Origin: Trissonchulus latispiculum | Taxonomy: Eukaryota > Nematoda > Enoplea > Enoplida > Ironidae | DNA length: 64,000 nucleotides | Assembly (NCBI GenBank): GCA_030248195.1 | Contig: JASAND010013380.1 | Span: forward strand, 1-64,000 | Direction of reading: 5' to 3' | Part shown: piece by piece, positions 1 to 64,000 of the stretch | Layout: each line of letters begins with the position of its first letter | Numbering within the stretch: position 1 is the first letter of the stretch | The notes under the pieces: generated by a model | Seen by the model: only the letters and a program-made list of their open reading frames with translations | Told to the model about the DNA's origin: nothing | The model's database searches: none | Translations under genes and position numbers: made by a program

Positions 1-800
1 TTGTTGACATTCACGCTGCACTATATTCTGTCTTTGCAGTAAAATGGCTGCGTCGCTTTCGATAAACCTATTATCGTTCTGGCCGCCAAAGGTGTGAATT
101 ATATATTCTTTCCCATAACCGGCAATGTGATGAACACTCATCGGCAGCTGCACCCTAAGGCGGTCGTTCCTTAACTCTCGAAAAGTTGTTGACAAGGTGG
201 GAAGGGGAGGGATGGCTAAGCGTCAGCGTTGACGAATGGGATGGGATCCCATAGGATGGGATGGGATGGGACTCATATCTCGTCCCATATGGGATAGTGG
301 GATTACTTGGGACTAAATCCGCTTTGATAGTGGAAGTAATAAAAAATACTAGATGCATCAACATTAATTGTGCTGCGCTGGCTCGAACCCTGAATTTGAT
401 ATCGGGATTGACTAGACTCTAGGTAATGCCTTCAGAGTCTATGTACTGCTGCGTGAACGCGGAAGAATAACAGCTTCGAGTGCAATTTATTTTAGCTTAT
501 AAGCTGTCAGATAGAGCTAACGACTTTTTGATTCTCAACATGCAGGATTTGCTGAAAATGCATACAGACTACGGTTTTTAATATTTTGCTGTATTTTCGC
601 AATTGCTTTTCAGAACCACGCTCCAACTATAGTACCAAACAAATTTTGACCGTTTACAGCAGATAAGCCGTTGGTATAAATCCCAACAATGTATATATTT
701 TTAGAATCGTCAGGAACTCGGAAATCCGGAGATATCCGGAATTTCGGGTTTCATTTGTGGAATGTCAAGAATTCAGGAAAACTGTCTAGCTAGTGTTAAA
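1..800. other. Non-coding stretch with a GGGAT-rich patch
   Basis: No convincing gene is visible. Positions about 185-306 are unusually rich in GGGAT and ATCCC words in both orientations (for example GGGATGGGATCCC near 237-250). This resembles the short GC-rich subterminal repeats of the hAT-like elements further right, but I could not find paired terminal repeats for it. The short minus-strand ORF over this patch is a low-complexity translation of the repeats. Confidence 0.4.
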
Positions 801-867
801 ACCGGTAGTGGGCCACTTCGCCACACTTTAATTGCTCTCTTTGTAAACATGAAAGGAATGGTGTTTA

Positions 868-2469
868 TGTCGTGGTCTTTTTGCGAAATTGGTCTTTTCG
901 CGAAAAGACCAACAATTTCGGTCTTTTCGCGAAGTGCCCGGCCACATTGAGAAATTAGTTTAAACTGTACTCATTTCTGCTACCAGCCCGGTCTTTTCGC
1001 GAAAAGACCAAGCGTGTTGGGCTTTTTACGAAATAAGTCAAATCATACCATTATTTATGAAAGCTGATTCATTTATGATGCAAAATTTATGGGGTCTGTT
1101 CTGTACTAGCAAACACTTAATGGATCAAGTAAACAATTTCCCCCCCCCAGCCTCAGTTGGGGGGGGAGATAGTTTACTTGATGCCGACATTCTCAAAACG
1201 TGATCAATTTCGCTCAAATTTTGTGTGAGTGCATTCCAACATAAATTTGCTTGATTGGTAATCAAATTTTAAAAATTTAAAAAATTAAATTTTTAATTTT
1301 TTAAGGGGGGACCAAGGGGACCAAAAAATTTTTTGTCCCCGATTTTGCTGAAAAGTTGTATACAGGGTTTCCAGGGTCACAGAACACGAATCTGAAATTC
1401 ATTTTTCGATTCATCTTTTCGTTAGTTGAGTGTATTAGCTAAAGTAGTAAGCTTAATATGTAAGCTTATGCCGAACTGACGAAAAGCTAAATCGAAAAAC
1501 GGACTTCAGATTCGTGTTCTACGACACAGAAAACCCCTATATACAACTTTTCAGCAAAATCGGAGACAAAAAATGTTTTGGTTTCCCTTGGTCCCCCCTT
1601 AAAAAACTTAAAAATTTAAAAATTTTAAAATTTTAAAATTTTGTTACCAATCAATCAGACATGTGTTCGAATGCACCCACACAAAGTTTTCATCAATTGG
1701 GTCAAGTTTTGAGTGAGATAAAGCGTTGGGGGGGGAGATAGTTTACTTGGGAATTTGGGGGGGGGAAATTGTTTCTTGATCCCACTTAATTTTTCAATTT
1801 TCAATTTCGTGGTTTTAGTGACAGACAGTCGGTTATTCCTGACTGACAATACGCTAATATTGTTGATTTATACTGGCATATACTGTAGGCCCGACAAAAG
1901 GTCTAATAAGTACTGAACTATGGGTTCTATGGGGCTTTGATAAAATTTTGATGGATAATGTGGATCCAAAACAATGGATGGATAAACAGTAAAGTTATTT
2001 TAGTTTCAAATTTCATAACGGATGAAAATAATTTGTTGTTGCAATTTTGCAAACTTGGTGAATTTTTACATTTGCATAGAACCCATAGTTCAGTACTTAT
2101 TAGACCTTTTGTCGGGCCTACAGTATATGCCAGTATAAATCAACAATATTAGCGTACTGTCAGTCAGGAATAACCGACTGTCTGTCACTAAAACCACGAA
2201 ATTGAAAATTGAAAAATTAAGTGTTTGCTAGTACAGAACAGACCCCATAAATTTTGCATCATAAATGAATCAGCTTTCATAAATAATGGTATGATTTGAC
2301 TTATTTCGCAAAAAGCCCAACACGCTTGGTCTTTTTGCGAAAAGACCGGGCTGGTAGCAGAAATAAGCACAGTTTAAACTAATTTCTCAATGTGACCGGG
2401 CACTTCGCGAAAAGACCGAAATTGTTGGTCTTTTCGCGAAAAGACCAATTTCGCAAAAAGACCACGACA
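868..2469. mobile_element. Foldback DNA transposon J, non-autonomous, flanked by TTTA
   Basis: Long terminal inverted repeats start TGTCGTGGTCTTTTTGCG at 868 and end in the reverse complement at 2,469. They are rich in the word GGTCTTTTCGCGAAAAGACC, itself a palindrome. Each arm is roughly 400 bp; the centre (about 1,934-2,078) is unpaired. The flanks are TTTA at 864-867 and TTTA at 2,470-2,473, a 4-bp target duplication. Repeat K copy 2 at 32.99 kb shows the unfilled site. The left arm is interrupted by element I. No transposase ORF is visible. A 4-bp duplication fits Sola-type or a few other superfamilies, but assignment is not possible from this sequence alone. Confidence 0.85.
1122..1782. 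mobile_element. Foldback element I inside the left arm of J, perfect 8-bp TSD
   Basis: The ends are GGATCAAGTAAACAATTTCC at 1,122 and its near reverse complement ending at 1,782. Both flanks read CACTTAAT (1,114-1,121 and 1,783-1,790), a perfect 8-bp duplication that interrupts the otherwise continuous left arm of J. Inside, arms around 1,300-1,620 pair over about 150 bp each, with a centre near 1,460 (AAGCTTAATATGTAAGCTT). The same core occurs in the foldback at 31.1-31.7 kb and in the remnant at 58.7-59.3 kb. The 8-bp TSD suggests hAT-type mobilisation; no protein is encoded. Confidence 0.85.
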
Positions 2470-2589
2470 TTTACACTAATTAGGAATCGAGAAGGAAAGG
2501 GAGGGGGCAGGATAAACTATATATGTATTAATTGTGTTTTGTACATTACTGCAATAAAGTTATCAATCCCCGAGTTTACTGCCCGGAAC

Positions 2590-2975
2590 CAAGAGTACAT
2601 AATGATAAGAGTATGCCACTAGGCAAGCTCTATGTTATCAGAGCAAAAACTATGCTCTGCTCGCTAACGGCCCACCCCCCCCCCCCGCAAATTAGACCCT
2701 TCACTTCAAAGAATTTTGTGCGCTATGTTTGTGTTCTAAAGCTCAAAGCAGGCACAAAATTCGCGCACGCACTGCTTGTGTTTTTGAGCTTAAGCACATA
2801 AACATAGAGCGAGTGAGCGTACCCCCGTTTCGACTAGGTACTGATTTGCGGGGGGGGGGGTCACTAGGGTCTGATTTGCGGGGGGGGGGGTGGGCCGTTA
2901 GCGTGCAGAGCATAGTTTTTGCTCTGATAACGTAGAGCTTGCTTAGTGGCATACTCTTAGTATTATGTACTCTTG
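2590..2975. mobile_element. Family B foldback MITE, copy B1, 7-bp TSD
   Basis: The terminal repeat is CAAGAGTACATAATGATAAG and its reverse complement. Inner inverted segments carry GCTAACGGCC followed by C runs (or G runs on the other arm). The flanks are CCGGAAC at 2,583-2,589 and CCGGAAC at 2,976-2,982, a perfect 7-bp duplication. Overlapping short ORFs on both strands are mirror translations of the palindrome, not genes. Confidence 0.88.
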
Positions 2976-2982
2976 CCGGAAC

Positions 2983-4114
2983 TAAACCGGGAACTGAATG
3001 GCAACTAAATGTAGGTTCTCAAAATGGGTGCAACTCGATATTAAAATAGACCCCTAATCCTAGAATCTATCCTATTCAATCATGAGTCAATAGTGGCGTA
3101 CAAAGCTATTTATTAAAAGACTTACGATTTAATGATCAGAGAAAATGGGGCAAATACGGCTAATACAGTAATGGCACTACGGCTGCTTGTCACAACAATA
3201 GATGCAAGAACTGATTAATTGAATGTTAATTGGTATGACTCATAGCTCCTGACCGAAGTCGCTACACAAGAGAAAGGGTTTGTTTGAACGGTTGTTTAGA
3301 ATCGCAGACCGTAATTGCTAGTTTTTCACATCATCTCCCAACGATTTTTTAGCGCCTGCTAAAAATTCAAAGATAACGAGAGTTGCTACCATGTTTCAAA
3401 ACAAGTAGAAAATTCAAGTAAGTTCCTTCACAAGACTCCGTATGAGCGGACCCGAACCGGATCGCATTTTAGTGTGCGCCATCCAGGTGCCCACATAAGA
3501 GTCAGATCAAGAACCACAAGAAAAATAAGTAGAAATTTGATAGCAAATGGAAGTCAAATGCAGGCTAAATTGAAACAGGGGATTAACTGCTTGCTTGCAC
3601 GTAACTTGATAACATTTTAAACGATACTGCGATTCAAATTTAGATAACGAAAAAAGAATAATTAGAAACAGAAAATAAGAGATCGAAACCCCATATGAAA
3701 AAGGTAGTACTCTTAAGCCGCTAAGGTTAGAAAACCCCATTCACACAACTCATCCCAACACCCAAAACTCACACTCTTACAATGATAGTCATATACTGGC
3801 CAGACAATGCAAAAAATAAATGACTGTACACAGAGTAAAATATGACAAGTATTATGTTTTACAACAAGATTTCAAAACGTTATATATGACATGGTACCTA
3901 TGCAGCAATAGCCAAAAGGTTAGATACAACATTTATGGTAACAACAAAGAATCAAAATCCTAAACTAAACAAGTACAGAATATAACAAAAAAAGGAGAAG
4001 TTATTCTATACAGCAAAATTCAAAGTTGAGTAAATACGACAAAAGTATAAAAACGGAACAAACAAACAAACTGTACATATTCTAACAGATTAACTAACAA
4101 TAATAACAGTAGGA
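2983..4114. other. Non-coding stretch
   Basis: AT-rich sequence with scattered short ORFs lacking domain-like composition. I see no repeat ends, RNA gene or splice-linked coding segment. It lies just beyond the integrase end of the BEL/Pao remnant and could include unrecognised element sequence or an eroded LTR. Confidence 0.4.
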
Positions 4115-4352
4115 TTACAGGTTCACAAGGTAAAAGCAAAAAGCCCAGACAGAAACTGCCGTTTGCAGCACAACCCGTCTTAGCTCACCTCTCGGCCCTT
4201 GGCTTAAAGCCCTTATTTCTCGGAATTGTGCATTAGCAAATACCAGTTTAAAGAAAGTACAATTACTCCCAAAATTTTCGAAAATAATTTCAATAATTTT
4301 GGTGAATTTGGGATAGAGTTGGGGAAGTTTGAGGAATCCTTTGCTGGGTTCT

Positions 4353-5010
4353 TCAGACCAAAAAATCACTGGGAGTGATGGCGCATAGATCGTCAATGTC
4401 GTCCTCTACATAAACGATTGGCCGTGAATTAACCACAGATTCAACTTCGACAAGAATGGTGTGTAACTCATCTGATTCCATCAGTTGCTTTCCCATTGTT
4501 CTGTTTAGGCAAGCTTCAACCAGACCAACCATTCTTTCATAAACGCCTCCTTGCCATGGTGACAGTTCAGGCACATATTTCCATGAAATTTCACGCCGCA
4601 CTAACCAGTCGCTGATTTCAGTGCTTTCTGTTGATTGGCGGAACCTTAAGGAGAGAACTCTGTCAACCAACTTAAACTGGCGAGCGTTGTCAGATAAAAT
4701 CAGACTGGTTTACCCCTGCGAGCTATGAAACGTCGCAAAGCTGAGATAATCTTTTGGGCTGTGACGTTTTCCAATAATTCTAGGTGTATTCCTCTTGTGG
4801 TTAAGCAGGTGATTAGAAGGCACCACGCTTTTGTGGATGAACCGCTGGTTTCTCCTTTAATGTAGAGAGGACCAAAAATGTCAATTCCGACAAATGTGAA
4901 TGGTGGGTTTTTCTTAACTCTTTCTGACGGAAACGGAGCCATAGGCGAAAGCTGAAATGAGCTGCCTTTAACCTTACGGCATTTGATACAGTTGTGTAAA
5001 ACCGTTTTAA
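4353..5010 (-). pseudogene. BEL/Pao integrase fragment (separated from its own RT by the tRNA array)
   Basis: Read on the minus strand, two frames give an integrase: first a Cys-containing stretch and FVGIDIFGPLY (first catalytic Asp region) with TTRGIHLELLENVTA, then WKYVPELSPWQGGVYERMVG (the Glu of the DDE triad) and VNSRPIVYVEDD. This order is typical of BEL/Pao integrases, which insert retrotransposon cDNA. The two pieces are in different frames around 4,670-4,700 and the region between them, which would carry the second catalytic Asp, is disrupted. Downstream the homology fades after about 4,350. The upstream half of the same pol is at 8.5-9.7 kb, so this is one element broken by the array between. 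Confidence 0.8.
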
Positions 5011-5322
5011 AGATCTAGTTGGTTTTGAGGCGGGTATGGAGAGATTTAATGATGAGGTGAGTATAAGGGTGTTTGTAGGAAAATTTTTGGGGGTTAAATG
5101 TTTGTGTTGTTGGTTGGGGGGTGTTTGTAGTTGTTTGTGGTGCTGTAGTGACAACTTTCTTTCTTTCGTCTATTATCTTGTATCTTTCTACAGCCATCGT
5201 GCACCACCTGTCAGTTTGAGCTTGTCTCGCGGGGTGTGTGTCTTTGGCAGGGCTGTATGCCTATTCAAAAAATTGTCACTACAGTTTGGGAACGAATTCA
5301 AACTTAAGCTTGGTTCGATTGT

Positions 5323-5395
5323 GCCTAGGTGGCTCAATCGGTAGAGCGTCGGTCTAGTTAACCGAAGGTTGTGGGTTCGATCCCCACCTCAGGCC
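5323..5395 (+). tRNA. tRNA-like gene 1 of 12, anticodon read as AGT
   Basis: 73-nt cloverleaf: 7-bp acceptor stem, D arm GCTC/GAGC, anticodon stem TCGGT/ACCGA, 7-nt loop CTAGTTA, T arm GTGGG/CCCAC with loop TTCGATC. Strict geometry gives anticodon AGT (Thr). The loop has U at position 37 instead of the usual purine, and the body resembles tRNA-Asn or tRNA-Lys, so identity is uncertain. This copy and the next have A at position 5, giving an A-C mismatch in the acceptor stem. Confidence 0.75.
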
Positions 5396-5597
5396 CGAAT
5401 TTTTCGGGTCTGTGGTGCTGTAGTGACAACTTTCTTTCTTTCGTCTATTATCTTGTATCTTTCTACAGCCATCGTGCACCACCTGTCAGTTTGAGCTTGT
5501 CTCGCGGGGTGTGTGTCCTTGGAAGGGCTGTATGCCTATTCAAAAACGTGTCACTACAGTTTGAGAACGAATTCAAACTTAAGCTTGGTTCGATTGT

Positions 5598-5670
5598 GCC
5601 TAGGTGGCTCAATCGGTAGAGCGTCGGTCTAGTTAACCGAAGGTTGTGGGTTCGATCCCCACCTCAGGCC
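5598..5670 (+). tRNA. tRNA-like gene 2 of 12, anticodon read as AGT
   Basis: Same cloverleaf as gene 1, including the A5 acceptor-stem mismatch (GCCTAGG). A and B boxes for Pol III are present (TGGCTCAATCGG, GGTTCGATCCC). Confidence 0.75.
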
Positions 5671-5872
5671 CGAATTTTTCGGGTCTGTGGTGCTGTAGTG
5701 ACAACTTTCTTTCTTTCGTCTATTATCTTGTATCTTTCTACAGCCATCGTGCACCACCTGTCAGTTTGAGCTTGTCTCGCGGGGTGTGTGTCTTTGGCAG
5801 GGCTGTATGCCTATTCAAAAACGTGTCACTACAGTTTGGGAACGAATTCAAACTTAAGCTTGGTTCGATTGT

Positions 5873-5945
5873 GCCTGGGTGGCTCAATCGGTAGAGCGTC
5901 GGTCTAGTTAACCGAAGGTTGTGGGTTCGATCCCCACCTCAGGCC
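5873..5945 (+). tRNA. tRNA-like gene 3 of 12, anticodon read as AGT
   Basis: First copy with the fully paired acceptor stem (GCCTGGG with CTCAGGC, one G-U pair). Otherwise as gene 1; T5 tract follows within 10 nt. Confidence 0.78.
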
Positions 5946-6148
5946 CGAATTTTTCGGGTCTGTGGTGCTGTAGTGACAACTTTCTTTCTTTCGTCTATTA
6001 TCTTGTATCTTTCTACAGCCATCGTGCACCACCTGTCAGTTTGAGCTTGTCTCGCGGGGTGTGTGTCTTTGGCAGGGCTGTATGCCTATTCAAAAAACGT
6101 GTCACTACAGTTTGGGAACGAATTCAAACTTAAGCTTGGTTCGATTGT

Positions 6149-6221
6149 GCCTGGGTGGCTCAATCGGTAGAGCGTCGGTCTAGTTAACCGAAGGTTGTGG
6201 GTTCGATCCCCACCTCAGGCC
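6149..6221 (+). tRNA. tRNA-like gene 4 of 12, anticodon read as AGT
   Basis: Cloverleaf identical to gene 3; 276 bp downstream of it. Confidence 0.78.
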
Positions 6222-6424
6222 CGAATTTTTCGGGTCTGTGGTGCTGTAGTGACAACTTTCTTTCTTTCGTCTATTATCTTGTATCTTTCTACAGCCATCG
6301 TGCACCACCTGTCAGTTTGAGCTTGTCTCGCGGGGTGTGTGTCTTTGGCAGGGCTGTATGCCTATTCAAAAAACGTGTCACTACAGTTTGGGAACGAATT
6401 CAAACTTAAGCTTGGTTCGATTGT

Positions 6425-6497
6425 GCCTGGGTGGCTCAATCGGTAGAGCGTCGGTCTAGTTAACCGAAGGTTGTGGGTTCGATCCCCACCTCAGGCC
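6425..6497 (+). tRNA. tRNA-like gene 5 of 12, anticodon read as AGT
   Basis: Cloverleaf identical to gene 3; Pol III boxes and T5 tract conserved. Confidence 0.78.
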
Positions 6498-6699
6498 CGA
6501 ATTTTTCGGGTCTGTGGTGCTGTAGTGACAACTTTCTTTCTTTCGTCTATTATCTTGTATCTTTCTACAGCCATCGTGCACCACCTGTCAGTTTGAGCTT
6601 GTCTCGCGGGGTGTGTGTCTTTGGCAGGGCTGTATGCCTATTCAAAAAATTGTCACTACAGTTTGGGAACGAATTCAAACTTAAGCTTGGTTCGATTGT

Positions 6700-6772
6700 G
6701 CCTGGGTGGCTCAATCGGTAGAGCGTCGGTCTAGTTAACCGAAGGTTGTGGGTTCGATCCCCACCTCAGGCC
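6700..6772 (+). tRNA. tRNA-like gene 6 of 12, anticodon read as AGT
   Basis: Cloverleaf identical to gene 3. Its upstream spacer has the shorter variant AAAAAATTGTCACTAC. Confidence 0.78.
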
Positions 6773-6974
6773 CGAATTTTTCGGGTCTGTGGTGCTGTAG
6801 TGACAACTTTCTTTCTTTCGTCTATTATCTTGTATCTTTCTACAGCCATCGTGCACCACCTGTCAGTTTGAGCTTGTCTCGCGGGGTGTGTGTCTTTGGC
6901 AGGGCTGTATGCCTATTCAAAAAATTGTCACTACAGTTTGGGAACGAATTCAAACTTAAGCTTGGTTCGATTGT

Positions 6975-7047
6975 GCCTGGGTGGCTCAATCGGTAGAGCG
7001 TCGGTCTAGTTAACCGAAGGTTGTGGGTTCGATCCCCACCTCAGGCC
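6975..7047 (+). tRNA. tRNA-like gene 7 of 12, anticodon read as AGT
   Basis: Cloverleaf identical to gene 3; spacer as for gene 6. Confidence 0.78.
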
Positions 7048-7249
7048 CGAATTTTTCGGGTCTGTGGTGCTGTAGTGACAACTTCCTTTCTTTCGTCTAT
7101 TATCTTGTATCTTTCTACAGCCATCGTGCACCACCTGTCAGTTTGAGCTTGTCTCGCGGGGTGTGTGTCTTTGGCAGGGCTGTATGCCTATTCAAAAAAT
7201 TGTCACTACAGTTTGGGAACGAATTCAAACTTAAGCTTGGTTCGATTGT

Positions 7250-7322
7250 GCCTGGGTGGCTCAATCGGTAGAGCGTCGGTCTAGTTAACCGAAGGTTGTG
7301 GGTTCGATCCCCACCTCAGGCC
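7250..7322 (+). tRNA. tRNA-like gene 8 of 12, anticodon read as AGT
   Basis: Cloverleaf identical to gene 3. One T-to-C change lies in its upstream spacer (ACTTCCTTTC near 7,081). Confidence 0.78.
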
Positions 7323-7524
7323 CGAATTTTTCGGGTCTGTGGTGCTGTAGTGACAACTTTCTTTCTTTCGTCTATTATCTTGTATCTTTCTACAGCCATC
7401 GTGCACCACCTGTCAGTTTGAGCTTGTCTCGCGGGGTGTGTGTCTTTGGCAGGGCTGTATGCCTATTCAAAAAATTGTCACTACAGTTTGGGAACGAATT
7501 CAAACTTAAGCTTGGTTCGATTGT

Positions 7525-7597
7525 GCCTGGGTGGCTCAATCGGTAGAGCGTCGGTCTAGTTAACCGAAGGTTGTGGGTTCGATCCCCACCTCAGGCC
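7525..7597 (+). tRNA. tRNA-like gene 9 of 12, anticodon read as AGT
   Basis: Cloverleaf identical to gene 3; spacer as for gene 6. Confidence 0.78.
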
Positions 7598-7800
7598 CGA
7601 ATTTTTCGGGTCTGTGGTGCTGTAGTGACAACTTTCTTTCTTTCGTCTATTATCTTGTATCTTTCTACAGCCATCGTGCACCACCTGTCAGTTTGAGCTT
7701 GTCTCGCGGGGTGTGTGTCTTTGGCAGGGCTGTATGCCTATTCAAAAAACGTGTCACTACAGTTTGGGAACGAATTCAAACTTAAGCTTGGTTCGATTGT

Positions 7801-7873
7801 GCCTGGGTGGCTCAATCGGTAGAGCGTCGGTCTAGTTAACCGAAGGTTGTGGGTTCGATCCCCACCTCAGGCC
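7801..7873 (+). tRNA. tRNA-like gene 10 of 12, anticodon read as AGT
   Basis: Cloverleaf identical to gene 3; spacer reverts to the AAAAAACGTGTCACTAC form. Confidence 0.78.
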
Positions 7874-8075
7874 CGAATTTTTCGGGTCTGTGGTGCTGTA
7901 GTGACAACTTTCTTTCTTTCGTCTATTATCTTGTATCTTTCTACAGCCATCGTGCACCACCTGTCAGTTTGAGCTTGTCTCGCGGGGTGTGTGTCTTTGG
8001 CAGGGCTGTATGCCTATTCAAAAACGTGTCACTACAGTTTGGGAACGAATTCAAACTTAAGCTTGGTTCGATTGT

Positions 8076-8148
8076 GCCTGGGTGGCTCAATCGGTAGAGC
8101 GTCGGTCTAGTTAACCGAAGGTTGTGGGTTCGATCCCCACCTCAGGCC
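8076..8148 (+). tRNA. tRNA-like gene 11 of 12, anticodon read as AGT
   Basis: Cloverleaf identical to gene 3; Pol III boxes and T5 tract conserved. Confidence 0.78.
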
Positions 8149-8352
8149 CGAATTTTTCGGGTCTGTGGTGCTGTAGTGACAACTTTCTTTCTTTCGTCTA
8201 TTATCTTGTATCTTTCTACAGCCATCGTGCACCACCTGTCAGTTTGAGCTTGTCTCGCGGGGTGTGTGTCTTTGGCAGGGCTGTATGCCTATTCAAAAAA
8301 ACGTGTCACTACAGTTTGGGAACGAATTCAAACTTAAGCTTGGTTCGATTGT

Positions 8353-8425
8353 GCCTGGGTGGCTCAATCGGTAGAGCGTCGGTCTAGTTAACCGAAGGTT
8401 GTGGGTTCGATCCCCACCTCAGGCC
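8353..8425 (+). tRNA. tRNA-like gene 12 of 12, anticodon read as AGT
   Basis: Last complete copy, identical to gene 3, 277 bp after gene 11 (one extra A in the spacer). The next unit stops after about 65 bp of trailer, where BEL/Pao sequence resumes. Confidence 0.78.
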
Positions 8426-8499
8426 CGAATTTTTCGGGTCTGTGGTGCTGTAGTGACAACTTTCTTTCTTTCGTCTATTATCTTGTATCTATCTATTGA

Positions 8500-9725
8500 A
8501 ATTCTGCTATGGTTAATCCTCTTGTGCCAAGATCGCTGGGGATTTTCTGTTCCGGGGATAAAACGAAAACTAAGGTTGTCGTATGCTTTAAGTTCTTTGA
8601 CTCTGCTTTTCACAAACACTGGCAACTTGCTTGAGCTGTATATCCATTGAAGGGCATTGTGAATCAAAAAACAGAAAGTTTGACGTTCTTGGTAGTTTCA
8701 GTTGATCATGAACAAAACTGATACACCTAGCACCAACCGTAAGTGCCATCAGTTCCAGTCGTGGAATGGTGAGCTTTCGGATAGGTGCAAGTCGAGCTTT
8801 CGCAAACAGTAGGTGAACCTTTGACAACTCTGTTGTCCAAGATTTTAGATAAATGGTAGTACAGTAGCTTTGATTGGATGCGTCGCAAAATCCGACAAGG
8901 GCATAGTTAATGTTTGGAGACTGGGGTTGGTCTAGGTATCGAGGTATGAAGAAACTTGACATTGTTTGAAGATCTTCTACTATATTTGACCACTCTTCTG
9001 CGCGTGTATCTGAAATGACTTGATCCCAGTCGGTACCTTCCAACCACAGCTTCTGAAGAAAAATCTTTGCTTTAATGGTAACTGGACAGAAAAAACCAAG
9101 AGGATCGAATGCTGCTGCGATCTTCTTCAGAATTAATCTTTTAGTGAGTTGGTTTGATTGACTTATCTTCTGGCCACTCGGAACTTTAAAGCAATCTGAG
9201 TGGACATCCCATTTGAGCCTCAAAACCTTAACTTCTTGATCTTTGGCGTAATCGGAGTCCGGCAGATTCTTTGTAAATATTGGGCAGTTTGAGGTCAATT
9301 CTCTAAGATTCATTGAGGCCAGCGAAAATGCTTCTTTCGAGTTCTTGTAGAACTTGGTCGCTTCTTCTGTGGATTTTACTGAAACAATTACGTTATCAAC
9401 GTAAATGTTTTCTTTTATAGTTGTGCATGTCAGGCCTCCTATTTTTCTCATATGATGATCCACTGTTGCAGACAGCAGGAAGGGACTGGAGATGACTCCA
9501 AATGGAACTTTGGCGAATCTGTAAATTTGTAGGTTTCCCGTTTTATTAGGTCCCTTCGGATTCTTTAGCCAAAGGAATCGGGTTACATCTCTGTCACTAT
9601 GATGTAATCCTACCTACAGAAATGCTTTTTAAATATCTGAAACCAGCCCAATTCGGTTCATTCTAAATCTCATAAGCAGTCCACACAAGTCCCCTAAAAT
9701 GACTGGACCTCTGTAGAGGCATTCA
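8500..9725 (-). pseudogene. BEL/Pao reverse transcriptase, A17-type region and RNase H, broken
   Basis: On the minus strand the RT palm is visible from about 9,720: GDLCGLLMRFRMNRIG, then RFAKVPFGVISSPFLLSATV, then IYVDNVIV near 9,395. The last is the catalytic motif, normally YVDD in this family, here with Asn for the second Asp. Next come LILKKIAAAFDPLGFFCPVT (about 9,150), the Pao peptidase-A17-like connection, then FCDASNQSYCTTIYLKSW and IPRLELMALTVGAR of RNase H, ending near FRFIPGTENPQ (about 8,545), where the tRNA array begins. A stop and a frame change lie near 9,600-9,620. The family's job is to copy element RNA into DNA; this copy cannot. The N-terminal RT and protease are missing between here and the gag piece, so an internal deletion is likely. 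Confidence 0.85.
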
Positions 9726-9726
9726 T

Positions 9727-10475
9727 TCAAACCAGCATCAATGATAAGTTGAGTAGAACCAAATCGTTCTTTAAGCAGTCAATGGCTATTTGGTAGTTAT
9801 CTGCCGTTTGCTGAATACCAGCAATCGTCTTTGCTGCTTCTCCAGTGACTTTGGATTTGAGGTAAGCGAATTTTTGAATATCGCTTATATCTGGGTTATT
9901 GTGGACACTGATTTGGAACATGTCCCAAAATCCGCTCCAACTTTGTATATCTCCGTTGAAGGTGGGAAGATCAAGCTTCAGTAACTTTGTCGAGTTGTGA
10001 TTATTCCTTTGGGGAAACTCTCTTTCGTTGCTTTCGGCAATCTGTCGATTTCTGTTGTCTATGACTTGAATGTTGTTCTGGAGTACAGTATTCCTGCTGG
10101 CTTTTAACCTAGCTGACGTTTCTTCAACGTTATCTGCCAGGTCTTGAGCTTCGTAGCAACTGGAGTAATGTGATCATCGTCGAGGTCTTCCTTCAGTAGT
10201 TCTTGAAGAAAGGACTGGGGCTTGTTTAAGTCAGAGGTTAGAATATCATAATTCACTTCAATTCTTTCAAGATAGTTAGAAGTGTCATCTGGTATTGGAT
10301 CTCTTAGCAGAGTTTCAGCAGTTTGAAGTTTAGGTTGGGAAGACTTTTTCATAAGCGTGAGTCTTCTGCTGTAAGGAACAATTGAGGCCATTGGAAAGGC
10401 CAACAGAAGACAAATCAGATAGATACCGTAAATCAGAAAAGTTTTGCTACCATGTTTTGGTTTCTGCATTACCAA
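9727..10475 (-). pseudogene. BEL/Pao gag fragments
   Basis: Two minus-strand pieces. The one at 9,727-9,921 has IQKFAYLKSKVTGEAAKTIA and ADNYQIAIDCL, the signature of the Pao-type gag (DUF1759-like). The one at 10,104-10,475 has a basic start and an acidic helical tail (LQELLKEDLDDDHITPV), typical of the segment before it. Order gag then RT on the same strand fits a BEL/Pao element. The gag runs almost directly into mid-RT near 9,725, showing loss of the stretch in between. No LTR was identified. Confidence 0.7.
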
Positions 10476-10479
10476 AATC

Positions 10480-12255
10480 TGAAGACATTGATGATTCAGA
10501 AAATATAAACAATTTTTGAATATACGATCCTATTGTGCGTTTGTATCTTTTACAAATAAATTTGGAGCAAATAATTAAGAATACTGACTCTATAACTTAA
10601 TATAACAAAAAACAAGTACTCAGACATATTCTTATAAATAATTCTGAGCAATTTAATACGAATTTCCTAGAAATTTTATTTTTACTGAAATTTGTTGTTT
10701 CGTGCATCAAATCACAAAATTATATTTTATAAATTGTTAAAGCTTCATTTGCTTGCATGTTGCTTGCTATGTTCGTCTCTTCGGGTTGGCATTTTTTGCC
10801 TCATGACGAAAACTTTTTTAGCGTAGGTAAATTCGATTTGGCAAAGCAAGCCTAACGCTGCTAGACATCAGCTTAACTGGAAGAAAATTTAGTGCAAAAG
10901 TTGCCAGACAAAATGGTTTTCAACCGAATCATATATTTCTGAAATTTTCTGCTGGGGCCCCGCCTGTCTGCAATTGTCCACATTTTGTTTTTATTCATAT
11001 TGCTGATTGCAGCGACAAGCTGATTGTTACAATTGTTGTACGTAGCAATTGAAATACTAATCAATGATTTATATAATCCAGAAATGACTATTCCTATAAC
11101 CTCAGAATGTTAACCTTAATGTCATATTTTTGAGTAGTAATTTTCGAAAAGAAGTAAAATGTTTCCTTGTGCAAATCGTGAAACTAAAAAACCTGCTGGT
11201 ACTCCCTTTTCGCTTCCAACTAGTTCGTTTCGTGACAACAAATAATTTGGTCAAGTCAAACCTCCTTTTCAAAATCCTAGATAAGCCCCTCTGCGCAAAT
11301 TCGTGCAAATTTAACAAGAAGGTGGAAATGGAACAAATTTTTTTATAATAATTTCACAAAATGCAGACCCTGTAACATTGCCAACATCACAACGAGGGGT
11401 TTCATAAACAAGAACTGTAATAGCTTTGAAAACGTTGATTACATACTGAACTAGTCCAGTGTGTAATTACATACTGGACCAGTGCAGTTCCGAACTGAAC
11501 TGAATTACATACTGAACTACGACATATATATATGGCGATAATCACGAAAGTAGTCAGCTGAAAGTCTCAAAGTTTACTATATTTTCAAAACGTTAGAAAT
11601 TTCAACTTTTTAATTAGATTTTTCATTTAAAGCATCGCTCTCGCGACATAAGTAAACAAAATGCCAACTGGTAATGCCAAAGTATAGAATGCAAAATTGT
11701 ACCAGTAAACGAACAAAAATACTAGCTAACTTCAAAAATACTACTGGCGGAACTATAGGGATTAAATACGACAAAAATATACGATAGATAGCAAGACTAG
11801 ATTAAAGGTAAATTCTTCATTTAAACGTATCTGAGGCCTTTTAAGCTTGAACATATTAAATATATTGCTTCTTAGTACTCCTTCTTTCTTTCTGGTTAAC
11901 CATCATATGTACGGTTTGTATTGGTCAACGAATAAACTTTGCTTGCTTTTCAAATAATTCCAAGAATTCCAATAGTTCCGATAAGATAAACAAACCAAAA
12001 ATACATGTTAGAAAAAAAGTACTAAACTTAGCTTTTAACAAAATTCCGGTTAAATGGTTGACAAAAACGCAAAACAACAAAAAGAGACAGAGAAAATTTA
12101 ATATTGAAAGTAAAAAATCAAAAAGAAAAAAGAAAATGAATGAAACAATGCTACCATCACGACAGAAGCACGAGGTAGAGACCTACGACATGCGCCTTTG
12201 TGTGGCAGCTACACACTAACTTGAAGATGGCCATACAAGTTGCGCGTACTTATGA
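10480..12255. other. Non-coding AT-rich stretch
   Basis: No gene recognised. Around 11,430-11,515 the word ATTACATACTG recurs three times with small changes. A sense/antisense ORF pair at 11.1-11.35 kb has no recognisable domain. This stretch lies behind the 5' side of the BEL/Pao remnant, and any LTR here has decayed beyond what I can see. Confidence 0.4.
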
Positions 12256-12279
12256 TATATGAGCCCACTTACCAGAGTC

Positions 12280-12492
12280 CTATTCGAAGCGCGATGTTAC
12301 AATGCGCCGGGGTTCCGCATTAAACCCCACATACTGCAAACGCCTTTCCTCCTCTGCAAACCATTCCTCTCTCGCAATACGCCGTGCATTCTTATTCTTA
12401 GGTCTAACAGTTCTACGAAACCCAAATGGAATTTCTTGATTTGGACCTCTGACAGGTGGCAAATGTCTAGGGAATGGCATCGGCGGGAGCAT
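12280..12492 (-). CDS. Small basic ORF E of the NADAR cassette, unknown function
   Basis: 70 codons, rich in Arg and Pro at the start, with an Arg/Glu-rich segment (NARRIAREEWFAEEERR). Its ATG directly follows the TGA of ORF D (TGAATG), so the two are adjacent without spacer. I do not recognise a family. An overlapping frame (12,297-12,521) is also open, so the coding frame is not certain. Tight packing on one strand with no introns resembles viral or retroelement organisation more than a host gene. Confidence 0.4.
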   Translation of the reverse strand: MLPPMPFPRHLPPVRGPNQEIPFGFRRTVRPKNKNARRIAREEWFAEEERRLQYVGFNAEPRRIVTSRFE

Positions 12493-12720
12493 TCAATGAT
12501 TTCGCAATTTCGGTAGTCCAAAATTCGATAGAATATATTTAGGGTTCAATGGTACCTTGCGGATACACATATTACGATCACAACGAGGTCTAGCTGGCAT
12601 CAAAGCAGAACGTACTGTAACAACTTTTCCTTCTGCAGTTGGAACATTTAAACGCGTATGGCGTTCATGCTTTGGAACTATAATTGGTAAAATTCGTCTA
12701 AATGCTACATGATCCTTCAT
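12493..12720 (-). CDS. Small basic ORF D of the NADAR cassette, unknown function
   Basis: 75 codons with a positively charged composition (FRRILPIIVPKHERHTRLN, then RPRCDRNMCIRKV). It begins 13 bp past the end of the NADAR ORF and is followed immediately by ORF E. No motif is recognised. It may be a separate gene or the frameshifted C-terminal part of its neighbour. Confidence 0.4.
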   Translation of the reverse strand: MKDHVAFRRILPIIVPKHERHTRLNVPTAEGKVVTVRSALMPARPRCDRNMCIRKVPLNPKYILSNFGLPKLRNH

Positions 12721-12733
12721 ACGAATGGTACAT

Positions 12734-13585
12734 TTAGTAAGGAGCTGGGAAATAGCAATGCCGTTTTGTAATTAAATGATGTTCCAAACTAGAGTGATAA
12801 GGCAAAGCCGGAGTTGCATAAGCCATAGTCTCATAAGGAGCTGCGGGACAATAAGTGCCATCCGGATGCCCTCGATACTTATCCTCAAGGAGCGGCCTGA
12901 TAATGAAATGTGGCAACACACAACCTCCTGCAATATCAGGGTAACGTGGTGCAAATTTCCCGTATAACCAATTTCTAGCCGCATGTTGCATACGCCAACC
13001 AATGGTAGTCTTACGGCGATACACTTCATGACCTTGCAACAAACGATTGTTGTGATCCACTAGGTCCATAGGTCCATAAACCATAAAATACATAAGGAAA
13101 TTCATATACATGCAACCGATAAAATTTTCACCCGTTTGACAAGATGGAAAGTTGGATTCGATATACCTTGCGTCACAACCGGTACCCATGAATGGATGTC
13201 CTTTAGCCGACTTAGCGAAAAACTTCTCACAGTTATTCAAGACAAAAGTTCGCAATTCTGGCTCCTGATAAAACCTCTCAATGACAGTCTGATAGGCCAA
13301 TAAAGGACGGTAAGTAGTTTTCCACATTCGCTGCAAGTGCGGGTAGTGCTTCAGCTTATTATCCACATACATCTTGATGTCTACACCATGCATAATTAGG
13401 TGACGACTCTTAACCCAGGCTGCCAATTCATGCAACCCTAACAACTTACACTTAAAGTTCTGGTAGGCTGTCTCCGCACACCGAAACTTAAAATCTTCGT
13501 CCAACAAAGTGATACCTCCTTCGGGTGTGTACATGAAGCTTGCAGGCGATATATAACGGAATAACGAAACGCAAGGCTTCGTCAT
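12734..13585 (-). CDS. NADAR (YbiA-like, DUF1768) domain protein
   Basis: 283 codons, open throughout. Three blocks match the NADAR pattern in order. Near residue 35 there is FKFRCAETAYQNFKCKLLG with HELAAWVKSRH (the 'AEhayQ..K' helix). Near residue 95 there is AYQTVIERFYQEPELRTFVL (the 'vl..Kf.qnpeL...Ll' helix). From about residue 127 there is FMGTGCDARYIE then QTGENFIGCMYMNFLMYF (the 'WG.G ... G.N.lG..lM' end). NADAR proteins act on ADP-ribose-type compounds, and some remove ADP-ribose from guanine in nucleic acid; that biochemistry is family knowledge, not shown here. The canonical Trp before GxG is Met. The C-terminal 120 residues are unassigned. The ORF sits between a disordered ORF and two small basic ORFs, next to a gypsy RT fragment. 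Confidence 0.65.
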   Translation of the reverse strand: MTKPCVSLFRYISPASFMYTPEGGITLLDEDFKFRCAETAYQNFKCKLLGLHELAAWVKSRHLIMHGVDIKMYVDNKLKHYPHLQRMWKTTYRPLLAYQTVIERFYQEPELRTFVLNNCEKFFAKSAKGHPFMGTGCDARYIESNFPSCQTGENFIGCMYMNFLMYFMVYGPMDLVDHNNRLLQGHEVYRRKTTIGWRMQHAARNWLYGKFAPRYPDIAGGCVLPHFIIRPLLEDKYRGHPDGTYCPAAPYETMAYATPALPYHSSLEHHLITKRHCYFPAPY

Positions 13586-13619
13586 ATGACTGCTGAGGAA
13601 TCAGAGGGTACCATTGCAT

Positions 13620-14543
13620 CTATTCCTCACGAGTAGATGGATATCTTGGCTGAGTGGCAGTGCCAAGAGTTGATGAAATACCAGGAGGAGGTCCACTCAC
13701 TGGCGGTTGGACAGAGATGGTGACGCTCGATGGAGGTGTCACCACTGGCATACGAACCAATGGGGGTACGGCAACCGTGGTGGTGACCGGTGTAGCCACA
13801 AGGCCAGAAGCAACCGAAGCAGCTCCCGTAAGAGGTTCAGAGGCCACCGATCTACCCACAGCACGCAGATCAGGGGACATTTGGTCAAAAATGTTAGTTT
13901 GGAAAGCCCCAGATTGACGCAGGGTTGATTCCTCCGTAGGGGTAGAACCACCAGAGCGAGGGGCTGCTTGGGCACCAGATGGCTGAATATTGTCCTCAAC
14001 GTCCTCTACGGAGAGGCTGGCCAATGGAATTTGGGCGGAGACCGGTGTACTATGGCTCGCCTGCTGGCCTGGTACCCATTCCAAATTTGCCCCTTCTAAT
14101 CCAGTGTAAACAGGAGCCCGAACACCCGAGGGGGTCCCCGGCTGTTGAACCATCGAACCGGCTGGAGATGGTCCAGAACCAGTGGAACGGATGGTAATAG
14201 GTGGATTGTTCATATCCCGTGGGTCTCCAGTCTCTGGAATGAAGATAGTTCGCGGAGGTAACTCCGTAGGTAATGGCGGCAAACGGGTTTCACGTTCCCG
14301 ACTATGAGCTTCAGCAACAACTTCCGGATTGGGTGATTCTTCTGAGATCCCAATCGCAGTTGTGGCGTCGTCGTCCGAGATCGTGACTGAATGGTCGGCT
14401 GACTGAGTCCTTCGCTGAGCTCGGTCCTGCTGTTCGCTGCTGGAATCGTCGAGAGGGGTTCGATTGGAGTCAGCTGGATGGACTCTGCCGGTTATCTGGG
14501 TAAACCTGTTAAAATCCAGCAGATCAATGCGACGGCGGACCAT
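13620..14543 (-). CDS. Long Pro/Ser/Thr-rich, probably disordered ORF B of the NADAR cassette
   Basis: 307 codons, with few large hydrophobic residues after the first 20 and many Pro, Ser, Thr and Gly. The frame is open about 30 codons upstream of the ATG and there encodes a hydrophobic helix ending in an RRR cluster (FIFSIAGLFAYP then MVRRRID), so the true start may lie near 14,640. A membrane anchor followed by a long disordered tail is one reading; a gag-like or linker region is another. Its stop TAG directly abuts an ATG, and the NADAR ORF starts 34 bp later. Function unknown. Confidence 0.45.
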   Translation of the reverse strand: MVRRRIDLLDFNRFTQITGRVHPADSNRTPLDDSSSEQQDRAQRRTQSADHSVTISDDDATTAIGISEESPNPEVVAEAHSRERETRLPPLPTELPPRTIFIPETGDPRDMNNPPITIRSTGSGPSPAGSMVQQPGTPSGVRAPVYTGLEGANLEWVPGQQASHSTPVSAQIPLASLSVEDVEDNIQPSGAQAAPRSGGSTPTEESTLRQSGAFQTNIFDQMSPDLRAVGRSVASEPLTGAASVASGLVATPVTTTVAVPPLVRMPVVTPPSSVTISVQPPVSGPPPGISSTLGTATQPRYPSTREE

Positions 14544-14716
14544 TGGGTAAGCAAAAAGTCCCGCAATAGAGAAAATAAATGGGCCCAGAAAACCTCTCGT
14601 AAGAGAGATGCTCGGTTTCCTCCGAAATCTTCAGGAGCCAGTAAGGACAAGGCAAAACGCCCCCGAAATTGGTGGATGATGCCATGACGACCCGTTAGTC
14701 GTTGCCGTAAGGCTTT

Positions 14717-14748
14717 CTGTTCCACCACCTCCATAGGTGGTGGAACAG
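14717..14748. other. Perfect 14-bp hairpin at the gypsy RT / NADAR-cassette junction
   Basis: CTGTTCCACCACCT (14,717-14,730), loop CCAT, then the exact reverse complement (14,735-14,748). It sits where the gypsy frame stops resembling RT and the cassette frame starts, so it may mark a recombination or deletion junction. Confidence 0.7.
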
Positions 14749-14749
14749 A

Positions 14750-15297
14750 TTTTTTCGGGTTAACTTCCTGAGTGGCTCCACTTTTGTTGGCATGTCAGGG
14801 ACGAATTCGTTGTACCAATTGACCATTCCAAGGAAACGTCTCAGTTCTTTATGATTTCTTGGAGCGGGTGTCTCCAGCAGTGATTTCATCCGCTTGGGGT
14901 CCGGGGAAACTCCGTCCGGTGAAATGATCAGGCCTAAGAAACGGACAGAAGAGCACTTTTTAGCGTTGATTCTGTAGTTGCCGTCTTGCAGGGCTTAGAG
15001 TACTTGTTTGAGGTTGTGATCGTGCTCCTGTTGTGTTTTACCGTATATGATTATATCGTCGATATAGGGACGGCAGCTCAGAATTCCAGCTAGAGTTTCC
15101 TGCATGCATCTTTGGAAAATGGACGCTGAGTCTTTCAGGCCCATGGGCAGGCGACAGTATTGGTATAAGCCTAGTGGTGTAATCGTTGCTGTGAGATGCC
15201 TTGATTCTGGATGTAAGCGAATGCTGAAGTAAGCTTTTTTCAGGTCTAGCTTTGAGAAGATTTTTGAATCTTTTAGCTCAAGGCGGATGTCGCCCAA
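14750..15297 (-). pseudogene. Ty3/gypsy reverse transcriptase fragment
   Basis: Minus strand. FSKLDLKKAYFSIRLHPES (first catalytic Asp), then YCRLPMGLKDSASIFQRCM, then PYIDDIIIYGKT (YIDD near 15,055-15,066, the usual YVDD/YIDD active site), a stop codon, then VRFLGLIISPDGVSPDP and RRFLGMVNWYNEFVPDM of the RT thumb. It lacks the N-terminal RT, RNase H, integrase and LTRs. One in-frame TAA at about 14,997 breaks it. Truncated on both sides, it ends at the NADAR-cassette junction. Confidence 0.85.
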
Positions 15298-15299
15298 AT

Positions 15300-16805
15300 T
15301 CTCCTCTTGCTTATGCCAAAAATTTGCTAATTCTTAAATTGTACACATTTAGCAAGAGATAATTCTACGAATGTATGACTGGTAGGATTAAACTCATATG
15401 ACTCTGGTTCCTACATATGTAGGAGCTGGCCCAATCAGTACATATCTCCATTTGATACAATTATATCAATCAAAAGTACTGGATCTCTCTGATGATGAGC
15501 ATATGGGTCCTAATTCCGCCCTGGTATATTTTTATAGACCACATTCAAATTTTCCCACTTTCAATTGGTCAGGGCCTGAGGGATTAGGGCCGAAAGACTT
15601 TGACCAATTGTTAAGTTTTCATCGTCACTATAATCCCAGTTGTGCATTAAGCACTTAGTTGTATATATCTGTTGTGTTTAAGACTTGAATTCTTTCAAAA
15701 TTCTTTCAGCTCATAAAATGCTTATAAAATTCACTTTTCACTTGTATTACTTCAACTTGGATAAATAAGTTGCTTCATTTCTTTCTCATAAAAATTGTTT
15801 TAAGGATGTTTATTTTTCATTGTTGAGAATTCTTCAATTCTTTGATATTTCATTTTATGGTATTGCTGCATCACATCACATTACATATTAAGATAGCACT
15901 TTTTGTTTTACTTATTTTCACCAGGAGTATGCACTTGTTTTGGCAAATTATATAAATCATTTTCAAGTTTCTATACTATTTCATCGGGTGTTTCTAGTTT
16001 CAGTGTGACACAGCAAAGTTCTGAATTATTATATTTTCCCTATGTTTGTTCCCCTTACTATTAATAGCCCTGTAACTTTGCTAACTTCGTTCTACATATA
16101 CCTTGAGTCCACAAAAAGGCGTACACACTTAGTAATCTATTTTGGATATATTAGCTGAAGGTCAGGACCATTACTTATAGCATTGTACCTACAAATGTAT
16201 CAGTATGAAATTCTGGATATACGTAACGTAGTAACTCAAGATCATCTGATTTTCAACAGACGCAAGATCCGACTTCTCATGCTCACTTTACTTTCATCAA
16301 TCACAGAGCTTCATCCTAACTCACAGCTCACTGCCTGCTTCTGAAAGATTTTAAAATCTGTTCAGAGTGATCCTTTAATCATTGTAGCAGTATGCTTTGG
16401 CTTCCCTTAGTGTTGTTGTAATCAGTACTTTTCCAAGCTTTGAACGGTTATATTATGTGGCTAAGTACTGAAATTTAATTGACAGGAGATTTGGGATTAC
16501 ACTATGCAGTTGAGAAAAACAATCTTCGCAATGAACTTGAAGCGCTCCGAGCCAAAAACTTTGTGCCCATATAGTGTTTGAAAGGCATAGACCATACTTC
16601 GTGTAAAGATGCATTTGCACTAAAACGCAAGTGATGTATAAGATAGCAATTGAGGAACGAACAGGCCTTGGATAGTTGGCTTCTGTAATGCTTCCAAAAT
16701 AATACCTTTGATTTAATCTTGCTGCCTGTGTAGCTCAGGAAATAATGGCTTATTTGTTTTCTGCAAAACTGACGGGTTTTTGACGCCAAAATCAGAAAGT
16801 TGGCT
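15300..16805. other. Non-coding stretch with one unassigned ORF
   Basis: Mostly AT-rich. A plus-strand ORF of 86 codons at 15,398-15,658 has ordinary composition (Asp, Pro, Tyr, Phe rich; FNWSGPEGLGPKDF) but matches no family I know; it could be the end of an eroded element protein. An ORF at 16,502-16,789 on the minus strand is likewise unassigned. No repeat ends recognised. Confidence 0.35.
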
Positions 16806-16813
16806 ATCGCTGA

Positions 16814-17614
16814 TTTGCACCAATGAAGAATAACTGAAGAATAACCTAACCTTGAGGTTACCTCAGGGTTAAGTCTATGTTCTCCAACTATTTCGTTGCA
16901 CCAGTCAGGGTTAACTTCCTAGTCTCCAGTTAACCTCGAGTATAACTTATTCCGCAACTGACAAAAATTTTACCTTCAGTTTGATAAGAGCTAACTGAAG
17001 AATAAGGGGTAGACATTGGTTCTAACACCTAAAAGTTAGCTTTTTTAGAATAAATCTTGCTGAATGAAAGTCAACAAAGCTTAAAATGATTATCTGGCGG
17101 TATTTCAAAGGATAATTATAAAGATAAAGAGCATTGAAATCAGCAAAATTATTCGAGTTATGTTTCCCGCAATTGTACTGCCAAATTATTGTTCGGAGTA
17201 AGTTGGTTTCATCTGATATGACAGTTATTATCCGACACGGAATAAACAATTGAATAACTGTGCCCACTGTTTCATGCTTTGCTAGTAAACTCGGGGTTAT
17301 CTTTGTTCTTCAGCTATTCTTTAGCTAAGGTGGAGGTTGAGCGTAGTCTTCAGTTATGCTCAAGGTTAACTCTATGCTTCAACTATTCTGATTGGTTTTC
17401 ACAACAAGGCGATGCTTTTGCCTGTTGGACAGTGTCAATATAAGAATAGTTGAGTTGAGTTGCACCCTGAGCTCAAGTTCAGGGTTAGTCATTGTCCAAC
17501 TTAGTTGGGGCATTGCAACGGAATAAAGTTTCTGCCTGAGTTTGAGCTCAGGTGGAGAATAGTTAACTCAGGAATAGCTTAGTTCAGAACTAAGCTATTC
17601 TGCTTTGGTGCAAA
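16814..17614. mobile_element. MITE E, terminal repeat TTTGCACCAA
   Basis: Terminal repeats TTTGCACCAA (16,814) and TTGGTGCAAA (ending 17,614). Just inside, both arms carry many copies of GAATA, AACTGAAGAATA and GTTAACT-like words plus GAGCTCAGG/CCTGAGCTC segments, a subterminal repeat pattern. No target duplication is obvious. It shares the GCACCAA...GAATAA theme with element F at 61.3 kb, so the two may be distant relatives. Confidence 0.65.
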
Positions 17615-17665
17615 CGGCCGCATATCTCATGATAGCAAGAGTACATTATACCAAGAGTACATAAT

Positions 17666-17823
17666 ATAAAGAAATAATGAACAACGCCTGCCTGCAGTCA
17701 CTAAGGCCGTAGCCTTAGTCCGAACAGGAGAGAGCCAATGGGCGCGCCCATTGGCTCTCTCCTGTTCGGACTAAGGCTACGGCCTTAGTGACTGCAGGCA
17801 GGCGTTGTTCATTATTTCTTTAT
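17666..17823. repeat. Perfect 158-bp palindrome with no spacer
   Basis: Two 79-bp arms are exact reverse complements with the centre at 17,744/17,745 in AATGGGCGCGCCCATT. The first mismatch is at 17,665/17,824. On its left flank are two family-B type ends (CAAGAGTACATTATAC and CAAGAGTACATAATAT, 17,637-17,665). It is less AT-rich than its surroundings. Such spacer-free perfect palindromes are usually unstable, so it is either very recent or an assembly or cloning artefact. Confidence 0.95.
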
Positions 17824-17887
17824 GATTAATGCCTTGTATCCTTCGTGGATCCGCCTGCTGGCCAGCGTTTACTTCATTTTCTTGACG

Positions 17888-18232
17888 TAAGAGTACATAA
17901 TATATAAGAGTGTGACAGCAGACAAGCTCTCTGTTATCAGCTGAAGGTACATGCTATGTTCGCTAACGGCTGACCCCCCCCCACAAATGTGTATGTGCTC
18001 TTCAAAGAAATTTGGCCGCTACGCTTGCATGCTGAAGCTCGAAAACACAACTACTCAGTTGGTTCAATGTGCGTCTGTTGCGAGCTTTAACACGTAACGA
18101 TAGCGTGCTAATTTCTTTGAAGAGCACATACACGTTTGTGGGGGGGTCAGCCGTTAGCGAACATAGCATGTGCCTACAGCTGATAACAGAGAGCTTGCCT
18201 GCTGTCACACTCTTATGTATTATGTACTCTTG
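17888..18232. mobile_element. Family B foldback MITE, copy B2
   Basis: Ends are TAAGAGTACATAATATATAA and the reverse complement ending TATGTACTCTTG. Internal arms have GCTAACGGCTGACCCCCCC. The 7-bp duplication seen at other copies is not detectable here, and the first base differs from the family (T for C). Confidence 0.8.
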
Positions 18233-18427
18233 ATTATACATAAGAATGGAACATCATCCTAGCCTAATCGAAAAATCTACGCCCTATTAGACATAATACC
18301 TTGAGCTACTGTCCCTGTAAAATTCTTCATTTATCGTTTTATCGCGTTTATCATAGCGTTGCTTAACAAGTTCCGTTTCATCAGAAAGTCCGTATTAAAG
18401 AAGTCTTATAGTGCACTAAAGAAGTTA

Positions 18428-19330
18428 CTAGCTTGTCAAATTTTTCAAACAACAATTCTTCTGGAACTTGTGCCTCCCTTCCAAACAACATAAAATACGA
18501 TGTATCTTGTCACCCGTTTTCAAATTACGCAAACGTACGTTCTGATCAGACAAAATGTCTACAATTTTGTAGGGACCGTCGTACTTTGGTGCCAATTTAG
18601 GTGTGGTTCCTTGAGCTACAGGCACTTGATTAATGTTTCGCATAACAAGCTCTCTGTCCCACAGTAAAATTCTTTAAATAAGTAAAAATAAAAAACGTTG
18701 CTTAATAAGTTCCGCTTTATCAGAAATAATTTGAGCTGTAATATGCCAGTTTTCGGGTAAAGTCCGTATTAAAGAAGTCTAATAAGTACTTAACTGGTTT
18801 TTCAAGTTTTGAAATAACAGATCTTCTGGAGCTTGCGCATCTCTTATCTTGAATAGTAGAATGAAACGAGGTTCTATATGCATGCATTGGAAAAGCTATT
18901 TTCGTATCCCATTCAGGCTAGTTTACATCTACGTACTTCTTATCTATTTCCCGAATAGTCCCATTTACCCGTTCGAGTAAGCCGTTTGTCTGCGGATGAC
19001 AGGCAGTGGTACGTTAATCGTTTAGCGCCCATTAATTTAAAAAGAGCATTTGTGACCTCTGCCTGTAAATTAGGACCATGATCGGTTATAACCTGGTTCC
19101 CCGTACCGTAAAATAAACTCATTTAAAAGTACTTTTATTTTCTTCTTTTCCATTTCGTAAGGACCAAGCTTCTGCCCAACGCGTAAAGTTGATTAGTTAC
19201 CTTCAAAACACAAACCTGATTTTTGCTAGTCGGAAAATGCATAAAGTCAGCGTAAATTTGCTCAAACTGTTTAGTCACCTGCGGATAAACTTTCATGGGC
19301 GCTTGAGGATGGCTTGACTAGCTTGACCCC
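18428..19330 (-). pseudogene. Ty3/gypsy integrase remnant
   Basis: Minus strand, broken into pieces. From right to left: FEQIYADFMHFPTSKNQV (catalytic core start) near 19,230-19,280; TDHGPNLQAEVTNALFKL (second catalytic Asp region) near 19,040-19,085; then LAPKYDGPYKIVDILSDQ with VRLRNLKTGDK (the GPY/F C-terminal module) at 18,520-18,600. The catalytic Glu region is eroded. Several frameshifts separate the pieces, so it is inactive. No RT or LTR is attached. Confidence 0.75.
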
Positions 19331-19403
19331 ATAGAAAACCGTGCATATACAATACAATTACCTATGAACAACTTAACATTAGAAGCAATGTGGGCCAATA
19401 TAC

Positions 19404-19863
19404 CAAGAGACCATAATACATAAGCGTGTGACAAGCGTCACATTCTATGTTATCAGCTGGCGAGCCTTGCTCTGCGCGCTAGCGGGCCACCCCCCACCCA
19501 CCGCAATTGTGTACCTAGTGGACCCCCCCCCCCCCCAAATCTGCAGTACCTAGTACGCAATTGCTTATGTTCACTCGCTTCTACAATAAACCTTTTATCG
19601 GGGACCCCCTCCGCCGACAATGAGACTGATTATTCGAGATTGATAAATGATAGGTCACATTTGCGGGGGGGGGGGGTCCCGACAAAAGGCATATTCTAGG
19701 AACGAGAGAACGTACGCAATTGCGTACTACGTACTGGTTTGGGGCCCACTAGTTACGCAATTCCGGGGGGGGGGGGGGGTGGGCCGTTAGCACGTAGTGG
19801 ATGGCTCGCGAGCTGATAACAGAGTGTGACGCTTGTCACACTCTTATGTATAAAGTATTCTTG
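19404..19863. mobile_element. Family B foldback MITE, copy B3, longest copy
   Basis: Ends CAAGAGACCATAATACATAA and TATGTATAAAGTATTCTTG. The arms carry GTGTGACAAGCGTCACA, GCGGGCCACCCCCCACC and its inverse with long G runs. The centre is expanded compared with other copies and contains further inverted segments (GGGGACCCCCT and GGGGGGGTCCC). No clear target duplication. Confidence 0.78.
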
Positions 19864-19869
19864 ATGATA

Positions 19870-21165
19870 GGAAATGCTTGAAGAATGCTTTAAAACGTAA
19901 AAATGCACAGCTCGACGAAATCATTCAAATAGGTGAAGCACACTAAAACACATCAAGATAATTTTCCGAAGAAATAACGGCGAAGACTTTGAACCCACTT
20001 TCTTATTTATGTTAGGATCTAAACCATTTTAGTGATTTGTTCAAGGTCGACCCGCAAAAATACCAGCGCGAGCCCGCGGGTAGGCCCAATTTCCTCGACC
20101 TGTTTACAACTCGGCTCTGGTATGTCTGTATACTTCTAAGTTCCCAAAATCCCCAGTAACGTACGAATATCTTGTTCAATATCAGTAGGGTCAAGTTCTG
20201 GTTTAGTTTCCTTTCATTGGCTCGGCTCACTTCCGCCAGTCATAAAGGTTAGTGCTTGCGTCAGAAACCCGTAAAATCTAGTCAAAGTGAAACACTGCTC
20301 CTTGATCACTTTCGCTTCTTGTGTTGCCTTGGTGCTGTTGTGAAGAGCAGCTTATCCAATCCTTAAATGGCTACATATAATACATTAATATTATAAAATT
20401 TGATTGACAGGAGATTTAGGACTTCAGCTAGTTGAGAAAAACATGTTTTGTCAAACTTGGACTACAAGGAAGCTTTTAGGAACGAAAATAATTTTACATT
20501 CTTTATTCTAATTTAGTCCTAATCTTCATGTGCACATCATAAGTGGAATAGGTATAGAGTATCGTGGTAAGTTGATCAGCTTATGGGTGAAGGCGGTAAT
20601 AACTAAAAGGTTCTAGCTTGAGTTATCCTCTTTACCATTTCCTGTCCCCCTCTAACTTTTGATGTTTTTGTCTGATTTGGCTAGAATTTTGAATGTGAGT
20701 TGCGGGTGGGGTGAGCTCCTCACAGATACCTAGGGAGCTCACGCCGTTGCGTTGTGCGTAAGTACTCGAGACGGTGATGTTGCATATGGTCAAAATTGAA
20801 AGCATATGGCTGTCATTCGAAAGCTTTCGTTGATTAGTTAAACAGTTCTGATAGGGTCAAAATGTACGTAAGTTGAGTTATGGAATCTCAAAGTATCGAA
20901 AGCAGCCAATTTCGACCAAAAGCGAGATTTTGAAAAAAATCAATAGAAGGTTGTCAATATATGGTACTCGAATGAAAGCTTTCGGTATTGACAACACCAA
21001 TCCACCCACGCTGGCTCTGTCCGAGTCAGGGGCTTCCATTGGAAGTTATTTTAACGTAACAGAGACAGCAGAAAGCAAAAACGACCCGTTCTCGCTGCTT
21101 CGCTAGTTTGTGATGACTTATGTGCGTCTGTAGGTTGTACCAAGAGTAGCTGAACCAAATGCTGT
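19870..21165. other. Non-coding stretch
   Basis: No recognised gene. A GC-rich knot at about 20,060-20,090 (GCGCGAGCCCGCGGGTAGG) resembles the words in the hAT-3 family. Short ORFs at 20,012-20,230 (minus) and 20,873-21,106 (plus) have no family signature. Confidence 0.35.
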
Positions 21166-21171
21166 ACTTAA

Positions 21172-22382
21172 GGGGAGGTCACTTTCGTCAAAAATCGATA
21201 GTCACGGATTTCGCTCATTTTCACACATAATATGCCCCCATATGTTCTTAAAAACAGGACAAAATATTAGTGTTCGAAATCAAACTGTGACAGAGTTATC
21301 CAAGTTCAAAGATGTAAAACTTGAAAATTCCGGTGATGAGCCCTGCAAGGTCAGGTGGAGACCGAGCGCGATCGAGAACAGGGTGGACCGATACATCAAA
21401 TTAAAGCCTTTACTAAGGTAATATTTTAGTGCAGACGCGGTTCAAGGATAGCTATCCTGGCGTTCACAATGCATGCTTGAGTGATGCACTGACCTAACTA
21501 TGGAGGACTGCCCACTATAACTTTAACTCATTTTATCTTGTACGGACAGCATTTTAGACCCATAGTTCTATGAGAAAAGTTGCTCCTTGTTCCATTAGCT
21601 ATCGATTGACACCAAATTTGTCTATATTTGGAAAAATTTAAAAATTGGCATTTTCCACCTATATATAAAGATCAAAGGTGCCGCCACAGCAGTCATGTTC
21701 AATATTGACGCATTTGTTTTGGCCACATTATGTAACTGACATGAATGTATTAATCTGCCAAGTTTGGTGATTTTTGCCTCATCATGAGTGAGAAATTATC
21801 AAAATAATGTGAAAATTATGAAAAATGGCCATTTTTACCAAAACTTGCTGTTTTTGTGGCAAGTTTTTGAGCGTACTATAGCCGATAGAAACATGCAAAT
21901 ACTTTCATAGGACGTGTTTTTATGCGTAGAGTGCAGCTATCTATTGGCCATTTCTGTAGCTTTTGCCAATCGTTCAGAACAAGCAAAAGGGTACTGTTGG
22001 TCCTGTTTTTCATAGTCCAAAAACGCTAGATTTTCCAAAATTCTGGCTTTAAAAATTAACCAAAAATCCGCCACTCAACAGAATTGGACCAAACTAGATA
22101 GCTGCACTCTACAATATGTTCTTAATATACGCGGGTTTTTCAGCGCTGTACCTTTCATACAGCGAAAAAATTTTCTGCCACAAACTTTTTAACCCAACTT
22201 TTTCATTTTCCTATGTTTAACACATGTCAAGGTCACCTTTGAAGGGCTCTACAGAACGACAGAAGCAATATTACGCAAAACGCACTTGTCTTGTTTTGAG
22301 GACCCATGGGGACTACAAAATATGTGAAAATGAGCAAAATCGGAGATGGTCGAAAAATCGGCAAAAAAGTGACCCCCCCCCC
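21172..22382. mobile_element. TTAA-flanked inverted-repeat element G
   Basis: Both outer edges are TTAA (21,168-21,171 and 22,383-22,386), and the element starts GGGG and ends in a C run. The terminal repeats share GGTCACTTT, an AAAATCG block, and GCTCATTTTCACA over about 60 bp each, then diverge. A TTAA target with a G/C end is typical of piggyBac, Kolobok or Sola3 derivatives. No transposase is visible in the 1.2 kb, so it is non-autonomous. Inner words TAGAGTGCAGCTATCTA (about 21,937) and TAGATAGCTGCACTCTA (about 22,093) form a second inverted pair. Confidence 0.75.
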
Positions 22383-22389
22383 TTAATGT

Positions 22390-23050
22390 GCTTTGCAATG
22401 TTTTTCTATTGTTTTTTAAGGAAAGGGGAGGAATATGATCCACTAATAAATCACAAACATTTACTAGGATATTTAAGTTAATTTTAGTTCGATATCGCAT
22501 AAAACAGTCAAGTCAAGTGAAATAAAATTGTCAAAGTAATCCTTCAGTTTCTAGCGTGTAGCCCAGCTTGGAACAATGGCTATTTTGCTATTGAATGATA
22601 ATAGGTCTACGAAAGAATATTGATCCCTGAGCTAGCTTGTTTGTTTGTCCTATTTGTCCAGAAATGCTTTTTTTCAATCCCTTGTAATTCCATTTTAATT
22701 TTTGACTGTACATTAGCTTTATCATTGAGATACGTAATGGAGGACCCCAAGCACTGCAGACAGTCACAACTAAAGCCGAGCGTTTGTGATGACTGATGAG
22801 AGTTCAGTTCGACAAACTTTTTCAAAAACTGTTTTTTCAAAAAAAAACGGAAACTTCAGATTTTTTTCTGGTTTTAATTTGAATCCTTCATGTTACTAAA
22901 CTATTGGTATTGCAGAAAAATTATATATTTGGTACAAATTAAATCAATTAAAGAGGCTCTTAAAGTTCCCTATAAATTAGAAGGTTGATTTGAAATTGCT
23001 CATTTAGTATAGAATAAAACCTTTAAAGCCCAAAGTTTCCTCGAGTTGCC
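22390..23050. other. Non-coding stretch between elements G and H
   Basis: AT-rich, with no repeat ends, RNA gene or domain-like ORF recognised. CTGATGAGAGTTCAGTTCGA at about 22,793 superficially resembles a ribozyme core and was examined and rejected. Confidence 0.4.
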
Positions 23051-23062
23051 TCAAGAATTCCT

Positions 23063-23447
23063 GGATCAATTAAACTTTATCCCCCCGCCAACAAAAGTTG
23101 GTCAACATCAAATGCTTATTGCAAGAGGGTCAACAGAACCTCTGTGCATGATATATACATCGTTGGAATGCTCGAGACGTGCTCTATTTGACAGTGTAGC
23201 AGCTTGCTGTAGCTTGCTGCCATGAAAAGTTAAGCTTAAAAACTGCCAAAGTTACCGCTTTTTGCAATTTTTGGTAGTCTTTTAAGCTTAACTATATATC
23301 AGCAGACTACAGCAAACTGCTACACCATCAAATAGAGCACGCCTCCAGCATTCCAACGATGTATAATCATGTTCTAAGGTTCCCTCTTGCAATAAGCATT
23401 TGAAGTTGACCAACTTTTGTTGGCGGGGGATAAAGTTTAATTGATCC
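23063..23447. mobile_element. Foldback element H with perfect 8-bp TSD
   Basis: 385 bp, almost entirely two pairing arms. It starts GGATCAATTAAACTTTATCC and ends in the inverse, with AATGCTTATTGCAAGAGGG and its inverse further in. Flanks GAATTCCT at 23,055-23,062 and 23,448-23,455 are identical. The end motif GGATCAAnTAAAC is shared with element I, so both belong to one hAT-like foldback group. Confidence 0.9.
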
Positions 23448-23455
23448 GAATTCCT

Positions 23456-24070
23456 TTTCAAGTTAAAAGGTATCCAAGCTAAGTAAACAAGAAAGTTTTA
23501 TTCATAAAAGAATTGAATCTTGTAGAGTCAAGCTGAGTCCCAATTGAAGATGTTTGATAAAAACTTCACGGCACTGTGAAAGGATGCTACAGCGAACAAG
23601 TTGGTACAGTTTTTTCTTCAGTGGGAGCAGAAATATAATATTTAGTTAGTTGTGTTGCGTTAGGGCACCCCAATGGTGCGTTAGGGCGCCCAGAGTGTGT
23701 GTTAGGGAGCCAAGTGTATGCGATTTGTTAGTTAGTTAGTTTGTTTGTTTTGTTAGTTCATTTGCTTTAGTGACGATAAATTGACCAATTGATAAAACAT
23801 GATAAGTGATTAATTGTTTGATTGGGTGCGCTAAACATCATCATCATCATCATCATTGTATATAACGCCAACTCCCACTGCCAGCCCGAGATCTACTTAA
23901 GATCATGGCTACTACAAATTCCAACAAGTCTGTGCCTGTGGTAAGTGTTACGTAATTTATTGTAAGAGACTGGGATTAACAGTCACTGTTTGGTCTTGAA
24001 CAGTACAGGATTCAAACTCCTAGTTTCACTGCCTACCCATTTCCATTAAACAGTTTCCAACTTATACTAA
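23456..24070. other. Non-coding stretch with a CAT microsatellite
   Basis: (CAT)7 lies at about 23,836-23,856. At 23,657-23,712 the phrase GTGCGTTAGGG(C/A)GCC recurs in tandem with variation. No gene seen. Confidence 0.5.
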
Positions 24071-24078
24071 CCAAGAAG

Positions 24079-26314
24079 TAGTGTTGTTGACCGGCCGAAG
24101 TTTTAGTCAGCCAGCCGTTACCGGCCGGCCGACTTTCTCAAGACAACCGGCCGGTCGGCCAAAAACGGCTGGTCGGCCGACTGTTCGCTGTCCCAACCGG
24201 CCAAAACGGCCGGCTGACCAATCAAAGACTAAAAATGGCCGGCAGGCTGACCCATGAGTGCCAAGACAAGAAATCAAGATATGAAAATGAATCAGCATGA
24301 CTTAAGATGGTGATTCTTTTTGTGGACATATTTTTGGTTGGCGGCTCAAATCAAGATGAAATTTGACGATATTTTCGATTAACAAAGCTCTTTCAGCGTT
24401 TTAGAAAACTTCTGCGCAATTCTGTTTTGAAAATTCGAAATTTCCGGTCAGGGCGAGTTTTTTCAATTTTTGAAAGTTTGGTATTATCTACATAGTTATG
24501 ACTACATTCATTTGAAAGATCTTATTAAGCTTCACATTTTTGCTTTTTAAAGCAACTTTTTAGCTTTTCTCTATCGCGAGATATAGCCAATTTTCTTCGA
24601 AAACTTGTCATTTTTGCAGAAATCATATAATCTATCTATTTCAGCTACACAACCCATTAAATTAAAATAAGGGTGTCGATCAGAGATGAAACCGGGTCAC
24701 CGGGTCACCGGGTCACCGGGTCAGTTCGGGTCACTATATGAACCGGGTCACCGGGTCACCGGGTCAGGAGCTCTGACCCGGTCTTGACCCGGTATTTTTG
24801 GTTGAAGGAAATTTTTGGCCGTTAAAGCACATATTTCAGAATTTTACCAGTTTTTACCACCTAAAAACTCCAATGCTTCAAAAACAAGCAATGGTATAAA
24901 TATATACTGAACTTAATCGTTCAGTTTTGTTAAATGCTTGTCGCTGTAGTGTCGTCATAATATATATTTGTAGTTCCCTGTCGAGCTTGAATCTAGTTTT
25001 GAAGCAATGATTGCGTTGGATTTTAACTAGAAAAATGAAAATTAGGACATGGGCCTGAGGAGAGTCCAATGTCTTTATTTAAAAATTTTTTAAGATCTTT
25101 TAAGATTTTCCATGCTCCATCGCATGTATATAGGTGATTCTTCACAATTGCTATCATTTTTGGGAGGGGGAGGAGGGGGTCAGACTGTGTGGATCTCAAA
25201 TTCGGGTAGGTAGGAAAATTTCAGCAACGTTTCACACACTTTAAGTTTTGGTTTGCATTTTTCTAACTGTTATGACTTACTAATCTTTAGGGACTAGTGG
25301 ATTTTTGTTTGATTTTAGTTGTGGTATAGATTGCATGAATCTTAGTCATAAGGAAGAATAATTTTAGAGAATCTTTGCTGAGTGAAAGCCTCAGCCATGC
25401 AACCAAATAAAATATTTTACGTCATATGTTAAGCCCTATAATCGGAATTAGATGATGTGCTAACTTTGGCAAAGTATTTTGTTCCAAACTGATTCAACAA
25501 GTGGTGTATGTAGTTCAGTTCACTTCATAAGTGCGAGCGAAACCATGCAAATCAGTTTTGATCTGACTTAGTACTTACAATAATTGGCCCAATAATTAGT
25601 TTCTATAGTTAATTTTAAGGAAAACAAAAATTTTGCCCAACTTCTTATTTTAGACGCCAAAAATGTCCAAAAAGATGGAGCTGGAGCTTAATATAAGGAT
25701 TTTTAATTTTTCCAAGATTAAACCTGAGTTTTCAAAAATACCGGGTCACCGGGTCACCGGGTCAGGAAATAGTGACCCGGTTTCATCTCTGGTGTAGATT
25801 TAAGACCACACAGAGGTATCAGAGGCATGGTCATAGCCCAAACGTTATCCCATAAGCTGTAATCATAAAAAATGTAGTTTTGCAAAAACAAGACAATTTT
25901 TGCCAGCGATTGTGGATCATTTAGTATGCAAGCTAGAGGGTTGCCATTCAGCAGACGTCTTCTACACAAAAATACCTTTTTAGGCCCTTTTTAGTTGCTC
26001 CGATTGCTGTTTTCTAGCTAAAGTGGGCGCCTGTTAAAGTTGGGAAAAGTAGGCAAAATCCAGGTTGCGCATACATTTTAGTTAATTTCTCCATAATGTA
26101 ATTTAATATAAAAATGGCTTCTTAACTACAAGTAATGAATGAGTAATAATGGTTCAAAGTTGATGTCTCCAAAAGGAATCACCACCTTAAAATCGAATTA
26201 CTGAGAAGATTCTGATAAACCGCCAAAATATAAGCGCGGCCGGCCGGCCTGCCGTTTATCGGCCGTTCAACGGCCGGCTGGGTGCACCTCTCGGCCGGCC
26301 GGTCAACAACACTA
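24079..26314. mobile_element. hAT-like element 1 (GGCC family), with a nested element
   Basis: Ends are TAGTGTTGTTGACCGGCC (24,079) and GGCCGGTCAACAACACTA (ending 26,314). The terminal 150-200 bp of each side is packed with CGGCCGG words in both orientations, as expected for transposase-binding subterminal repeats. Flanks CCAAGAAG and CCAGAGAG agree at 6 of 8 positions, compatible with an aged 8-bp duplication. The interior encodes no transposase and is interrupted by hAT-like element 2. Its right end lies 195 bp before the DEG/ENaC start codon. Confidence 0.8.
24681..25791. mobile_element. hAT-like element 2 (GGGTCACC family), nested in element 1
   Basis: Ends CAGAGATGAAACCGGGTCAC and GTGACCCGGTTTCATCTCTG. 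Subterminal (GGGTCACC)n repeats sit at both ends (24,692-24,770 and 25,741-25,785). Flanks GTGTCGAT (24,673-24,680) and GTGTAGAT (25,792-25,799) match at 7 of 8. The CAGAG start and 8-bp duplication are hAT traits. No transposase ORF; a related, larger disrupted copy is at 27.95-30.83 kb in reverse. Confidence 0.85.
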
Positions 26315-26508
26315 CCAGAGAGCGCTCACGCACTTTTTGCAGTATCTGGACGTGTTGCGCATGCTGAGACTCGTAACTGTTTTCCGGATTTATTCCAAAT
26401 TATTCCAAATTATTATTATTATTTATTCTTAGTCTATTTAGCTTCCTTTTCTTTCAAGTTATCTTTTCATGCTCTTTTCTTTTCTAGAACAAACCGTATT
26501 TCAAAGTA

Positions 26509-26744
26509 ATGCAATCTAAAATAGCCACTCGTACAACAATCCATGGACTCGACATAATATTGGAAAAACAAGGAAATGATTACATTGCATGGCTTTTTTT
26601 ATTCGGAATCAGTTTGGCTTTTGGAATCATTTCGTGTCTAGGTGTTTTTCGATCATTTTTCAGCGAAGATTTCAGGGTCAATATCGTGACGAACAACAAC
26701 AGTTTTTTGAAAGTACCAGACATCATACTGTGTCCATATCTACG
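26509..26744 (+). CDS. DEG/ENaC-type sodium channel subunit, exon 1
   Basis: Encodes the cytoplasmic N-terminus and TM1 of a degenerin/epithelial Na+ channel family subunit, trimeric cation channels of the plasma membrane. The conserved HG motif is in TTIHGLDII (about residues 9-17), followed by TM1 (WLFLFGISLAFGIISCLGVF, about 28-47) and the post-TM1 segment NSFLKVPDIILCPYL, corresponding to the family's 'FPavTiC'. The exon ends at CG|GTAGGT, phase 2, and continues exactly in frame into 34,875. The start ATG is the only one preceding the HG motif in frame. Upstream sequence has a tract of TATTATT repeats, and a hAT-like end at 26,314. Confidence 0.85.
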
Positions 26745-27185
26745 GTAGGTGTCGAACAGATTTGATTTTATCTGTGACCAGAGTGACCCCTAAATTTAAA
26801 ACGTATAGTGTTCGTAACATGAAGACTGATTAGGAAGAGTACGACAACATGCCCTTTACAGTGTAAATGGCCTGTGAGATGCTCGACACTCAGGCCAAGG
26901 GATTGGCTTATCGCATACCTTTTGCGAAATTTATGTGTATAAGATGACCTCGTCAAGATGTCTCTAACAGTGTCAAGCGAATTGTGTCTATATGCGATTG
27001 CGATTGCATTTGGTTGACTACTCAACTACTGCTAATGAAACGCTCTGAAAGGACTTACGGTAGCTTAACCAATCAATGCATTTCAGTCCAATCGCGTATA
27101 GCGACACACGCTTAACAATGCTACGTTGAGCACAATCCTCCGCGATCTCTGGATACGGGTTACCTTACACACAAAAATTTGACAT

Positions 27186-27244
27186 TGCTAATTGATTAGC
27201 ATTAATTGATTAGGATTAATTGATTAGCATTAATTGATTAACAA
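27186..27244. repeat. Short tandem repeat ATTGATTAGCATTA in intron 1
   Basis: Four imperfect tandem copies of a roughly 17-bp phrase built on AATTGATTAGCATT, just downstream of exon 1 in the first intron. Confidence 0.75.
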
Positions 27245-27314
27245 TTCAAACGGATATAAACTCATGGTTAACAGTGTTGACCGTCGCCCCCAGATGTCGC
27301 CTTAATGTCCCGAG

Positions 27315-27584
27315 TAGTGTTGTGCACCGGCCTTGACTAGACCGGCCGGCCGGCCGGCCCAGGTCCAGAGTGGAACGGCCTACCAAATACAGGCCGGCCG
27401 GCCGGCTGGTGACAGTTTCTGCGGAGTATTGCCTTAAACTTGCTACAACCTGTCAATATCTTATGTTTTTACTTGTATTTTGGATAGCCGGTGAAAAGTA
27501 GCACCGGCCGGCCGGCCGTTCACGGGCCGGCGGCCACCGACCGGCCGGCCGGCCCACGATAAATTGGGCCGGTGAACAACACTA
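27315..27584. mobile_element. hAT-like element 1, short copy in intron 1
   Basis: 270 bp, ends TAGTGTTGTGCACCGGCC and GGGCCGGTGAACAACACTA, GGCCGGCC-rich arms. Flanks GTCCCGAG and GCCCCGAG match at 7 of 8, an 8-bp duplication. A much reduced relative of the element at 24.1-26.3 kb. Confidence 0.85.
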
Positions 27585-27949
27585 GCCCCGAGTATCTCTG
27601 AGGCCATTGAAGGGTTCGGTATCGTACCTTCCTATTTGTTACTCTCAACAACATCCATCGCTTAGCTACAAAATGCCTAATAACAAAACGGCTAACACTG
27701 CCAAAGTTGTCGAACAAGTGCACGAACTATTTCATTAATCGTCAAATGAGGGCTTTGCAGGTTTATCGATTACCAAAAAATGTGGGTTTTGTCGAAGGTA
27801 TAGGGCAGTTAGAGCCAATCTGTTGTTAGTCTTGACTTATGACCCCCACTGAAATTTAGACAAAAGCGAATGAGAGTGAATGAGAGAAATTTGTAAATAA
27901 GGAGTGAGAGTGCAGTGGTTTAAGGAACTAATAAAACTAAAATTTATAC

Positions 27950-30831
27950 AAACTTAGATAGGCTGCTATATTTGCACTCGATCTGAAGTGAACTACATAA
28001 CTTGTTGAATCAGTTCGGAACAAAAATACTTAGCCAAAGTCAGCACATCATTTAATTCTAATTATAGAGCTTAACATAAGCACCTTTGTGTTTAGTTGTA
28101 TGCGGGCCGCGGGTACCCGCGGGGCGGGGCGGGGCGGGCCGAATTTTACTACCCGCGCGGGCCGCGCGGGCCGATGCGGGCCGATTTTGGCTACTTTCCT
28201 GAGTTAAGTTTGCTTTCTAGAAATTTCATACATACCAAATCATATACAAATGGAGGCAATTTAAACATTACTTGACTTCGTTATGCCATTCGATACCTTC
28301 AGCATGCACTATATACTCAGTTAGCATTATCAGCGTATCGAGTAATAACCTGTAGCTGTTGAGTAAAACATATAAACCCGTGAAAACTACAGGTTTATTT
28401 GTATTGAATCTGTACAAGTCTAACTTGTAATCTATTATACCAAAGTATCTCTTGAGAAAAATATCAACGATGTCCTGTAGAAATTATATATATATATATA
28501 TATAAGTCGAAACTTATTTATCATCTTGTACAAACTTGAATCATGTGGTTTCTACATGAACTTTTTTAAGTGTTTAGCACTGAAAGTGGGGGTCAGCAAT
28601 TGGCGCAGAAACTGAATTTTTAGTTTAATTTCGGAACTTCGTGTTGGACACTTAAGCACCTAAATATAAATCCATGATAACTTCTCAGCGAAGACTTTAA
28701 TTCATTTAAGGTGCTGATACCCTTTAGTGCAGTGATTTGTGGTGATTTATTAAAACGCTATTACTTTCCCAATTTTGCGAGTTGGAAAGAGTTCTACTAT
28801 ACATCGTTTTAAAGCTTGGAATCTGTACATTCAGGTGAGCTTACGGAACTAGCAAAATTAACAAAAAAGTTTCAGACATACTGACATCTGGCAGCTGAAT
28901 TATTGACCAAACATTTTTGAACATCGATTTTTCAAAACTGTAGAATCTGATAAAAGCACTGTTTGTGCCATGATATGAAGGACATATGGGCTGAGGGACG
29001 TTAATTTGGATTTTGCTCTGCCTGCAGGTCTTCGAGAAAATCCGCCAAATGCGCATTGAGTTTTCTTGCTACTCATTATGTTCTAGCCAAAACCAAGAAA
29101 AACATCCCTCCGCGAAAGTTCGAATTTCCACTCTGCCAAAAATCTCCGGAATCCGTCGAGTAGTTTTTGAGACATCGATGTTTAAAACAAAATAATCTCA
29201 GTTTTGCCAAAATTGTTTTTCGGCCAAATCTCCAGTATAAAGCAATCAACTCCTGCTGATAATCATTGATAAATGTAAACTAGACTGTGTATCGATTGGA
29301 TATACATGGATCAAACTTGTCCGTTAAAATTTGGTAGTATTTTTGAAAAAGCTGATTTCTTCGAAAATGACAAAGGGAATTTTTTGACCCTAAAAATCGT
29401 TTTTGACTATACTGACTTAACCACTGGAGATAGCTCGTAGGTTGTAAAGGCAAAAATGTTCATTTCGGTGTCCTCTTTTCAACCATAACAACCAATCCGA
29501 TGTATCAACTACTTACTGAGAGAATAGTGGCAAAAACCTAAAGTTTCCATCTTTTCACCTAAAAATGCGGGACTGGTCCGAGAAAGGTAAAAAGCACCAA
29601 AATAGCATAGTTGGAAAGTTTCAGCTATTTAAGTAAAGGATTAAAGCCGTATGATTCAAAAACACCCGAAAGGAAACCACTAAACCAGTACCTTAAACAG
29701 CCGAGTGAACTTCCACAGCATACGGCGTTATGGGGAAAACTGTGTGTGTTTGCTGCAGCTGCGGCACCGCCGCTTTCAAAACCAATTTTCGTTTCTCGTA
29801 CAATTAATAGCTGGTTAGTTAAGCTCGTTAAGGTGCTGAAAGAAACTCGCTCTCAAGGATATATGCGACAAACATTTGAAAAAATGAGCAAAATCCCCGC
29901 CCCAAAAATTTTTCATGGCGTACCCTTTTAGTTAAGGGAAGCTAAGCTTTAGTTACCACTTTAAGAACAGTAAATTGGTAGACAACAAAGTTCAAATCAA
30001 ACGAACAGAAAAATTTGCCGGATCCGGAAGTATCTTCGAAAATACATCAGTTTTGGTGCTCAGGTACTACATAGGAAGCAATTTTTACGTGCGGGTACCT
30101 GCGGGCCGGATTTCGTGTGTGCGGGCCGCGGGCCGGAGTGTTGCGGGCCGCGGCCATAAGGTGCGGGCTGCGGGCCGGGCGCGGGCCGGAAAAATCGGCC
30201 CGCATACAACTCTGTGCCAAGTAACAGTATTTTATTGAATTATAAGGCTAAGGAATTATCTCAGCACAGATTCATCAAGAATTATTCTTGCTTTATGACC
30301 AAAACTGAGACAATATAAACTACAAAGAAAATCAAACCAAAATTCACTAGTCCCTAGACCCTAAGGATAGTAAGTCGTAACATTTCGAAAAAATTAAATC
30401 AAAATTCAGAGTATACTAACCTTATTTTGCTGAGACTTTCCTATTTACTAAATTTTAGATTTTAAAATAAAGACTTCGGACTCTCAGAGCCCATATCCGT
30501 CTCCTGTCTAGTTAAGATCAGATTTCTAGTTAATCATAACTTTAAACTAAATCCAAGCTTGACAGGTCATTACAAACATTATGAGGACACTACAGCGACA
30601 AGCCTTGAAAAAACTAGACGATTAAGTTAAGTATATATTTATTTCTATTGCTAGTTTATGAGTAATTATTGGAGTTGTCAGGGCGTAAAAACGGGTAAAA
30701 TTCTAAAAAATGTGCTTTAATAGCTAAAAATTACCCCCAACCAAAAATACTGAGTCCAGACCGGGTCAGAGCTCCTGACCTGGTGACCCGGTCCATATAG
30801 TGACCCGAACTGACCCGGTTTTATCTCTGGT
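27950..30831 (-). mobile_element. hAT-like element 2, reverse-orientation partial copy, interrupted
   Basis: The right edge at about 30,756-30,831 is the reverse complement of the left end of the copy at 24.7 kb (GACCCGG words, ending TTTTATCTCTGG). Interior stretches 27,950-28,080 and 30,240-30,750 also match that copy in reverse order and orientation. Between them sits hAT-like element 3. The left terminal repeat is missing. Confidence 0.7.
28092..30211. mobile_element. hAT-like element 3 (GCGGGCC family) nested in element 2
   Basis: Inverted ends AGTTGTATGCGGGCCG (left, about 28,094) and CGGCCCGCATACAACT (right, to 30,211). The ends are GC-rich with many GCGGGCC words while the interior is AT-rich. 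Exact boundary and duplication are uncertain (CTTTGTGT and CTCTGTGC agree at 6 of 8 if the edges are moved slightly). The ORFs inside have no family signature. A (TA)n run lies at 28,485-28,504. Part of the interior (28,920-29,215) recurs at 62.46-62.78 kb. Confidence 0.75.
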
Positions 30832-30860
30832 TCCAAAAAATCCAAAATCCAAAAATATGG

Positions 30861-30894
30861 TTAAGTTAAGTTAAGTTAAGTTAAGTTAAGTTAA
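30861..30894. repeat. (TTAAG)n microsatellite
   Basis: Six or more perfect TTAAG units directly beside the end of the hAT-like element 2 copy. Confidence 0.9.
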
Positions 30895-31120
30895 TAAGAT
30901 CAAGAAGATGGTTAAGTTTCAATCTTTTATTTGACATGTTTAACTGAATAAAACTATTCATTAGTAAACTATATTTAATCATACACTGCACTGAAAATTG
31001 AAAAGGGAGTTATGCATTAAACTTAGGAAAATCTAAGGATTACGGTAGTTTTAACACAATAGAAATTGAAGACAAAAGAGGCCATCCATCACTGGTCAAC
31101 TGTCACGCAAACAATAGATT

Positions 31121-31657
31121 GGCTCTGACGGCACCCAGATTTCGCAAAACTTGACCAAATGAGCTGAAATTTGGTATGGGTATGTTTTCGACCGCGCTGA
31201 GTTCATGCATCGCAAAATTTTTTCAATTTCGCGAAATTCGATTTTTTCGATTCGTAAAGGGAGACCAAGGAGAACCGACAAATTTTTGTCTTCGATTTTG
31301 CTGAAAGTTGTATTCTTGGGTTTTCGGGGTCGCAGAACACGAATCTGAAATCCGGTTTTCGTTTCAGCTTTTCGTTAGCTCAGCATAAGCAAAGGGGTTA
31401 AGCTTATTAAGATGTAAGCTTATACTGAGCCAACGAAAAACGAATTTGTGTTCTGCGACCCCGAAAACCCCGGGATACAACTTTTGAGCAAAATCGATGA
31501 CAAAAGATTTCGGTTCTCCTTGGTCCCTCCTTACCAATCTAAAATAATCTAATTTCGCGAAATCGACAAATTTAAATTTTGCGAAACTCAGCGCAGTCGA
31601 AAACCTACCTATACCAAATTTCAGCTCATTTAGTTAAGTTTTGTGGAATCTGGGCCT
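31121..31657. mobile_element. Foldback element L, relative of the element I core
   Basis: Arms start near CACCCAGATTTCGCAAAACT and end near AGTTTTGTGGAATCTGGGCC. Pairing extends through ATACCAAATTTCAGCTCAT and the inner block with CAGAACACGAATCTGAAAT and GTTTTCGGGG. The centre lies near 31,405 (AAGCTTATTAAGATGTAAGCTT region). The inner half matches the core of element I, but the ends differ, so the core has been carried by more than one element. No coding capacity. Confidence 0.75.
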
Positions 31658-32644
31658 GGGGGGGGTATCCTGAAAAGATCCGGAGTCACTTCTTAATGGC
31701 CTTTTGCATTTCTCTCCCCATAAATTTTACATCACTAATATTAGGAGTTTAGCAAATTAGCAAACTACAAAGACATAAAAGTAATCATCACTGCTTTCAT
31801 GGATTTTGAGCTAGAAATGACCTTTCGTGCTTAAAGTTGAATTGAAATTAAAATTAAACGAGTAAACTAAAAACAGCATCAAACATAATTTAATATCGGA
31901 AGCAATTGAATTCAACTTTGGGACAAAATTAATAAATTCTTTATTATTTCCGAACTTGTACTTATCTAATGAAAATGTGCTGCAAAAACTGATTACCGAT
32001 TCTTGTTTCTTCCATTAAAAGTTAAGTTTTAATGAAAATTTAATTTCAATCGAAGTTTAAACTATAAGATGACTTGAAATCATTGCAAAGTGTTGGTTTC
32101 CTTTCGGGTATATTTCACTCGCACGGCTTCAATCCTTTACGAAACCTGCTAAAACATATTCTTCTGCTGACAGCCTTCAATTTGCCCAGTTGGATGCCAC
32201 TTAAAGGCTAATCAAAAGCCTCCTAAATAAAACGTTAACAGCTCAATAATAAAAAATAATTAATAGGGCACATTTTATACAATGAAAAATAGCTATGCCG
32301 TTATTGGCCCATGTCAAGATAAAAGTTGCAACCCCCAGAACCCCCATCAGAAAAAAGGAGTTCTCAAATTTTTTCATGCGTTTGCATCCAAGACTTTGAT
32401 TTCTACTTGACTACGTACTTCAGCAGCATGATATGTTTATAATATGTATGTATCTTAGTCATCAGATTTGTAGCATTTTACGGGGGTGTACTTGGGGGGG
32501 TCCTCTTGGCTTTTCTCATAAATTTAGACTGAAATTTGTGTGTATGAAACATCCAAAATCCACAATATGGGTATCAATCGAAAGCTGCCGACAAGAACAA
32601 CAAGTTCGTCCTAGATCTAAGTACAGACAACGCACGCTTTTCGG

Positions 32645-32930
32645 TACACCCGGACTCCAGAACCCTCAAAACCCCCAGCAAACACTTAAAACTAGGCAGT
32701 AGAGGATCAAATCTCCTGAAAAAATTTCAGAACCCCCAGAACCCTAAGAACAACCATCAAAAATTTGAAACTAAATATATGTAATTACGGATCAAATCTC
32801 TTTGAAAAGTTAAGAACCTCCAAGAACCCCGAGAACCCCCATCAAAAAATGAAACTGAACATAGTTATAGATCAAGTCTCTACAAAACATTAAGAACCCC
32901 CAAAACCTCAAGTACCCCCATGAAAATAAA
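32645..32930. repeat. Degenerate tandem repeat with AGAACCCCC phrase
   Basis: About three copies of an 80-86 bp unit beginning GATCAAATCTC (32,704; 32,790; 32,871) and containing AGAACCCC(C)A phrases and CCCCCATCAAAAA. Related phrases already appear at 32,330. It abuts the left end of repeat K copy 2. Confidence 0.7.
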
Positions 32931-32935
32931 AGGAA

Positions 32936-33502
32936 GTGGGACACTTCGCCACTTTAATTGCTCTCTTTGTAAATACAAAGGGAATGGCGTTTACAGTCAA
33001 CTGGAAACGAGAAGGAAAGGGAGGGGGCAGAATAAACTATATATTAAACTATTGTGAGACGATTTCTGTACACTACTGCAATAAAGCGGTATCTAATAAA
33101 GTTTTCTATTGTTTTTAAAAGCTTCTAAAGCAATGTTTACTCTGAAAGGTACCATTTATGGCTAGTTTCAATTTGAATTTATAGGTATTCTCAGCAAATA
33201 TTTTCTGATTTTTAAATCAAAGCATATTCTTCTTAGAAGTAAGATAAAAACAATTTTGTACTTAAATTAACGAAAATTTTATTTTTCTAATTTTTATTAT
33301 GTATTAATATTTGTGCATTATTAATATTTTAAAAAAAGCTTCACCAAAATAAAAATAACAAATATACAATAAACGCACTAAGAGTACTTCTATTTCTGTA
33401 ACTATTGCCCCCTCTTTTAACACTACAGTTTATACCCTTTCCTAATATTTCAAGTCTAAGGTCAAGTACGTAATTTGAACAATAGTGTGGCGAAGTGTCT
33501 CA
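32936..33502. mobile_element. Interspersed repeat K, copy 2, uninterrupted
   Basis: Terminal repeats GTGGGACACTTCGCCAC (32,936) and GTGGCGAAGTGTCTCAC (ending 33,502). The left half aligns with the split copy at 0.8-2.57 kb and gives its empty site. The interior is AT-rich with no ORF of note. Target duplication not clear. Confidence 0.75.
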
Positions 33503-33509
33503 CAATCAA

Positions 33510-34870
33510 AATAAAAGCTTCAAGAAACTGAAGTGTAGATCAGAACGCATCAAGAAGTGACTTTTGACATGGGCCGCATTATTTTTACGTTAGCATTTGC
33601 AGTTCCGTAAAAGTTTTAAAGTACATGAGTGTGTCCTGAAATTTTTCTTTCACAAGAAGTTTCTATGCTCTAACCATTCGAAAATAGAAAATTTCAGTAA
33701 ATTCTAAAGTTCTACATCCTAAACTTTTTCTTCGATTTATTTGGAATTTGGAGCCTAAAATTTTTAATTTCTACTCTTGAATCTTCGAAAAATAACTGAA
33801 AGCAGAGCAAGCTGAAATATTTCTATTTTCAAATATTTGGAACATGAAACTTCTTGTGAAGGAAAAATCCTCGGCGTAAGTGTTTTGTTGAATTGTATTT
33901 GTGTATCTTCTTTTGTTCTTTGGATGATTCAAATTAGAGAATTTAAGATAATATCAAATGAGGTCGTTTTAACTTTTCTCAACTAGACGGCCGGGTCAGT
34001 CTAGTCAGTGTTTCAGAATACGAAAATTGATCCAGATTCAAGAATTTTCGCTTGGGACTGCTGCTCTGAACGCAGTCCCACAGCAAAGGCTGCCAAGAGA
34101 TTCAGCATTTGATATTGGCTCTCATTTGATGTCATCGCGTGTGTCAGCTCAGCTTGCTATGGATCTGATTTCCGTACAAGAAGAACTCTAGTCAAGTCGA
34201 ACGCCAAGCTCACCTATCGTCTGGCCTACTCGGCTAAAGATGCTCAACTCGACCTGGAAGATGACTGGTGCGCCATTCGAGATCAAGAAACCTATTCTGT
34301 ACTGTGGCATCTTGTTGATGAGGATACGCAGTCGAAGAAAAGTTTGTGATGGTGCCCGACTGTGTCCACAGACCGGAGGACTACCCACTGTATATGCGTG
34401 ATTTTAAAGGCATCTTACACCACTACAGAACTCGACCGTCCAGGAACAGGCAATGGGTGTGAGGGCCTAAGGCTAGGGCTAGGGCCAGCATTACCCTGTT
34501 TATTCGTTTATATTAAATACGTTTTTTTTATTTTAGCAAATCATAAGTATTTCTGTTGGGCTCCTGCTACGCATTTAGTTGTTTATTTATGTAAACTCGT
34601 CTCACTAAGTTACCTCCGCTGCTTGCTCCTGCGTGGTTGGTGGTTTATCCGCTTACTCGATCTCCTCACTGACGAGTTCGGTGTGGTAACCGTATTAGTA
34701 TTAGTTTAGGATTGCTACTAGCACCGCTATAATTGTCCCCCCACATGTTCCCGTATCAGTTTTGCAAGATTTGGCAGCTAGCCAGAAACGTAGATGCAGC
34801 GCGCATTTTGGATCTGTAGTATAAAACAATGGGCATTTCAACTAATTAATAGCTTAGTGTTTATGTATTT
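33510..34870. other. Intron 1 tail, nothing recognised
   Basis: AT-rich with short open frames lacking family signatures. It ends in a splice acceptor (TTTTCAG at 34,868-34,874). Confidence 0.5.
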
Positions 34871-34874
34871 TCAG

Positions 34875-35275
34875 GTACAATACGTCGCTTCTCAAACAAA
34901 CCGCTAAAGAATGGTTAAATATAACCTCTCCTAGTGAAATTCAAGGACTCCAACATCTGATAGCGACGAACGCTCTTACAATGTATTTCTTTGGCTACAT
35001 GGAAATAAAGAAATACAGTAATGATGTTTTGTATCAAATCGTCGATGTAGGAACAAAGGTTGAAAGAATTCTGCGAGATAGTAATCGCAATTTTTATGAC
35101 GTTTTGCATAGAACCAGGTTTCATTGCAAAGACATTGTTATTGGCTGTGTCCGGGACAATAAAAAATTTCTGGGACCTGACGACTGTTGTTCCAACTCCA
35201 GTTCATTCGCCACTCCTTTCGGAGAATGCCCAGTACTTTTTGGAGGCACACAGAGTGGCTTGGGGAACTCAGCAG
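34875..35275 (+). CDS. DEG/ENaC-type channel subunit, exon 2
   Basis: 401 bp, joined in phase 2 to exon 1 (CG + G = Arg). It encodes the palm/finger start of the extracellular domain: Y-N-T followed by an N-glycosylation site (NIT), a Tyr-rich stretch, then the first cysteines (FHCKDIVIGC and DDCCSNSSSFATPFGEC). This equals the family's conserved 'F...eC...d.i..C' and 'F.t..G.C' blocks. The exon ends at CAG|GTATGT after one base of a Gly codon and continues at 49,318. An alternative reading frame in this exon is also open but does not join. Confidence 0.83.
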
Positions 35276-35498
35276 GTATGTGTCAAGTACTATTATATCA
35301 GTATTTTTGAAACACTAGAATGGTTCTTATCATCACGATAGAAAGGGAACGCAATACTGCGGAATAAGTAAATCATGCTGGTCTGACCGCAGTAGCTTGA
35401 TTAATGAATTACGCACATCTGATTGGCGTGACTAATTAATCACTAAGAAATTTATGTTAAAATGAGTTTTGTATTGCTAGGATTAACATTACTAAGAG

Positions 35499-35903
35499 CA
35501 AGAGTACATAATGATAAGAGTATGACAAGCGTCACACTCTATGCAGTGAAGGGCAAAACTATGCTATGCGCGCCATCGGCTGACCCCCCCACGAATTGAC
35601 CCCCTCTCACACCGCCCCTATATGGGTACATAGTTCCAAACGGGGGTCGCTCACTCGTTTAGCATGTTTTCTACATACAAGTGTTAAACGTACACGCTCA
35701 AACCCCCTCCCCAAATTGGGCCCCTGTTAATTTCAGCGTGTAATTATGCAAAGCAGTGAGCAACCCCCGTTTGGACCACGTACCCATAGGGGCGGTGTGA
35801 GAGGGGGGTCAATTCGTGGGGGGGTCAGCCGATAGCGCGCACAGCATAGTTTTGCCCTTCACTAGTGTGACGCTTGTCATACTCTTATCATTATGCACTC
35901 TTG
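35499..35903. mobile_element. Family B foldback MITE, copy B4, 7-bp TSD
   Basis: Ends CAAGAGTACATAATGATAAG and TTATGCACTCTTG. Flanks CTAAGAG (35,492-35,498) and CTAAGAG (35,904-35,910), perfect. Long paired arms with GGTGTGAGAGGGG and its inverse. Confidence 0.9.
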
Positions 35904-35962
35904 CTAAGAGCAGATGATTGGCCTTTTCTTGCCACGGCTGTTAACTTTTTGGTCGCGACGTT

Positions 35963-38100
35963 CGCCCATCTTTACCTATGGGCGTCTTCAGGATGGTAGC
36001 CCTTAAGAGGGCTGTTGGGATAAGAGGCGGTCGGGGTTTTGATCCGGGACCGTACGCGCCACACCTGTGTAATATTATCACTATACTACCAGTTTTTAGA
36101 CAATTTTTACTTAGTTGGAACTTATACTTATTGCATTCCCCCAGTTTTCAATTGCACTTAGTGTATACACTGTTACAATGTACTTGTATTGTGTGTACCC
36201 TGTATGAAATAATTTGAAACACTCCAAAAAGGAAACTGTGATTGAGATTGCAGGAACGTGATGAGTGTGTGAATTTGGAATTCCAAGGGAATTTAAGTCA
36301 AAGAATGTTTATTCTAACATAATTTATTTTATACGATTTCAAAATATTGCAATTAACCATAAAATCAAAACTGACCGTATCAAATAATTCACCCCCCAAA
36401 CCCCCCGAACCAACCTCTGGCTTTCCTGATCCATTCCGATGGAGCTGAAGTCCTATTGAATGAGAGATGAATCGAAAATATGACCGACCTTTCAGAAAAC
36501 CCCTTCTTTTATAGTGCAAATCTAATTTGCATATTGTACGAAAGATTGCTTTTTGGATAGCTAATTTTGGAAGCCAAAGATTCTACACAGAAGAAACATA
36601 GCTAAATTCGAAAGCCAGACAGTTTACACATAACCTACAAAACATTCACTTGTTGTAAACAATTTAACAGAATTCTGATGCGCCGCTGCGCATATTCCCA
36701 CACCTGTTATTACACTAAGGCTGTGTATTACACTTTCCTTTGACGTTGCCGCCTACGTTAGAGTCCAAGTTCTGATAGACAGATGTCACTTATATCAATG
36801 CTTGGTTGACTATAAGCTCGTGTTCCCCGCTTTTTCATTTCTATCGTCTCCTTAATTTCTCTCTTTCTTAGGTTTCTTTCCTTAGCCAGCACTTTAACTT
36901 CTGCCCAGTTTGGTCCGTGGTCATTTGACCAGCAATGTTCTGCTATTCCACTTTTGTATACTTCACCTTTCTCACATGCTTTCTCGTGTTCTTTCAGTCT
37001 TTGACTCAGAGGTTTGCTTGTTTGACCAATGTAGACTTTGTTACAGTCGCTGCAAGGCACCTCGTACACACAATGTTTGACCTCGGATCCGTTTGGTCCC
37101 TGTTTGGACAATCGTGATCTCAATGTGTCGCGACTGGTGAACACTAGCTTTACACCATAGGAGCTACATATTCTCTTCAGTTTGTCGGCGCGTAAGGGAC
37201 AACCGTTAGTTTCTCTGCTTTCTCTTCTGGCCTGGGCCTGGTTCTTCGAGCAGACATTGCTTCCCTTATTACTTTAGCAGGGTAGCCGTTTTCTTGGAAT
37301 GCTCTCCTTAGAATGCTCTCTTCTTTTCTTTTCAACTGCTCTTGGCATACGGCTGTAGCTCTACTGTGGAGGCATCTTATTATTCCACTTTTCACACACT
37401 TCGGATGGTTTGATTCGTAGTGTAGATATCTGCTTGTGTGTGTCTTTTTCCTATACACTGATGTCTGGATATCTCCATTAGTCTTTGTTATTTCGACATC
37501 CGTGAACGCCAACTTGTTATTATCCTCTAGTTCAGTTGTCAGCTTGATTGCTTGGTCTTGCCTGTTTAGATGATCTTTGAAATTTCCCAGTTCTTCCAGA
37601 CCATGTTTCCATATACAGAGGATATCATCTACATAGCGCAACCACAGGCTAGGTTTCTTGACTATTGGGCGCATGGGTACTTCCGGTTTGTGGACCTTCG
37701 GTAACCCGTATAGATGTGGTGGCTTCGTGTGCAGAGGCGCTAGTCTCAGATTTAGATCACTGCTTCGGACCATTGATCGTAGTTGTCTCTCTATAGTTGG
37801 AGTTGGATCCTTAGTTAGTTGTTCGAATTTGGATCCGTCAGCTATGATGTGTGCCATTTTCTCGGTGTACTCGGTTTTGTTGAGTACCACTGTGGCATTT
37901 CCTTTATCTGCCGGCAGTACAATGACGCTGTTCTCTGTTGCCAAGGTTTTTAGAGCCTTTCTTTGCTGCGCTGTCATGTTGGCTTCGGTTCCTTCATTTT
38001 TCTGAGGGCTTCCTTAACCTTCCAACGCAGCTCTTCGCCATCAGGCTTAGGTAATTCCTTTGCAACTGATTCTAAGATTAACATTAACATTCTAAGATTA
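35963..38100 (-). mobile_element. Penelope-like element, copy 1, internally deleted
   Basis: The 3' non-coding part (35,963-36,757) begins at a hairpin CGCCCAT..ATGGGCG and is over 90% alike by eye to 44,200-45,000. The coding part lies on the minus strand (separate entry). Homology with copy 2 stops at the same left point, CCCATCTTTACC, while flanks differ, so the two copies inserted independently. I found no hammerhead ribozyme core, which some elements of this class carry. Confidence 0.8.
36758..38090 (-). pseudogene. Penelope-like RT plus GIY-YIG endonuclease, with 433-bp deletion
   Basis: Minus strand. N-terminal leader (ELPKPDGEELRWKVKEAL), RT motif with VIVLPADKGNATVV, then HLYGLPKVHKPEVPMRPIV. 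This joins directly to LWLRYVDDILCIWKHG (catalytic YVDD) and a basic tail. Then in another frame comes a GIY-YIG endonuclease, CVYEVPCSDCNKVYIGQTS with Arg in LSQRLKEH, the expected end domain of canonical Penelope elements. Compared with copy 2, 433 bp are missing at 37,656-37,660, removing the RT palm segment with the GLAMGSPLSP motif. The frame stays open across the deletion. Further frame changes occur near 37,975 and 37,150. Such elements prime reverse transcription at the nick made by the endonuclease; this copy is dead. Confidence 0.85.
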
Positions 38101-38147
38101 ACATGTCCTTTTGTTAAACTTTTCCAGCTCAAGCTTAGTTCGATTGT

Positions 38148-38220
38148 GCCCGGGTGGCTCAATTTGTAGAGCGTTGTCCTAGATCGCCAAAGGTTGTGGA
38201 CTCGATCCCCATCTCAGTCC
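38148..38220 (+). pseudogene. Decayed tRNA-like unit related to the 5-8 kb array
   Basis: 73 nt starting GCCCGGGTGGCTCAAT with B box CTCGATCCCC. The upstream AAGCTTAGTTCGATTGT and the downstream CGGTAGTGACACG also match the array unit, so homology spans more than the tRNA part. Anticodon arm is mispaired (GTTGTCCTAGATCGCC) and acceptor ends mismatch. It lies between Penelope copy 1 and the copia element. Confidence 0.75.
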
Positions 38221-38661
38221 TGAACTTTTCGGATCAGACGTGCGGTAGTGACACGTCTTAGTTTTGTTCGTTCTTTCATTTCTTGAGTAATTAATTATTG
38301 TAATAGTTATAGTAATTATATTGATTAATAAATCACGCCGGTTGTTGAGTAATTCAGGTGAGGTCTATATGTGTTAAACATAGGAAACAGAAAAGTGGTG
38401 ATTTTATTCATGCGCCAAGAAAATCTCTCGACGTACAGTTATAATCCTGTATAATTTTGTATTTATTATGTAGCTATGAACATGAACTTTCAGCGCTGAA
38501 GTAGAATCTCTATTTAGACCCCTAAAAATTTCAACAAATTTTTATTGTGCGCAAAAACTGGAAATCATAAAATTCTAATGTTTCGGAAAATATTGGGCTT
38601 CGGAAACAATCATCGACTGCTCTGACTCAAATTCTTAACAAAAATTCTAACTCTAGGGTTC

Positions 38662-38764
38662 TGTGAAAGAAAGCATTTCTGTTTAAAAATCTAAAAAGTT
38701 TTCACTTGTCTTTTGTGCCTGTTCTTGGTGATATCGTATATATAGTGTTGTTAGAAGTAGAACA
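38662..38764 (+). repeat. copia 5' LTR (103 bp)
   Basis: Starts TGTGAAAGAAAGCATTTC, ends AGAAGTAGAACA. Contains TATATATAG at about 38,739, a possible TATA-like promoter signal. Unusually short for an LTR. Identical to the 3' copy. Confidence 0.95.
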
Positions 38765-38765
38765 A

Positions 38766-38779
38766 GGTTATGGGCCCAG
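38766..38779 (+). promoter_or_regulatory. Primer-binding site for internal initiator tRNA-Met
   Basis: GGTTATGGGCCCAG lies one base after the 5' LTR. It is complementary to the anticodon stem-loop region of eukaryotic initiator tRNA-Met (CTGGGCCCATAACC), not to a tRNA 3' end. This is the half-tRNA priming mode known from Drosophila copia. Confidence 0.85.
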
Positions 38780-38822
38780 TTTAGTTGGCCTTTGCAATTT
38801 CGTTCGTTTGAAAATTTTGGCT

Positions 38823-41800
38823 ATGGCAAAATCTGACGAATTTGATAAAATGGAGAAATTAACAGACAGTAACTATTACAATTGGAAATTTCGCATGGAG
38901 ATGGTCCTCAAGAAAGAGGGACTTTGGGGACATGTGACGGGCACTGCGGAATTAAGGAATAATGCCAATCAAAATGAGCGTCAAAATTTTGAAATGAAAA
39001 AGGACAAAGCTTTGGCTCTTATATGTTTAAGCATCAGTGACAGTCAGTTAATGCATGTAAGAAATGCTGGGACTCCACAAGATGCATGGAACAATTTATC
39101 AGCTCAGTTCGAAAGAAGGACTTTGTCCAATAGAATTTTTCTCAAACGGAAGTTGTTAAACCTCCGAATGCCTGAAGGAGGATTCGTAACTGATCATGTG
39201 AATGAGCTACAGATTCTATGTGATCAGCTTGCTGCGATCGGCGCACCGATTCCTGAAGAAGAGTTTGTTACCTTACTCCTGGCTAGTCTCCCCTCATCAT
39301 ATGACAGTTTAATTACTGCCCTGGAAACCCGTGATTTTGCTGACCTTACCAAAGAATTCGTTGTGAGCCGTCTTCGACATGAACAAGAAAGACGTCAAAC
39401 CGATACTGTGCCCGAATATTCAAATAGCCTATTGGCCAGTTCTCGTCAACAAAGAGTCCCATTTCATAAAGCGTCCACCAATCCCAAACAGAGAAACCTT
39501 CCGTTCAAGAGCAATTACGAAAGACGTAAATTTCCTGATGTTGAATGCTACAATTGTGGGAAAAGAGGACATATAGCAAAAAACTGTAACGCTGGAAACA
39601 GAGAGTCTGGTAACTTAATGGCAACGGACTATGACTTTGACAGTAGTTATGGGGAACTATTAGTGGCTGATAACTACTGTAACAACAAAAGTGGATGGGT
39701 CGTGGACTCTGGGGCAACAAAACATATGGCATTTCAAAAGGAACTGTTTAACAAATTTCAGGTCCTGGACTCCCCCGTCAGTATTTCGCTAGGTGACGGG
39801 AATGTGGTTGAAGCAATTGGTATCGGATCAATAAACATTAATCTCGAGGGTGGAAAACTGGGAACCATGAACGAAGTTTATTACGTACCTAAAGTTTCAA
39901 AGAATCTTTTTTCAGTAAAGGCTGCCACAAAATTTGGAGTGAAGATCGTATTCTTTGGAAATAACTGCACCCTGGAAAAGGATGGAGCTGTCATAGCTAC
40001 AGGAAAATCCGACCGTGGTCTGTATTGGCTCCAATGCGAGAATGTTCGCATGGAATGCGATACAGCAACCACTAACATTGGGTCTCCTCCACTGGCAGTG
40101 TGGCATACTAGATTTGGGCATTTAAATTATTATGATCTGGAAAAGCTGGCTAAAGATAAAGAATTAGTGAACGGCATGCAAGTCAGTGGTCAACTTAAGT
40201 CAAAAGGTGTTTGTAGAAGCTGTGTGCAAGGCAAGCTTACTCGAAAGCCATTTAAAGAAAAAGGTCAAAGAGCGTCTGATCTTTTGGGTTTGGTCCACAG
40301 TGATATTTGTGGTCCAATGAGTACTGAATCATCCGGAAAGAAACGTTATTTCATAACATTCATTGATGATAAATCTAGATATGTCTCTGTCTATTTTATG
40401 CGTGAAAAATCAGAGGCTTTGTTTCATTTTAAACAGTATCTCAGAATGGTATCAAATCTGACTGGAAGAAAGATAAAAGTTCTTCGATCCGACAATGGCA
40501 AAGAGTATCTCTCAAAAAATTTTCAGGATTTTCTAAAAAGTGAAGGGATTGTGCATCAAGTGGTTGAACCTTACACGCCGGAACACAATGGAGTTTCCGA
40601 GCGTTTCAACAGAACTTTGGTTGAATCGGCGCGTTGTATGCTGATCCATGCACAGATGCCTAGGAAGTTTTGGGCTGAAGCGACAGCGACGGCTGCTTAT
40701 GTTCGTAATCGATGCCGAACGGCTGCTTTGGACAATAAAACCCCGTTTGAAGCTTGGTTTGGGTCAAAACCTAAAGTTGGTCACATGAGAACTTTCGGTT
40801 GCTACGGGTATGTCCTGGTACCTTCTGTAAGAAGGAAAAAGTGGGACCCAAAGAGTATACGGGGAAGGTTTCTGGGTTATGCAGAGCCAGGTTATCGAAT
40901 GCTGGATTTGGCCTCTGGTTGTGTTCTCGTAAGTCGAGAAGTAAAGTTCGAGCCAGAAAGCCATGTAGATTTGCCTGAAAAACCCGATGATGAAAGAGCA
41001 GCGGAAGTGGCCGAAGTGGAGAAAGATATGAAAATTGCGGATCAAGATCTCATGGAATATGCCTATCTGGGATGCCCTATTGTTCCGCCAAAGACATTTA
41101 AAGAGGCAACACAAGGACCGTATGCAAAACAGTGGATGGAAGCTGCAAACAGCGAATATCAAAGCTTAATGGACACAGGAACTTGGGAGTTAGTGCCACT
41201 ACCAAAGGATCGCAAGTGCATAAGCAATAAGTGGATTTTTTGCATTAAAACCAAAAGCGATGGAAGCATTGACAGATTCAAAGCGAGGTTGGTTGCCAGG
41301 GGGTTTTCTCAGCGATATGGGATAGATTATGAGGAAACTTTTTCTCCGGTGGTAAAGTTTCAATCAATCAGATTACTAATCGGAATAGCAGCCTCGCACA
41401 ATATGGAGCTACACCAAATGGATGTCAAAACAGCCTTCCTGAACGGACAGCTTTCAGAAGAAATTTATATGAATCAACCTGATGGATTCCAGGTCAAAGG
41501 AAAGGAACATTTGGTTTGCCGTTTAAAAAGAAGTCTCTATGGCTTGAAACAGGCTGCGAGATGTTGGAATCATGCCTTAGATGCGTATCTCAAGATGCAG
41601 GGTTTCACCCAGAATCCTGCTGATCCTTGCGTCTACTTGAAGCAAGAAGACAAAAGTAAAGTTCTGATTGCGGTGTATGTTGATGATCTTATTATTGGGT
41701 CTGATAGCTTAAAAGCCATCAACAGCACAAAACAAATCCTGTCTGCAGGATTCAAGATGACCGACATGGGCAAACTGCACTACTGTCTAGGGATACAGAT

Positions 41801-42664
41801 TACCATTGACAAAGATGCTGGCGTGATTAAACTGAACCAGAAGAAATATTTGACCACTATGGTGGAATCCTTTGGATTGATGGACAGCAAGGCAGCCAAG
41901 ACTCCTATGCAGACGGGTCTTCCATTGAAGCGGAAAGAATTGCCTACGACTGGTGTTTCTGTCAAGCAGTATCAAAGAGCAGTTGGTATGCTTTTATATG
42001 CTTCCCTTACTACTCGTCCAGATCTAGCTGCGGCTGTCAGAATCGTGAGCCAACATGTAAAGAATCCCGGTAACGAACACTGGGTGGCAGTAAAAAGAAT
42101 CTTGAGGTATGTAAAGGGCACCACTGACATAGGAATAACGTTCCAGATGAAGAAGAATACAGATAAGAATTTACTTTTTGGCTATGTTGATGCTGATTGG
42201 GCTGGGGACGTTGATAGCAGGAGATCTTGCACTGGCTACGTTTTTTCTTTGCTGGTGGCCCTGTCTCCTGGATCAGTAAACAGCAAAGCAGCGTCGCTCT
42301 GTCTACGGCAGAAGCTGAATACGTAGCCCTTTCAGCCGCGGCGCAAGAAGCTGTTTGGCTACGGCTTTTGCTGGCCGGAATGGGTTTTTCGGAAGGGTCT
42401 CCTGTAAAATTATACGAGGACAACCAGAGCTGCATCGCTATGGCCAAGAACCCTGTTCATCATGGTCGAACAAAGCATATAGATATCAAACTGCATTTCA
42501 CCAGAGAGAAAATCATTTCAGGTGAAATTTCAGTGGAGTACTGCCCAACAGAGCATATGATAGCTGATGTTTTGACAAAACCATTGGAATACTCTCGCTT
42601 CCGCTCTCTGTGTGATCAGATTACTAACAATGCCTTGGATTCACAGAAATGGGCGGGAGTGTGA
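38823..42664 (+). pseudogene. copia Gag-Pol polyprotein with one frameshift
   Basis: I chose ATG 38,823 (after the LTR and primer site) rather than an in-frame ATG inside the LTR. Residues from that start: gag with TDSNYYNWKFRMEMVL; zinc knuckle CYNCGKRGHIAKNC at 242-255; aspartic protease VVDSGATKH, Asp 295; integrase HHCC from His 428; catalytic Asp 494, Asp 557 and Glu 593 (35-residue spacing); RT with YVDD at 952-955; RNase H with ADADW around 1123. The order protease-integrase-RT-RNase H is copia-specific. The frame breaks in a T run at 42,240-42,246, one base short relative to the continuing frame, so the last ~140 codons (RNase H with STAEAEYVALS, end TGA at 42,664 overlapping the 3' LTR) are out of frame. 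It may be a sequencing homopolymer error or a real inactivating deletion. Confidence 0.93.
42648..42659 (+). promoter_or_regulatory. copia polypurine tract
   Basis: Purine-rich GGGCGGGAG directly before the 3' LTR, the expected second-strand primer position, though interrupted by a C. Confidence 0.6.
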
Positions 42665-42762
42665 AAGAAAGCATTTCTGTTTAAAAATCTAAAAAGTTTT
42701 CACTTGTCTTTTGTGCCTGTTCTTGGTGATATCGTATATATAGTGTTGTTAGAAGTAGAACA
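42660..42762 (+). repeat. copia 3' LTR (103 bp)
   Basis: Identical to the 5' LTR; followed by the GGTTC duplication. Confidence 0.95.
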
Positions 42763-42767
42763 GGTTC

Positions 42768-44196
42768 CATAGGTTCAATTGACACCGATAGTTCCATTGT
42801 ACCAGTTTGGAAGATTTTCGGCGCAAAGATTTGCGATTTTTTTCGAAAATTTGGCTTAATTATGACAAAATGATGACCTAAATGTGCCTTATTTGCATTT
42901 CAACATGTATATTGGTGTCCTTAGCAATCAGTGTTATGCATGAAAAAGAAAGATGAAAGAAAGAAAAAAGCGCTGTCAAATTGTTTTCTGTGCTCCAATC
43001 AGGACCCTGAGACCTCCGTTTCACAAAGTGGTGATTCTTTAAATGTTCAAAATGTCATATTTTATATCAATCAAAATCTCTCAATACCTGCACGAATTCT
43101 TCTCATAAAACCATGGTTCAGAAATACTTCTATTTTCAGTTAAGCCCATACATGTGCTTGGTGGGATTTTCGCCCCCCCCCCAGACTTGGAGCTCACCCC
43201 CCCCCCAGAGGGGTCCTTCACCCCCCCCCCCCAGAATCCGGATTTTTTCCGGTTTTTTGGAAAAAAACCGGTAAATCCGGTTTTCCAGCGGCCTTCGGCC
43301 GCCGGCTCAAACCCCCCCCCCCCCTCGAATTTCCCCTCCTGCACATGTGTAATGGTGAGAGCTAGGGACTTTAACCTCTGACTCACGCACCACTACAAGT
43401 AGGACTGGGCGCAATGGACGCTGACCTTCTGCTGCGGGTGGAGATCTTTAGTCCAGGCGGCTCACGAACCCACCGACTTGCCTCGCCAAGGGGGAGGGAT
43501 AATTTTTTGGGGGACACCAACGAGGCGCCTAGTGAAAATCGGGGGAGACGCGCACGCAAAAATCGGACTCAGATCACGGCGAAATTCCGGGCTAATCCCA
43601 GAATTCTACCTAGCTACTTAAAAATACCAAGGTTAGTTAAATACAAATTAATACACATTAATTAAACCAATAAACAACAACTGGCCACTTTAATTTAAGG
43701 GAAAAGACAAGGGTACAACAGAGAAAACCCGCCTGGGCTACCCAGAGCGGGGAAGTTATAGAGAGCTGGGCTACGCTGCTGAGAATAACAATACAAGGTT
43801 TACAGAGAAGTGGGGGTGACAACAAATTGAGGGGACACCAGCAATTAATAGGGAAGGGGAGGAAACAACAATATCGGGGGAGAAGGGTTGGCTAGCGAGA
43901 ACAGACCCAAAGGGACGGGGGAAATCCCGTGGCAAAGGAGGGGAAGGGGAGGGAGGAGTTAGGAGTTAATAAAGAGAAAACGAAAAAGTTATTAAAATTT
44001 AAATGGGGAATTGGAAGGGTTAAGTTCAAAGAAATTTTGAAATAAGAATGAAATAGAAAAGACTTACGAAAGCACGGGCAAGAAAAGCACTAAGAAAGGG
44101 TCCCCCACGAATAACAGACCGTTCCGCTCCAGAGAGAACTCCGAACTGCCGTAAACAAGACTGCGTCAGCATCACCCTAAGACAAACTGGACAAAA
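42768..44196. other. Intron 2 stretch with C-rich clusters
   Basis: Four C runs of 9-12 bp with phrases such as AGACTTGGAGCTCACC lie at 43,170-43,325. Inside is a short inverted pair (AATCCGG...CCGGATT type, AAAAACCGGTAAATCCGG). The stretch 43,400-44,190 is purine-rich on the plus strand (AAGGGGAGGAAAC phrases) and could be part of an unrecognised element. No domain-bearing ORF. Confidence 0.4.
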
Positions 44197-46690
44197 CCCA
44201 TCTTTACCTATGGGCGTCTTCAGGCTGGTATCCCTTAAGAGGGCTGTTGGGATAAGAGGCGGTCGGGGATTTGATCCGGGACCGTACGCGCCACACCGGT
44301 GTAACATTATCACTATACTACTAGTTTTTTAGACAATTTTTACTTAGTTGGAACTTATACTAATTGCATTCCCCCAGTTTTTAATTGCACTTAGTGTGTA
44401 CACTGTTACAATGTACTTGTAATGTGTGTACCCTGTATGAAATAATTTGGAACACTCCAAAAAGGAAACTGTGATTGAGATTGCAGGAACGTGATGAGTG
44501 TGTGAATTTGGAATTCCAAGAGAATTTAAGTCAAAGAATGTTTATTCTAACATAATTTATTTTATACGATTTCAAAATATTGCAATTAACCATAAAATCA
44601 AAACTGACCGTATCAAATAATTCACCCCCCCAAACCCCCCAAACCAACCTCTGGCTTTCCTGATCCTTTCCGATGGAGCTGAAGTCCTATTGAATGAGAG
44701 ATGAATCGAAAATATGACCGACCTTTCAGAAAACCCCTTCTCTTTTATAGTGCAAATGTAATTGCATATTGTACGAAAGATTGCTTTTTGGATAACTAAT
44801 TTTGGAAGCCAAAGATTCTACACAGAAGAAACTTAGCTAAATTCGAAAGCCAGACAGTTTACACATAACCTACAAAACATTCACTTGTTGTAAACAATTT
44901 AACAGAATTCTGATGCGCCGCTGCGCATATTCCCACACCTGTTATTACACTAAGGCTGTGTATTAGACTTTCCTTTGATGTTGCCACCTACGTTAGAGTC
45001 CAAGTTCTGACAGCCAGATGTCACTTATATCAATGCTTGGTTGACTATAAGCTCGTGTTCCCCGCTTTTTCATTTCTATCGTCTCCTTAATTTCTCTCTT
45101 TCTTAGGTTTCTTTCCTTAGCCAGCACTTTAACTTCTGCCAGTTTGGTCCGTGGTCATTTGACCAGCAATGTTCTGCTATTCCACTTTTGTATACTTCAC
45201 CCTTCTCACATGCTTTCTTGTGTTCTTTCAGTCTTTGACTCAGAGGTTTGCTTGTTTGACCAATGTAGACTTTGTTACAGTCGCTGCAAGGCACCTCGTA
45301 CACACAATTTTTGACCTCGGATCCGTTTGGTCCCTGTTTGGACAATCGTGATCTCAATGTGTCGCGACTGGTGAACACTAGCTCTACACCATAGGAGCTA
45401 CATATTCTCTTCAGTTTGTCGGTGCGTAAGGGACAACCGTTAGTTTCTCTGCTTTCTCTTCTGGCCTGGGCCTGGTTCTTCGAGCAGACATTGCTTCCCT
45501 TATTACTTTAGCAGAGTAGCCGTTTTCTTGGAATGCTTTCCTTAGAATGCTCTCGTCTTTTCTTTTCAACCGCTGTTCTTGGCATACGGCTGTAGCTCTA
45601 CTGTGGAGGCATCTTATTATTCCACTTTTCACACACTTCGGATGGTTTGATTCGTAGTGTAGATATCTGCTTGTGTGTGTCTTTTTCCTATACACTGATG
45701 TCTGGATACCTCCATTAGTCTTTGTTATTTCGACATCCGTGAACGCCAACTTGTTATTATCCTCTAGTTCAGTTGTTAGCTTGACTGCTTGGTCTTGCCT
45801 GTTTGGATGATCTTTGAAATTTCCCAGTTCTTCCAGACCATGTTTCCATACACAGAGGATATCGTCTACATAGCGCAACCACAGGCTAGGTTTCTTAGCT
45901 GCTGAGGCCATGGCTAACGTTTCGAAGTTCTCCATGTAGAGGTTACACAGTGCAGGAGATAGTGGGGATCCCATGGCAAGTCCGCTTGTCTGTTTGAACC
46001 ATTCACAATTGAAGGTGAAGTAGGTGGATTTCACGCAGAATGTGGTCAATTCCATTATAGTGTCTATGCTGAGATCTGTTCTTTCTAGGAGGCTGATGTC
46101 ACTCTCCCGTTTTCGCTTCAATATGTCCAGGGCTGGTGCTGGTGGTACGCTTGTGAACAGGCTCCTACATCGAAGCTTACCAGATGATAGTTCCCAGCGG
46201 GTTCGCATCCTTAAGTTTCTGAGTCAAGTCTGTAGTGTTCCGAACTTTGGAGGCGATGTTATCCTGGAGTGGGCTGATGATCTTGACCAGGAACTTCGCC
46301 AGTGGATGGGTTGCAGAACCAATACAGCTGACTATTGGGCGCATGGGTACTTCCGGTTTGTGGACCTTCGGTAACCCGTATAGATGTGGTGGCTTCGTGT
46401 GCAGAGGCGCTAGTCTCAGATTTAGATCACTGCTTCGGACCATTGATCGTAGTTGTCTCTCTATAGTTGAAGTTGGATCCTTAGTTAGTTGTTCGAATTT
46501 GGATCCGTCAGCTATGATTTGTGCCATTTTCTCGGTGTACTCGGTTTTGTTGAGTACCACTGTGGCATTTCCTTAATCTGCCGGCAGTACAATGACGCTG
46601 TTCTCTGTTGCCAAGGTTTTTAGAGCCTTTCTTTGCTGCGCTGTCATGTTGGCTTCGGTTCCTTCATTTTTCTGAGGGCTTCCTTAGAAA
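44197..46690 (-). mobile_element. Penelope-like element, copy 2, cut by the minisatellite
   Basis: Shares the 3' region and coding region with copy 1 but keeps the 433 bp missing there. Its 5' end stops at GGGCTTCCTTA (46,686), exactly where the 21-bp minisatellite begins, so the leader seen in copy 1 is absent. Same strand as copy 1; the copia element lies between them. Confidence 0.82.
45003..46680 (-). pseudogene. Penelope-like RT plus GIY-YIG endonuclease, copy 2
   Basis: Minus strand. RT start near 46,620; HLYGLPKVHKPEVPMRPIV; ATHPLAKFLVKIISPLQ; then in shifted frame SLFTSVPPAPALDIL and the palm block WFKQTSGLAMGSPLSPALC with NLYMENFE; YVDDILCVWKHG; then GIY-YIG CVYEVPCSDCNKVYIGQTS. Frame changes near 46,190, 45,400 and 45,150, plus a stop replacing a codon near 46,575, make it inactive. 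More complete in the palm than copy 1, and useful for reading that copy's deletion. Confidence 0.85.
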
Positions 46691-46691
46691 A

Positions 46692-49040
46692 TTAGTCTAC
46701 CAGACCTCTGTCGTAGTCTACCAGCCCTCTGTCGTAGTCTACCAGCACTCTGTCGTAGTCTACCAGCCTTCTGTCGCAGTCTACCAGCCCTCTGTCGTAG
46801 TCTACCAGCCCTCTGTCGTAGTCTGCCAGCCCTCTGTCGTAGTCTACCAGCCCTCTGTCGTAGTCTACCAGCCCTCTGTCGTAGTCCACCAGCCCTCTGT
46901 CGTAGTCTACCAGCCCTCTGTCGTAGTCTACCAGCCCTCTGTCGTAGTCTACCAGCCCTCTGTCGTAGTCTACCAGCCCTCTGTCGTAGTCTACCAGCCC
47001 TCTGTCGTAGTCTACCAGCCCTCTGTCGTAGTCTACCAGCCCTCTGTCGTAGTCTACCAGCCCTCTGTCGTAGTCTACCAGCCCTCTGTCGTAGTCTACC
47101 AGCCCTCTGTCGTAGTCTACCAGCCCTCTGTCGTAGTCTACCAGCCCTCTGTCGTAGTCTACCAGCCCTCTGTCGTAGTCTACCAGCCCTCTGTCGTAGT
47201 CCACCAGCCCTCTGTCGTAGTCCACCAGCCCTCTGTCGTAGTCTACCAGCCCTCTGTCGTAGTCTACCAGCCCTCTGTCGTAGTCTACCAGCCCTCTGTC
47301 GTAGTCTACCAGCCCTCTGTCGTAGTCCACCAGCCCTCTGTCGTAGTCCACCAGCCCTCTGTCGTAGTCTACCAGCAATCTGTCGTAGTCTACCAGCCCT
47401 CTGTCGTAGTCTACCAGCCCTCTGTCGTAGTCTACCAGCCCTCTGTCGTAGTCTACCAGCCCTCTGTCGTAGTCTACCAGCCCTCTGTCGTAGTCCACCA
47501 GCCCTCTGTCGTAGTCCACCAGCCCTCTGTCGTAGTCTACCAGCCCTCTGTCGTAGTCTACCAGCCCTCTGTCGTAGTCTACCAGCCCTCTGTCGTAGTC
47601 TACCAGCCCTCTGTCGTAGTCCACCAGCCCTCTGTCGTAGTCCACCAGCCCTCTGTCGTAGTCTACCAGCCCTCTGTCGTAGTCTACCAGCCCTCTGTCG
47701 TAGTCTACCAGCCCTCTGTCGTAGTCTACCAGCCCTCTGTCGTAGTCCACCAGCCCTCTGTCGTAGTCCACCAGCCCTCTGTCGTAGTCTACCAGCAATC
47801 TGTCGTAGTCTACCAGCAATCTGTCGTAGTCTAACCAGCCCTCTGTCGTAGTCTACCAGCAATCTGTCGTAGTCTACCAGCAATCTGTCGTAGTCTACCA
47901 GCCCTCTGTCGTAGTCTACCAGCCCTCTGTCGTAGTCTACCAGCCCTCTGTCGTAGTCTACCAGCCCTCTGTCGTAGTCTACCAGCCCTCTGTCGTAGTC
48001 TACCAGCCCTCTGTCGTAGTCTACCAGCCCTCTGTCGTAGTCTACCAGCCCTCTGTCGTAGTCTACCAGCCCTCTGTCGTAGTCTACCAGCCCTCTGTCG
48101 TAGGCTACCAGCCCTCTGTCGTAGTCTACCAGCCCTCTGTCGTAGTCTACCAGCCCTCTGTCGTAGTCTGCCAGCCCTCTGTCGTAGTCTACCAGCCCTC
48201 TGTCGTAGTCTACCAGCCCTCTGTCGTAGTCCACCAGCCCTCTGTCGTAGTCTACCAGCCCTCTGTCGTAGTCTACCAGCCCTCTGTCGTAGTCTACCAG
48301 CCCTCTGTCGTAGTCTACCAGCCCTCTGTCGTAGTCTACCAGCCCTCTGTCGTAGTCTACCAACCCTCTGTCGTAGTCTACCAGCCCTCTGTCGTAGTCC
48401 ACCAGCCCTCTGTCGTAGTCTACCAGCCCTCTGTCGTAGTCTGCCAGCCCTCTGTCGTAGTCTACCAGCCCTCTGTCGTAGGCTACCAGCCCTCTGTCGT
48501 AGTCTACCAGCCCTCTGTCGTAGTCTACCAGCCCTCTGTCGTAGTCTACCAGCCCTCTGTCGTAGTCTACCAGCCCTCTGTCGTAGTCTACCAGCCCTCT
48601 GTCGTAGTCTACCAGCCCTCTGTCGTAGTCTACCAGCCCTCTGTCGTAGTCTACCAACCCTCTGTCGTAGTCTACCAGCCCTCTGTCGTAGTCTACCAGC
48701 CCTCTGTCGTAGTCTACCAGCCCTCTGTCGTAGTCTAACAGCCCTCTGTCGTAGTCTACCAGCCCTCTGTCGTAGTCTACCAACCCTCTGTCGTAGTCTA
48801 CCAGCCCTCTGTCGTAGTCTACCAACCCTCTGTCGTAGTCTACCAGCCCTCTGTCGTAGTCTACCAGCCCTCTGTCGTAGTCTACCAGCCCTCTGTCGTA
48901 GTCTAACAGCCCTCTGTCGGTCTACCAGCCCTCTGTCGTAGACTACCAGCCCTCTGTCGTAGTCTACCAACCCTCTGTCGTAGTCTACCAGCCCTCTGTC
49001 GTAGTCTACCAGCCCTCTGCCGTAGTCTACCAACCCTCTG
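46692..49040. repeat. 21-bp minisatellite, about 112 units, with higher-order structure
   Basis: The unit contains CCCTCTGTCGTAGTC and TACCAG. Because 21 is divisible by three and the unit lacks stops in several frames, long ORFs appear on both strands (VYQPSVV, LVDYDRG and GRLRQRA repeats); I treat none as genes. Variant units (TCCACCAG pairs at 47,201/47,222, 47,327/47,348, 47,495/47,516, 47,621/47,642, 47,747/47,768, and CAATCTG units at 47,371 and 47,791) show a 126-bp and a 420-bp higher-order period. A one-base insertion at about 47,834 and a three-base loss near 48,918 shift the register. Confidence 0.95.
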
Positions 49041-49310
49041 CTGCGCAGCAGGTTTACAATTTACCTAAATGTCCGTCCAGCGAAAAAACTGAACTTTTTG
49101 CAGAAAATATTGCTTGTTAGTGCTTTAATTTCGTACTGTTGGCTCCCTTGGTACATTTGTCTACTTCTTCTTTCCTTTCTGCCAGGCAAAATCAGCACTC
49201 TTTGATTCGGCCATGGTTACACTTTTGTTCTCCCTTGATTCAATCTTTATGCGATCCCTTATGCAAATTATCTATTTATCTAAATTGGCTATTACATATT
49301 GAATAGCTTG
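49041..49310. other. Intron 2 tail
   Basis: No feature recognised; it ends in the acceptor TTTTCAG at 49,311-49,317. Confidence 0.5.
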
Positions 49311-49317
49311 TTTTCAG

Positions 49318-49822
49318 GTTTGCGCCTGTTAATCAAACAGCCGAATGAACTTTACTTTCAAGGAGGCATGCCGCACAATGAAGGATTTATACTGGGGCTG
49401 TTGAATCACTTTGGCGACATGAGCACTGTCTATCATGCTTTGCACAACTGCTTCAATTTGTTTGAACTGAACAATATCAACTACCAAAGACTGAATACCA
49501 GGAAGAAGCCATGCACTCGAAGCCGACAGATTGGTTATCGGGAATGTATGATTGAGTGCGCCATGAGCGGTTTGGCGAAACAGGCGAGGGATCAGGGACT
49601 AAACTGCACCTGTTTTCCCTATCTGTCGATAAACTTTACAAGAAAGCATCCGTACGACGGACCTGAAAGACTCTGCTCTGTCATGGAAGGGGTAACCTGC
49701 TATACATTAACCTATCTGCATATAGACCAAGACATTAAAAGAAGAATGTCGACGACCTGTGAACCGTTGTGTCCGTTGCGATGTGATGACCATGAATTCA
49801 CAGTCAGTCAATCGGCGTCCAC
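49318..49822 (+). CDS. DEG/ENaC-type channel subunit, exon 3 (cysteine-rich ectodomain)
   Basis: 505 bp, joined in phase 1 to exon 2 (G + GT = Gly, giving the conserved G-L-R-L). It includes LRLLIKQPNELYF and the 'GF' segment HNEGFILGLLNHFG. Next comes the thumb cysteine cluster: C-T-R-S-R, IGYRECMIECAM, LNCTCFPYL, RLCSVMEGVTC and TTCEPLCPLRCDDHEFTVS. The last equals the family's 'C.C.PpC....Y..~.S'. All expected disulfide partners appear present, so the exon looks under constraint. It ends at AC|GTAAGC, phase 2. Confidence 0.9.
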
Positions 49823-50221
49823 GTAAGCTGAACTGCCGTTCAGTACCTATGTTGTAAAATTTCTCCATAAACTTACATGTTCTCCTTAGAATTGGTGAAA
49901 ATCACCTTCACTGTCTTGTAAAAGAGCAAAGTTTGCATAAGTTTGCAAAGTTCGGCAGACCTTCGTTAACCTAAGCCGGATAATGTTACTAAGAAGGTAA
50001 CGTATAAACAAATATGCGAAACGTCGAGATTCACGTTTGAACATTTCTCATTGAACGAAGACGAGAAAACACGCTTAGCATTTCTGTATTCACTTTTGCT
50101 CAAAAACCGCATTTGATACCGAAATTTTAATGTAATTTGTGACACTACATGCTTTTTAAACGTTCAGAATGAGTCGATTTGTGTGGATGTGTTGCGGCCG
50201 TCACGTTGTATCTTAATTTAG

Positions 50222-50396
50222 GCTCTCTCTCCAGCGATATCTGGCCTACGAAGAGCAGCGGAAAATAAAATCAGTGTCTGATTTGACTATGATTCATGTT
50301 CAGTATCGCAGATTAGCGACCGAGTCCTATACTGAGGTCTTACACTACGATTCTGGAAGAGTGGTTGCTGCAGTTGGTGGAATCATGTGTGTTTGG
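50222..50396 (+). CDS. DEG/ENaC-type channel subunit, exon 4 (pre-TM2)
   Basis: 175 bp, joined in phase 2 (AC + G = Thr). It encodes LAYEEQRKIKSVSDLTM, then IHVQYRRLATESYTEVLHYD and VVAAVGGIMCVW, matching the family's 'i.vyy..l....y.e...Y....ll..iGG..GLw'. It ends in phase 0 at TGG|GTAATG, right before the pore/TM2 segment. The four exons total 1,317 bp (439 codons). The TM2 exon and C-terminus were not found between here and the window end: either it lies far downstream beyond the Polinton region, or the gene is truncated. Confidence 0.85.
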
Positions 50397-50402
50397 GTAA
50401 TG

Positions 50403-50560
50403 AAAAACTGCTTTGACCGCACTTTCGGATAGCCTAATTTTGGATAGTCTGAAGAAATTTTCGGATAGCCAAACAAGGTCAAAGTGAATTGCTCTCTGAA
50501 TCTCCCAGCTTATTTTAGGATAGTCTTATTTCGGATAGCCGAACGCACAATTTAAGCTGC
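50403..50560. repeat. Short direct repeats of TTTCGGATAGCC
   Basis: The phrase TTCGGATAGCC occurs three times, with TTGGATAGTC and TAGGATAGTC variants, within 140 bp just after the exon 4 donor. The AAACTGCTTTGACCGCA start and CGAACGCACAATTTAAGCTG end suggest a small MITE, but inverted ends are not clear. Confidence 0.5.
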
Positions 50561-51041
50561 TTTCTTCTCTAGATCTTATGGGGCATTTTGGTGAAATTTG
50601 AAAATGTTTTAAACACATTTTTCTAAAATATTTTAACGTGCCGCTAAAAACTAGGAACTGGGCCTACCAAATTACAGTTCCCTCAATTTCCAAGTTCTTT
50701 GAAAATCTGTGGAGAACACACACTATTAATCTATACGGCAGATTTTGTTCAAACGTGTGATTTCCTTTTCAGTACGAAAATGGATACAAATGATCTCACT
50801 GAGCAGCTGAATTCAGGTCTCTGTAGGGGATTCTGCTGATCGCCATCAAGGGGGCCAGATCCTGGTCCAAACTTAAAAGCGAACATCAAAACTTGCTTTT
50901 TATGCATATTACACGCAGACCTAAAATCTTATTGGAGAAATTTCTGGATGAGACGATAATTGAATGAACGAAAGTTCTAAGACACTAATTTTGTTTTATT
51001 CTTAACTTTGAAGACACGTAACGTCAGACGATCTTAAAATA

Positions 51042-51150
51042 GTGCGGGCCCTTGCGGGCTGAAAATTCTGTATGCCCTGTGCGGACCGAAAACTTGAGTG
51101 GGCTGCGGGGCGGGTGCGGGCCGCAAATTTCGGCCCGCGTCCAACTCTCT
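51042..51150. repeat. hAT-like element 3 terminal fragment
   Basis: GCGGGCC-type words in both orientations, ending GGCCCGCGTCCAACTCT, close to the CGGCCCGCATACAACTCT end of the element at 30.2 kb. Only one end is seen. Confidence 0.55.
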
Positions 51151-52053
51151 TGTATAACCTTGAACGATCAGAATTTAGACACTGCCTCTGCGACTTGTCT
51201 TCACATAAAGGCATGCTTTCTGGATAATACGTAAATGAGGCAGATCAAATTTATTGGACCGTTTCTTGTATCATTAAGATGCTGGCATCACTATGGGTAA
51301 ATTTGACTCTGCATGCTTCAATTCTTTGTGAACGTAGGCGTGACTTTCCGAATCCTGCATTTTGGTGTTCAATAGCATTTTGGAACCTGTCACTGGCTTC
51401 TAGGTGAAAAGAAAACATTTTAGTATTTCTCATTGTTCTCTCCTCAGTATACAGGCAAGAAATTGATTTGGTTGTTATGGCTGGAAAGAGGGATATCAAA
51501 ATGCAAATTTTTGCTTTTACCCTTTTATGCAAACAGCTGCCATTTGGCACAAGTGGTGATTTTTGATATATGTTCGAAAGAGCAGACACCAGCTGTACAA
51601 GTGTACAACAGCGCTCTGATCACGTTATCTATTTTTGGAGTAATAGGTTCACTAGCTGCTAACGAAAATAAAGTCCCTGCTGCCCTTTGCCAGAATGGAA
51701 AATTCGTCAAATTCTGGGCTTTGAGTAGTATAAAAAGGGGCGTTCTGGCGCAGAGGCACAGGAGGCATCGAAGGCACCATTACTGTCTGCGTTACGTCAC
51801 AGTTTGTGTTACATTCTGCTGTGACTACACCCTAGTTAGACCAGTATTATCTAGTTTTGCACATTCTTAACCTACTTATTCTACATTGTTAAAATAGTTT
51901 CCATCCTACTTAAGAGCTGCACACAACCGCTATGGCTGTAGTATTTATTGCGGTTAGTTGTATTGGTGTTCCCAATCTAGGGTATGTACTATTGGAGATG
52001 ACTGTGTTAATTGTTCATCCTGAGTCCTTTCACCTGAGATTTGTCACTTATCT

Positions 52054-52568
52054 GTGCGAGCTCCATATGATCTAAAGCATCTGAATGACAAACAGCTTTC
52101 GACCATCCAGTATGTTACGGAAAATCTGCCTGGAATGGGATTCAAGTCCACATCTTTACAACTGGGAAGAAGCGATGAACCATACCTCCAATTTGTTGAT
52201 GGAATCTCATGTTTCGGAAGTTATCACGAAAGGAACTGCTTGCTCAGTGGAATTTAATAAAGTTTGGACTGACTAAAAGAAACAATTTGGTAAAAGTTAA
52301 GGAAGGTGGTGCCATTGGTCTTTCAAGTTACAATAATGTACCCATCAACGTAGGAAAAGGCTGCTGTCCTGACCATACGTTAAAAGATTTTTTCTTGAAG
52401 AAGAGGTACAAGTTCTACTGTATATTTTATATTTTACCGAATAAACACAGACACCTTAGTGTTGCTTTATTGGTTTACAATATCATAATGACCACAAGCA
52501 TAGACAGTAATCCCATCATCCAAAATGTAACGCTTATCATCAAAAGCCGACAAGGTAATTTTGTTTGA
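52054..52568 (+). other. Unassigned plus-strand open segments in the Polinton-like element
   Basis: Three overlapping short frames (52,054-52,257; 52,085-52,276; 52,209-52,568), the first with a protein-like composition (LNDKQLSTIQYVTENLPGMG). They converge on the PolB gene, as a second gene set does in Polintons, but no known Polinton protein is recognised. Confidence 0.3.
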
Positions 52569-52879
52569 AGTTAAGGAAAAGAGCTGGTGCCTAAAGCTTC
52601 TGATCATGCCCTCTTTTTAGCCACCCCCCCATAAAATGCTGTACATTTTAGCCCGCAACCCATAAAACTCAGATATGGGACTACCATTCGTCTCATCTTT
52701 CATTTTCCCAGTAACTTTTTATTAGTAGTAGAAAACTAAAGATGATCAGAAGGCTAGTCACTGAAATCAAACAAATTGGAATCAACATGCATATCTTTCT
52801 ACACATCTTCACATTCTATTTAATAGCACAAGCTGACAGTGTCAGTAAACAACAATTTACATTTAGAGTCATATTTAGC

Positions 52880-55800
52880 TACAATATAATTATCGTGGAG
52901 ATTGTACATGAGCAGTTTGGACTAAACCCAACATATACAGGCTTATTGAGCTTAACTGTCGGACGACTCAAACAAACTGCCACCAAGTCCTCATTAAAAA
53001 CTGTTGCCCGTTCAAAACGTGGATTTGATACCAGTTTGCTGAGTCGGTACTGATCATTTTCAAGTTCCACATTAATATATTGGCGGACAGCGTCCATAGT
53101 TTTGTCAAACTCTGAATTATTTAACAATTTAAACAAGTTCTTTTCAAAGTCACGTTTTGCTGTCTTGCGCATCTCAGAGTTAAAGTTTATATACTTACGA
53201 ATCCAAGCAGATTGCCGAAAAGCCAGGACGCAGTGCACTCGCTCTAATATTATGTCCAATGATAAGTATAACTTTAGATTACGAAAATGGATTATATATT
53301 TTTGTTTGTTATAAAGATTGGGCACAAGCTTATGCACCTTAGAACCAGTAACACTGAGATCCGTCTTTAATTGTTCACAATAAGGAGATAACATATCATC
53401 TGAAATTAGAAGCTTTTCAGGGGCCAGAGGATGACTGTTGTGCAGATGATGAAGCTCTTTTGGGTACCCCAAATCAACCTCTAAAATATAGCTCTCCTCC
53501 CCGTCTACATCAGTGGTAATTCAATTTTGAAATTTCGATATGTGAAAGCCAACAGAATTTAGAACATGATTGCTTTTGACTCATGGCCCAACCATACAAG
53601 CTATTAGCATCAAGATACATCATACACGATAGTGGTAAGCTGGGATCAAATGAATCAAATAGGGGTTGTTCGCTTTGGCAAAGAGAAATCATCGCCACAC
53701 CTCCACAAATCCCCTGTTCAAAGAACATATACTGGTCGCTTTCTTTGTGAAGCTCCAGCTTAATGTCAGTCAACTGTAGACAAGCAGCCCATCCGAAACT
53801 AAGGTAAGGTTATGCAATGAATTGGATCCAAGTCATAGCGTTGAAGACAGAAAGCTCTGAAGAACTCAAAAACATCGGCCAGCAACAACACATCAGTCAG
53901 CAAATACAAGTCATGGTATTTACCAAGAGTTTGCACATTAAAGTTTTCCCACGCCAAAATGGCATGCTGATAATCAGTGGCAAAAATGTCTTCCTCAGTT
54001 AGTTGGCTGTAGAACGCTGATTTAGGAGGAAGTTTATTTTCAAAGAACCGCTGCCAACAGTCCATATAGTCATAGGGATAAACACTTTTGCGAGCCAATA
54101 GGACACCTCGGATGGATCAGGTAAGATGGTAGTGCGTACATGAAGCTGGCTAGGCTGCAGGTTGTTGACTAGTGCATCTTTCAAAAGATTTTGAGTATAC
54201 AAACCTGGCAAGATTCCACAGACACTGGTGGGCTGGGTTTAGGCTTACAAATTTTCCACGGAATAGCACTGTATCGGTCGGAATCTTGCTAAGTTTTGCT
54301 GTTTCATAATTCCATGGAAAATCTCCGATGAAGCTGGAAACTGGCCAGCCGTGCCCTTAACTATGAAGTTCACACATCTAATACATATAAAACATCCTCG
54401 CCTTTAAATCAATTTATCGGAATCTAGTTAGTCAGTTTTAAGCGACAAAACATTCCATGGAAATCCTCCCATTTGGTTGGAAACCGGTTGTCCGTGTTTA
54501 AGCTTTAAAATTTTCCACAGAATGTCGCCAATAAATTTTTTAAACGCCTAATCTGCGGAATCTTGCTAGGTTTGTGTACTCAAAATCTTTTGATAGATGC
54601 ATAGGTCCACTAGTGTCCAGAGATGCCATGAGAAATTGACAACTGTCAATAAAGTGAATACGCCAAGGAGTAGGTTCTCGACCATACCCACCACTAATCT
54701 TTTCTTCCTCAGTTCATCTTCTACTTCTTCATCGACGTTTTGACATGGTGGTGCAATTGGAAACTCCAGTAGTCGACCATTCCCTTTGCAACTGCATTCA
54801 TTCTTCGTTTTCTTGTGTTGCAAATCTTCCCAATTTCCTGCATTATCAGATGACCATCATACCGCCGCAGGTTGTTGAAGACCACTGTAATGTTTCTATT
54901 CAACCGATGTAGCTGGTTCATTTGTTGTCGGAACAGCACCGCGGAAGACTCCACACAAATGACAATGATCTTTGACTCGGCCATCGTAAAGTTGCTTTTC
55001 ACACAGGTGGCAAGCAGTTGATTTCTGAAAACCTGCCTCTTCTGATGATTCCAACTGGAGAGGAAGACGACTATTTAATGGTGCACTATGACACTCAGCA
55101 ATGTCAATCAATTCATCAGGAAACTTTTGAATGCAGCCTTTTCCTCGATATACTGTTGGTTTCCCAATAAGCTTTGCAGACTCCCCACAGCATTGCTTGA
55201 CCGAAATGAGGCCATAACCACATGGTGTCTGTGTCTTTGATAAGCCATGGAGTATGATTTGGAGCTAGATGGTTGGCAGGATTCCATCTTCTCATTGAGG
55301 CATTTAAAATCTGCATAGACAACAATCGAACTGCGCAGGCGTCGATGATGGTTCTTTAATTTCAAAGTATCATCTTCTGGCATTACAGTTTTGTTTGGCT
55401 TATTGAAAAGACATCTCTCTAGATGTTCAGCCAGACGTTCTACTGAATAACAAGGCTGTAAACATCGACGACAAAAATATCTCTTCTTGTGACCACCACG
55501 TTGATCGCTTAATAGTCGATCTAGATCTTTGATCCAACTGTAGTGATTTTTATGAAGAAGATCGATATGTTGATTGCAGTTTTTCTTGGAAAGGTATAGA
55601 GGAAAAAGAACTTTCCTTCAATACGCTGATGCTGATGTTGTTGAGTTTTTCAAATCTGTGTACATCTTGTAGTTTAATAGGCATTTCTAGACCAGCAGTA
55701 GCAAGTTCATTAATGCATGACATTAATGTATTTGGGAGACTCGCTGGGAGTCTTCCTCACCAGGACGGACAGCTGCTAGAATGCTCCAAGGAAAGCACAA

Positions 55801-56619
55801 GTTATTCTTATTTTGCACATTAACGACTGTCTTTTCTGCTTCAATCCAACGAGGCAAAGGTTTGTATGAGGTTCCCGCCAGGGGACGATGTTGAGCTATT
55901 TGTACATCCACATGCAAGATTTGATCCACAACCCAGTTGGAACCCAATTTAAGAAAAGCTTCCAAGTTCTTTTAATCTTCTCCCGCCACACTATAAATTT
56001 TTTCACCCAAGGGGATCCAAGCTGTACTCTTTCTTTAGCTTTACAGCAGAAATGACCATCAGTTACCTCAGTCTTATCCATAGCCCGTCGTAGACGACCT
56101 TGACCACCAGGCAAAACTTGAATTCCATCAACCGTTCCCGTTTACGATCCAACAGTTCCATCAACTGTTCTTGAACCTGCCGGAAATACCACCATATCAC
56201 CTACAAAGTACCTAGGCACAACTTGGTATCCACACAATCAACCATAAAAGGCCTGCTGAGTGGTAGAAGGTAGTACATCATATGCTGGTCTTTGGGGAGG
56301 CGCTGCTGAAGGCAGGGGCATCTCTAGCAATTAATCATCAGATTACTTCGAGGGTAGATGCATCTCTAGCAGTTCATCATCAGATTCAGTATTCTTTTCA
56401 AAATGAGCCCTCTTAGAAGGTCCAGCATCATCGTCAGACTGTCGCTTTCTATAAGATGGATTCGTAAATGTCACTCTAAATTGTCTTCCATCGAAAAGGC
56501 ACTCCCACATTGCTGGCAGCTCCAACTGCTGTTAGCATGCACTGTCCGCTGATAAGACTCAAATAAGACTTCTTCTTAAAGGATTTACGGCTTATATCAC
56601 ATTGGTAATCTTGGGACAT
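52880..56619 (-). pseudogene. Polinton-type protein-primed family B DNA polymerase, broken
   Basis: Minus strand, start ATG at 56,617-56,619 just after an acceptor-like TTTTCAG. In order: N-terminal C2H2-like fingers (YQCD.., WSCQQCGSAF) and an acidic linker; a conserved pre-domain (PLAGTSYKPLPRWI, VNVQNKNNLCFPWSILAAV) at about 55.80-55.93 kb; a finger RYFCRRCLQPC..H..C (55.45 kb); exonuclease start VVYADFKCL; an endonuclease-VII-like CHLCEKQLYDG..HCHLC (about 54.95-55.02 kb); VVFNNLRRYDGHLIMQEI (Exo II); SAFYSQLTEEDIFATDYQHA with LYLLTDVLLLADVFEFFR (Exo III, 53.9 kb); motif A MMYLDANSLYGWAMSQ (53.6 kb); motif B KLLNNSEFDKTMD (53.1 kb). Homology stops before the D-T-D catalytic motif C. At least eight frame changes or stops separate the pieces. 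Such polymerases replicate the element with a protein primer; this copy cannot. Confidence 0.85.
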
Positions 56620-57418
56620 GTCCTGAAAATAATTATTACTCAGTCATAGTTATAGGCATATGTAGTTAGTAACATCAAGAGTACATAATACATAAGTAAA
56701 TGACAGCAGGCATACGCTATGTATTATCAGCTCGCTACATCGATGCGCTATCGGTTGACCCCCCATAAATTGTCGAAGAAATTCGCCCGCTATGTTTACT
56801 CATAACAGACGCACGTTGAACCAACTGACCAGTTATGTTTTCGAGCTTTAGCGTGCAAGCATAGCGCTCGAATTTGCTTTGATAAGGGGGGTCTGATTTA
56901 GGGCGGGGGTAAGCCGATAGCGTGCAGATGATGTAGCGAGCTGATAATACATAGCGTATGCCTGCTGTCATACTCTTATGTATTATGTAGTCTTGGTAAC
57001 ATCATATTCAGGCTTCACCAGTTTGTTTAGGTTATATTTACGTGTATAAAGTAAAATCTAAGATGTTTGGTATGCGAACAGATCACGTTGAACAACAACG
57101 AATCTGACGTCACGCATATTGTTTAAAGTGAGTAAACAATTTTTGTTTTAAAGTGAACATTTTAAACTCAGTGCGCATTGTTATAAATTGGGTACAACTT
57201 TAGATCTAGCAGTTTCTCGAACACAATAATTAAGTATTCAAGTGAAAAAGTAACAGCAACACGATTTCAGCATTAACGTAAACAGTAATGCAACGCATAC
57301 TGTAATGATGCCTCCGATGCCTTCTGTGCCTTTGCGCCAGAACGCCCTTTTTTATTTGGTTTTATTTTTTTTTATTTATTTTTTTTTATTTTTATTTTAT
57401 TTGTAAACTCCAAATACT
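56343..57418. repeat. Left arm of a 1.1-kb inverted duplication
   Basis: This segment matches 62,930-64,000 in reverse complement at high identity. It includes the pol N-terminus, the family B copy B5 and the T-rich end. Differences include a stop (PSK then TAA) here where the right arm continues (PSKESD). Confidence 0.9.
56676..56995. mobile_element. Family B foldback MITE, copy B5, 7-bp TSD
   Basis: Ends CAAGAGTACATAATACATAA and TATTATGTAGTCTTG; flanks GTAACAT at 56,669-56,675 and 56,996-57,002. It lies in the non-coding leader just upstream of the pol start. Confidence 0.9.
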
Positions 57419-57419
57419 T

Positions 57420-58788
57420 TTAAGCAAATACATGTGAAAATCTAGACTGCCAACATTGGCAAAACCCTAAACGCCCTGGTTTATTCCCAGATATCATACA
57501 TCCTCGTTGTCATTCACGCTATTATCGGTCAGCTCGATATTACGGGGGCCGGGAAGAAAATGGGATTAGGAAAAATCAAGGTGAAGAAACAGGGCGCGGA
57601 GAGAGGGAAGAAACAATCAAGATTTAGTTTAAAGGGTATGTCGGGGGGGGGGGGGGGGTTGGGTGCGTGGTATGACTTTGCAGTAAATTGTGAACTTGCT
57701 GCGCAGTTGTGTACTATTGGATGAGCAATCATAAGAGACCTACTGCGCTGAGGCGCAGCAGGAATAACGGAATGTTATACGAAATTTATAGGTTACGAAT
57801 TAGAAGTTAGTTAATTTTAGAAAATGTAACGTTTTTAAATCAATGTAGATTTTGGTCAGGGCATAACTTTGTTTTTAATTTATTCCTGTATATCAAAATA
57901 TGAACTTCAAACTACTTTTTAAATTCAGCGTTAGTCTTGAATTATGATTTGAAGAAGTTTAATATTGAACGAAGTTTTTAACGTAAAAACAAAATCACTT
58001 ATACATAATTTTGTTTTATATATTTTATTTATTTTTTGTGAAACAGTTTCAAAAAGCTAATTGCGAATTTTTGCATACCTTTTAAACTTGCTGATTGCTG
58101 ATCCTATCATTCATTTTTACTTTGTTGATTAGTTTGTAATATTGAATTACAACTTAAAAAATAATAGAACAGGCTACGTAATGATGTTTCTCTTAGATTT
58201 TATCCTCAACACTCTACAATTTATACACAATACTGGTAAATATTCCTTACTGGGCGGCGCATTGAATTATCACATGATTTCTTACATATAGTCCAATTAC
58301 AGCATGTATGGCAACCAGGCTGTATGACAACTAGGAATACCCCTCCTGGGGGTTATGATAAGCTCTACAACTCAGAAACTGTTGATAAACAGGATAAACG
58401 ATTGGTTTCTGATAAAGCGGAATTACTAAAACTCCTGGAAGAAGAGTAGAAGCAGATGAAGGTGGTATTTGTTACTTCAGGACTCGGACAAACCGAACCC
58501 GACCAAAAACGAATCCAACTATGAACGCCTATCTTGAGTTCACATTGGAAGTTGCCCTATTTAGAGTAATGTTTGGGGGTCTCTTGCGCTTTCCCGCCAG
58601 CCCTAACTTTTGATTTTTTGATCAATAACTTTGAATTTTTTGTATGGGTGCATACTGGAGGCTTATGAATTCAAAATTTTAAAAATTGTAAAATTTTATA
58701 AAATTTAAAAAAAAAATTTAAATCTTTGTTTGCTAAGGGTAACCTAAAACTTTTTGCTGAAAACTTGCATACAGGTGTTTTCAGGGAC
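57420..58788. other. Non-coding stretch
   Basis: A run of about 16 Gs lies near 57,643-57,658. From about 58,640 AT-rich text leads into the foldback core related to element I (TGCTGAAAACTTGCATACAGG). No gene recognised. Confidence 0.4.
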
Positions 58789-58796
58789 GCTGAGCA

Positions 58797-59265
58797 CAGA
58801 GTTTGAAGTGGACATTTAAAATTCGACCAGTCCCGGCCCGGCCCGGCCCGCTCTAGAAATTAATTTGTCCACCCAGACCCGCCCGCGGTCTGATTTTCTG
58901 TTTCCTGTCCAGACCCGCGGGCGACAATTATTGTGTCCAGACCAGTCCAGACAAAATATACAGACGCGCGCGTAAACTCGCCTGCGATGTCTATTATGGT
59001 CCCTGCTGCATTACTTCCTTTACATTCTGCAAAGCTGAGCTAAAATTGTGTCTGCTGTTGCAAAACTTGTACATTGGTGGCATTCCAGAGCCATATTCTT
59101 TAAGAATATACACCACAGACTCAAATTTCCATAAATTGTTGTGACCAGATCTGCCCGGCTGAGAGCAAACACTTGAAAAGATTTGCCCGACCGGGCATTT
59201 CCGGGTAGTAAAATGTGTCCATGTCCAGCCCGGCCCACGATTACCCGGAGTCCACTTACAGTATG
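58797..59265. mobile_element. hAT-like element M with perfect 8-bp TSD
   Basis: Flanks GCTGAGCA at 58,789-58,796 and 59,266-59,273. The ends are CAGAGTTTGAAGTGGAC and, read inward from the right, CATACTGTAAGTGGACTC. Subterminal words CCCGGCCC, CCCGCGGG and GCCCGACCGGGC. It inserted into a relative of the element I foldback core, which resumes with CACGAATCTGAAAGC and TTTTCGATTCAGACC on the right. Confidence 0.85.
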
Positions 59266-59273
59266 GCTGAGCA

Positions 59274-61325
59274 CGAATCTGAAAGCTGTTTTTCGATTCA
59301 GACCAGACCTTCGGTTGCTCAGGATAAGCTTACATGTTAAATGCTGAAACTTTCACAGGGATTATAGTTGTTAAATGCTGAGACTTTCACCATGACTGAA
59401 TTGTTTAACCAATTCAGCCCCAGTTAAACCACACCCACAGATGCTAGAAAATTTAAGCATCGCTCATTTCAATTCAGACCTCCGAGTGCATTTAGTTTCG
59501 AGCCAAAGTAAGTAATCTCTAACATCTAGCTACGTCGAGCACTGACCGACTACCCCCTATTTATTGGTATTTTAACTTGTGTTTCCTAGCAGGCTCCAAG
59601 AGATGGCCCGTTTCTTATTCTGATTGAGGAAACTGACCTTTTTAAGAAGTTCACAAATGCATTTCTTTGAGGAAATTGGGCTGTTTAATGACCATTTGAT
59701 GACACAAAGAACAGATTTAATTATCAAAAGTGATACTCTTATTGATGAAAGTTAAACTCAACCTTGCTCGGCAGTTCTGGCATTTCTGGTTTGAACACAT
59801 CAGATAACAACAGACACTGTGCTAGTTGCAGTGACTATACATGATACAGGGTTTGTCTCACGAGCATAATATCATTCCAGGACTAATCATAATTTAACCT
59901 CTCTTTAATTCTCTTAAAGGTCCCTTTTTGAACATTTCAGAAACTGGTCCTACTAACCGTACCAACAAAAGCAAGAATGCAAGAATGCCCAGATAACAAA
60001 ACATCACACTTTATTCATGATTTTATATTTTGGAGCATACAACACTATCAATACAACAATAATACAATTAATACAACAATAATGAAAATAAATTTTGTTA
60101 CACGTGACTATCTTGAATCACTCTAAATTACCATGTGGTCAAAAGCATCCAAGTGATTCGTGGTCGTGAGTCGTAAGGAAATATGTATAAGCATTTCAGT
60201 GGTAATTTCGCAAACTTACTCAGATTTAAATTTGAATATACAATTTATTTCGAATTATTGCATTTTGAACAAAATATTCAATTATCAGACATTTGGCTTC
60301 AAACGATTTTAATCCAGGTTCCATATAACGCGTCGCATGATCAGGAAATGTTTCCACTTTAAAAATGCATCTTTCAGTGTATTTACGAAACAGTTAGGTC
60401 AGTAAGTTGATGAACTATTGATAAAACTGACACCAGACAAGCAAAGCCGTGGATAACTACTGAGCTGTATGACGTATACCAGTGAAAATGTAAGATGCCA
60501 AGATTTCCAACAATACTCCCATCAGTTGCACAATGCTATGAATAGACCCCCCAACCTGAAACATAATTTCAATTCTGAATGGTTAACAAATGACGTATTG
60601 GACAGAGAATCTTCGCAGGAACGAACACTGTCACAAACAGCCGTTTTCGTTGTTGACCATAGTATAGGATAGGCAGTAGCGGTAGTCGCTCGCTCGCTAC
60701 TTCCTCCCTCCAGTTTTATTACATGGAGTTGTTTCGTGAATTTTCCTTAAAACTTCCTAAAATTTCCTCTAAAACTCTTAAAATCGTTTATTGCCAATTT
60801 ACTAGAGTGTCTGGTATTTTTTGCGTATTTTCGGAATCACCTGTTGTCTAATCAGTTTCATACCTTAATTATGACTAAGATTTTGAGTAATTTCCTAACT
60901 TTAAGTAGGTACTCTGGGCTGGGGTTACCCTGGAAGACTATCCGAGTGAATTTTTAGTCCAACTCCCTATTTTCTGTGGCGCCCGGCAGTCCGGCTTCCC
61001 ACCAAATTCAATTCCTCCTTCCCTGGCGAGGTTCGTATAATTGATTTCAGAGAGCCGTCTGGACAGAAATCTCGTAAGCAGTCAGAGTTTTTGTTGCATT
61101 GCGCCAGTCGTAGTAGCAAAGGCGGCACTGTGATTAAACTCCCAGCCATCTTCATTCCAATAGTACACTTTAACCTAAAGACTTTGGCAGAGAATTTAAG
61201 TAGATATATAATACTTAACTGGCACTAATTTAGCACAAATCTTGTATATAACATTTTATGTTAATTGGTTTTTGGGTAGTCTAACATCTGAGTCTAACGC
61301 AATTTTCGCATAGTCAAGGAAAACT
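59274..61325. other. Non-coding stretch
   Basis: The first 70 bp is the foldback-core remainder. The rest is AT-rich; short frames at 60,469-60,672 (plus) and 60,967-61,155 (minus) have no family signature. Confidence 0.4.
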
Positions 61326-61332
61326 GACAGTG

Positions 61333-62178
61333 GATTGTACCAAATGTGAATAACTATTCTCAGAGTAAGTCTAAAATCTGAATAGCTAATCTTATTCTTA
61401 AGTTAATCAGATTTTTCGTTGCACCAAAATATGATCAGCTAATCTTTTGTTATTCTCAGAATAAAATCTGAATACCTACATATTCAGATTTTATTTTGAT
61501 ATTCAGCTACATGACAAAGAACTGACCAATCAGCTACCGGGAAGATTATGAAGTTATCGAATAGAAAAGCAAGAAAGTCGATAGTTATTCAGATGTTTTA
61601 TTCACATTCGTTTTCGTCTTGTACACACTTATATATTCAGATTCTTTTTCTAATTCCTAACGCTTCAAATAATTTGCTAATACTGCTTAATGAATATTGG
61701 TGTACATTTTTACTTGTTAAGTAGTAATTTAAGCATCAATTTATGCAATATGAGAGTTATGAATAGAAGCACAAAATTTTAATAATCAATATATTTATAC
61801 TGATCAGGTATTATCTATAACCTTCAAAACTTTCTCTAAATTTCTTCAATTGTGAAAGTTTGAAAATTTTGGATTCAGAAAAGTCAAAAATTTGAAATTC
61901 TTCAAACTCCAAAATTTTCAAAACCTGATGCACTTCTCTCGTACTTAGAAATGACAGATAAACTGCAAAATTATTTATCTCTATCACAATTAATTTTAAA
62001 CATTTTCTTTTCCAAGAATAAAATAGAATTTTATGTAAGAATAAAATCTGAATAACTTTAACTACTTATTCTGATTTTATTCACATTTTACTCAGATTTT
62101 GCAATGGAATCTGCAGTTACTCTTATTTTAATGATGAATAACTTCGGAGTTCAGATTTTATTCACATTTGGTGCAATC
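61333..62178. mobile_element. MITE F, ends GATTGYACCAAATGTGAATA
   Basis: Inverted ends GATTGTACCAAATGTGAATA and TATTCACATTTGGTGCAATC. Subterminal AATCTGAATA and its inverse recur many times on both sides (61,375-61,500; 62,035-62,160). AT-rich centre, no ORF. Target duplication not clear. Confidence 0.75.
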
Positions 62179-62459
62179 GAATATGAATTTCATTAGAGAG
62201 TTTGGCTTCCACTGGCCAAAACAAAGGCTGGAAAATTCAAATCGTCCCAGTTTTAAATCATATCAGCAAAATTGATGACCTCAGGTTTAGCTCTACAAAA
62301 CACCCAAATTTAGCTGTACTAAACTTCAAAAATTAACTAAAGTTCCACTTGTTTACAGATCACCATATGAAATTGGGTTTAAAATGGTGGGCCGTTTTGT
62401 TTGGATGGGGTATTTGTTTTTTAAAAACAGTTGTATGCAGACGTCAACCTAAATGTCGA

Positions 62460-62780
62460 TTTCTCAAAACCACAGATTATGTCAAAAATTTTATTTCTGC
62501 TGTGATATAAAGGACGTGGTCCAGAGAGACGTTTTTCAATTTGGCGCAACAGCTATTAATGCTACAGAAAACACGCCAAATGTGTCGATACGCAAGATTT
62601 CTTTAGTTAGCATTTAGTTTTCGCAACTCGACCAGTTTTAGACAGAACCAAGAAAGGCGTCCTCCGCAACAGTGTGAATTTTCATCTTGCCAAACGTCGC
62701 TGGAATCCATTGGGGAGTTTTCGAGAAATCTATTTTCAAAACAACATAATCGCAATATTGCCAAAAAGTTTTTATTAACA
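62460..62780. repeat. Dispersed repeat shared with the interior of hAT-like element 3
   Basis: Phrases TCGATTTCTCAAAAC, TGATATAAAGGACG, GACGTTTTTCAATTTGG, GGAATCC..GGGGAGTTTTCGAGA parallel those at 28,920-29,215. The two are diverged; the shared block may be an older element that was captured by element 3. Confidence 0.6.
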
Positions 62781-63339
62781 TGTTGTGCTTAAAACAATAA
62801 ACTCCAACTAATTGGCGTTGGCAAAATGTGCAATTGAACGGTGTGTCGTTTGAGTATGAATAAGCCAAAATTATTTTTGAATAAACTAGTTTCCTTAAAA
62901 ATGACCACTCTTAGACCCCCAAATCGTTTCCAAATAAAATAAAATAAAATAAAATAAATAAAAATAAATAAAACCAAATAAAAAAGGGCGTTCTGGCGCA
63001 AAGGCACAGAAGGCATCGGAGGCATCATTACAGTATGCGTTGCATTACTGTTTACGTTAATGCTGAAATCGTGTTGCGTTGCGTCACTTCACTTGAATAT
63101 TTAATTATTGTGTTCGAGAAACTGCTAGATCTAAAGTTGTACCCAATTTATAACAATGCGCACTGAGTTTAAAATGTTCACTTTAAAACAAAAATTGTTT
63201 ACTCACTTTAAAACAATATGCGTGACGTCAGTTTCGTTGTTGTTCAACGTGATCTGTTCGCATACCAAACATCTTAGATTTTACTTTATACACGTAAATA
63301 TAACCTAAACAAACTGGTGAAGCCTGAATATGATGTTAC

Positions 63340-63661
63340 CAAGAGTACATAATACATAAGAGTATGACAGCAGGCATACGCTATGTATTATCAGCTTGCT
63401 ACATCCTCTGCACGCTATCGGCTTACCCCCCCCTAAATCAGACCCCCCTTATCAAAGCAAATTCGAGCGCTATGCTTGCACGCTAAAGCTCGAAAACACA
63501 ATTAGTCAGTTGGTTCAATGTGCGTCTGTTGCGAGTAAACATAGCGGGCGAATTTCTTCGACAATTTATGGGGGGTCAACCGATAGCGCGCATCGGATGT
63601 AGCGAGCTGATAATACATAGCGTATGCCTGCTGTCATACTCTTATGTATTATGTACTCTTG
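63340..63661. mobile_element. Family B foldback MITE, copy B6, 7-bp TSD
   Basis: Ends CAAGAGTACATAATACATAA and TTATGTACTCTTG, flanks ATGTTAC at 63,333-63,339 and 63,662-63,668. Copy of B5 in the other arm, slightly better preserved at its ends. Confidence 0.9.
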
Positions 63662-63717
63662 ATGTTACTAACTACATATGCCTATAACTATGACTGAGTA
63701 ATAATTATTTTCAGGAC

Positions 63718-64000
63718 ATGTCCCAAGATTACCAATGTGATTTAAGCCGTAAATCCTTTAAGAAGAAGTCTTATTTGAGTCTTATCAGCGGACAGTGCAT
63801 GCTAACAGCAGTTGGAGCTGCCAGCAATGTGGGAGTGCCTTTTCGATGGAAGACAATTTAGAGTGACATTTACGAATCCATCTTATAGAAAGCGACAGTC
63901 TGACGATGATGCCGGACCTTCTAAGAGGGCTCATTTTGAAAAGAATACTGAATCTGATGATGAACTGCTAGAGATGCATCTACCCTCGAAGGAATCTGAT
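63718..64000 (+). pseudogene. Polinton-type PolB, N-terminal part, second copy (partial)
   Basis: ATG at 63,718 follows an acceptor-like TTTTCAG. It begins MSQDYQCD with a degenerate finger and frame changes; a second finger (WSCQQCGSAF) is in another frame with TGA inside it. The acidic linker frame (RKRQSDDDAGPSKRAHFEK) then runs open to the window end. The same early breaks occur in the left-arm copy, so they predate the duplication. Confidence 0.75.

Follow-up and report, generated by a model that had tools for sequence, protein, structure and literature searches.

Does the NADAR gene of the nematode Trissonchulus latispiculum (Nematoda, Ironidae) belong to a compact cassette of genes carried by a mobile element, as an earlier note on this DNA had proposed, or does its setting have another origin? 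The stretch analysed, hereafter the window, comprises positions 1 to 64,000 (64,000 nucleotides) of contig JASAND010013380.1, in an assembly (GCA_030248195.1) that totals 733.8 Mb in 21,732 contigs. The open reading frames (ORFs) of 307, 283, 75 and 70 aa are present as described, at 12280..15297 and all on the - strand, and those of 307 and 283 aa are longer than any frame in 300 Markov-resampled sequences (longest frame on average 102, at most 228 aa). The apparent gene cassette is the wreckage of retrotransposons, and the NADAR locus is almost certainly a decayed, mosaic relic of a giant LTR retrotransposon with three ORFs, here designated element A. The parts recognised are:

2561..4293, - strand: 3′ end of element A including the 3′ LTR (blastn to L009, 8965-7605 and 8988-8962)
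11649..12282, - strand: sequence 3′ of ORF3 of element A (blastn block to L009)
12283..12720, - strand: C-terminal ORF3 tail of element A (the 75-aa and 70-aa ORFs of the window)
12737..13564, - strand: NADAR domain of element A, with homology to the family from end to end
13559..14739, - strand: fragment of family B, comprising the disordered 307-aa ORF plus seven codons ahead of NADAR
14740..15306, - strand: Gypsy-type reverse transcriptase (RT) fragment (RVT_1, 2.8e-20)
18323..19400, - strand: integrase end of pol from the NADAR element family (blastn, about 71-82% to L029/L030)

Composition of the window locus

The block 11649-13564 shows 87.6% nucleotide identity to L009 (blastn, L009 6523-4582), and the window NADAR protein is 91-94% identical to those of the nearest full-length copies. 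The tail matches L009-L012 at 88.6-90.7% (tblastn), and there tail and NADAR form one frame. In the window, the frame is broken where NADAR gives way to the tail, and the tail itself is divided by an in-frame stop into the 75- and 70-aa ORFs; the tight spacing of these three ORFs thus results from a frame break and an in-frame stop within one ancestral frame. The proposed compact four-gene cassette therefore dissolves, since NADAR and the two small ORFs are a single frame in intact copies.

The disordered 307-aa ORF, taken by the earlier note as a partner of NADAR, is debris of another family, B. Positions 13559-14739 match L046:1298-2485 at 89.3%, and the four closest places encode the whole 307-aa protein at 87-90% identity as part of open frames of 2321-2346 codons. 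The first seven codons of the window NADAR ORF, including its ATG, also match family B, family A homology begins at residue 8, and the two families join at a few common bases near 13559-13564. No NADAR-bearing locus searched with the 307-aa protein matched it, so the four-ORF order did not recur among these loci, and the four closest family B contigs (C9076, C1674, C16830 and C9390) are not among the at least 140 NADAR matches listed. Family B comprises L046:1-3921 and at least 90 other matches, with open frames of about 2300-2500 codons. It carries an exonuclease domain like that of ORF3 (see below), with the DEDDy residues aligned in one family B copy; a Pfam search of three family B pieces (1307 codons read) gave no match, and no NADAR was detected in the parts read.

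The gypsy RT fragment beside NADAR is real, with a boundary that we infer at 14740 from where family B stops. It shares 33-35% amino acid identity with the RT of the NADAR-bearing elements at C473, C16019 and C16814, and does not derive from the intact NADAR elements read. The integrase piece at 18323..19400 (tblastn with the pol piece, best E 1.8e-31) probably belongs to the same broken copy as the window NADAR. The exonuclease and the C-part of ORF3 were not found in the window.

The 3′ LTR of element A occupies 3330-2976 and 2592-2561, divided by an insert of ca. 380 bp (2593-2975). This insert begins and finishes with similar AAGAGTACATAAT-type ends and is an inverted-repeat element, as are those at 17666-17823 and 17889-18231; one perfect 79-bp palindrome pair occurs among them. 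Situated between the parts of element A there are also a BEL/Pao retrotransposon fragment (8588-9463, - strand; Peptidase_A17, E 4.1e-47) and twelve tRNA-Thr (AGT) genes (5323-8426, + strand) arrayed in tandem, each unit measuring about 275 bp.

Anatomy of element A and its third ORF

The anatomy of element A was read from intact copies in the same genome, the upstream side being fetched for four of them. Paired LTRs flank three, differing at 10/393, 1/395 and 3/398 positions, and the total lengths of these elements are 17,445, 17,476 and 16,873 bp; the fourth copy, C17619, had no LTR pair in the 20 kb read. Two of the three LTR-paired elements have 4-bp target duplications and the third has none; all three show, by eye, a primer-binding-like site after the 5′ LTR and a purine-rich site ahead of the 3′ LTR. 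One element has, as its ORF1, a 513-codon frame with a CCHC knuckle, and its ORF2 contains aspartic protease, RT, RNase H, H2C2 and integrase domains (Pfam on pieces), giving the order gag, protease, RT, RNase H, integrase. This order and content suggest that element A is Ty3/Gypsy-like. The carriage of NADAR by a mobile, virus-like element is thereby borne out by intact copies with paired LTRs, and no intron-bearing copy away from mobile elements was seen among the copies read.

The ORF3 frame overlaps the end of pol. Intact frames span 1731-1827 codons, stop to stop, in ten copies, and in all ten they run open straight through NADAR. The order within ORF3 is a variable N-terminus, a DEDDy 3′-5′ exonuclease-like domain, a low-complexity linker, a conserved part of ca. 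320 aa that is without known family, NADAR and the tail. Searches gave no support to the conserved part before NADAR being dsRBD-like, and only three of ten copies show a stop-start overlap where ORF3 has its first Met.

A search of the assembly with the NADAR protein found at least 140 matches, fragments being counted apart, of which 13 sit in open frames of 1585-1827 codons. A frame of 2822 codons in copy C15338 is explained by L014:677-6181, lying ahead of the NADAR part; this stretch of about 5 kb is open in several frames on both strands and is probably a tandem repeat.

The NADAR and exonuclease-like domains

A Pfam search of the 283-aa ORF, as the earlier note had advised, did find NADAR (E 2.9e-5), with a score of 24.8 bits that lies under the cut-off of 35.1. 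The same ORF matched PHROG 1017 (E 3.8e-5) and NCBIfam TIGR02464 (E 4.4e-4), the latter far under its cut-off of 73.7. All 16 aligned copies matched PF08719 at E 0.01 or better (best E 4.2e-10) and, among nine tested singly, two scored 40.6 bits and seven 25.0-34.8 bits, the E. coli YbiA control scoring 133.1 bits. The profile match spans about 135 residues, and about 110 more conserved residues follow it. Neither the window NADAR nor the 17-row NADAR alignment, nor ORF3 from one copy, had a homologue in a set of 5.8 billion proteins searched with exact-word candidate selection, and searches of IMG/VR with the window NADAR and with the two alignments, of NADAR and of the exonuclease, found no relatives. 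Likewise, PDB sequence searches with NADAR, exonuclease and C-part profiles yielded nothing credible, and fold searches from the NADAR model, which is poor (pLDDT 48.4), matched nothing.

In a Phytophthora NADAR, residues E43, K50, E125, D130 and W133 are described as contacting ADP-ribose, and the acid at E125 as Glu, Asp or His depending on the NADAR subfamily (both from the text available of PMC11543638). The retroelement NADARs retain a Glu followed seven positions later by a Lys (E31 and K38 in A1, where both are invariant); E43 and K50, as described there, have the same spacing. Since MAFFT left this N-terminal Glu and Lys unaligned to YbiA, their putative equivalence to E43 and K50 is taken from the spacing and the Pfam match. 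According to both a profile comparison with E. coli YbiA (E 0.015, probability 3%) and three MAFFT modes, the catalytic Glu is replaced by Lys, the Asp five positions further (D130) by His and the Trp eight positions further (W133) by Met; the Lys and the His occur without variation in all 17 rows of the NADAR alignment (A5). The retroelement NADARs thus resemble YbiA in their profile match and differ from it in having Lys, His and Met for Glu, Asp and Trp, as well as the about 110 further conserved residues. At the position of E125 the retroelement NADARs have Lys by these alignments, rather than one of the catalytic acids Glu, Asp or His, and we therefore claim NADAR homology rather than classical activity; the identity of the domain is, as judged from these matches, settled at the family level. 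The substituted active site weakens a classical hydrolase reading of NADAR.

The DEDDy residues (D, E, D, Y, D) of the exonuclease-like domain are invariant in 12 of 12 ORF3 copies, and the predicted structure has an RNase-H-like exonuclease fold. Family profiles gave no significant sequence match, PF01612 being matched in one of ten copies (E 0.061). A profile comparison with RNase D covered only the ExoIII stretch (E 0.074, probability under 1%), the two control alignments giving E 0.32 and 0.51, also with probabilities under 1%. Foldseek found no match for the domain at E 0.001 or better, and by sequence it matched nothing in the PDB. In alignments with Nibbler, Egalitarian, EXD1 and RNase D, proteins of the DEDD exonuclease fold, sequence identity is 6-14%; unlike in these, the putative exonuclease of element A sits inside a retrotransposon ORF3. 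It is absent upstream of NADAR in 7 of 22 copies.

Eight close pairs of copies gave dN/dS ratios for NADAR of 0.000-0.114 at dS 0.04-0.13; four distant pairs, with saturated dS, yielded no ratio. Per-domain ratios in four pairs were 0.000-0.095 for NADAR, 0.087-0.120 for the exonuclease and 0.143-0.404 for the N-terminus, with NADAR lowest or tied lowest in three of the four, single ratios being rough because of the few substitutions per domain. NADAR and the exonuclease are under purifying selection. As the window copy differs from C16019 by dN 0.030 and dS 0.503, its divergence mostly accrued under constraint.

Putative role of ORF3 and rival explanations

NADAR domains in retrotransposons were reported in 2025, in the text available of PMC12477816, for an Ectocarpus Gypsy lineage with a YbiA-family NADAR (e.g., Gypsy-12_Ec32) and for the NADAR-like ORF1 of Tx1 LINEs in Crassostrea gigas. 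Compared by description, element A shares with them a retrotransposon-encoded NADAR, and with one of them the Gypsy type, and differs in that its NADAR lies at the end of a separate ORF3, in which an exonuclease-like domain is also encoded. DEDDy ORF3s were reported in 2017 in the bdelloid rotifer LTR retrotransposons Juno and Vesta, one rotifer ORF3 joining a GDSL esterase with DEDDy (PMC5408684, text available). Again by description, the resemblance lies in an extra ORF that follows pol and carries an RNase D-like DEDDy domain, whereas the ORF3 of element A adds a NADAR, none being mentioned for the rotifer ORF3s in the passages available from that paper. NADARs are also described in RNA virus polyproteins, phages and NCLDVs (PMC9503650, text available), likewise within long proteins of selfish elements; unlike those viruses, with their RNA-dependent RNA polymerase or large DNA genomes, element A is an LTR retrotransposon. 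Our literature search, whose coverage mostly excluded subscription journals and preprints, returned no report of NADAR and exonuclease in one retrotransposon protein, and PMC12477816 alone linked NADAR or YbiA with retrotransposons among the matches listed. The combination of both domains in one retrotransposon protein appears to be new, each having already been reported in retrotransposons. The function of NADAR in eukaryotes is described as unclear (PMC11125620, text available), and the benefit of extra exonuclease ORFs to LTR elements as open (PMC5408684, text available).

A role in defence evasion or damage repair, as considered by the earlier note, is conceivable; that ORF3 also carries an exonuclease-like domain suggests nucleic acid as its target. 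Our preferred overall explanation, to which we give a probability of about one half, is that ORF3 is an accessory protein with exonuclease and NADAR domains; that it would handle nucleic acid during replication of the element is a tentative reading, a little weaker than this. ORF3 would thus be a nucleic-acid-handling accessory protein of the replication complex, whose exonuclease-like domain might trim or degrade 3′ ends of RNA or single-stranded DNA, and whose NADAR might bind, and perhaps remove, a host-made ADP-ribose- or NAD-derived group, present on nucleic acid or as a free nucleotide. The pairing of exonuclease and NADAR may help the element to handle its own genetic material. It is doubtful that this one protein couples the 3′-5′ exonuclease with a reshaped NADAR specifically to remove or decode host ADP-ribose or NAD marks on element RNA or cDNA, and we are equally hesitant to see in such coupling a counter-defence of the retrotransposon against ADP-ribosylation of nucleic acids, with an exonuclease ORF scaffold shared with family B as its base. 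A multi-copy, strongly constrained two-domain protein makes it possible to ask directly whether mobile elements deal with nucleic acids that are ADP-ribosylated or NAD-modified; element A also supplies a natural NADAR with a substituted active site.

The substitutions of Lys for the catalytic Glu, His for D130 and Met for W133, with the invariance of Lys and His, make it a serious rival to the enzyme reading that NADAR is a reader, binding ADP-ribose or a related nucleotide and targeting the particle or integration complex, which is possible, on the less likely side. Such a reader could send the complex to places of host ADP-ribosylation and the exonuclease-like domain could bind rather than cut, a variant of similar standing that agrees with the description of EXD1 and Maelstrom as inactive DEDD derivatives still able to bind RNA (PMC5408684, text available). 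Nevertheless, Glu, Asp and His all serve as the catalytic acid within the superfamily (PMC11543638, text available), so that another chemistry is possible, and the exonuclease keeps its full DEDDy set.

Apart from the accessory-protein reading, ORF3 could be an envelope- or particle-like structural protein with incidental enzyme-like domains, since it follows pol in the position of the retroviral env and short hydrophobic stretches occur in four of seven copies. An env-like role is unlikely because three of the seven copies have no hydrophobic stretch above threshold; additionally, those of the remaining copies share no place except the variable N-terminus, and conservation is held by the enzyme-like parts. 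Very improbable, in turn, is that ORF3 is neutral cargo, a captured gene useless to the element: the intragenomic evolution of extra ORFs in bdelloid rotifers is described as not significantly off neutrality (PMC5408684, text available), but here the low dN/dS ratios between close copies (0.000-0.114 for NADAR, 0.087-0.120 for the exonuclease) already disfavour this reading, and open frames are kept in families with NADARs 54-69% identical to the window copy. That four genes including NADAR form a cassette travelling as one unit next to the RT is hardly credible; the frames are indeed closely spaced in the window, but intact copies have one frame, the 307-aa ORF and the NADAR start codon come from family B, and the RT from another element.

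The window contains other repeats. A minisatellite-like repeat (46608-49033) is open in several frames on both strands, and a 1206-aa frame with a following frame (38706-42664, + strand) is Copia-like by eye and broken near its end. Pieces with GIY-YIG (E 1e-5) and RT (E 2.2e-8) matches lie at 36758-37977 and 45411-46560 (- strand), and presumably correspond to Penelope-like elements.
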